Source: an uncultured Lachnospiraceae bacterium
Lineage (GTDB): Bacteria > Bacillota > Clostridia > Lachnospirales > Lachnospiraceae
DNA length: 34,972 nucleotides
Direction: 5' to 3'
Assembly: GCA_947626395.1 (NCBI GenBank)
Contig: CANQRU010000037.1
Coordinates: forward strand, 1 to 34,972
Each line of letters starts with the position of its first letter. Within the stretch, counting starts at the first letter, position 1. The translations under genes and the position numbers were made by a program. Below are positions 1 through 34,972 of this stretch, piece after piece. The notes beneath the pieces were generated by a model. It had not been told where the DNA came from. It ran no database searches and worked only from the letters and a program-made list of their open reading frames with translations.

Positions 1-1
1 G

Positions 2-232
2 GACAGCAACCGGGATTTCATCCGGACGATCCCGTCGCTGGTGTATGACGAGAAGAACGTGGAGGACGTGGACACGAAGCAGGAGGACCATATTTACGAT
101 GAGTGCAGGTATTTCCTGATGGAGCATATGATCGCGCGGCGCGGGAACGTGGTACAGCCGCCGCCGCTGGATGACCCGCTCGACCTGCATAAGGAGGAGC
201 GGGAGAAGTATTACCGGGTGATCCGGATATAG
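2..232 (+). CDS. Phage terminase large subunit, C-terminal end (5' truncated by window)
   Basis: Only the last 76 codons are present, entering the window in frame at base 2. The tail carries the pattern typical of terminase large subunits near the C terminus: an RTIPSLVYDE segment, then EDVDTKQEDHIYDECRY. In this family that region is the end of the nuclease domain that cuts concatemeric DNA during headful packaging. The ATPase half is not visible. The portal gene follows after 19 bases, the standard order for packaging genes. The assignment rests on this short tail and the neighbouring portal. Confidence 0.85.
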   Translation, partial: DSNRDFIRTIPSLVYDEKNVEDVDTKQEDHIYDECRYFLMEHMIARRGNVVQPPPLDDPLDLHKEEREKYYRVIRI

Positions 233-251
233 CAGGAAAGGAGCAGGAGCG

Positions 252-2267
252 ATGCAGGAAGAGATCCAAAGACAGGAGGAAGATACCAGGCAGCAGGAGG
301 AAGCGGCGACCATGCTCGCGCTGGAAACTGCTGAGATACGGCCGGATGCGGGGCTGCCGATCGGGGAGGAAGAGATCCGGAAGGCGGAGGAGACGCTGCA
401 GAAGTACAGGGAGGCGAAGGAAATATACACCACGAAGGTTGTGAGCGCGGAGGAATGGTGGAAGAACAAGCACTGGGAGCGGTTTTCAAGCCAGTCCAGC
501 AATAAGAACGACCCGCAGCCGGTGAGCGCATGGCTGTTTAACAGCGTGATCAACAAGCACGCGGATTTTATGGACAATATGCCCTGTCCGGCGATCCTGC
601 CGCGGGAGGAATCGGACAAGGCGACGGCGGAGCTGCTGACGCAGGTGATTCCGAAGATACTGGAGCAGAACCATTTTGAAGACGTGTATTCTGCCTGTTG
701 TTGGGATAAGCCAAAGACAGGGACAGGGATCTACGGTGTGTTCTGGGACCAGGACAAGGAGAACGGGCTGGGAGATATTGAGATCCGCCAGGTGGACGTG
801 ATCAACCTGTTCTGGCAGCCGGGGATCGAGGACATCCAGAAGAGCCGGAACCTGTTTTCCGTGGACCTGGTTGACCGGGACGTCCTGACGGAGCAGTACC
901 CGGAACTGGAAGGTGAGATCGGGAGGACGTCGCTGATTTACCAGCCGGAGTATATCTATGATACGCATATCGACACGTCGGACAAGGTGCAGGTGATCGA
1001 CTGGTACTATAAGAAGACTGTGCAGATGGAGGTCGCCGGCGCACCGGTGCGGCGCCAGGTGCTGCATTACTGCAAGTTCATTCCGGGACATGTGCTTTTT
1101 TCGTCGGAGAATGAGCAGGCTATGGATCCAGGGAAGTACGCGGAAGGGTGGTACAGTGACGGGAAATACCCGTTCGTGTTCGACCGGCTGTTCCCGGAAA
1201 AGGGGATGCCGGTGGGATTCGGGTATATCGAGATCATGGTAAACCCGCAGGAGTACGTGGACAAGCTGGATCAGATCATCCTGAAATACGCGAACCTGCA
1301 GAGGCCGAGGTATTTTGCGACGAATAACTGCAGTGTGAACCTGAAGGACTTTGCGGACCTGTCCAAGGACATCGTGGAGGTCAGTGGGAAGGTAGACGAT
1401 GACGCCCTGCGTCAGATTGAGCCGCCGCAGATGTCGGATATGGTACTTGAGGCGCGGACCATGAAGATCGATGAGATCAAGGAGACCAGCGGAAACCGGG
1501 ATTTCTCGCAGGGCTCCACCACCTCCGGCGTGACTGCGGCGTCGGCGATCGCTGCGCTGCAGGAGGCCGGGTCCAAGCTGAGCCGCGACATGATCAAGGG
1601 AACCTACACGGCGTTTGGTGAGATGACGACGATGCTGATCGAGCGGATGCGCCAGTTCTATACGCTGCCCAGGTGCTACCGGATCACGGAACCGAACGGC
1701 ATGGAAAAGTTTGTGACGATGGACAACGGGATACTGGGCGGGTCGGCGGCCGGAATGAAAGGAAGCGGCATGCCGCAGACACAAGCAGTGGATGACCTGA
1801 AGGTGCGCAGGCCGGTGTTCGACATCTCGGTATCAGCGCAGAAAGCAAGCCCTTGCAGCCGGATCGCGAACAATGAGCTTGCGAAGGAGCTGTATGGCAT
1901 GGGCGTGTTCGCACCGGAGAATGCGGACCAGGCGATGGCCGTGCTGGAGATGATGGATTTCGACAAGAAACCAGAGGTCATGAAAAAGGTCAGCGGGAAC
2001 GGGACGATGTACCAGAAGATGCAGCAGATGGCGGCGGCAATGCAGCAGATGGCGGCGGTGATCGCACAGTCGACGGGGGACACGAGGCTTTTGGAGGCGG
2101 TGCCGCAGATGGCCGCGATGGCGTCGCCGGACGGGCCGCCGCCGCAGGTGGAAGCAGTCCCGGAGGGAAGCATGCAGGTAAGCAGCTTAGGTGAAGCGAG
2201 AGTCCGGGGAGGGAACGCAGCGGAGCAGGCCAGGCAGAGGGTCAGGGAATCCACGGAGGTGAAGTGA
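252..2267 (+). CDS. Portal protein, P22-like
   Basis: This 671-residue protein should form the dodecameric portal through which DNA enters and leaves the capsid. The N terminus is charged and predicted coiled coil (about 1-75), followed by the portal core with motifs such as WLFNSVINKHADFMDN near residue 95 and the run GDIEIRQVDVINLFW near 176-190. The length is close to the P22 gp1 class (about 700 residues) and much longer than HK97-type portals. Residues 575-600 are Met/Gln/Ala-rich (MQQMAA repeated), as in the helical barrel or crown of long portals. A purine-rich ribosome site precedes the ATG, and the protease gene follows after 19 bases. Assignment is by overall resemblance, not by an alignment. 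Confidence 0.85.
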   Translation: MQEEIQRQEEDTRQQEEAATMLALETAEIRPDAGLPIGEEEIRKAEETLQKYREAKEIYTTKVVSAEEWWKNKHWERFSSQSSNKNDPQPVSAWLFNSVINKHADFMDNMPCPAILPREESDKATAELLTQVIPKILEQNHFEDVYSACCWDKPKTGTGIYGVFWDQDKENGLGDIEIRQVDVINLFWQPGIEDIQKSRNLFSVDLVDRDVLTEQYPELEGEIGRTSLIYQPEYIYDTHIDTSDKVQVIDWYYKKTVQMEVAGAPVRRQVLHYCKFIPGHVLFSSENEQAMDPGKYAEGWYSDGKYPFVFDRLFPEKGMPVGFGYIEIMVNPQEYVDKLDQIILKYANLQRPRYFATNNCSVNLKDFADLSKDIVEVSGKVDDDALRQIEPPQMSDMVLEARTMKIDEIKETSGNRDFSQGSTTSGVTAASAIAALQEAGSKLSRDMIKGTYTAFGEMTTMLIERMRQFYTLPRCYRITEPNGMEKFVTMDNGILGGSAAGMKGSGMPQTQAVDDLKVRRPVFDISVSAQKASPCSRIANNELAKELYGMGVFAPENADQAMAVLEMMDFDKKPEVMKKVSGNGTMYQKMQQMAAAMQQMAAVIAQSTGDTRLLEAVPQMAAMASPDGPPPQVEAVPEGSMQVSSLGEARVRGGNAAEQARQRVRESTEVK

Positions 2268-2286
2268 TGTATGGAGGTGCTGAGGG

Positions 2287-2709
2287 ATGATACATGTGAA
2301 GATACGCAGGAAGGTGAATGATATTATGTTCTCGGTCTGCGGACACGCCGGGTACTCGAATGCGGAGGGCCTGCCGGCAGGAAGTGATATTGTGTGCGCG
2401 GCGGCTTCCATACTGGCGGATACATTCCTGGAGCGGATGTATGAACTGCGGGAGCAGCGTATTGTGAACCTTTCCGATGTGATACGGAAGGCAGGGGCGG
2501 TCCGGTTCTATGTGCGTAAGGAAGGCCGGACGGACAGGACGGAGCTTGACGGAACGGTGCGCACGGTCGCCGCAGGATATGCGCTCCTCGCGGATAAATA
2601 CCCGCAATATGTCCACCTGGAAGCGGATGAATGGATGCTCGGCGGGACAGATCGGGGGGTGGGGGAAATGTGTGGGGATCCGTTGTATTGTATGGGTAAG
2701 GACAAATGA
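2287..2709 (+). CDS. Prp-like cysteine protease, phage-borne (probable capsid/scaffold N-terminal processing)
   Basis: A 140-residue protein with the signature of the Prp family, which removes the N-terminal extension of ribosomal protein L27 in Firmicutes: a GHAGY motif with His20, then SDIVCAAAS with Cys37, the expected catalytic pair. Host Prp is usually near 110 residues. This copy has a few extra residues between His and Cys and a longer C-terminal tail (about 115-140). It sits between portal and scaffold, where phages often carry a maturation protease. The two following proteins start with L27-like cleavage motifs, which supports a role in head maturation. The start at 2287 has a GGAGGT at 2273-2278. 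Cysteine-protease activity is inferred from motif and context. Confidence 0.82.
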   Translation: MIHVKIRRKVNDIMFSVCGHAGYSNAEGLPAGSDIVCAAASILADTFLERMYELREQRIVNLSDVIRKAGAVRFYVRKEGRTDRTELDGTVRTVAAGYALLADKYPQYVHLEADEWMLGGTDRGVGEMCGDPLYCMGKDK

Positions 2710-2722
2710 AGGAGGTTGTGCC

Positions 2723-3658
2723 ATGAGAAGGAAATATGTATTGCTGGATCTTCGAATCTTTGACGGTAGCGCTGCCGGAGGAGACGGGGGAGCAGCAGGC
2801 GGTTCAGATGGGAACGGAGCGGATACACCCGGTGATGGCACCGGCGCGGATGGGCAGGATCAGGATCCGGCTGGGGATTCCGGCGGCGAACCGTCAGAAG
2901 AAGGTGCTGTGGAGGATCCGGGCAGACCGGTGCAGAAAACGGCAGAGCAGCTGCAGAAGGAATTTGACGAGATGGTTGGCGGCGAGTACCGGCAGCAGTT
3001 CCTGGGAGCGGTGAAAGGGATGCTTTCCAGAAGCGAACAGGATGCGCGGCAGTTGAGGAACCAGGCGGCGGAGGTAAAGCCGCTGCTGGATCTGCTGGGC
3101 GAGCGCTACGGAGTGAAGTCCGGGAAGGTGGCCGACCTGATGGCAGCGATCGACGCGGACAGTGAGTTCTTCGAAGCTGCGGCAATGCGCGAGGGCCTGT
3201 CTGTGGATCAATACAGGAGAATGCTTAAGATGCGCGCGGAGAACAGTGCCTTAAAGGAGGCGCAGCAGCGTGCGGAGCAGATCCGGCAGAGGGACGACGC
3301 ATGGCGGCGCTGGGACGCGCAGGCGGAGGCCTGCCGGCAGCAGTTCCCGGGATTTGATATGCAGACGGAGTGCATGAACCCGCAGTTTGTGGAACTGCTG
3401 GGTGCGGGGATCGATGTGGGGACGGCCTACAAGGCGGTCCATCACGACGAACTTGTGAATACGGCAGTAGCTCAGGCGAGGACAGACACAAAGAAGCAGG
3501 TAGCTGACACGATCCGGTCCGGAGCGGGGCGGCCGCGGGAGAACCAGATGGGCGGACAGGGAGCATCTGACCGGAAGGTGGATGTGGCGAACATGACGGA
3601 TGACCAGTTCGAGGATCTGGTCAGGAGGGCTAAGAGGGGCGAGAGGATTTCCCTCTAG
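2723..3658 (+). CDS. Capsid scaffolding protein
   Basis: The protein has 311 residues. It opens with a hydrophobic RRKYVLLDLRIFDG segment, continues with a Gly/Asp/Ala-rich disordered stretch (about 15-75), and then becomes almost entirely charged helix and coiled coil. A C-terminal domain contains DVANMTDDQFEDLV and ends in the basic RRAKRGERISL. This is the composition and gene position of a phage scaffold, which directs assembly of the capsid shell and then leaves. ATG 2723 was chosen over upstream in-frame starts because GGAGG at 2711-2715 precedes it at good spacing and the preceding gene ends at 2709. The N-terminal L-D-L-R-I-F-D matches the style of Prp cleavage sites (cut expected near Phe13). 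Confidence 0.8.
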   Translation: MRRKYVLLDLRIFDGSAAGGDGGAAGGSDGNGADTPGDGTGADGQDQDPAGDSGGEPSEEGAVEDPGRPVQKTAEQLQKEFDEMVGGEYRQQFLGAVKGMLSRSEQDARQLRNQAAEVKPLLDLLGERYGVKSGKVADLMAAIDADSEFFEAAAMREGLSVDQYRRMLKMRAENSALKEAQQRAEQIRQRDDAWRRWDAQAEACRQQFPGFDMQTECMNPQFVELLGAGIDVGTAYKAVHHDELVNTAVAQARTDTKKQVADTIRSGAGRPRENQMGGQGASDRKVDVANMTDDQFEDLVRRAKRGERISL

Positions 3659-3687
3659 GAGAAAAGGACAAGGAGGAAAAGAGGAGA

Positions 3688-4677
3688 ATGAAGAAATTAT
3701 TGTATTTGGAACTGTGCCTGCAGACCTTTGACAACACGCAGACGACCGGGACGCAGGATCTGAGCGTAGAGATGAAGACATTCTATGACCGGAACCTGAT
3801 CAAGAACGCGGAGCCGGAGCTGGTGCACGACCAGTTCGCGCAGACCCGCAACATCCCGAAGAACGGCGGAAAGAAGATCGAGTTCCGCAAGTATGACTCG
3901 CTTCCGAAGGCGACGACAGCGCTGACCGAGGGCGTCACGCCGTCCGGACGGTCGCTGAAGGTGACCAATGTGGAGGCGGAAGTGAAGCAGTACGGCGACT
4001 ATGTGGAGCTGTCTGACGTCCTGATCCTGACGGCCATCGACAACAACATCGTGGAGGCCACGGAGCTTCTGGGCAGCCAGGCCGGGCGGACGCTGGACAC
4101 GATTTCCAGGGAGTTCATGGTGGCCGGCACCAACGTGATCTATGGCGACGGATCCGTGGAGGCCCGGGAGAATATTACGGAGGCCATGAAGCTGACATCC
4201 CTGATCGTCAAGAAGGCGGCGCGTTTCCTGAAGACGCAGAACGCGAGGAAGGTGAACGGCAGTTTCTGGGGGATCATCCATCCGGACTGCTCCTTCGACC
4301 TGACAAACGATGAGCAGTTCATCGGCGTAGTGAAGTACAAGAACCCTGAGAGGATCTACAAGGGCGAGATCGGTGAGATCCATAACGTGCGGTTTGTGGA
4401 GACCACTGAGGCCAAGAAGTTCACCAGCGCTGGAGATTCAAGCATTGATATCTACGCCACGCTGATCGGCGGCGCAGACGCGTACGCCACGACCACGGTC
4501 GAGGGCGGCGGCCTGGAGACGATCATCAAGCAGCTGGGCAGCGCCGGGACTTCAGATCCGCTGAACCAGAGGGCGACGGTAGGCTGGAAGGCGCTGAAGG
4601 TGACGACGATCCTGTCGCAGCAGTACATGGTGCGCGTGGAGACTGCGTCGTCGTTCAACGACCATCAGGAGAATTAA
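3688..4677 (+). CDS. Major capsid protein, N4-gp56 family
   Basis: This 329-residue protein forms the icosahedral shell. It follows the N4-gp56 family pattern: MKTFYDRNLIKNAEPELVH near residue 30, then KKIEFRKYDSLPKAT, LTEGVTPSGR, a QYGDYVELSD stretch around 107-116, and TLDTISREFMVAGTNV near 140. Length fits the family. The first residues are unusual: a hydrophobic stretch LLYLELCLQTFDN, aligned in style with the scaffold N terminus and with the L27/Prp cleavage motif, suggests removal of about 14 residues before or during assembly. A long purine-rich ribosome site (AGGAGG around 3670) suits very high expression. The spacing to the scaffold (29 bases) and next gene (13 bases) shows one operon. 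Confidence 0.88.
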   Translation: MKKLLYLELCLQTFDNTQTTGTQDLSVEMKTFYDRNLIKNAEPELVHDQFAQTRNIPKNGGKKIEFRKYDSLPKATTALTEGVTPSGRSLKVTNVEAEVKQYGDYVELSDVLILTAIDNNIVEATELLGSQAGRTLDTISREFMVAGTNVIYGDGSVEARENITEAMKLTSLIVKKAARFLKTQNARKVNGSFWGIIHPDCSFDLTNDEQFIGVVKYKNPERIYKGEIGEIHNVRFVETTEAKKFTSAGDSSIDIYATLIGGADAYATTTVEGGGLETIIKQLGSAGTSDPLNQRATVGWKALKVTTILSQQYMVRVETASSFNDHQEN

Positions 4678-4690
4678 GGAGGAGATTACG

Positions 4691-5041
4691 ATGAGCGAAA
4701 AGAAAAGAAACAATCCGCAGGAAGTCGGACAGGAAGATGCGGTGATGGCGACAGCAGGAGGAGAGTCCGAGGAAAAGGCACCGGAAGAAAATCAGCCTGA
4801 GGAGAAGCAGACATCTGCCGTGAATAAACGGAAGACGGTGAAGTTCCAGCTGTTCAAGGATAACGACAAGTACAAGGGGGACTTGTTTGTTGGTGTGAAC
4901 GGCGTCGGGTACCTGCTTAAGAGGGGAGTCCCGCTGGAACTGCCCGTAGGTGTCTATAATGCAGTACGCAATTCGGGCGAGCAGCTGCAGATGGCGCAGG
5001 CATTGTCTGACGAGCTGGAGGACAATGGCGACAGCAAATAA
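4691..5041 (+). CDS. Hypothetical phage protein following the capsid gene
   Basis: I do not recognise this 116-residue protein. Its first 48 residues are charged and low in complexity (Glu, Lys, Gln, Pro), probably disordered. A compact domain follows (about 49-105) containing KFQLFKDNDKYKGDLFVGVNG and an LLKRGVPLELPVGVYNAV stretch, then an acidic tail. The position right after the major capsid gene and the acidic, disordered start would suit a head decoration or minor head protein, but nothing in the sequence proves it. GGAGG precedes the ATG, and it is co-transcribed with its neighbours. Confidence 0.7.
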   Translation: MSEKKRNNPQEVGQEDAVMATAGGESEEKAPEENQPEEKQTSAVNKRKTVKFQLFKDNDKYKGDLFVGVNGVGYLLKRGVPLELPVGVYNAVRNSGEQLQMAQALSDELEDNGDSK

Positions 5042-5061
5042 AATGTAAAGGAGCATAAACC

Positions 5062-6801
5062 ATGATCACGGTTAAGGGAAGGGATCTGATCATTCCGGTC
5101 AATGAGCGGCAGATCGGGACGACCTATGATAACAACGCCGAGACCAGGAGGATCCGTATGGAAAGGGCGCCAGGGGGAATAGACCTGGCGCACCTTACAT
5201 ACAGGCTGGACCTGGAATACAAAAAGGACATAAAGGACACCTGTAATCTGGAAAAGGAGCTGCAGGACGATGGGATCATCCTGGTCTGGACGGTTCCTGC
5301 GTCCTGTGTGGCGGAAGCCGGGACCGTATGGATCTCTGTCCGCGGGCTGGACGCCAACGGATCTATCAAATGGGCGAGCAATAAAGGCGCACTCTATGTT
5401 TATGATACCGTAAATACACCTGGAACATATTCGGGGAGCCTGACAGAGCTCGAACAGCTTGAAGCGAATATCACCGGGAAGATGGAGCGGATCGAGTCCG
5501 GGGAAGAGGAGCGGGAGGCCAACGAAAAGATCCGGGAGCAGCAGGAGAAGAGCCGGCAGGAAGCGTCTGCCGAAGCGGTATCGGCTGTTGAGAGTGCGGT
5601 GCAGAATGCCCAGACGGCAGCAGGTAAAGCTGAGTCTGCGGCTGATGATACCAGGTCCGCCATAGAGGATGCCGGAACTGCTGCAGACGCGGCCAGACAG
5701 GCGGCTGCAAGCGTGGGGGAGTACCGTGATCAGGCCAGGCAGTATGCTGAAGCAGCGGAGCAGTCAAATACGGAAGCGGAAGGGCATGAGGAATCAGCGG
5801 CGGAATACGCTCAGCAGGCATTGCAGCATGCAGGTGAGGCTGCTGAAAGCGCTGGTGCCGCGGAAGCGAGTGCGTCCAGTGCTGAAGACTATGCGAAATT
5901 GTCCCAGAGGTACGCCGAGGGACACGAGGAGTATCCTGGAAGTGATGTGGATAACAGTGAGTATTACTGCCGGCTTGCGCAGCAGGCGAAGGAGGCCGCG
6001 GAGAAAGCCAGGGATGAAGCGGAAAATATCGTAGGAATTGATATCATGACGCCGGAAAAGGCCGGTATCGGGAAGCCGGATGATGTGACGGTCAAGGTAT
6101 CGGAGGATGGGACGCTGAGCGTACCGTCTGCAACTGCGGAATCGGCTGGAATTGTCCGGCCGGATGGGAATACCATAGGGATTAGTGGGGAAGGCCTGTT
6201 GGAATTGACAGCGGATGCGGGAAAGGTACCGGCAACGGACACCCTTAATCTTCTGGGACTGGAAGCGGGTAATGTCACGACACAGATGCTGTTGGATGCG
6301 GTTGCTGAACGGATCGCGAATAAGCTTGTAACGAATGAAGCGCTGCAGGAAAAACTGTTGAATTATATCAGTGTGGACAAGATCGTGGCGGATTTTCTTT
6401 CGGATGATCCCAAGTCGGTATTGGCAGCATCGCTGGGCAAATCGATCGATGCCAGGCTAACGGAATTACTGGAAAATTATACTCAATTAAATAGTGATGT
6501 TGCGTCGCTAAACTCCTCGACTCAAAAGATTGATTATTTTGAGTCTTTGAATATTAATTTGGGTAACATAGGAAGTAATCATTACCAGAATATAATTAAT
6601 AATTGGAATAGTTTTCCAACCGATGTACCATTTGCATGCAGGTTCCGTGATGATAATATATATAGTGTTTTTGGATACATTTATCCAGGATATATGTATG
6701 GAGGACTTCTTGTAATAGCTTATTATGAATTATTATATATAAGTAGACTTAATGGTACATTTAGTTGTCAACAATTAAATACTATGACAAACTTGTCTTA
6801 A
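5062..6801 (+). CDS. Tail fibre / receptor-binding protein, with phase-variable C terminus (expressed form, tip 1)
   Basis: A 579-residue fibre. Residues 1-125 form a beta-rich virion-attachment domain of the BppU-like type (ITVKGRDLIIPVNERQIG start, YRLDLEYKKD). About 130-330 is an Ala/Glu-rich coiled-coil stalk with many AEAA-type repeats. About 335-410 is a repeated beta region (VKVSEDGTLSVPSATAES, GIVRPDGNTIGIS). A helical neck runs to the recombination site, which encodes NSDVASLNSS (residues 477-486). The last 93 residues (tip 1, TQKIDYF... to TMTNLS) are AT-rich, unlike the GC-rich stem, and can be exchanged for three other tips. The switch should change which cell-surface receptor the phage binds. 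Assignment as a fibre is by architecture and position; attachment to a particular virion part is inferred. Confidence 0.85.
   Translation: MITVKGRDLIIPVNERQIGTTYDNNAETRRIRMERAPGGIDLAHLTYRLDLEYKKDIKDTCNLEKELQDDGIILVWTVPASCVAEAGTVWISVRGLDANGSIKWASNKGALYVYDTVNTPGTYSGSLTELEQLEANITGKMERIESGEEEREANEKIREQQEKSRQEASAEAVSAVESAVQNAQTAAGKAESAADDTRSAIEDAGTAADAARQAAASVGEYRDQARQYAEAAEQSNTEAEGHEESAAEYAQQALQHAGEAAESAGAAEASASSAEDYAKLSQRYAEGHEEYPGSDVDNSEYYCRLAQQAKEAAEKARDEAENIVGIDIMTPEKAGIGKPDDVTVKVSEDGTLSVPSATAESAGIVRPDGNTIGISGEGLLELTADAGKVPATDTLNLLGLEAGNVTTQMLLDAVAERIANKLVTNEALQEKLLNYISVDKIVADFLSDDPKSVLAASLGKSIDARLTELLENYTQLNSDVASLNSSTQKIDYFESLNINLGNIGSNHYQNIINNWNSFPTDVPFACRFRDDNIYSVFGYIYPGYMYGGLLVIAYYELLYISRLNGTFSCQQLNTMTNLS
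6491..6519 (+). repeat. Recombination site 1 (joins fibre stem to tip 1)
   Basis: The site is inside the fibre gene and encodes its residues NSDVASLNSS. It has the shared 17-bp core at 6503-6519 and the outer arm variant ATGTTG just before it. It is the only site attached to the constant stem, so crossover here decides which tip is expressed. Its orientation is opposite to sites 2 and 4. Confidence 0.88.
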
Positions 6802-6814
6802 ATATGAATTACAT

Positions 6815-7057
6815 TTAGCTTCTTTGGGTCCAAGTACCGTTTTCTAAAACGCCGTACCCAATATTTCTCATGTTATATCCGAACCATATAGCTGCTCCAT
6901 ATGTATTATCCAATTTAAAAAAGATTACGCCATTTTGAAATATGGTAGCTAGAGAAACTCCAACAGGAGCTTTTGTGTACCCTTTTTGAACATTACCAAA
7001 ATAATCAACGGTTTGTGTTGTGTCAATATTCATCAACAGATTTGCTTTATCTTGCAG
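6815..7057 (-). CDS. Silent alternative fibre tip 2 (no own start)
   Basis: Read on the minus strand from site 2, the frame continues SLNSS-LQDKANLLMNIDTTQ... and ends ...ENGTWTQRS with a stop at 6815-6817, about 81 residues after the core. It lies tail to tail with tip 1, with 13 bases between the two stop codons, so a simple inversion of 6491-7086 would fuse it to the stem. The ending GTW-T-Q-R resembles the last strand of pyocin-knob-type fibre tips, in which an aromatic and basic end is common. The segment is AT-rich. It has no convincing ribosome site, as expected for a promoterless cassette. Confidence 0.82.
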   Translation of the reverse strand: MQDKANLLMNIDTTQTVDYFGNVQKGYTKAPVGVSLATIFQNGVIFFKLDNTYGAAIWFGYNMRNIGYGVLENGTWTQRS

Positions 7058-7090
7058 CGAGGAGTTTAGCGACGTAATCTCACTATATTA
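7058..7090 (-). repeat. Recombination site 2 (tip 2 side, inverted)
   Basis: The core reads on the minus strand, with the outer arm variant AGATTA. The 33 bases 7058-7090 are identical to 8879-8911 (site 4). Read toward tip 2, it encodes EITSLNSS in the frame of the fibre, against DVASLNSS at site 1. Confidence 0.88.
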
Positions 7091-7160
7091 TTGAGAGCAA
7101 ACAGAAGTTTCAAAAAGATCATTCCTTTCGTAAAATGGACGAGAAAGGGGTGATTTTTTT

Positions 7161-8162
7161 ATGATGGAAGCGATTTTAAGAAATGTAATTGACGAGATGG
7201 CACCACATCTGGATCAGGAACAGATGGAACATCTGACAAATGTACTTTACATTAACTTCCGAGGAATGGAACTGCAGGAAAAGCGAACTGAACTGACGAC
7301 GGCAGGAGAAGATTCTGACGATGCCAAAATACGACTGTTCGTCGCCAGCAAGAAGGCTGTGAATCGGCAGACGGCTACTCTGAGGCAGTATGTGCGTGAG
7401 ATCCGAAATGTAAAGGATTTTTTAGGAAAGCGGCTGGATGACATTACAGGAATGGATTTGCGGTATTACTATGGAGTGATGCGGGAGCGGAGAGGAATTA
7501 AGATGTCTACGATGCAGACTCGAATCCATTATCTTTCGTCATTCTGGGATTTTCTTATTACAGAGGAACTGGTACATAGCAATCCAGTTAAGAAGATCGG
7601 AACGCTGAAGGTGGAGAAGGTGATTAAAAAACCGTTTTCTGCTGAAGAAATGGAAGCTCTGCGTATGAATTGTAAGAATCTGAGGGACCGGGCGCTGGTG
7701 GAGTTTCTTTATTCTACAGGGGTGCGTGTCTCTGAACTGGCCGCATTGAACGTAGGGGATATTGAGATGGGTAAGCAGTCGTTGATCGTCTACGGAAAGG
7801 GCAGTAAGGAAAGGCGGACATATCTGACTGACAGCGCGAAGTTTTATTTGAGGAGATACCTGCAGACGCGCGAAGATGATGGCATGGATAACCGGCCTTT
7901 ATTTGTTACACTCGATTATCCGCATGAGAGGTTATCGGTGGCCGGAATCCAGCATATGCTCCGTTGCTTGGGAAAACGGGCAGGAGTAGATAACGTTCAT
8001 CCGCATCGATTTCGCAGAACAATTGCAACGGATCTCTTGAACCGTGGGATGCCGATTGAGCAAGTGAAAGAATTTCTGGGGCATGAGAAGTTGGATACGA
8101 CGATGATCTACTGTACGGTGAAGGAAGAGAACGTTCAGGCATCGCATAGGAAGTATGCATAG
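7161..8162 (+). CDS. Tyrosine recombinase, probable invertase of the fibre island
   Basis: A 333-residue tyrosine recombinase of the XerC/XerD/phage-integrase superfamily. The SAM-like core-binding domain spans about 55-145 and the catalytic domain about 155-325. The catalytic set is complete: Arg189 (STGVRVSEL), Lys213 in the beta-hairpin (YGKGSKERR), His282-x-x-Arg285 (HPHRFRRT), His308 (LGHEKLD) and Tyr317 (TTMIYCTV). It lies between inner sites 2 and 3, well inside the virion gene block. That favours a role in switching the fibre tips rather than in prophage integration. An AAAGGGGTG ribosome site precedes the double ATG, and the second ATG (7164) is equally possible. No clear promoter is seen in 7087-7160. 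Its AT content is higher than in the structural genes, suggesting separate ancestry. Confidence 0.9.
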   Translation: MMEAILRNVIDEMAPHLDQEQMEHLTNVLYINFRGMELQEKRTELTTAGEDSDDAKIRLFVASKKAVNRQTATLRQYVREIRNVKDFLGKRLDDITGMDLRYYYGVMRERRGIKMSTMQTRIHYLSSFWDFLITEELVHSNPVKKIGTLKVEKVIKKPFSAEEMEALRMNCKNLRDRALVEFLYSTGVRVSELAALNVGDIEMGKQSLIVYGKGSKERRTYLTDSAKFYLRRYLQTREDDGMDNRPLFVTLDYPHERLSVAGIQHMLRCLGKRAGVDNVHPHRFRRTIATDLLNRGMPIEQVKEFLGHEKLDTTMIYCTVKEENVQASHRKYA

Positions 8163-8263
8163 AAGTCGGTAAGATATTTTGGGGCGGGCGGAGACGGTCG
8201 CTTTATTAAGTTTTGGCAAAAATATATGCGATGGAAAGGAAGCGAGAGAATTAACTAAATGAT
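8163..8263. other. Spacer between recombinase and site 3
   Basis: About 100 bases with no open frame of note and no clear terminator. It contains GGGGCGGGCGG followed by AT-rich DNA. I see nothing else that can be supported here. Confidence 0.4.
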
Positions 8264-8292
8264 ATAGTGATGTTACGTCGCTAAACTCCTCG
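8264..8292 (+). repeat. Recombination site 3 (tip 3 side)
   Basis: Same orientation as site 1, with the shared core at 8276-8292 and outer arm ATGTTA (one base different from site 1). Read through, it encodes DVTSLNSS in the frame of tip 3. As a direct repeat of site 1, recombination between the two would delete 1,773 bp, including the recombinase gene. Confidence 0.88.
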
Positions 8293-8562
8293 CGCAATTC
8301 TGGCATGATAACCCGACTTGAAGATGCAAACGACGGTATTATGAGCGCTGGAGATAAAGTGTATTTTTATATTGTATCGTGGGGAAAGAACACCCCCAAT
8401 CCCAGTCATACTTATTTTATTATCCATGCGGTTGCCGCTGTTAACAATGATGCGGTTCAATTGGCTATAGGATATAAAGGCACTGGCGGTGAAGAATCAG
8501 CGGGAAAAATATTTACACGATATTGTTTCCAAAAAACGTGGAGTGAATGGATTCAGCAATAA
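8293..8562 (+). CDS. Silent alternative fibre tip 3 (no own start)
   Basis: Continuing in the site frame, the cassette reads SLNSS-RNSGMITRLEDANDG... and ends ...FQKTWSEWIQQ at a stop in 8560-8562, 89 residues after the core. An internal ATG at 8305 makes it look like a small gene, but no ribosome site precedes it and the open frame runs through from the recombination core. The layout (YIVSWGKN, then AVNNDAVQLAIGY, then W-S-E-W at the end) is that of pyocin-knob-like C-terminal domains of phage fibres. To be expressed, segment C must first be inverted and then the whole island. Confidence 0.85.
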   Translation, partial: RNSGMITRLEDANDGIMSAGDKVYFYIVSWGKNTPNPSHTYFIIHAVAAVNNDAVQLAIGYKGTGGEESAGKIFTRYCFQKTWSEWIQQ

Positions 8563-8602
8563 AGAATAGCGCTTCTTCCAAATGGCAACATCGATTTGAA
8601 TT

Positions 8603-8878
8603 TTAAATCGCAGTAACATTTATTTTTACCCAAGGTTTCATCTTCCACTCCGTTTTATTCGAAGCTTTGTAAAAAATATATTCAACATTTATCTGGTACG
8701 GACAAATAAACACCGATGCCGTGTCCATGCCGGCGGCACGGAACCACAAAACATTTGAATGCGCGCATATGCTGTTGTCCGGAGCGCCCGTAAATGGACC
8801 TTCTCCAACTCGATAGATTCCTGATTCATGATAAAAATCGTCAAAATCAAAAGCCTCAAAAAAATATGACTTTAATGT
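8603..8878 (-). CDS. Silent alternative fibre tip 4 (no own start)
   Basis: Read on the minus strand from site 4, the frame continues SLNSS-TLKSYFFEAFDFDDF..., passes GIYRVGEGPFTGAPD and ends ...EWKMKPWVKINVTAI at a TAA (8603-8605), 91 residues after the core. It has no usable start of its own, so gene finders would miss it. The IYRVGEG opening and W-K-M-K-P-W ending again look like a knob-type fibre tip. It lies tail to tail with tip 3, with 40 bases between the stop codons. One inversion between sites 1 and 4 would fuse it to the stem. Confidence 0.85.
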   Translation of the reverse strand, partial: TLKSYFFEAFDFDDFYHESGIYRVGEGPFTGAPDNSICAHSNVLWFRAAGMDTASVFICPYQINVEYIFYKASNKTEWKMKPWVKINVTAI

Positions 8879-8911
8879 CGAGGAGTTTAGCGACGTAATC
8901 TCACTATATTA
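8879..8911 (-). repeat. Recombination site 4 (right edge of island, inverted)
   Basis: Identical over 33 bases to site 2 (7058-7090), including the outer ATATTA end. It is the rightmost copy, and the DNA beyond it (8912-8998) leads to the next tail gene without further copies. Confidence 0.88.
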
Positions 8912-8958
8912 CTTAGTAACCCTCATTTCATCCGCATTCGTGGGGTGGGGGAATTCTG

Positions 8959-8983
8959 CTGTAGGACATCGTAAAATCTACAG
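8959..8983 (+). other. Small hairpin before the coiled-coil tail gene
   Basis: CTGTAG at 8959-8964 and CTACAG at 8978-8983 are perfect 6-bp inverted arms just upstream of the AGGAGG ribosome site of the next gene. It may shape the start of translation or an mRNA end. No T run follows, so it is not a typical terminator. Confidence 0.3.
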
Positions 8984-8998
8984 TAGGAGGTGGTGGGT

Positions 8999-10225
8999 GT
9001 GTCGGTTTTCAATATGCAGGAGTATTCGGGATCTGAGGATATAAAAAAGGTCAAGAATTATCTGTATATGCTGAATGAGCAGTTAAGGTATATGTTCGCG
9101 AATATGTCGCCGGAGGAGAATTTCTGTCCGACTGCGCTGGAGCAATATAAAGAGAATGAGCGGCAGATTAAGGATAATTTGGGCATGATCAAGGACGCGC
9201 AGGGGAACATCTCTATCCTGGAGCGGACAGCGTCTTCACTGACATCGCAGATCCAGGATGCCCAGGGGAATATTTCGACACTGCAGCAGACGGCGACAAC
9301 TCTTACGTTGCAGATCCAGAATGCCCAGGGAGATATCTCGACGCTGCAGCAGACGGCGACATCGCTGACATCGCAGATCCAGAATGCTCAGGGGGATATT
9401 TCAACGCTGCAGCAGACGGCGACATCGCTGACATCGCAGATCCAGAATGCTCAGGGAGATATTTCAACGCTGCAGCAGACGGCGACATCCCTTACGTCGC
9501 AGATCCAGGATGCCCAAGGGAACATCTCGACACTGCAGCAGACCGCGACATCGCTGACGTCGAAGATTCAGAATGCACAGGGGGATATTTCCAAGGTACA
9601 GCAGAAAGCGGATCGGATCGACTGGGTCGTGGACAGCAGGTCCGGATCGTCCGGATCATTCACGCTAACCAGCCGGATGGCGTCTCTGGTGGCAGACAAT
9701 ATTGACCTGACAGGGTATGTGACGTTTAACAGCCTGAAGGATTCAGGAAAAACAACGATAAATGGGGACAATATTACGACGGGAACGATCGATGCAAAGC
9801 TGCTGGAGATCGGCGGGAAAAAGGTATTTGCTTCAAAAAACGGACGATTTTATGTGTACGAGGATTTCATGAATTATGATGTGTCGAGTTTTAAGGCAAC
9901 GAACCTTACTGCAGGTACATTAACGGTCAGTACGATTCAGAGTTCAGGAAGCAGCGTTTCGGTGGGAGATGATATGGAGATCAACGGGCGGCTGACCGTA
10001 TCAAATATTACCCTGAGGAGCGGAGGATCCATATCCGGATTTAAGGTGAGTCCAAGTTTTTCAGGGAGTACGCTTTCATCCTATTCATCCATAACCATGA
10101 GCGGAGGAAGCACGACGAATCTCACAAATACTCTGAGTTCTGTAGTGGGGTGGATGAATAATAACATACCTAAGATCATCACAGCAGTGAACGGACTCAT
10201 TGAATGGGCCGGAAAAATATCCTGA
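8999..10225 (+). CDS. Phage tail/fibre structural protein with 21-residue coiled-coil repeats
   Basis: A protein of about 408 residues starting MSVFNMQEYSGSEDIKKVKNYL. GTG 8999 was chosen because AGGAGG at 8985-8990 lies 8 bases upstream; the GTGs at 8990 and 8993 overlap that site. The opening NYLYMLNEQLRYMF is common in Firmicute phage tail proteins. Seven 21-residue repeats follow (three heptads each, QIQNAQGDIS type), forming a long helical rod. After that comes a beta-rich region rich in Ser, Thr and Gly (TINGDNITTGTIDAKLLEI, LTAGTLTVSTIQSSG), like collar and tip segments of fibres and tailspikes. It lies directly after the invertible island and may be a partner or adaptor of the switching fibre. 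Confidence 0.75.
   Translation: MSVFNMQEYSGSEDIKKVKNYLYMLNEQLRYMFANMSPEENFCPTALEQYKENERQIKDNLGMIKDAQGNISILERTASSLTSQIQDAQGNISTLQQTATTLTLQIQNAQGDISTLQQTATSLTSQIQNAQGDISTLQQTATSLTSQIQNAQGDISTLQQTATSLTSQIQDAQGNISTLQQTATSLTSKIQNAQGDISKVQQKADRIDWVVDSRSGSSGSFTLTSRMASLVADNIDLTGYVTFNSLKDSGKTTINGDNITTGTIDAKLLEIGGKKVFASKNGRFYVYEDFMNYDVSSFKATNLTAGTLTVSTIQSSGSSVSVGDDMEINGRLTVSNITLRSGGSISGFKVSPSFSGSTLSSYSSITMSGGSTTNLTNTLSSVVGWMNNNIPKIITAVNGLIEWAGKIS
9185..9625 (+). repeat. Seven tandem 63-bp repeats in the tail gene
   Basis: Seven in-frame copies of a 63-bp unit encode 21-residue helical repeats. Units 3 to 5 encode identical peptides but differ at silent positions, so they are maintained at protein level rather than freshly duplicated. 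The first and last copies are the most diverged. Because the unit is three heptads, gain or loss of copies would lengthen or shorten the rod without breaking frame or register. Confidence 0.9.
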
Positions 10226-10249
10226 TAAAAAGAATGGAGGAAATGAAAA

Positions 10250-10480
10250 ATGAAGTCGATCACTTATACGTATGACCAGTTTGTGCAGATCGTGACACAG
10301 CTGAACAGGATCCAGGTTACAGGTCTGGATCAGGCCAGGACCCTCACTATGGTGGGGATGCTGCTGGATGAGGGTGTACAGTCAGAGATCCCGGATGAGA
10401 ATGCGGATAGCAGGAATGGGGATGACGGGCAGGATGAAGGGAAAGGAGATACCGGGGATGACACTGAGGGACATTGTTGA
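10250..10480 (+). CDS. Small hypothetical phage protein
   Basis: 76 residues: a helical first half (SITYTYDQFVQIVTQLNRIQVTGLDQARTL) and a very acidic, Gly/Asp-rich second half that is probably disordered. GGAGG precedes the ATG. Its 3' end overlaps the next gene by 23 bases, so the two are translationally linked. I do not recognise the family. The position suggests a virion or assembly protein. Confidence 0.6.
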   Translation: MKSITYTYDQFVQIVTQLNRIQVTGLDQARTLTMVGMLLDEGVQSEIPDENADSRNGDDGQDEGKGDTGDDTEGHC

Positions 10481-10829
10481 GATGGTGACGGATTCCGGAA
10501 ACGGTCAGTATGACGCGGATCAGATCACGGCCTGGATCAGTGAGATCGAAGGACAGGCCGTCGACGAGGTCATAAACCATGCGGAAGGGGATGAAGTGGA
10601 GTTTAGGGATCTGGATTATGGACTTGATCCGGACAGGGAGCTGCTGATTCCTGACCGGTTCCGTGATGTGTACTTATATTATGCGCGGGCGAAGGTGGAC
10701 TTCCTGAATCAGGAAACGGAACGGTATAACAATGACGTGGCCATGTTCGACGCCGCGTATACAGGATATGCGGCATGGTTCAGGAGGACGCACCGGCAGA
10801 AGTGCCAGGTGAGTTTCAGCCGGATGTAG
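10458..10829 (+). CDS. Putative head-tail connector / adaptor protein
   Basis: 123 residues starting MTLRDIVEMVTD at ATG 10458, which has AAGGAG at 10443-10448. Upstream in-frame starts lie in the preceding gene and lack such a site. The protein is mostly helical and acidic (AWISEIEGQAVDEVINH, LIPDRFRDVYLYYARAKVDFLNQE). This size, helical make-up and position just before a gp10-like hub protein fit a P22 gp4-type or similar adaptor that extends the portal. The family link is inference from context. Confidence 0.55.
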   Translation: MTLRDIVEMVTDSGNGQYDADQITAWISEIEGQAVDEVINHAEGDEVEFRDLDYGLDPDRELLIPDRFRDVYLYYARAKVDFLNQETERYNNDVAMFDAAYTGYAAWFRRTHRQKCQVSFSRM

Positions 10830-10840
10830 GAGGTGAAGGG

Positions 10841-12409
10841 ATGGGAAGGCTTCCGTATGTTGCATCCGCTCCAAGGGAAGGGACACTGAGGGCAATGGAG
10901 TTCCTGGGACTGAACCTTGGGACGGTGATCACGGACAATGAATTTGCGGACATGTGGAACATGTCAACAGAGAAATACCCGGCAGTATCCGCCCGCCAGC
11001 GGCGCGGAAAAGTGCAGAAGAGCCTTGCAAAACCGAATGGGATCTTTTATAAGGATGGTCTGGTGTACGCCGACGGAACGCAGCTCTTCTATAAGGACAG
11101 GAAGATCGCGGATGTGGCGGATTCGAAGAAGACATTTGTGGGGATGGGGGCTTATCTGCTGATCTGGCCGGATAAACTTATCTATAATACATCCACGGGC
11201 GTCATGGAGCATATGGAAGCTTCCTGGAGCCAGACGGCGCAGGCAACCTTTGAGCCTCTGCAGGAAGGCTCTACGCTGATCCGGGTATCCTGCACGGGGA
11301 TCGGGAAGGATTTTCGGCAGTATGACGGTGTTACGATGGCCGGATGCAGCAGGGAGCCGTTTAATAAGACGTTCGTGATCCAGGAGATCGGGGATGACTA
11401 TATCGTGATGACCGGGGACCTGACGGAGCGTTTTACGCAGCCATCGGGGCTGACGCTGAAGCGTACTGTACCGGACATGGACTTTGTGTGTGAGAATGAA
11501 AACCGGGTATGGGGATGTTCCAGCAGGAACCACGAGATCTATGCAAGCAAATTGGGGGATCCCAGCAACTGGAATGTTTTTGAAGGGATCAGCACGGATT
11601 CGTATGCGGCGACCATCGGGTCTGACGGCGCCTTCACCGGGTGTGTATCATACCTGGGGTATGTAATGTTTTTCAAAGAGGATGCAGTGCATAAGGTCTA
11701 TGGCAGTAAGCCTTCAAACTACCAGGTGATGACGTCGGGGATCAATGGCGTCGCGGCAGGCTGCGAAGGAACAGTGGCAGTGGTGAATGAAACACTGTAC
11801 TATGTGGCCCGGAACGGAGTATATGCGTTTAATGGGGCGCAGCCGGAGATAATTTCACAGAAACTGGAAGGCCTGTCGTTCACGGCCGGCGCGGCCGGGG
11901 TGTACCGGAACCGGTATTATGCTTCCCTGAAGGATCCGACCGGTGCATGGCGTGTCTATGTATATGACGCCTTGCGTGGGCTGTGGTCGAAGGAAGATGA
12001 TCTGCATTTGTACGGATGTGCATGTGGGGCAGGGGAACTGTACTGCATCGATGCGGACGGGAATCTGTTTACAATAGCTGGTGACAGGGACGAGACGATC
12101 GACTGGATGCTGGAGACAGGGGATCTGCTGGAGAATGCGCTGGAGTTCAAGCATATACGGAGAATACTATTGTATTTCCGGATCGAAGCCGGTGCGGAGC
12201 TGAATGTGAGCGTCATGTATGACAATGACGGCGTATGGAATCCGGAAGGGACATACAGGTCGGGACATTACCGGACGCGGACAGTAAATCTGGTGCCGAG
12301 GCGGTGCGTGCATTACCGGATCCGGCTGCACGGTACCGGAGATGTGACGCTGCTGGGCATGGACCGGAAAGTGGGCTATGGAACGGAGATACGGGGAAGT
12401 TACCGATGA
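10841..12409 (+). CDS. P22 gp10-like tail hub / DNA stabilization protein
   Basis: 522 residues, beta-rich. ATG 10841 follows AGGAGGTGAAGG directly, while more upstream starts fall in the preceding gene. It contains repeated short strand motifs suggesting a beta-propeller or barrel: GIFYKDGLVYADGTQLFYKD near 65-85, VWGCSSRNHEIYASKLGDPSNWN around 225-247, then YYVARNGVYAFNG and WRVYVYDALRGLWSKEDDLHLYG. The GCSSRNHEIYAS...NW pattern is typical of gp10-like or related hub proteins of short-tailed phages, which close the portal channel after packaging. The exact family is not certain. Confidence 0.65.
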   Translation: MGRLPYVASAPREGTLRAMEFLGLNLGTVITDNEFADMWNMSTEKYPAVSARQRRGKVQKSLAKPNGIFYKDGLVYADGTQLFYKDRKIADVADSKKTFVGMGAYLLIWPDKLIYNTSTGVMEHMEASWSQTAQATFEPLQEGSTLIRVSCTGIGKDFRQYDGVTMAGCSREPFNKTFVIQEIGDDYIVMTGDLTERFTQPSGLTLKRTVPDMDFVCENENRVWGCSSRNHEIYASKLGDPSNWNVFEGISTDSYAATIGSDGAFTGCVSYLGYVMFFKEDAVHKVYGSKPSNYQVMTSGINGVAAGCEGTVAVVNETLYYVARNGVYAFNGAQPEIISQKLEGLSFTAGAAGVYRNRYYASLKDPTGAWRVYVYDALRGLWSKEDDLHLYGCACGAGELYCIDADGNLFTIAGDRDETIDWMLETGDLLENALEFKHIRRILLYFRIEAGAELNVSVMYDNDGVWNPEGTYRSGHYRTRTVNLVPRRCVHYRIRLHGTGDVTLLGMDRKVGYGTEIRGSYR

Positions 12410-12430
12410 GGGGAAAGGAGTCACGGAAAA

Positions 12431-13711
12431 ATGGCAAATGTAATGAATGTGAGAGATGGCGGAGGGAAAAAGAAGACGACGGGTCTGAGTGATGAGATAA
12501 AGCGGTCAGCGTCCCTTGCGGCACAGTCGCAGAGCAGTACGATGAGGAACGCGCAGGCGAGGCAGACCCAGGAGGGCGCGGCGCCGGCGTCAAGGCCTGC
12601 AGGATCCGGGACGCCGGCGGCTTCCGGAAGTGTACAGGGGGTGCAGCCGACCGCCCAGCAGGTGAAGACAACGGCCCCGGATACTTCCGGATACCTGACG
12701 GGGTACAACCCGCAGCCGTTTACGATGTCCGATTACGCCAAAGGGTACAGGGACAGGCTGTCCGCACTGGAAGCAGATAAACCGGGACCGTTTGAGAGCA
12801 GGTACCAGCCGGATATTGACAACATCCTGGATACGATCCTGGGGCGCGAGAATTTTGATCCGGACAGCGTATATCAGAGCGATATGTGGAAGAATTACCG
12901 GGATCAGTATATGCAGCAGGGAAACAGGGCCATGAGGGATGCCCAGGGAGCGGCTGCGGGACTGACCGGAGGGTATGGATCGACATACGCGCTGTCGGCC
13001 GGGCAGCAGGCGTATGATAATTACCTGTCCCAGCTGAATGACAGGACACTGGACATCCATGACCGACTGTATCAGCAGTACCTGGATGAGGGGCAGGAAC
13101 TGTACGACCGCCTGGGGGCGCTGAACAATCAGGACGCAATTGACTATGGCAGATACAGGGATGATATCTCGGACTATCAGTGGAACCTGGGGTATCTGGG
13201 AGACCGGTATGAACAGGCCAGGGGTGACGACTACCAGCAGTATCAAGATGACATTGCGCGGCAGCAGTGGGCGGAGCAGTATGCGTACCAGAGGGCGCAG
13301 GATGCGCTGGCGCAGCAGAACTGGCAGGCGGAATTTGATTATCAGAAGCAGCAGGACGCGCTGGCAGCGGCGCAGAGGGCGGCCGCTTCCTCAGGTGGAA
13401 GCTCCGGTGGGAGTTCCAGCGGAAACGCAGGGAAAAAGAGTTCCAGCACGGCTTCTGTCGGGTATCCATACAGTAACGAATATTATGGAACCCTGCAGAA
13501 GACGGTGCAGGCGCTGCCGACCAACGCTTCGAGGTTCAGCTACCTTTATGACATTGCATCCACGGACGATGAACTGGAGTATCTGATGAACCGATTCGGT
13601 GTGACGCCTGAGGAAGAGCCGGAAGAGGATGAGAAAACGGCATCTAAGGAACCGGAGCAGAGGAAACAGAATCTGCTTGATGCGCTGAGAGGAAATATTT
13701 TTGCGAGATAG
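12431..13711 (+). CDS. Gln/Tyr-rich virion protein, possibly internal or ejected
   Basis: A 426-residue protein of unknown family. Residues 1-90 are low in complexity (Ser, Gln, Ala, Thr). A region around 95-215 has DYAKGYRDRLSAL and a GLTGGYGSTYALSAGQQAYDN stretch. About 215-315 is a long amphipathic helix very rich in Gln, Tyr, Asp and Trp (QQWAEQYAYQRAQDALAQQN). A Gly/Ser linker then leads to a C-terminal helical domain (SRFSYLYDIASTDDELEYLMNRFGV) and an acidic end. Proteins like this often precede giant polyvalent proteins in Firmicute phages and may be an internal virion or DNA-ejection protein. AAAGGAG precedes the start. Confidence 0.6.
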   Translation: MANVMNVRDGGGKKKTTGLSDEIKRSASLAAQSQSSTMRNAQARQTQEGAAPASRPAGSGTPAASGSVQGVQPTAQQVKTTAPDTSGYLTGYNPQPFTMSDYAKGYRDRLSALEADKPGPFESRYQPDIDNILDTILGRENFDPDSVYQSDMWKNYRDQYMQQGNRAMRDAQGAAAGLTGGYGSTYALSAGQQAYDNYLSQLNDRTLDIHDRLYQQYLDEGQELYDRLGALNNQDAIDYGRYRDDISDYQWNLGYLGDRYEQARGDDYQQYQDDIARQQWAEQYAYQRAQDALAQQNWQAEFDYQKQQDALAAAQRAAASSGGSSGGSSSGNAGKKSSSTASVGYPYSNEYYGTLQKTVQALPTNASRFSYLYDIASTDDELEYLMNRFGVTPEEEPEEDEKTASKEPEQRKQNLLDALRGNIFAR

Positions 13712-13725
13712 ACGGGAGGATTAAT

Positions 13726-16700
13726 ATGGCAGGGACGAAAAAAACGGCAAAGGACACACTTATCAGGAACCAGCAGAAGAAGAGGAAGGAAGAATATGAG
13801 AAAAGCGGTACCGTATCGCGGCAGTCAGACATCGCCGGGTATTCGGCGCAGACGCTGGAACGGTACGGGATAGACAGCGGGAAGGTTCTTGGAAATAGAT
13901 CAAATGCGGGATCCGCCGCTGCGGGCAGCGGGTCGGGAAGGGTGAAATCCTCGAAAGGGGATTTCATTTCTGCATACAGGGACAGGACTGCTGGCGGGAC
14001 AGTGACAGGAACAGCCGGAGGTACGAATTACAATAACTGGAAGAGGGGGATCCTTACCCAAGAGCAGGCGGCACAGAGAGAAACAGCAGCGACGCCTGAG
14101 AAAACGGATCTTGAGTTTGGCAAGAGCAGCAAGCGGGATATCGTAGCAGATGCGAGGAAGCGCGGGCTGGCCAAAGCTGAAGCTATGGCGCAGGAAAAAG
14201 AAGAGAGGAAAAAAGGGACGACGACATCTGACGGTTACCTGGAATATGCTTCGGTTCCGGGACTGGCTGATTATCTTACCCGCGCGGAGGCAGGTAAGGC
14301 GACGGCGGACCGGGAACAACGGGGCCTTGGTACTGCGATGGATCTCCTGGGGCTTTCGCTTGCCGGACCGGTCGGTCTGGCTGCAAGCCGGCGGCTGAGG
14401 AAGAGCGAGGAGCGCACGGCCGGCCAGATGGATGAAACCGAGGAGGGGATCTATGCATACCTGTATGACCGGTATGGTATGGCAGCGGCGGAACAGTACA
14501 AGGATACGCTCCGGGGTGATTTGAACAGGAAGTACATGGAGCAGCTGGAGGGCAGGGAAAAGGAGAACGCGGCGCGGAATCCGCTCCTGTCGGTCGTGAA
14601 GGACGTCTATATGGCGGTGCAGCAGCCGGTGGAATACATAGATTCATTGGGGCTGGGAATTGCGGACAGACTGACCGGCCGCGACATGCTCGATCCCAAT
14701 TCGCCGATGTTCACGGCGACAGCCACGACGGGCGCAATCCGTGAGGGGATCAATGAGAATGAAAGTTTAAAGCGGATGGTTCCGAATGAAACGGTAAGGG
14801 GGCTCCTGACTGGTACGGGCCTTTCCATGGCGGAGACGCTTGCCAGGCTGCCGATGGGGAATGCGGGACTTGCCTTTGCTGCAGGAGGGGCGGCATCGTC
14901 TGCGGAGCGGGATGCGCTTCAGGCCGGGGCCGGGGACGGCCAGGCAATCCTGCGCGGTGCAGCGCAGGGGGCGGCGGAAGCGTTATTTGAAAAAGTTTCG
15001 CTGGAAGGCCTTGAGAGGTTCAAACCAGGGGCGGTGACTGGTGTAAGAAGTTTCCTGAAGAATATGGGGAAGCAGGCATTCACGGAAGGATCGGAAGAAT
15101 TCTTCACTGAAATCGCGAACACGGCGAGCGATGCGGCGATCATGGGGGAACTGTCTGATTACAATCAGAATATCCGTAACTACCGTCAGGAATACATGGA
15201 TCAGGGAATGAGCGAAGAGGAAGCCGATAAAGAGGCCAAGTGGTCGGCTTTCCGGGATTTTCTGGGAGGCCTTGGGCTTGCCGCTGCCGGCGGCGCGCTT
15301 TCCGGCGGACTCATGGGCGCCGGGGCGCAGGGCTTATCGCTGGCGTCGGAGTATGCCCAAGGAAGACCTTATAACCCGGATTTCAGGGACTATGCGCAGG
15401 GGATCGATACGGATGCTGGAAATTTCACGAATGCAAAGGATTACTGGCAGGCAAGGCAGCTGCAGAGAACCGCGGAGGAGTATGCGGCCCGGCAGGGGAA
15501 CGGGGAAACGGTGAACCCGATCCTGCGAAGCCGGTTTAAGAATGACCTGGAGGGATATATTGCGAATGTGGCGGAGAGTCAGACTCGGCAGCAGGAGCGG
15601 CAGACACAGGCGCGCTCTGATGCGGAGGAGCTGCTGCGGCGGTACCGGGAAAGGCAGATGGAGAACCGGGGCGCTGAGACGGCCGCAGGGGCGGATTCTG
15701 CCTTTTATGAGGGAAATACCGCAGCAACTACGGAAAACGGCACAGCGGCGGCGCCTGCCGGTCAGAGTGCGGTCCAGGCGGTTCAGGATGCGGTTGTGAA
15801 CGGACGGGACGCGTCTGCGGAGATGAGCCGGCAGGCAGCGGAGCAGATGGCACGGCAGGCAGTACAGAGCAGCCTTCAGGATGAGGCGGAAGCATATGCG
15901 CGGGAGACCGCTGCCGCCGGGCAGCAGATGGAGACAGTTGAACCGGGGCAACTTGAGGAAACGCCTGTGAGAGCCGCAGAGCCGTTTATGGACAGTTATG
16001 AGGGAAATACCGGTGTAAGTGAGGAAAGCGGCACAGCGGCGGCAGCAGACGGCCAGACAGGGATGCAGGGGGCGGCGGAGCAGTATGCGCGGGAGACCGC
16101 TGCGAATAGGCAGCGGGGGACGTCTCGTGTCAGCAACGAGCAGCTGGACCTGTACGGGGAGGACTACGGTGCGGAGGGCAGGAAGGCATTCAGGGATGCC
16201 TACCGGATGAACGAGGGGACGGACATGGAATCCTATTACCGCGCTTTTGCGCGGCAGTACAATGTGGGCCGCTACAATATGACACTTTCCGCAGGGAACC
16301 AGGCGGCGGTAGCGGCCGTACTGACGCCGGAGCAGATGGAAGCGGCTTACCGGGCGGGAGCCAGGGACCGGAATGCGGAGATCGGATATGATCCGGAGAC
16401 CTATGAGATGCGCGGGATGCGGCAGGGGACTGCCAGGACAGGCGGGCTTGCGGAAGCATCTCCGCTTGCTTCGGATGCGCAGAAGCGTGTGGCGGACGCG
16501 GTCGGGAAGCGGACCGGATTAAAATTCGTATTGACGGATGATGGGGAGGCTTCCGGATCCTATCGGAAGGGGGAAGTCCGTATTTCTGTGAATGCAAGGA
16601 ATTTCCTGGGGACCACGTCCCACGAATTGACCCATTTCATCAAGGAATATTCTCCGGATATGTACCAGATATTTGAAGACAGGACGCTTGGGTACCTGTC

Positions 16701-19700
16701 AGAAGCGGACGGTATGGATCTGGAATCGATGGTGAGATCTTACCGGGCAAGGTATGAGCAGGTCGGCCAGACTCTTTCCAGGGAAGAAATCATGGAGGAG
16801 ATCGTGGCCAATGCGACGGAGCGTTTCCTGAATGATCCGGAGTATGTAGATAAGATCGCGGGGGAGAATCGGAGCCTGGGAAGGAAGATTCTGGATTTCA
16901 TCAATGACGTGATCGATGCGATCAAGAGCCTTATTCGTACGGAAGCGGGCGGCACCAGGGCGGCGCGTGCGTTGGAATCGGACCTGGATCACCTGGAAGA
17001 ATGCCGGGAGCTTTGGATGCAGGGGCTGGAGGAAGCCGGCGAGAGGTATGCGTCGGGGATGGAGCTGAAAGAAAGGTCTGAAGGGACGGACGAGCGGTTT
17101 AAGCTGGCGAGGCCGGACCAGGTGACAGACGAACAGATCGAGGAGAATTACCAGTCCGTGCGGGAGATGGAGCCGGTGGCGGAGCTGACCGGGGAGGAGT
17201 TTGCAAAAGCGGATGGAACAATTAAGGAACAGGTTGGACGGTTCTTTGACAGCATAGGGAATGTGGCACATAACGATGTGGTAGGTGATGTGATTCTGAA
17301 TCTGGAAAGCATACGTGATGATATCGCGCATGGCGTATCCAGAAATAAGGTGGCATCCTATATGGCGGTTCCTGATGTGATCCGGAACGGGCATGTATTG
17401 GATTATAGCGGCCAGCGAGTTGTTATGGGAGCCAAGGTAATAATGGGAGGGGAGGAATACTTTGAACTGTGTATTGCCACGGTGAACCAGGAGAACCGGC
17501 TGTACCTGCATGAAGTCTGCGCAGTCAAAACGGATGAGAATGCGCCGTTCTGGACTAAGGCGGCCAAAAGCCGGAGACTTAGCGGGGCTTCTCACCCGTC
17601 TCCTATGAGTATATTCAAAAAGCTTATTTTTGTCAATGCCACGGGAGAAAATAGTGATGCGAAGGTTTTCCGTTATCAACTGGAGAACGTGGATGCAGAT
17701 GGAAATGAGATGAGCCGGGAGCAGGAGGAGTATTTCCGGAATTCTAAGGTGAGGGATAAAAACGGAAGGCTGCTGGTGATGTACCATGGGACGCCGGACG
17801 CCAGTTTTACGGAATTCCGGGAAGGTACATATTTCACACAGAACAAGGCCTATGCGGACGGATACCAGGCTCCTGGGGCGAGCATGCTGACAAAGAAGCA
17901 GTCGGCGCCGAATCCTGGGACATATAAGGTATATCTGAACATAGAAAAGCCGTTTGATACGAGAATTCCGGCGGTGAGGAAAGTATGGGACACCATGTTT
18001 TACAGAAAATGGGGAACCGGTACGCCTCTGCAGGACAGCGGACTTCCGGACTGGACGGACGGCACGGATATCCAGGAGTTCATCGAGGAGGAAGGACTTG
18101 ATTATGATGGGATCGTACTGGACGAAGGCGGGTATTATGACAGGAACGGCGGGCTGATGAAGCGCGGGGAATCCTATATGATCATGAGCGCAGAACAGGT
18201 AAAAAATATTGATAATAAGAGGCCGACGCGGAACAGGGATATCCGTTATCAGTTGGACGGCGTGGATGTGGAGGAGATGGAGGACAAGAATCTTGTGGCC
18301 ATCCATAACCTGTCCGAGGAGAGGCTGCTGAATAACCTGGAGCTGGGCGGTTTCCCGGCGCCGAGCATCGCGATCGGGAAAGCGGATGTCGGTCATGAGG
18401 GGTATGGGGATATCTCTGTTGTGTTCCGGAAGGAAACGATAGATCCGGCGGATCGGAGAAACCATGTGTTCAGTGCCGACGCGTATACGCCGAGGTTTCC
18501 GCAGATCGACTATGCGGTGAATGAGGGTGAGGCGAAGAAGCTGGCGGACCGATTTGGAATGAGCGAGGGTTACCTGGAAGCAAATGTACTGGACGGGGGC
18601 GATCCTGAGCGCGCGGCGAAAAGGATGGAGGACCTGCGTGAGGTAAGGGAGACTTACATCCGGGAAAAAGGGATCAAGGTGGAGCCGGTGGCGCATATGC
18701 CTTCGATGTCTTATATCAATGGTGGAAATGGGGTAAAGCAGTTTTTATCCAGGACGGATGTGACGTTTGACGGCATTCTCCGGGATGCGGATATGCGCAG
18801 TGCGTATGTTGCGAGCGCAGTACAGGGACTGAAGCAGGATGTGGCGTCGAAAAGGACGGATACACTTAACAGGAGGCTGGACAGGTGCCTGACAGACCAG
18901 GAGGAATATGATAAGAACCAGAAACTATTTGAAAAGGATATGCGTGTCGCCAGGGGAGAAGCGCAGCCGCAGCTGGATCAATACAGTTATGAGGAAGGCG
19001 TCAATAACGCGATCGGGGAGCACCGGGCGGATTACCAGAAATATGTCCGTGATCTGCTTGCGCCGGCCTTCGGGGACAGGTATATCCGGAACAGCCGGGA
19101 GAAGCTGACCAGCAGCGGCAGTAGCAGGAGCTTCCGGGAGCTGCATTACCCGTACACACTGGAAAATATTGTACGTGCGATGAATGAAGGCGAAGGGATT
19201 AAGAACCGGGAGTCCGGTCTGATGACCGGTGCCGGAGAGATCCGAGCAGCCGTTTCCAGAGAACTGGGAAGCATAGAGGATATCCGGAGTGAGAGCGCCA
19301 GAATCCAGAACATTTCTGACGAGGAGATCGGGAAGATTTATGGAGAAATGGATCGAATGATGTTGGAAATTACGCGGCGCTTATCATCGATGGATGGGAA
19401 TGAAAACCAATTCATAGCGATGGATAATGCATCCGGTATACTGGTAGAGGCGTATGGTGCAGGGAAGACGAGACAGAGGATCAGGAGAGTCATCGAAGGA
19501 TATTATGGGAAGATCCCGGATGAGCTGATGGACCGCATCATGCAGCTGAGGGAGTACGCGGCGCAGATCCCGGTGAAGTATTTCGAGGCGAAGCCAATGC
19601 GGCCGATCGGTATGGATGAGGTGGCGGCCGTGGTGCTGCCGGAGACGTCGAGCGAGACCCTGAAGGAGAGGCTGTTAGAAGCAGGCGTGAAGACGGTGGA

Positions 19701-22700
19701 GTACGATCCGGATGAACCGGGGGCGCGGAAGCGCGCTGTGAACGATCTGAAAGGCGTGCGTTTCCAGCTGGAGGATGTGGACGATTATGAGGCGCAGATC
19801 AATGACCTGCTCCATGAGAATGAGGAGCTGCGGTCGGCGAATGAGATGCTGAAGCGGGAATTTGAACTGACATCGAAGGATGCGCTCCGGCAGGAGGATA
19901 TCCATAAGGTAACAGGGAAGATCCTGAAAAAGTATAACAGTGGCCTGGATCAAGGTACCCTGGACCGGAATGTGGGGAAACTGTATGAGTATATCCGGAG
20001 CTCTGAGCAGGTGGACGGCCGGGAACTGTCGCAGGTGGCGGCCGATATCGGACGCAGTATCCTGATGCAGTCAAAACAGAAGGATACGACTTTTACAGAG
20101 CAGTATAAAGAGCTTAGAAATTATATTAAAAACAGCCCTGTCATGATCTCAGAGCAGGATCGTAAGGACCTGGCAGCGGCTGGCGGCTACAATGAATTCC
20201 GAAAGAAGTATTTCGGGAAGATAAAGCTGGGCAATAAGGGAATGTCTGTGGACAGTTTCTATGAACAGCTGAATGAGATGGATCCGAATTGGTTTAATCT
20301 CGATATCACTCATCCGGCGGACAGGCTGATGACGATTGCAGGTTTCCTGGACGCGACGGACGCCCAGGTAAGGAATCCGTATCATGCCAACATGGATGAA
20401 ATGTCGTACATGGTTGGACAGGAGCTGCTGGAGGCGTATTTTGACGTACGTTCCCCGAAGCCTACGTTTGCGGACAGGCAGGCACAGGAAGCGGATAGGA
20501 TCCGTAGGGACTACAGTCGGAAGATGGCAGAATATAAAAGGAAGATCAGCAACCGATATGAGGCGATTCTGGCGGAGCGGGACCGGGATATGGCCAGAAC
20601 GAAAGATGCCCATGCCCAGGAGCTGCTGGCGCAGAAGGCGAAGTATGAGAAGCAGATCCAGTTGAGGAGGGAGTCGCTGCAGAAGCGGGAAGCGAAGACC
20701 CGGATCATCCGGGAAGTGAACACTATGCGGAAGTGGCTGCTGTCCCCGACGGACACGAAGCATGTACCGCAGCAGCTCCGGACGGTGATGGCGGATTTCC
20801 TGGGATCCATTGATTTTTCCTCGAAGGAGGATATCAACGGGGTACAGACGCAGAGGACACAGCTGTGGCTGGAGGCGAAAGCTGCGTTTGACCAGATCGC
20901 CAATGCTGGAGGAATGATGACGGATGATGAGGGAAATGTCCGTTATCTGGATCTGGATCCGGATCTGCAGGAGCGGTTCGGGGAGATTGCAGGGAAGGTG
21001 AAGAACCTGGACAAGCTGGAGAACCTGGATTCCTATACCCTGGAGGAGGTTTATAAGACGGTACTTGCGATGAAGAAGGCTGTTACCGAGGTGGATGCCA
21101 TGAAGAGTAACGCCAGGTATCGGAAAACGAGCATTCTGGCAGATGAAGTATTTGAAAACCTGGATGGAAGGAAGACGAAAACGGAGTATACGAAATGGGC
21201 CGGAATGCCGGGGAAGCTGTTAAATTATGATATGGTGGATCCGCTGACAATGTTTAACCGGATGGGGCCGGCTTTCGGTACCCTGTATGATTCCCTGAGG
21301 AATGGACTGGATAAGAAGACGCAGCTTCTGAAAGAAGCGGAGGATTATTTCCGGAATGCGATGGAAGAGAATGGTTTCGCGGAGAAGGATGTGAGGAAAC
21401 TGACCGGAATGAATGCGGATGTGAAGGAGTTTTCACTGCCACAGGGGAAACTGAAGCTGTCCGTGGCACAGATCATGTCCCTGTACGAGCTGGACAAGCG
21501 CGGCCAGGCGCAGAAGCACATCTATGACCGGGCCGGCGGGATCAGGCCGGCGGATCGGCAGACAGGCTTTTCGGCCGGAAAGGACGGCGTAAGGCTGCCT
21601 AAGCTGGACAGGGCAGAGAAACCGCTGCGGGTATCGAAGGAACAGGTAAGGATGATCACGGACACGCTGACGCCGGAGCAGAAACGGCTTGCAGATGCTA
21701 TGCAGCAGTTTATGGGGGACAGGGCTGCAGCGTGGGGGAACGAGGTTTCTATGGAGATGTACGGGTATGAGAAATTCACTGCGAGGAATTACTTCCCGAT
21801 CCGGACAGATCAGAATTATGTGTTCCGCGATGAAAATGGGCAGGCAGAGATCACGATCAAAAACCTTGGAATGACCAAGAGTACTAATGCGCACGCGAAC
21901 AATCCGATCATTATAGAGGATATCTTCGATGTGTTTACGCGCCAGGCAGACCAGATGAGCAGTTATAACGCCTATGTGCTGCCGCTATCGGATCTGCATA
22001 AGGTTATGAATTATAAGGATATGCGGGGCAATGCCGGTGGCGCCAGCATCCAGGATGAGCTGCAGAGGGTCTTTGGGAAAGACGGCAGGGATTATATTGA
22101 CAAGCTGGTGAAGGATATCAACGGGAGTGTACAGGGAGAGAAGGGAGGCGTCAGCGATATGTTGCTGTCGAACTTCAAAGCGGCCAGCGTAGCCGGTAAC
22201 CTGCGCGTTGCGATCCAGCAGCCTACAGCCATTGCCAGGGCGTACGCAGAGATCGACCTGAAATACCTTGCGAAAGGGACGGCGACGCCGGGAAAAGGAA
22301 AATGGGATCTGATATGCAGGTACGCTCCGATCGCACAGTGGAAGGACTGGGGATTTTACAGGATGCAGACATCCCGGCAGATGAAGGACATCCTGACGGG
22401 CTCTGACAGTGCGAAGCAGAGGTTTGTAAACCGAACGATGATACTGGCGGAAAAGGGGGATCAGGTGGCCTGGGAACGGCTGTGGAACGCCTGTGAGGCT
22501 GAGTGTCAGGAAAAGCATCCGGAACTGGAGAAGGGAAGCGAGGATTTCTACAGGAGAGTAGGAAAGCGGTTCTCGGGTATCGTGGACCGGACGCAGGTCG
22601 CAGATTCGATCCTGCACCGGACACAGATCATGAGGAATACAAACGGGCTTGTGAAGATGGCGACCAGCTTCATGGGTGAGCCGCTGAAATCCTACAACAT

Positions 22701-23727
22701 GCTTTACCGGGCGGCGATGGAGCTGAACGACGCGGCCGCGGAGATCCGCACGAACGGAAAGAGTGAGGCAGGCAGCAGGAAGGAAACTGACGCCGGAAGG
22801 AAACTGGCGAGGGCCGGTGTGGCATTTGTGGCCAACGCAGGTCTTACCGCGCTTGCGGCGTCGGTAATGGATGCAATGCGGGATTCGGACAGGGATAAGG
22901 ACTGGCTGGAGAAGTACCGGGAGAATGTGCGTCAGAATTTCCTGGACAATATCAATATGCTGAATAACATCCCGTATGTGAAGGAGATCCCGTCCATCAT
23001 TAAAGGCTACACGCCGACCCGATCAGATCTGTCCGCGTTCACGGACATATATAATGTCTGTAAAAAGTGGGAGAAATTCTATGCAGGTACGAGTAAGCAG
23101 ACATTTCAGTCTATGATAATGGAGACAGCCCAGGCGGCCAGCAAGATCACCGGGATCCCGGTTAAGAGTATTGTAAGGGACGCGACGGCGCTTCTGGACA
23201 CGGCTTTTAACGCTGCCGGCGGGGAGGCGGATTACCTGTGGATACGGCAGCAGTACGCCATCGGAGCAAAGGGAAACCGCAGGATGTATGCTGACATGAT
23301 TCTGGACAGCGAGGAGCGCGGAGATAATAAGCTGGCGCAGCAGATCCGGGAGGATCTATTGGAAGCGGGGGTCTCCGAGGATGACATCAACGACAGCATA
23401 AACAGCGCCGTAAATGCCAGGATCGAAGATGAAGTGGACATCATAGGGGCGGCTGAGGCATATGACGCGTACAATAAGGAATCCGTGAACGTTTTCAAAG
23501 GGGAGATTGATAAATATATTTATTACAAAAAGAAGGCCGGATGGGATGAGGATAAATGCCTGAAGCAGATCCGGACGAACCTGACAAATGAGTACAAGCC
23601 AAAATGGAAGGCAGCAAAGACCAAGGAGGAAAAGGAGGCCATTATAAAAAAGTGTAAGTCATTCTTTTATAATGGGGACAGTATCTATAAGGATTATGAT
23701 TTTGAGAGATACTGGAAGAACGAGTGA
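13726..23727 (+). CDS. Giant polyvalent virion protein (3,333 residues): metalloprotease, nuclease-fold-like and ADP-ribosyltransferase-like domains
   Basis: One reading frame of 10 kb, about 40% of the visible prophage. Domains in order: basic start (1-110); Gly/Ala-rich hydrophobic segments near 200, 360-400 and 510-535, possibly membrane-active; a repetitive low-complexity stretch (about 640-800); a zincin-like protease with HELTH at 966-970 and a Glu near 1024-1025; an LPD3-like domain (about 1146-1315); an ART-PolyVal-like domain with YHGTP at 1353-1357 and an EGLDYDGIVLDEGG end; another polyvalent-type domain (NLVAIHNLSEERLL at 1522 on); a coiled coil from about 2020; and a C-terminal part with an LPD22-like region and one more hydrophobic helix near 3024. 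This is the layout of polyvalent proteins thought to enter the host with phage DNA and act on host targets. Individual domain calls are by motif memory only. Confidence 0.8.
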   Translation: MAGTKKTAKDTLIRNQQKKRKEEYEKSGTVSRQSDIAGYSAQTLERYGIDSGKVLGNRSNAGSAAAGSGSGRVKSSKGDFISAYRDRTAGGTVTGTAGGTNYNNWKRGILTQEQAAQRETAATPEKTDLEFGKSSKRDIVADARKRGLAKAEAMAQEKEERKKGTTTSDGYLEYASVPGLADYLTRAEAGKATADREQRGLGTAMDLLGLSLAGPVGLAASRRLRKSEERTAGQMDETEEGIYAYLYDRYGMAAAEQYKDTLRGDLNRKYMEQLEGREKENAARNPLLSVVKDVYMAVQQPVEYIDSLGLGIADRLTGRDMLDPNSPMFTATATTGAIREGINENESLKRMVPNETVRGLLTGTGLSMAETLARLPMGNAGLAFAAGGAASSAERDALQAGAGDGQAILRGAAQGAAEALFEKVSLEGLERFKPGAVTGVRSFLKNMGKQAFTEGSEEFFTEIANTASDAAIMGELSDYNQNIRNYRQEYMDQGMSEEEADKEAKWSAFRDFLGGLGLAAAGGALSGGLMGAGAQGLSLASEYAQGRPYNPDFRDYAQGIDTDAGNFTNAKDYWQARQLQRTAEEYAARQGNGETVNPILRSRFKNDLEGYIANVAESQTRQQERQTQARSDAEELLRRYRERQMENRGAETAAGADSAFYEGNTAATTENGTAAAPAGQSAVQAVQDAVVNGRDASAEMSRQAAEQMARQAVQSSLQDEAEAYARETAAAGQQMETVEPGQLEETPVRAAEPFMDSYEGNTGVSEESGTAAAADGQTGMQGAAEQYARETAANRQRGTSRVSNEQLDLYGEDYGAEGRKAFRDAYRMNEGTDMESYYRAFARQYNVGRYNMTLSAGNQAAVAAVLTPEQMEAAYRAGARDRNAEIGYDPETYEMRGMRQGTARTGGLAEASPLASDAQKRVADAVGKRTGLKFVLTDDGEASGSYRKGEVRISVNARNFLGTTSHELTHFIKEYSPDMYQIFEDRTLGYLSEADGMDLESMVRSYRARYEQVGQTLSREEIMEEIVANATERFLNDPEYVDKIAGENRSLGRKILDFINDVIDAIKSLIRTEAGGTRAARALESDLDHLEECRELWMQGLEEAGERYASGMELKERSEGTDERFKLARPDQVTDEQIEENYQSVREMEPVAELTGEEFAKADGTIKEQVGRFFDSIGNVAHNDVVGDVILNLESIRDDIAHGVSRNKVASYMAVPDVIRNGHVLDYSGQRVVMGAKVIMGGEEYFELCIATVNQENRLYLHEVCAVKTDENAPFWTKAAKSRRLSGASHPSPMSIFKKLIFVNATGENSDAKVFRYQLENVDADGNEMSREQEEYFRNSKVRDKNGRLLVMYHGTPDASFTEFREGTYFTQNKAYADGYQAPGASMLTKKQSAPNPGTYKVYLNIEKPFDTRIPAVRKVWDTMFYRKWGTGTPLQDSGLPDWTDGTDIQEFIEEEGLDYDGIVLDEGGYYDRNGGLMKRGESYMIMSAEQVKNIDNKRPTRNRDIRYQLDGVDVEEMEDKNLVAIHNLSEERLLNNLELGGFPAPSIAIGKADVGHEGYGDISVVFRKETIDPADRRNHVFSADAYTPRFPQIDYAVNEGEAKKLADRFGMSEGYLEANVLDGGDPERAAKRMEDLREVRETYIREKGIKVEPVAHMPSMSYINGGNGVKQFLSRTDVTFDGILRDADMRSAYVASAVQGLKQDVASKRTDTLNRRLDRCLTDQEEYDKNQKLFEKDMRVARGEAQPQLDQYSYEEGVNNAIGEHRADYQKYVRDLLAPAFGDRYIRNSREKLTSSGSSRSFRELHYPYTLENIVRAMNEGEGIKNRESGLMTGAGEIRAAVSRELGSIEDIRSESARIQNISDEEIGKIYGEMDRMMLEITRRLSSMDGNENQFIAMDNASGILVEAYGAGKTRQRIRRVIEGYYGKIPDELMDRIMQLREYAAQIPVKYFEAKPMRPIGMDEVAAVVLPETSSETLKERLLEAGVKTVEYDPDEPGARKRAVNDLKGVRFQLEDVDDYEAQINDLLHENEELRSANEMLKREFELTSKDALRQEDIHKVTGKILKKYNSGLDQGTLDRNVGKLYEYIRSSEQVDGRELSQVAADIGRSILMQSKQKDTTFTEQYKELRNYIKNSPVMISEQDRKDLAAAGGYNEFRKKYFGKIKLGNKGMSVDSFYEQLNEMDPNWFNLDITHPADRLMTIAGFLDATDAQVRNPYHANMDEMSYMVGQELLEAYFDVRSPKPTFADRQAQEADRIRRDYSRKMAEYKRKISNRYEAILAERDRDMARTKDAHAQELLAQKAKYEKQIQLRRESLQKREAKTRIIREVNTMRKWLLSPTDTKHVPQQLRTVMADFLGSIDFSSKEDINGVQTQRTQLWLEAKAAFDQIANAGGMMTDDEGNVRYLDLDPDLQERFGEIAGKVKNLDKLENLDSYTLEEVYKTVLAMKKAVTEVDAMKSNARYRKTSILADEVFENLDGRKTKTEYTKWAGMPGKLLNYDMVDPLTMFNRMGPAFGTLYDSLRNGLDKKTQLLKEAEDYFRNAMEENGFAEKDVRKLTGMNADVKEFSLPQGKLKLSVAQIMSLYELDKRGQAQKHIYDRAGGIRPADRQTGFSAGKDGVRLPKLDRAEKPLRVSKEQVRMITDTLTPEQKRLADAMQQFMGDRAAAWGNEVSMEMYGYEKFTARNYFPIRTDQNYVFRDENGQAEITIKNLGMTKSTNAHANNPIIIEDIFDVFTRQADQMSSYNAYVLPLSDLHKVMNYKDMRGNAGGASIQDELQRVFGKDGRDYIDKLVKDINGSVQGEKGGVSDMLLSNFKAASVAGNLRVAIQQPTAIARAYAEIDLKYLAKGTATPGKGKWDLICRYAPIAQWKDWGFYRMQTSRQMKDILTGSDSAKQRFVNRTMILAEKGDQVAWERLWNACEAECQEKHPELEKGSEDFYRRVGKRFSGIVDRTQVADSILHRTQIMRNTNGLVKMATSFMGEPLKSYNMLYRAAMELNDAAAEIRTNGKSEAGSRKETDAGRKLARAGVAFVANAGLTALAASVMDAMRDSDRDKDWLEKYRENVRQNFLDNINMLNNIPYVKEIPSIIKGYTPTRSDLSAFTDIYNVCKKWEKFYAGTSKQTFQSMIMETAQAASKITGIPVKSIVRDATALLDTAFNAAGGEADYLWIRQQYAIGAKGNRRMYADMILDSEERGDNKLAQQIREDLLEAGVSEDDINDSINSAVNARIEDEVDIIGAAEAYDAYNKESVNVFKGEIDKYIYYKKKAGWDEDKCLKQIRTNLTNEYKPKWKAAKTKEEKEAIIKKCKSFFYNGDSIYKDYDFERYWKNE
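15706..16110 (+). repeat. Imperfect internal duplication in the polyvalent gene
   Basis: The 15-base string TATGAGGGAAATACC occurs at 15706 and 15997, 291 bases (97 codons) apart. In both copies it is followed by an E-N/S-G-T-A-A-A motif and later by a YARETAA motif. The region is low in complexity and probably a flexible linker that grew by duplication. Confidence 0.6.
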
Positions 23728-23730
23728 TCA

Positions 23731-23764
23731 GAAAGGGGTGGGGGAGATTCTCCCGCCCTTTTGC
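23731..23764 (+). terminator. Possible weak intrinsic terminator after the polyvalent gene
   Basis: GGGAG...CTCCC with further G/C pairing outside and a run of T at 23759-23762. The stem has a bulge and a G-T pair, so it is imperfect. It may lower, rather than stop, transcription into the lysis genes. Confidence 0.4.
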
Positions 23765-23801
23765 TATGATGGAGTCAGGAACACCGGAGAGGAGGCAGAC
23801 G

Positions 23802-24140
23802 ATGGATGATCAGGACATAGTGGAGAAACTTGCACGGATCGATGAGAGGGCAAGGAGCAACACCCACAGGCTTGACAAGCTGGAGCCGGTGGTGGATGAA
23901 CTGCACAACATGGGGAAGGCCATGGTGGAAATGTCGGCGGAGATGAAGCACCAGAAGGAAACGCTGGACAGGATCGACGGGAAGATCGAACAGATCGGCG
24001 GGAAGGTGGAGCAGATCGAGAAGGAGCCGGCAGCGCGCTGGAACAATATGACGCGGACGATCTTTACGACGATCGTGTCTACCGTGGCGGGAGCGCTTGC
24101 GACGGGGCTGGTGGTCCTGCTGGCGCAGTACATACACTAA
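23802..24140 (+). CDS. XhlA-like membrane-anchored lysis accessory protein
   Basis: 112 residues: a charged coiled coil (about 1-75, with repeated heptads such as LDRIDGKIEQIGGKVEQIEKE) and a single C-terminal transmembrane helix (TIFTTIVSTVAGALATGLVVLLA, about 85-108). This is the architecture of XhlA/hemolysin-type proteins that work with holin and amidase in Firmicute prophages. ATG 23802 was chosen because GGAGG lies at 23790-23794; the longer frame from 23724 has no ribosome site. The holin gene follows after 12 bases. Confidence 0.75.
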   Translation: MDDQDIVEKLARIDERARSNTHRLDKLEPVVDELHNMGKAMVEMSAEMKHQKETLDRIDGKIEQIGGKVEQIEKEPAARWNNMTRTIFTTIVSTVAGALATGLVVLLAQYIH

Positions 24141-24152
24141 AGGAGGAAGAAC

Positions 24153-24362
24153 ATGGAAAAGAAAGGAGCGGAAAACGTGCTGGACAGAATATCAAAACTG
24201 ATAGATGTCAAGTCGATTATGACGCTGGTTCTGACAGGGGGATTCATCGGACTGACTATTACTGGGCAGATTTCGGGGGATCAGTACCTGACCATTTATA
24301 CGGCGATCATCGGCTTTTACTTTGGGACCCAGATGCAGAAGAAAGCGGATAAAGCGGAATAG
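24153..24362 (+). CDS. Holin
   Basis: 69 residues with two hydrophobic helices, about 20-38 (SIMTLVLTGGFIGLTITGQ) and 44-60 (YLTIYTAIIGFYFGTQ), and a charged C-terminal tail (MQKKADKAE). Size, topology and position between the XhlA-like gene and the amidase are those of a holin, which opens the membrane so that the amidase reaches the wall. GGAGG precedes the ATG. Confidence 0.75.
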   Translation: MEKKGAENVLDRISKLIDVKSIMTLVLTGGFIGLTITGQISGDQYLTIYTAIIGFYFGTQMQKKADKAE

Positions 24363-24384
24363 GAAAAGGAAGGGGAGATATGAT

Positions 24385-25260
24385 ATGAAGATCTGTTTGG
24401 ATGCCGGCCATTATGGCAAGTATAACCAGAGCCCGTGTAATTCGGCATATTATGAGAGCGATATGGTGTGGAAGCTGCACCTGTTGCTTAAGAAGCGGCT
24501 GGAGGAGTACGGCGTCACGGTCATCACGACGCGGCCGAACCAGGAGACGAACCGGGCGCTGTATGACCGCGGGGCGGCGTCGGCTGGATGCGGCCTGTTC
24601 CTGTCGCTGCATAGTAATGCGGTAGGAAGCGGACGGAATGATACGATTGATTATCCTGCCGCCTACTGTGCGATTAACCACAGTGCAGATGATATTGCCG
24701 CAAAGCTGGCCGCGTGCGTGGAAGCTGTGATGCAGACGAAGCAGGAAGGCCGCATTGAGCATGTACCGGGGAAGAACGGCGATTATTACGGGGTTGTCCG
24801 TGGGGCGACGGCCGTAGGGACGCCGGGGCTGATCCTGGAGCATTCGTTCCATACCAACGCAAGATCGACGGCCTGGCTGATGGACGACGGCAACCTGGAG
24901 AAAATGGCTCAGGCGGAGGCGGATGTGATCGCACTGCATTATGGCCTCACGAAGCAGCAGGCGCAGCGGCCAGCTGGCTGGTACGAGGATGAAAAAGGCT
25001 GGTGGTACCAGAATGAGGACGGGACTTATCCGAAAGGGTGCTGGGCGTGGCTGCGGGAGGCAACAGGCGGCACTGAGGGCTGGTATCTTTTTGATGATGC
25101 CGGGTATATGCTGACCGGGGCGCAGATCGCACCGGACGGAAAGATGTATTACCTCTGTGAGGCGCCTGGTATCCACGAGGGACAGTGCATGGTCACGAAT
25201 GACCAGGGAGTTCTGCGGATTGCAGAATATGACATGGAAAGGCGAAGATATAAGCTGTAG
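24385..25260 (+). CDS. N-acetylmuramoyl-L-alanine amidase (endolysin) with C-terminal wall-binding repeats
   Basis: A 291-residue endolysin that cuts the bond between muramic acid and the stem peptide. The Amidase_3 domain covers about 1-190, with metal ligands His9 (DAGH), Glu24 and His76 (LSLHSNA) and catalytic Glu152 (LILEHSFHTN). The C terminus (about 195-291) carries choline-binding-type repeats, GWYEDEKGWWYQNEDGTYPKG and GWYLFDDAGYMLTG, for wall attachment. ATG 24385 starts right at the conserved KICLDAGH strand and has GGGGAG upstream; longer frames overlap the holin. It is the last phage gene before the host junction. Confidence 0.88.
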   Translation: MKICLDAGHYGKYNQSPCNSAYYESDMVWKLHLLLKKRLEEYGVTVITTRPNQETNRALYDRGAASAGCGLFLSLHSNAVGSGRNDTIDYPAAYCAINHSADDIAAKLAACVEAVMQTKQEGRIEHVPGKNGDYYGVVRGATAVGTPGLILEHSFHTNARSTAWLMDDGNLEKMAQAEADVIALHYGLTKQQAQRPAGWYEDEKGWWYQNEDGTYPKGCWAWLREATGGTEGWYLFDDAGYMLTGAQIAPDGKMYYLCEAPGIHEGQCMVTNDQGVLRIAEYDMERRRYKL

Positions 25261-25299
25261 AAAGCCTTGACAGAAGACAAATAATGTTGTAATGTTAGT

Positions 25300-25340
25300 C
25301 TTAAGCGGATGCCTGATTTTTGCTCAGACACCCGCTTAAG
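25300..25340. terminator. Inverted repeat between converging phage and host genes
   Basis: A stem of 17 bases per arm with two mismatches, CTTAAGCGGATGCCTGA against the complement of TCAGACACCCGCTTAAG, closes a short T-rich loop. It lies between the amidase (plus) and cotJC' (minus) and could terminate both. No strong T run follows on either strand, so confidence is moderate. Confidence 0.55.
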
Positions 25341-25345
25341 TGTTG

Positions 25346-25459
25346 TTATCGGTTTTTGAAGTACGGCCCGCCGTACTGGCTGGCAATGAACTGCGCCAGC
25401 TGCGGATTCGGCGTCGTGATATTTACCGGGTGCTGCAATCGTTTTTCATATCTCCACAT
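25346..25459 (-). pseudogene. cotJC: cotJC, N-terminal fragment interrupted by the prophage
   Basis: CotJC is a manganese-catalase-like spore-coat protein of about 190 residues. Here only 37 codons remain. The start MWRYEKRLQHPVNI, the P-N-P-x-L-A motif and SQYGGP match the family closely. Then, instead of the usual D-G-E-L continuation, the frame gives YFKNR and stops. The break coincides with the palindromic site at 25360-25377. The gene starts 3 bases after the cotJB stop, with its ribosome site AAGGAGG inside cotJB. The remaining roughly 80% of the gene should lie at the far left end of the prophage. Whether excision restores it is inference. Confidence 0.82.
25360..25377. other. Probable right attachment site (attR) in cotJC
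   Basis: AGTACGGC-CC-GCCGTACT: two perfect 8-bp inverted arms around the non-palindromic central pair CC (25368-25369). This layout, with crossover at an asymmetric central dinucleotide, is typical of large serine integrases. On the minus strand the site covers the codons for Q-Y-G-G-P of cotJC. Family resemblance holds to the right of the centre and is lost to the left. One arm would be host and the other phage. The integrase lies outside the window. Confidence 0.7.
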
Positions 25460-25462
25460 AGG

Positions 25463-25729
25463 TCAGCATCCTCCTTCCCAGGGCCATGGCCCCTGAATCC
25501 AGCTCCAGTAACCGCTGGCTGAATTTACGCCGTCCACCATAAGCGGACCGCAGCTTGACTGATAGGCGTCCATTGCCTCCCGGCGGGCGCGGGCCATCGC
25601 CTGGTAGTAGCTAAGCGCCTGCTGATCGCAGGGATGGGTGTCAAGGAACAGCAAAACATCGTCCATGGCAAAGCTGGTCTGGTCGATGATGTTCAGAAGC
25701 TGGCAACAGTTCTCGTTCATGCGCCGCAC
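25463..25729 (-). CDS. cotJB: Spore coat protein CotJB
   Basis: 88 residues with the CotJB pattern: LLNIIDQTSFAMDDVLLFLDTHP, then D-Q-Q-A-L-x-Y-Y, a helical middle, YQSSCGPL and an aromatic end (WSWIQGPWPWEGGC). CotJB is part of the inner coat layer laid down by the mother cell. The gene overlaps the end of cotJA by 13 bases and is followed at once by cotJC, so the three form one operon. Length is normal for the family. Confidence 0.88.
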   Translation of the reverse strand: MRRMNENCCQLLNIIDQTSFAMDDVLLFLDTHPCDQQALSYYQAMARARREAMDAYQSSCGPLMVDGVNSASGYWSWIQGPWPWEGGC

Positions 25730-25923
25730 CTCCCCATTACAAACGGCAGGTCAAGCGCCGGGAAAATCGTCCCGCGGTTTAAAGCCTGTTCCATCGTGTA
25801 CGTCTGGCCCCACTGCTGCCAGGGCACGTATCCCATACCGGCCGGAAACTGGTCGATACTGCCGGTTACCGTGTTCGGACAGCTGATCGCCGACGGCGAT
25901 GGATTCATGCAGGAACAATCCAT
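25717..25923 (-). CDS. cotJA: Spore coat protein CotJA
   Basis: 68 residues starting MDCSCMNPSPSA. ATG 25923 was chosen because AGGAGA lies 10 bases upstream; the longer open frame to 26031 lacks such a site. The conserved core YVPWQQWGQTYTMEQALNRGTIFPALDLPF is the CotJA signature. It is the first gene of the cotJ operon, whose products are spore-coat components. Cys-rich ends (CSC, GRC) are present. Confidence 0.85.
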   Translation of the reverse strand: MDCSCMNPSPSAISCPNTVTGSIDQFPAGMGYVPWQQWGQTYTMEQALNRGTIFPALDLPFVMGRCGA

Positions 25924-25944
25924 AGATATGATTTCTCCTCTCTG

Positions 25945-25973
25945 ATTGAATGTCTGATAGTAGTAATTTATGA
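25945..25973 (-). promoter_or_regulatory. Possible sigma-E promoter of the cotJ operon
   Basis: On the minus strand, TCATAAA (-35) and CATTCAAT (-10) are separated by 14 bases. The sigma-E consensus is roughly KMATATT and CATACANT with 13-15 bases between. cotJ is under sigma-E in Bacillus. The expected start point falls very close to the ribosome site, which weakens the call. Confidence 0.35.
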
Positions 25974-26106
25974 GCGGGAGAGCATTTCGTGAATCTGATG
26001 GAAGATGAAATAGATGTGACATGAAATGCAAATAATGGATCGGGAGGTTATGTGAAGAGATAATGCAAGCAGGGCGTCACTGGCACCCTGTCTGGAAATG
26101 CGCCGC
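25974..26106. other. Gap between cotJA and sdpI
   Basis: No gene is seen. A hairpin CAGGGCG...CACCCTG (26070-26090, 7-bp arms with one G-T pair) lies after the sdpI stop on the minus strand, but no T run follows it, so it is at best a weak terminator. Confidence 0.35.
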
Positions 26107-26763
26107 TTATGCTTTCCGCGCCGCCCTGTAGGAATAATAAACGCAGATCGCCGTATCCGTGAGAATGATCCCCAGCATCCAGAAAAGGCAGAAGGCGCCG
26201 CGGACCGCGAAACCCGCCGCGACGCACAGGATCCCGGCGATGATGAAGGAAATCCCGCCAAACCGCTGGCATTTTCTCCAGACGTCGTCATTTTCCATGC
26301 TCCAGGGGGTGCGCAGGCCGATGACGGAGTTTCGTTTCAGCTTCGGCATCACGTTGCCCAGCACGACCATGAGGATGCCCAGAAGGATACATTCGGCCTG
26401 GTTGATGTCAAGCGACAGGGCGTTGAGATCCTCCGCCTGCGTGAAAGATGTGTACAGCATATAGCAGTTCATGACGTTGAACCAGGTCAGAAGCACGATG
26501 CCGGCCGTCATGCAGACGTTCGCGTTGTTGTGACCGTTCGGCTCCTGGCGGGAGGCGATCCGTGCCATGGCCAGCATGAACAGCCCCATGCCGATGGTGA
26601 TCACCGGAAAGAGGAAGGATTCGTACTTGCTTCCCCAGCGGTCCGCCTGGCCGCTGAAGCCGTAATGGGCCGGGATCCGGTCCGGAAGGAAGCCGATGGC
26701 GACGGCGGTTATGAGGAGGGGGAGGAACATCAAAATAAAATAGAGAGTTTTTCTGTCTTTCAT
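26107..26763 (-). CDS. SdpI-family membrane protein
   Basis: 218 residues with six likely membrane helices. The N-terminal part is DUF1648-like (IPAHYGFSGQADRWGSK), and the C-terminal SdpI domain has the marker VIGLRTPWSMENDDVWRKCQRFGG. Bacillus SdpI gives immunity to the SdpC toxin and also sequesters the SdpR repressor at the membrane. Many Clostridia have such pairs without the toxin. ATG 26763 is preferred because AAAGGA lies 8 bases upstream; ATG 26790 overlaps the repressor stop and is possible by coupling. No sdpC-like toxin gene is visible nearby. Confidence 0.82.
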   Translation of the reverse strand: MKDRKTLYFILMFLPLLITAVAIGFLPDRIPAHYGFSGQADRWGSKYESFLFPVITIGMGLFMLAMARIASRQEPNGHNNANVCMTAGIVLLTWFNVMNCYMLYTSFTQAEDLNALSLDINQAECILLGILMVVLGNVMPKLKRNSVIGLRTPWSMENDDVWRKCQRFGGISFIIAGILCVAAGFAVRGAFCLFWMLGIILTDTAICVYYSYRAARKA

Positions 26764-26786
26764 AGCGGGATTCCTTTCTTGGTAAT

Positions 26787-27086
26787 TCATCCGCCGGAAG
26801 TCTGCGCTTCTTCAGACGCCGCGTTTGTCTCTCTCAGCCGCGTCATCCACAGGATCGCTTCGTCCAGTACGGTCAGATTCAGTTCATAGTAGATAAAATT
26901 CTTCCGGCGGGTCTCATAGATCAGATCCGCCTTCTTGAGCTTCGTCAGGTGATAGGAGAGCGCCTGCGGCGTTACGCCCAGATACTCCGCCAGATCACCG
27001 GCGCTTATGGGGCCTTCTTTCAGTTTGCTGAGTATGGTGCGCCTGGTCTCGTCGGCCAGAGCCGCCAGGATCTCGGAGACTGCCAT
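26787..27086 (-). CDS. ArsR-family repressor, SdpR-like
   Basis: 99 residues with a winged helix-turn-helix: LADETRRTILSKLKEGPISAGDLAEYL (about 10-36), then the recognition helix SYHLTKLKKADLI and the wing TRRKNFIYYELN. It lacks the metal-binding cysteines of metal-sensing ArsR proteins, as expected for SdpR-type autorepressors. The gene lies directly upstream of sdpI in the same operon. The promoter before it is flanked by two copies of an AT-rich near-palindrome, likely its own operators. Confidence 0.85.
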   Translation of the reverse strand: MAVSEILAALADETRRTILSKLKEGPISAGDLAEYLGVTPQALSYHLTKLKKADLIYETRRKNFIYYELNLTVLDEAILWMTRLRETNAASEEAQTSGG

Positions 27087-27110
27087 GTGCGCGTCCTTTC
27101 CTGAAAATGA

Positions 27111-27132
27111 AATTTCAAAATTATTTTAAATA
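27111..27132. promoter_or_regulatory. Operator-like repeat, downstream copy
   Basis: The 22-base sequence containing ATTTCAAAATT followed by TTTTAAATA nearly matches 27166-27187. It is imperfectly palindromic (ATTT...AAAT) and covers the start region just after the -10 box. A repressor bound here would block transcription. Confidence 0.55.
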
Positions 27133-27133
27133 G

Positions 27134-27162
27134 ATTGTAGTATAAGCGGAAGGCTGTGTCAA
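27134..27162 (-). promoter_or_regulatory. Promoter of the sdpR-sdpI operon
   Basis: On the minus strand, TTGACA (perfect -35) and TACAAT (-10) have the ideal 17-base spacing. It lies 48 bases before the repressor start and between the two operator-like repeats. Confidence 0.75.
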
Positions 27163-27165
27163 CAG

Positions 27166-27187
27166 TATTTCAAAATTTTCTTAAATA
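27166..27187. promoter_or_regulatory. Operator-like repeat, upstream copy
   Basis: The second copy of the AT-rich near-palindrome lies just upstream of the -35 box. The two copies are in direct orientation with centres 55 bases apart. With 27111-27132 it brackets the promoter, suggesting cooperative autorepression. Confidence 0.55.
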
Positions 27188-27235
27188 CTATGTAAAAGAT
27201 GGTACGATACCGATGCACAGGACTGATTATTTGAC

Positions 27236-27265
27236 TTGTCATAACATGCTGCCCTGTGGTAGAAT
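27236..27265 (+). promoter_or_regulatory. Probable promoter of pepF
   Basis: TTGTCA and TAGAAT with 18 bases between them, leaving a leader of about 135 bases before the pepF start. It diverges from the sdpR promoter. Confidence 0.55.
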
Positions 27266-27291
27266 TTAGCTATCATAATGCGGTGTTGCGC

Positions 27292-27386
27292 CGGTTTGAA
27301 TCGGAAACCGCACAGCCGGAACTGTGTGGTTTGATATTGCGGCGGCAGGACAGCCGCGGTATGTGAGATCAGCCGCCTCGGGCGGC
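27292..27386 (+). other. Structured leader of pepF
   Basis: An 11-bp stem (AAACCGCACAG at 27305-27315 with CTGTGTGGTTT at 27322-27332, one G-T pair) can form. Its left arm can instead pair with CGGTTT at 27292-27297, so the two folds exclude each other. A GC hairpin, GCCGCC-TCG-GGCGGC (27372-27386), sits just before the ribosome site. No known riboswitch class was recognised. Confidence 0.4.
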
Positions 27387-27407
27387 AGAGAGGAGATCGA
27401 ATACAGC

Positions 27408-29210
27408 ATGAAACCAGTGATGAGAAAGGACGTCCCGAAAGAATTGACATGGGACTTATCGGCACTTTATAAGACCGAGGAGGATATGTACGCGGACGCG
27501 GAGAAGGCGGAGGCGGCGGGCCGCAGGATCGAGGCGGAGTACAAAGGGAAGCTGACCACTCCGGAGCGGATCAACGCCTGCCTGGACGAGTACAGGCAGC
27601 TGTGCGAGCGGATGAACCTGGTCTACAGCTACACGGATCTGTCAGTGTCGGTGGACTACTATGACGCCCACAACCAGGAGCGCAACGATAAGATCGGTGT
27701 TAAGGTGTCTTCCATCGAGAGCCGGCTGAGCTTTATCGACAGCGAGATCTTAGAGCAGGACGACAGCGTAATCCAGGCGGCCATTGATCAGGCCACGGAC
27801 AATAAGCTGTATCTGAAAAATCTCCTGCGGGAGAAACCCCACCGTCTGGACGCGTCTGCGGAGAAGGCGCTGGCGGCGCTGTCCAATACATTTAACACGC
27901 CTTACCAGGTCTACAACATGGCCAAACTGGCAGATATGAAATTCCCGTCCTTCACGGTGGACGGCCAGGAGTTCCCGATGGGCTATTCGCTCTACGAGGA
28001 CGATTATGAGTATGACCGGCGCACGCCGGTGCGGCGCGCCGCTTTCGAAGTCTTTTACGCGAAGCTTCGGGAATATGAAAATGTAACCGCTGCCGCGTAT
28101 CAGGCTCAGGTGCAGATGGAGAAGACCTTCGCGGATCTGCGGGGCTTTGAGACTGTTTTTGACCGGAACCTGTTCACGGACAAAGTGGACATTTCCCTCT
28201 ATAACCGCCAGATCGACCTGATCATGGAGAAACTGGCGCCCCATATGCGCAGATACGCCCGTCTGCTCCAGAAGATCCACGGACTGGAGAAGATGACCTA
28301 CGCGGATCTGAAGATCGCGGTGGATCCGGAGTATGATCCGCGGGTGACGATTGAAGAGTCGCAGAAATACATTGTCGAGGGACTGTCGGTTCTGGGCGGG
28401 GAGTACCAGGAGATGGTGAAGGAGGCCTACCGTGACCGGTGGGTGGATTTCGCCAAAAACCAGGGCAAATCCACCGGCGGATTCTGCGCCAGCCCTTACG
28501 GCAGCCATTCCTACATCCTGCTGAATTGGAATGAGCGGATGTCGGATGTATTTACGCTTGCCCATGAGCTGGGGCATGCGGGTCATTTCAAGGCGTGCAA
28601 CGCGGCCCAGTCCTATTTTGATACCAACGTGTCCGGCTACTTTGTGGAAGCGCCGTCCACGATGAATGAATTGATCATGGCACATTATCTGCTGAAGACC
28701 AATCCGGATCCCCGGTTCAGGCGCTGGGTGTTAAGCTCCATGGTGGGACATACCTATTATCATAACTTCGTGACGCATCTGCTGGAGGCGGCTTATCAGC
28801 GGGAAGTGTACCGGATCATCGAGGCAGGCGGGAGCGTGCAGGCAGAGACGCTGAACCGCCTGATGCGGGAGACGCTGGAGAAATTCTGGGGCGACGCAGT
28901 GGAGATCATTCCCGGTTCGGAACTGACCTGGATGCGGCAGCCGCATTACTATATGGGCCTGTATTCCTACACTTACAGCGCCGGACTGACCGTGGCGACC
29001 CAGGCCTGCCTGCGGATCGAGCGGGAAGGGCAGCCGGCGGTGGACGACTGGAAACGGATGCTGGCCGCCGGAGGCACGAAGACGCCGGTGGAGCTGGCGC
29101 AGATGGCCGGCGTGGATATCACGACGGATCAGCCGCTTCTGGATACGATCGAGTATATCGGCGGGATGATCGATGAGATCTGCGCGCTGACAGAGGAACT
29201 GGGGAAGTAA
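27408..29210 (+). CDS. pepF: Oligoendopeptidase F
   Basis: A 600-residue M3-family cytoplasmic zinc peptidase that degrades short peptides. The active site is His386-Glu387-Leu-Gly-His390 (TLAHELGHAGHF), with the third ligand Glu414 in FVEAPSTMNE, the standard PepF spacing. The N-terminal part (about 1-200) is the helical oligopeptidase domain (RRIEAEYKGKLTTPE region), and the C terminus includes the MRQPHYYMGLYSYTYSAG motif typical of PepF. ATG 27408 gives the normal length of about 600. AGGAG at 27391-27395 is a little far from it. No signal peptide is present. Confidence 0.93.
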   Translation: MKPVMRKDVPKELTWDLSALYKTEEDMYADAEKAEAAGRRIEAEYKGKLTTPERINACLDEYRQLCERMNLVYSYTDLSVSVDYYDAHNQERNDKIGVKVSSIESRLSFIDSEILEQDDSVIQAAIDQATDNKLYLKNLLREKPHRLDASAEKALAALSNTFNTPYQVYNMAKLADMKFPSFTVDGQEFPMGYSLYEDDYEYDRRTPVRRAAFEVFYAKLREYENVTAAAYQAQVQMEKTFADLRGFETVFDRNLFTDKVDISLYNRQIDLIMEKLAPHMRRYARLLQKIHGLEKMTYADLKIAVDPEYDPRVTIEESQKYIVEGLSVLGGEYQEMVKEAYRDRWVDFAKNQGKSTGGFCASPYGSHSYILLNWNERMSDVFTLAHELGHAGHFKACNAAQSYFDTNVSGYFVEAPSTMNELIMAHYLLKTNPDPRFRRWVLSSMVGHTYYHNFVTHLLEAAYQREVYRIIEAGGSVQAETLNRLMRETLEKFWGDAVEIIPGSELTWMRQPHYYMGLYSYTYSAGLTVATQACLRIEREGQPAVDDWKRMLAAGGTKTPVELAQMAGVDITTDQPLLDTIEYIGGMIDEICALTEELGK

Positions 29211-29248
29211 GCAGAGAAGCACTTGCGGTAAGAAGGAGAAAGTGCGGT

Positions 29249-30934
29249 ATGAAATTATATGAAACATTCGAGCTGGAATTCGCCGGAGAGAAACTGTCGG
29301 AGAACTGGGCGTCCGTGGATGTAACCGCAGTGTTCACCAATGGAGATACGCAGGTTACAACGAAGGGATTTTACGCCGGAGACGGCGTTTACAAGGTGCG
29401 GTTCCTGCCGGAGAAGACCGGGATCTATACGTGGAAGGTTACCGGGTGCGTGGAAGGAGAAGGCGAGGAGAATTGTGAGCCGATGGCAGCCGGAGCCGCG
29501 GTAAGCCGGGCTGGAAGCGGGGCGGAGACGCATGCGGCCGCTATGGCCGGAGCCGCGAACGATGCGGGAAAATCTGCGTCAGCGGCAGGCCGGTTCTCCA
29601 TGCGCGGACAGACCGCGCCCTTCGGCCGTCCGAGTCATGGCGTCGTCCGCGCCGTGGGAACGCATTTTGAGTACGAGGACGGCGCCATTTACAAGCCGTT
29701 CGGCACCACGGTCTACGCCATGATGCACCAGGACGAGGAACTGATCGGGACGACGTTTCGGACGCTTCAGACAGCCCCGTTCAACAAAGTGCGGTACTGC
29801 CTGTTCCCCAAGTCCTACGACTATAACTCCAACGAGCCGCAGTATTACGCCTTCGAGAAGGACGAGAATGGGAAATGGGATGTGAACCGCCCGTGCTTTG
29901 CATTCTGGGATCATTTTGAGACTGGGATCCGGACGCTGCAGGGCATGGGGATCGAGACGGACCTGATCCTGTTCCATCCTTACGACCGCTGGGGATTCGC
30001 GGAGTTTGAGACGGAAGAGTGTCTGGTCTATCTGGACTATCTGCTGCGGCGATTTGCCGCGTTCCCGTCGGTCTGGTGGAGCCTGGCCAACGAATACGAC
30101 CTCTGCCGGAAACGGACGATGGAGGACTGGCATCTTTTCGAGCGGTTTATCGCAGAGCACGATCCGTATCATCATCTGATGGGCAATCACAACTGTATCG
30201 CTTATTACGACCACAGCCGGCCGCTGATCACCCACTGCTGCATGCAGACGGCGTGGATGGAGAAGGCCGCCGACTGGATGGCAAAATACCGGAAACCGCT
30301 GATCTACGACGAATGCTGCTACGAGGGAGATCTGCCCCAGAACTGGGGGAATCTTTCCGGCTTTGAGATGGTAAACCGGTTCTGGCAGGCCAATACGGTT
30401 GGGGCCTACTGTACTCACGGGGAGGTATTTCTGTCCGACGACGATATTCTCTGGTGGGCCAAGGGCGGCGTGCTGAAGGGCGAAAGCCCCGCGCGGATCG
30501 GATTCCTGCGGCAGATCATGGAGGAGATCCCCGGCGCTCTGGAGCCCTGGACGGAGGAATACCTGGAGCCGGAGGAGCGGAAATGGCGCGAGCAGGGAGA
30601 GAAAATGTTCGGCCATCTGAAGGAATCCCTGTCGGAGGCGGAGCTGGATGCCCTAAACCGCAAGGATATGGATTTTAAGGGGCATCTGGACGAGAGGGTA
30701 TTCCTGGTCTATCTGGGGCGCCGGTGCAACGCTCTGCTGCCTCTGCGGCTGCCGAAGGGCCGTTCGTACCGGATCGAGGTGATCGACGTCTGGAATATGA
30801 CCCGCGAAACGGTACTGACCGGCGTGAGCGGCGCGGTGGATGTGAAGCTGCCGGGGCGGGAAGGAATGGCTGTGATGGCCGTGGAAGAAAATCTCACTGA
30901 AGGAGGATCAGAATATGCATGTACAAAACATTGA
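29249..30934 (+). CDS. Glycoside hydrolase with DUF5060 N-terminal and DUF5605 C-terminal domains
   Basis: 561 residues, no signal peptide, so probably cytoplasmic and acting on imported oligosaccharides. A DUF5060-like beta domain (1-70; GFYAGDGVYKVRFLPEKTGIY) leads to a TIM-barrel catalytic domain (about 130-450) and a C-terminal beta domain (RSYRIEVIDVWNMT). Likely catalytic residues are Glu282 in SLANEYD (acid/base) and Glu355 in IYDECCYEG (nucleophile). The family includes apiosidase-like and related plant-glycan enzymes; the substrate is not determined here. Residues about 76-125 are an unusual Ala/Gly-rich insertion. The gene follows pepF by 38 bases and overlaps the next gene by 20 bases, suggesting one operon. 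Confidence 0.82.
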   Translation: MKLYETFELEFAGEKLSENWASVDVTAVFTNGDTQVTTKGFYAGDGVYKVRFLPEKTGIYTWKVTGCVEGEGEENCEPMAAGAAVSRAGSGAETHAAAMAGAANDAGKSASAAGRFSMRGQTAPFGRPSHGVVRAVGTHFEYEDGAIYKPFGTTVYAMMHQDEELIGTTFRTLQTAPFNKVRYCLFPKSYDYNSNEPQYYAFEKDENGKWDVNRPCFAFWDHFETGIRTLQGMGIETDLILFHPYDRWGFAEFETEECLVYLDYLLRRFAAFPSVWWSLANEYDLCRKRTMEDWHLFERFIAEHDPYHHLMGNHNCIAYYDHSRPLITHCCMQTAWMEKAADWMAKYRKPLIYDECCYEGDLPQNWGNLSGFEMVNRFWQANTVGAYCTHGEVFLSDDDILWWAKGGVLKGESPARIGFLRQIMEEIPGALEPWTEEYLEPEERKWREQGEKMFGHLKESLSEAELDALNRKDMDFKGHLDERVFLVYLGRRCNALLPLRLPKGRSYRIEVIDVWNMTRETVLTGVSGAVDVKLPGREGMAVMAVEENLTEGGSEYACTKH

Positions 30935-33506
30935 TAGAGACTGGAAGTTCGGGCTGGGAGTCGCGAACTTCTTCGGTATGGTTCGGGGAGAGGATACGGA
31001 TGCTGCCGTGAATCTGCCCCACGATTATATGCTTTCGGGAGAAGTGACGCCGGACGCGCCGGCGGGGCCGGCCGGCGGATATTATACAGCAGGAGTAGCT
31101 CATTACAGGAAGGCGCTTATGATCCCCGCAGAGTGGGAGCAGGAGAAGGTCTTTCTCCGCTTCGACGGCGTGATGATGAATGCGACCGTGGAGATCAACG
31201 GATCCAAGGCGGCGCTGCATCACTACGGGTATTCGCCGTTTCTGGCGGATATTACGCCGTACATCTACTTCGGGAGGGAGAACAATGTAGTCGTTACGGT
31301 CAATCCCAGCATGCAGCCCAATTCCAGGTGGTATTCCGGCGCTGGGATCTTCCGTTCGGTGGAGCTGATGCACGGGCCTGCGGTCCATATCGAGAGCGAC
31401 GGCATTTATGCTTATACGAAGCGGATCGAGGAGAACGGCGGTGAGGCAGCGGCTGACCCCGCGTCAGGCGGTTTAGCGGACGGCGGCCGGAAATGCGGTG
31501 CTGAATGCGGCCCGGAAACAGCCGGGAAGACCGCGTATGTGCAGACGGAGGTTACGGTCCGCAACACCACTAGCGCCGATCATATCGCCGCCGTTGAGGT
31601 GTCGCTGGTCGGGGACGCCGACGGGCGGACGGTGGTAAGCCGCCGGACGAAGATCCAGATCGATGCGAACAGCCGTCAGACCGCCCATATTGCAATGACG
31701 GTGGAGAACCCGCTTTTATGGGACGCGGAGAACCCGGATCTGTACCGGATCGAGGCGAAGGTGACGGATCTTGGCGTTTTCCGAACGCATTTTGTGGAAT
31801 CGAAAGTAAAGACGGAGGACTCGGACAGCGTGCTGTTCGGCATCCGCACCGTCACGGCGGACGTGAAGCACGGCCTGCGGATCAACGGCCGGACCGTGAA
31901 GCTTAAGGGGGGCTGTGTCCACCACGACAACGGCCTTCTCGGAGCGGTTTCCCTCTATGACGCGGAGGCCCGGCGGATCCGGACGATGAAGGAGGTGGGC
32001 TTCAACGCGATCCGCACAACGCATAATCCGCCGTCGAAGGCGCTTATGGAAGCCTGCGACCGGCTGGGCATGTATGTGTTCGCGGAGGCCTTCGACGCGT
32101 GGGGTATGGGCAAGCAGCCCGGCGATTACAATCAGTTCTTCGCCTCCGACTGGGAGGCGGATCTGACCGCTTTCATCACGCGGGACCGGAACCATCCGTC
32201 CATCGTGATCTGGTCCACCGGCAATGAGATCACCGAGCGGGCCGGCCTGAATCACGGCTATACGCTGGCGTCGAAGCTGGCGGCGAAGGTCCATGCGCTG
32301 GATACGAGCCGTCCCGTCAGCAACGGGGTTTGCTCCTTCTGGAGCGGCCTGGACGATGAGCTGATGAAGAGAAATCTGGAGAAGATGGCGGAGAAAGCGA
32401 AGACAGAACTTCAGAATGCGGACGTTGGCGCGGCGGACCTGGATTGGGAGGAGATGACGGAAGCTTTCACCAACGGTCTGGATATTGTGGGTTATAACTA
32501 TCTGGAGGACAAATACGAACAGGACCATAGGCTGTATCCGGACCGGATCATGCTGGGTTCTGAGAATTTCCCGAAGGAGATCGGAAAGCGCTGGCCCATG
32601 GTGATGCGCACGCCTTATGTGATCGGGGACTTCACCTGGACCGCGGTAGATTACATCGGCGAAGCGGGAATCGGCAAATCCGTGTTCCTGGATCCGGATG
32701 ATCCGCAGCTTGCCGCCGGGGCGTGGGCGCTGTCCTCCCACGCTTCCGAATTCCCTTACCGGCTGGCCAATGACGCGGATATCGATATCAACGGTTTTAT
32801 CCTGCCCCAGGGCTGCTACCGCAGCGTCGTCTACGGCTCTGAAGCGACCCATGTATTTTCTTATGATCCGGCGAATTACGGCAAGAGGGAGATCTTAAGC
32901 CAGTGGGGCTTCCCCGCCTGCCAGAGAAGCTGGAACTGGGCCGGGGCCGAGGGGAAGAATGTGACGCTTCTGATATTCAGCCGCGCCGAGGAGGTGGAGG
33001 TCCTGGTAAACGGACGTCCGCTGGGAAGGAAGAAACAGGGCGAGGCGCCCGGCGTCGAAGAGATGCCGTGTACATTTGTGTTTGACGCGGTCTATGAGCC
33101 GGGAGAAGTGACGGCTGTCAGCTACCGCGGCGGAAAGGAGATTTCCCGGGATACCATGAAGACGGCCGGGGCCGCCTGTGCGATCCGTGTAAGCGCGGAC
33201 CGGACGGTGATGGCTGCGGACGGGCACAGCCTGGTCTATGCCTGCGTGGAAGTGGTGGACGCGGAGGGAAGACTGGTTCCCGATGCGCAGGTCGCGCTGG
33301 AAGCGTCGGCGGAGGGCGCCGCCGCGCTGGCCGGTTTCGGCTCTGCCGCCCCGGTCACGGCGGAGAACTATACCTCCGGAAGCTTTACCACCTACCGGGG
33401 CCGCGCCTGCGGAATTCTCCGCAGCGGTTACGAGGCCGGGGAAGCGGTGTTCACCGTAAAAAGCCGGGAGTACGGCAGCGCGTCTGTGCGCGTGACGGTA
33501 CGGTAA
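30915..33506 (+). CDS. Glycoside hydrolase family 2 protein, beta-galactosidase-like
   Basis: An 863-residue GH2 enzyme: sugar-binding jelly roll (about 1-165, VNLPHDYMLSG and FDGVMMNATVEING), immunoglobulin-like domain (about 195-300), TIM barrel (about 305-620), and C-terminal domains including a bacterial Ig-like DUF4982-type segment and a final beta domain. The predicted acid/base is Glu438 (STGNEITE) and the nucleophile Glu550 (MLGSENFP). The motif GIRTV before the barrel and IRTTHNPPS are typical of GH2. No signal peptide is seen. ATG 30915 has AGGAGG 8 bases upstream, inside the preceding gene. The substrate could be a beta-galactoside or a related plant or host glycan. A low-complexity insertion (about 175-202) sits between the first two domains. 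Confidence 0.88.
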   Translation: MHVQNIDRDWKFGLGVANFFGMVRGEDTDAAVNLPHDYMLSGEVTPDAPAGPAGGYYTAGVAHYRKALMIPAEWEQEKVFLRFDGVMMNATVEINGSKAALHHYGYSPFLADITPYIYFGRENNVVVTVNPSMQPNSRWYSGAGIFRSVELMHGPAVHIESDGIYAYTKRIEENGGEAAADPASGGLADGGRKCGAECGPETAGKTAYVQTEVTVRNTTSADHIAAVEVSLVGDADGRTVVSRRTKIQIDANSRQTAHIAMTVENPLLWDAENPDLYRIEAKVTDLGVFRTHFVESKVKTEDSDSVLFGIRTVTADVKHGLRINGRTVKLKGGCVHHDNGLLGAVSLYDAEARRIRTMKEVGFNAIRTTHNPPSKALMEACDRLGMYVFAEAFDAWGMGKQPGDYNQFFASDWEADLTAFITRDRNHPSIVIWSTGNEITERAGLNHGYTLASKLAAKVHALDTSRPVSNGVCSFWSGLDDELMKRNLEKMAEKAKTELQNADVGAADLDWEEMTEAFTNGLDIVGYNYLEDKYEQDHRLYPDRIMLGSENFPKEIGKRWPMVMRTPYVIGDFTWTAVDYIGEAGIGKSVFLDPDDPQLAAGAWALSSHASEFPYRLANDADIDINGFILPQGCYRSVVYGSEATHVFSYDPANYGKREILSQWGFPACQRSWNWAGAEGKNVTLLIFSRAEEVEVLVNGRPLGRKKQGEAPGVEEMPCTFVFDAVYEPGEVTAVSYRGGKEISRDTMKTAGAACAIRVSADRTVMAADGHSLVYACVEVVDAEGRLVPDAQVALEASAEGAAALAGFGSAAPVTAENYTSGSFTTYRGRACGILRSGYEAGEAVFTVKSREYGSASVRVTVR

Positions 33507-33576
33507 AGCGCGGCGGGGCCGCGCCTGGCACGGCAGAAGATTATAATTGCTTAACAGATTAAGAAAAAGTATATGC

Positions 33577-33618
33577 GGCGGCGGACGTTTTGCGAAGCGA
33601 GACGTCCGCCGCCTTTTT
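33577..33618 (+). terminator. Strong intrinsic terminator after the GH operon
   Basis: Perfect 12-bp GC-rich stem GGCGGCGGACGT / ACGTCCGCCGCC with a 13-base loop, followed by TTTTT (33614-33618). It ends the pepF-GH-GH2 transcription unit. Confidence 0.9.
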
Positions 33619-33801
33619 GCGTGAGCCCGGTCAGGCTGCCGTTGTTTTTCGGCGCGAAAATCCTGCCGGAGGACAGAAAAATGCCGGTTTTTCGGCGAAG
33701 CAGAGAAAGGAATGGCTGGGGCGTCTATAGAAAACAATGCACAAAAACGGTATTCGCACATTGTTCATATTAACGAAATGAATTAAATGAAAAGAAAGAT
33801 A
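33619..33801. other. Intergenic region before the mutase gene
   Basis: No gene is supported. It turns sharply AT-rich after about 33770. Inverted arms AACAATG (33733-33739) and CATTGTT (33759-33765) could bind a regulator but may be chance. Confidence 0.35.
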
Positions 33802-33830
33802 TTGATTAATTGTTTAAGCGATGATATATT
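33802..33830 (+). promoter_or_regulatory. Probable promoter of the phospho-sugar mutase gene
   Basis: TTGATT and TATATT with 17 bases between them, and a TGA just before the -10 (extended -10 form). It lies in AT-rich DNA 93 bases upstream of the start codon. Confidence 0.6.
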
Positions 33831-33923
33831 TATAATTAATTCAAATAGTACCGGACACTTAACTGAAACTGATTCACAGACATGCCGGAGATGTTACGAG
33901 CAGGAAAGGACGGGCGGAAATAC

Positions 33924-34972
33924 ATGAACGCGAGGGAGAAATATGAGGAGTGGCTGGAAAGCCCGTATTTTGATGAGAAGACGAAGACGGAGCTGAGGGA
34001 AATAGAGAGCGATGAGGCGCAGATCGAGGATCGGTTCTATAAGGATCTGGAGTTCGGTACCGGCGGCCTGCGGGGCGTGATCGGCGCGGGTACGAATCGG
34101 ATGAACATTTATACGGTCCGCAAGGCGACGCAGGGGCTTGCGAATTACATTATGAAAGAAAGCGGATCGTCCGGCCGCGGCGGGAAGGATGATGACACGC
34201 CGGCCGTCGCGATCGCTTACGATTCGCGGCACATGTCGAAGGAGTTCGCGGATGAGGCGGCCTGCTGCCTGGCGGCCAACGGCATCATGGCCCGGGTATT
34301 TCCGTCCCTTCGCCCGACGCCGGTGCTTTCCTTTGCGCTTCGGGAGCTGGGTTGCATCGCGGGTATTGTTGTAACCGCGAGTCATAACCCGCCGGAATAC
34401 AACGGTTACAAGGTTTACTGGGAGGACGGCGCCCAGATCACCGCGCCCCGGGATCAGGAGATCATCCGTGAGGTGAACGCAATCACCGATTATGCTCAGG
34501 TGAAGACCATGGAGAAGGCGGAAGCGGAGAAGCAGGGACTTTACCGGCCGATCGGCGCGGAGATCGACGACCGGTATATGGAAGAGCTTAAGAAGCTGGT
34601 TCTGGAGCCGGATATCGTCCGGGCGGAAGCGAAGAAGCTGAAGATCGTCTACACGCCGCTTCACGGCACCGGGAATCTGCCGGTGCGGCGGATCCTTAAG
34701 GAACTGGGTTTTGAACAGGTCTATGTGGTGAAGGAGCAGGAGCTGCCGGACGGGGATTTCCCGACCGTCTCCTATCCGAACCCGGAGGACGCGAAAGCAT
34801 TTGCGCTGGCGCTTAAGCTGGCGAAAGAGGTGGACGCGGATGTGGTTCTGGCGACGGATCCGGACGCGGACCGGCTGGGTATTTACGCAAAGGACGCGGC
34901 CACCGGCGAGTATATGAGCTTTACCGGCAATATGTCGGGGATGCTGATCATGGAATACCGGCTGTCCCGCAG
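33924..34972 (+). CDS. Phospho-sugar mutase (phosphoglucomutase-like), 3' end beyond window
   Basis: The first 349 codons are visible of a family usually near 570 residues. It interconverts sugar 1- and 6-phosphates, most often glucose. Markers: FYKDLEFGTGGLRGVIGAG near 35-55; the phosphoserine loop VVTASHNPPEYNGYK with Ser153; and the metal-binding DPDADRLG near residue 313. A short hydrophilic insert GSSGRGGKDDD sits before VAIAYDSRH. ATG 33924 was chosen with CAGGAAAGGA upstream; the start MNAREKYEEWL fits the family. The protein joins the sugar released by the upstream hydrolases to central metabolism, though it has its own promoter. Confidence 0.92.
   Translation, partial: MNAREKYEEWLESPYFDEKTKTELREIESDEAQIEDRFYKDLEFGTGGLRGVIGAGTNRMNIYTVRKATQGLANYIMKESGSSGRGGKDDDTPAVAIAYDSRHMSKEFADEAACCLAANGIMARVFPSLRPTPVLSFALRELGCIAGIVVTASHNPPEYNGYKVYWEDGAQITAPRDQEIIREVNAITDYAQVKTMEKAEAEKQGLYRPIGAEIDDRYMEELKKLVLEPDIVRAEAKKLKIVYTPLHGTGNLPVRRILKELGFEQVYVVKEQELPDGDFPTVSYPNPEDAKAFALALKLAKEVDADVVLATDPDADRLGIYAKDAATGEYMSFTGNMSGMLIMEYRLSR

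Follow-up and report, generated by a model that had tools for sequence, protein, structure and literature searches.

The Rci shufflon of plasmid R64 consists of a tyrosine recombinase encoded outside the shuffled segments and several inverted segments that carry alternative C-termini of a tip protein, the adhesin of a conjugative pilus. The island described here resembles it in having a tyrosine recombinase and several inverted segments that would offer a choice between C-termini of a tip protein. Unlike the R64 shufflon, however, it ends a gene in the virion block of a phage instead of a plasmid-borne pilus adhesin gene, and its recombinase gene is located in the centre. In the coliphages p15B, Mu and P1 the serine invertases Min, Gin and Cin, respectively, pick tail-fibre C-termini by inversion, as described in excerpts of PMC6109161. 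Our island would likewise select the C-terminus of a tail fibre, but carries a tyrosine and not a serine recombinase.

By description, the closest known kind appears to be the Rin shufflon, which is present in Bifidobacterium dnaJ2 prophages (PMC6109161, in excerpt) and likewise in Eggerthella lenta prophages (PMC8778435, in excerpt). According to the excerpts of PMC6109161, Rin has an 11-bp rix site, TTCCCTAACCC, and an XerD-like recombinase without an N-terminal arm-binding domain. Like Rin as portrayed there, the island is phage-borne and combines a constant N-terminal part with several unrelated C-terminal tips, a repeat at the start of each tip and a XerD-like tyrosine recombinase beside the tips. 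Rin inversions were seen between related genomes, and here we find an inversion outside the window, between two related prophages of Hungatella hathewayi. Measured against the same excerpts, the island differs from Rin in that its recombinase gene is central, between two tail-to-tail pairs of tips, rather than terminal in the array, in that its site comprises 29-39 bp of another sequence instead of 11 bp, and in belonging to another phage and host group.

A literature search in open-licence papers revealed no description of islands of this type from Lachnospiraceae. What is new here is the combination of a central recombinase and two tail-to-tail tip pairs, and its occurrence in differently built Lachnospiraceae phages. 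We are highly confident that the island, which belongs to a prophage with a P22-type portal, is a self-contained multi-state inversion system, i.e. a shufflon for a phage tail fibre.

A fibre stem and four tips in a prophage

The window, by which we mean the whole analysed stretch of 34,972 nucleotides (G000:C37:1-34972), is part of an assembly of 3,457,157 bases in 87 contigs, and its host belongs to the family of H. hathewayi DSM 13479 (G071), i.e. the Lachnospiraceae. It encodes a P22-like portal (252-2267; Pfam, 5.5e-32; phrog_156), a major head protein (3688-4677; phrog_1357), a protein matching an internal virion protein (10775-12409; phrog_511) and an amidase (24322-25260). Past the virion genes are cellular-type genes for a peptidase M3 (27324-29210) and a glycoside hydrolase of family 2 (30915-33506). 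As the virion genes are followed by cellular-type genes, the window represents one end of a prophage.

The fibre gene (5062-6801, plus strand) consists of a constant stem (5062-6490, plus strand) and tip 1 (6520-6801, plus strand; 93 residues), which is joined to the stem in the assembly. The stem has no Pfam match; in PHROGs it matches phrog_25888 (unknown function; 1.2e-34) and, more weakly, tail-fibre and tail families from 1.2e-5. The remaining tips are silent, namely tip 2 (6815-7057, minus strand; 80 residues), tip 3 (8293-8562, plus strand; 89 residues) and tip 4 (8606-8878, minus strand; 91 residues). Past each site only the frame of the stem is open, giving the lengths above, and the other frames span at most 9 residues. 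Markov-1 resampling produced frames of at least the observed length 0, 15, 30 and 41 times per 5000 trials for tips 1 to 4, respectively. The sequence-only reading had given in-frame tips of 93, 81, 89 and 91 residues; three of these values stand, and tip 2, counted from the same point, has 80 residues. Its description of two plus and two minus cassettes arranged tail to tail agrees with the location of tips 2 and 4 on the minus strand. Tip 4, which it expected to be hidden from gene finders, has no usable start codon and is indeed absent among the open reading frames of at least 60 residues that begin with ATG, GTG or TTG. The two tip pairs have GC contents of 30.7% and 39.8%, compared with 46.5% for the recombinase gene and 55.3% for the stem.

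No tip of the window matches a Pfam or PHROGs family at 0.01. When 21 tips were scanned together, one tip matched one Pfam family (0.00036), probably by chance. The PHROGs matches of this set are spread over 14 families, each matched by only one or two of the tips, and roughly half of these families are tail-fibre or tail families. Pattern-based searches of IMG/VR yielded relatives neither for the stem nor for any tip, and tip 2 has no match in INPHARED. Among 299 genomes of the family the window itself is the sole match for tips 1, 3 and 4, tips 1 and 3 thereby having no relative in IMG/VR or in these genomes; among the 26 genomes of the genus tip 4 matches only itself. Predicted structures of tips 4 and 2 have mean pLDDT values of 47.5 and 61.1, respectively. 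The tips differ from each other by whole blocks, not by point changes. From their position and the tail-fibre family matches we infer that the tips are likely to bind receptors.

Four sites in alternating orientation

The island contains four sites: site 1 at the stem (6481-6519, plus strand), site 2 (7058-7096, minus strand), site 3 (8254-8292, plus strand) and site 4 at the outer end of the island (8879-8917, minus strand). Each includes a 29-bp unit (6491-6519, plus; 7058-7086, minus; 8264-8292, plus; 8879-8907, minus), and the full repeat measures about 38-39 bp. A 29-bp pattern with two variable positions, searched at 3 mismatches or fewer, found 4 matches in the window and 0 in 100 shuffles, which bears out the four alternating copies noticed in the first reading. 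The 17-bp core CGTCGCTAAACTCCTCG is identical in all four sites, in the order + - + -, and at up to 2 mismatches has no further copy across the 3,457,157-bp assembly (reversed control, 0). In IMG/VR the core has just one exact match, L005, a 17-mer that stands alone in an unrelated contig, and we discarded it.

In comparison with relatives the left part of the site, which reads roughly RCTMARTNAWATAGTGATTTA by eye, is the conserved one; the right part is common to the four sites of the window, and another version of it is common to G023, G015 and G021. The left arm contains a stop codon in all three silent sites of the window, and the stem site reads TQLN instead. In a hand count over the 11 islands with more than 100 open codons ahead of the stem site, left-arm stops were present in 20 of 23 silent sites and in 0 of 11 stem sites. 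Including L083, L084 and L098, whose presumed stem sites have only 50, 89 and 41 open codons ahead, the numbers are 26 of 32 and 0 of 14; L091, L096, L097 and the contig-end sites of L120, L121 and L123 were excluded. Promoter-like matches in the island (8 versus 7.4 in shuffled sequence) and terminator-like matches (3 versus 1.7) are near the shuffled numbers.

A resident recombinase between sites 2 and 3

The space between sites 2 and 3 harbours the gene of a Xer-like tyrosine recombinase of 333 residues (7161-8162, plus strand), the likely invertase. This gene had been overlooked in the earlier reading. The protein matches Phage_integrase (Pfam, 6.2e-37) and Phage_int_SAM_1, so that its Pfam matches are confined to core-binding and catalytic domains; residues 1-60 have no family match, yet this part can be aligned with relatives spanning residues 1-333. 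It can be aligned with XerC-like, XerA and XerD chains over Arg, Lys, His and Tyr positions, which we take to be the catalytic residues. Owing to this resident recombinase the island would be self-sufficient.

Both Pfam and PHROGs label the protein an integrase, so it might serve to integrate the phage, or be a passenger, with the site copies unrelated to it. This is highly improbable in our view, as the gene sits inside the virion gene block, relatives of the recombinase are enclosed by sites of the same type in differently built phages, and NCBIfam Xer models match the protein only below their cut-offs. Moreover, a recombinase tree sets 16 of 18 control recombinases apart from the family, the exceptions, L045 and L046, grouping with the family on long branches and being flagged as unsure by the tree program.

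Matches to the recombinase at E ≤1e-60 are found in 38 of the 299 family genomes. Named close relatives come from H. hathewayi DSM 13479 (two copies), bacterium D16-56, Hungatella sp. UBA5385 and Lacrimispora celerecrescens 152B. The relatives L081, L006 and L007 belong to phages that have a gene for a baseplate wedge (phrog_6), unlike the P22-portal phage of the window. Stem and recombinase gene share one direction in the window, L081, L082, L093 and L008, and are opposed in L043 and L007.

The same layout around related recombinases

Using a site matrix we identified four sites in the order + - + -, the middle two enclosing the recombinase gene, in the window, L043, L081, L082, L083, L084, L007 and L098. 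L082, L007 and L098 had not contributed to the matrix, the sites of L082 being nearly the same as those of L081. In the window the sites score 26-30, and weaker strays occur inside tip 1 (14.3) and at position 26730 (16.9).

A stricter search for exact 11-mers in a 2+2 alternating arrangement was positive for 16 of 37 family loci, which were hand-chosen (close relatives plus most of the best of 43 recombinase matches) and include related ones (L081/L082 from one genome, L153/L163 and L157/L158), versus 0 of 16 control tyrosine recombinases. Eight further family loci, scanned later, gave 0 of 8 and thus a total of 16 of 45. The matrix alone adds L043, L083, L084, L007 and L098, so that strict and matrix-only islands combined amount to 21 of 45 family loci, one of which (L096) is doubtful. 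The strict 2+2 pattern is missing from 21 of the 37 and all 8 of the later loci, several of which reach a contig edge. Exact inverted repeats of at least 14 nt near the recombinase are present in 27 of 36 family loci and 1 of 16 controls; the 11-mer count is the better measure because some of these repeats are not sites (e.g. in L146, L151 and L093).

Three of the loci deserve a remark of their own. The four sites of L096 derive from a tandem duplication (99.96%) that the assembly may have introduced. L091 has four alternating copies, one to the left and three to the right of its first recombinase gene. L182, among the 16 strict loci, is a scaffold (MT835621) of a phage from human faeces.

Inversion and tip exchange in related prophages

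The two prophages of H. hathewayi DSM 13479 (L081 and L082) share one tip pair, 98.8% identical over 563 bp, in inverted orientation, with the recombinase side and the outside being collinear around it. As the base that differs between sites 3 and 4 stayed with the flanks, the exchange occurred within 20 bp, AATGATATAGTGATTTAGCT, around ATAGTGA; an exchange in the CGTCGC part of the site was rejected on these grounds. The inversion lies between two prophages and not inside one population. The second tip pair is unlike between the two prophages, and the silent short tip of the shared pair comprises 44 residues in L081 and 65 in L082.

G023, from the same genus, contains a prophage of this kind, with identities of 80.6% and 77.2% on the two sides. 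The match to the window runs up to site 1 and resumes from site 4, and the DNA in between differs: the island of G023 has two tips, other than those of the window, and no recombinase. The sequence-only reading would have given up the switch if no relative joined this stem to a different tip; the stem of G023, 80% identical over residues 1-485, is joined to an unrelated one. Contig C112 of G021 has 88% DNA identity to the stem.

Silent tip 2 of the window is 95.2% identical over 249 bp to a stem-joined, i.e. expressed, tip in G017 (L122), another species of the genus, where it forms, in frame, the end of another phage's fibre gene. The match begins exactly at the end of the site, and beyond tip 2 and the site only the amidase gene of the G017 locus matches the DNA of the window. 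The stems of the window, G017 and L081 all have a phrog_30004 match shortly ahead of the site, and those of the window and G017 are thus not wholly unrelated. Tip 4 is 41% identical over 91 residues (5.9e-19) to the expressed tip of a prophage of D16-56 (L093). A weak match links tip 2 with a tip of L043 (30 residues, 8.8e-4).

The presence of tip 2 on another stem in another species, with a match that starts at the site end, and the window and G023 being alike outside sites 1-4 and unlike inside, could also mean that the island is mainly a platform for tip exchange between co-resident phages and inversion a by-product. Two further pairs of loci, L160/L182 and L153/L163, fit this idea, as they are 87-97% identical in the phage flanks and the recombinase and, apart from the recombinase and a stem-like stretch, have little in common between the sites except matches of about 113 bp or less beside them. 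So does L091, where two site-bounded recombinase segments, 89% identical, flank one tip pair. Opposed sites and an inverted H. hathewayi pair are, however, what a switch predicts, and the unmatched DNA of L160/L182, which additionally share a 479-bp stem-like stretch, also extends about 1.5 kb past the outer site. Moreover, the block in which the two H. hathewayi islands are 100% identical starts inside the recombinase gene and not at a site, indicating that ordinary homologous recombination takes part. We regard an island that serves mainly for exchange as an unlikely explanation. The off-site start of the identical block also weakened the idea that the recombinase and the second tip pair move as a unit delimited by like-oriented sites.

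The two-tip islands of G023 and G017 lack a recombinase; G008 likewise has none near its two-tip island, where the contig ends 431 bp past the second site, and the assemblies of all three same-genus genomes (94, 98 and 92% complete, respectively) contain no close relative of the enzyme. These islands, and the fact that the assembly of the window displays one arrangement only, would suit a relic, i.e. a former switch that is now fixed with tip 1. We hold this to be improbable, since the window has an intact recombinase frame and intact copies of all four cores and all four tip frames. Contigs C112 and C66 of G021 and C12 of G015 stop at sites or within 54 bp of them; mixed arrangements would lead to such ends, and repeats could do likewise.

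Proposed mechanism of the switch

The island is real and intact and very probably a working switch. In the shufflon that we propose, the resident Xer-like tyrosine recombinase would cut and rejoin oppositely oriented sites. Inversion between sites 1 and 2 would make tips 1 and 2 trade place on the stem, and inversion between sites 1 and 4 would flip the whole island and bring tip 4 to the stem, tip 3 following after one more inversion. Inversions between sites 2 and 3 or 3 and 4 would rearrange the silent part. As the exchange would occur at some point within the 39 bp of the site, every inversion product should be in frame, and the change in the fibre would be limited to the last ~80-95 residues. 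By computation, 16 arrangements can be reached by inversion alone, four per tip. Virions carrying different binding tips would then probably coexist in one population. The resident recombinase probably acts on these sites, and the island may be active at present.

Recombination between like-oriented sites would, as computed, lose the recombinase and leave one tip pair. The two-tip islands of G023, G017 and perhaps G008 may have arisen by such a deletion, or may be ancestral. Overall, the multi-state receptor-binding switch claimed from the sequence alone finds support in G023, H. hathewayi and G017 as far as the invertible four-tip island is concerned, with receptor binding as the presumed role of the tips.

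Discussion

Beyond inversion, the sites might constitute a common docking standard for tail-fibre tips over differently built Lachnospiraceae phages, with the recombinase also exchanging tips and recombinase segment between phages in one cell, as a natural form of recombinase-mediated cassette exchange. We put this forward tentatively, considering it possible and not probable. If true, an island with two tips and no recombinase would be a stripped platform open to refilling by the recombinase of another phage, and receptor-binding tips would form a shared pool, somewhat like integron cassettes.

The tail-fibre shufflon of the window is a compact, self-sufficient candidate for a receptor-binding switch, and its layout recurs in differently built phages of a common gut family. 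With the exact sites, the candidate enzyme and the exchange mapped in the type strain H. hathewayi DSM 13479 at hand, switching is testable by simple PCR. Silent tips are missed by gene finders, and a single assembled genome understates the tips that such a phage can display. As relatives exhibit both flips and tip swaps, the virus is probably able to change what it sticks to.

Directly after the putative four-tip tail-fibre shufflon of the window lies a repeat-bearing gene (8990-10225, + strand), in which a 189-nt repeat is present in five overlapping copies at a spacing of 63 nt. The gene matches predicted coiled-coil families and Gp58; given these matches and the repeats, it probably encodes a second protein of the fibre or stalk type. 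Further along the window phage a 3333-aa protein is encoded (13726-23727, + strand), for which Pfam reports two polyvalent-protein domains, PBECR5 nuclease-like and ADP-ribosyltransferase.

In the tip 2-carrying phage of G017, a genome from the same genus as the window host, the virion genes include a radical SAM gene in their midst (L122 6701-8038; Pfam, 6.2e-15). The island of Lachnospiraceae bacterium C49_72_CC_BP (L091 3841-7724) contains two recombinase genes, which are oppositely oriented and flank a single tip pair; their segments are site-bounded and 89% identical to each other. Finally, in the human faecal scaffold MT835621 (L182) a stretch located between the recombinase and the third site (6030-6504) shares 80.6% identity with the stem end of the related phage L160, resembling a partial second copy of the stem.
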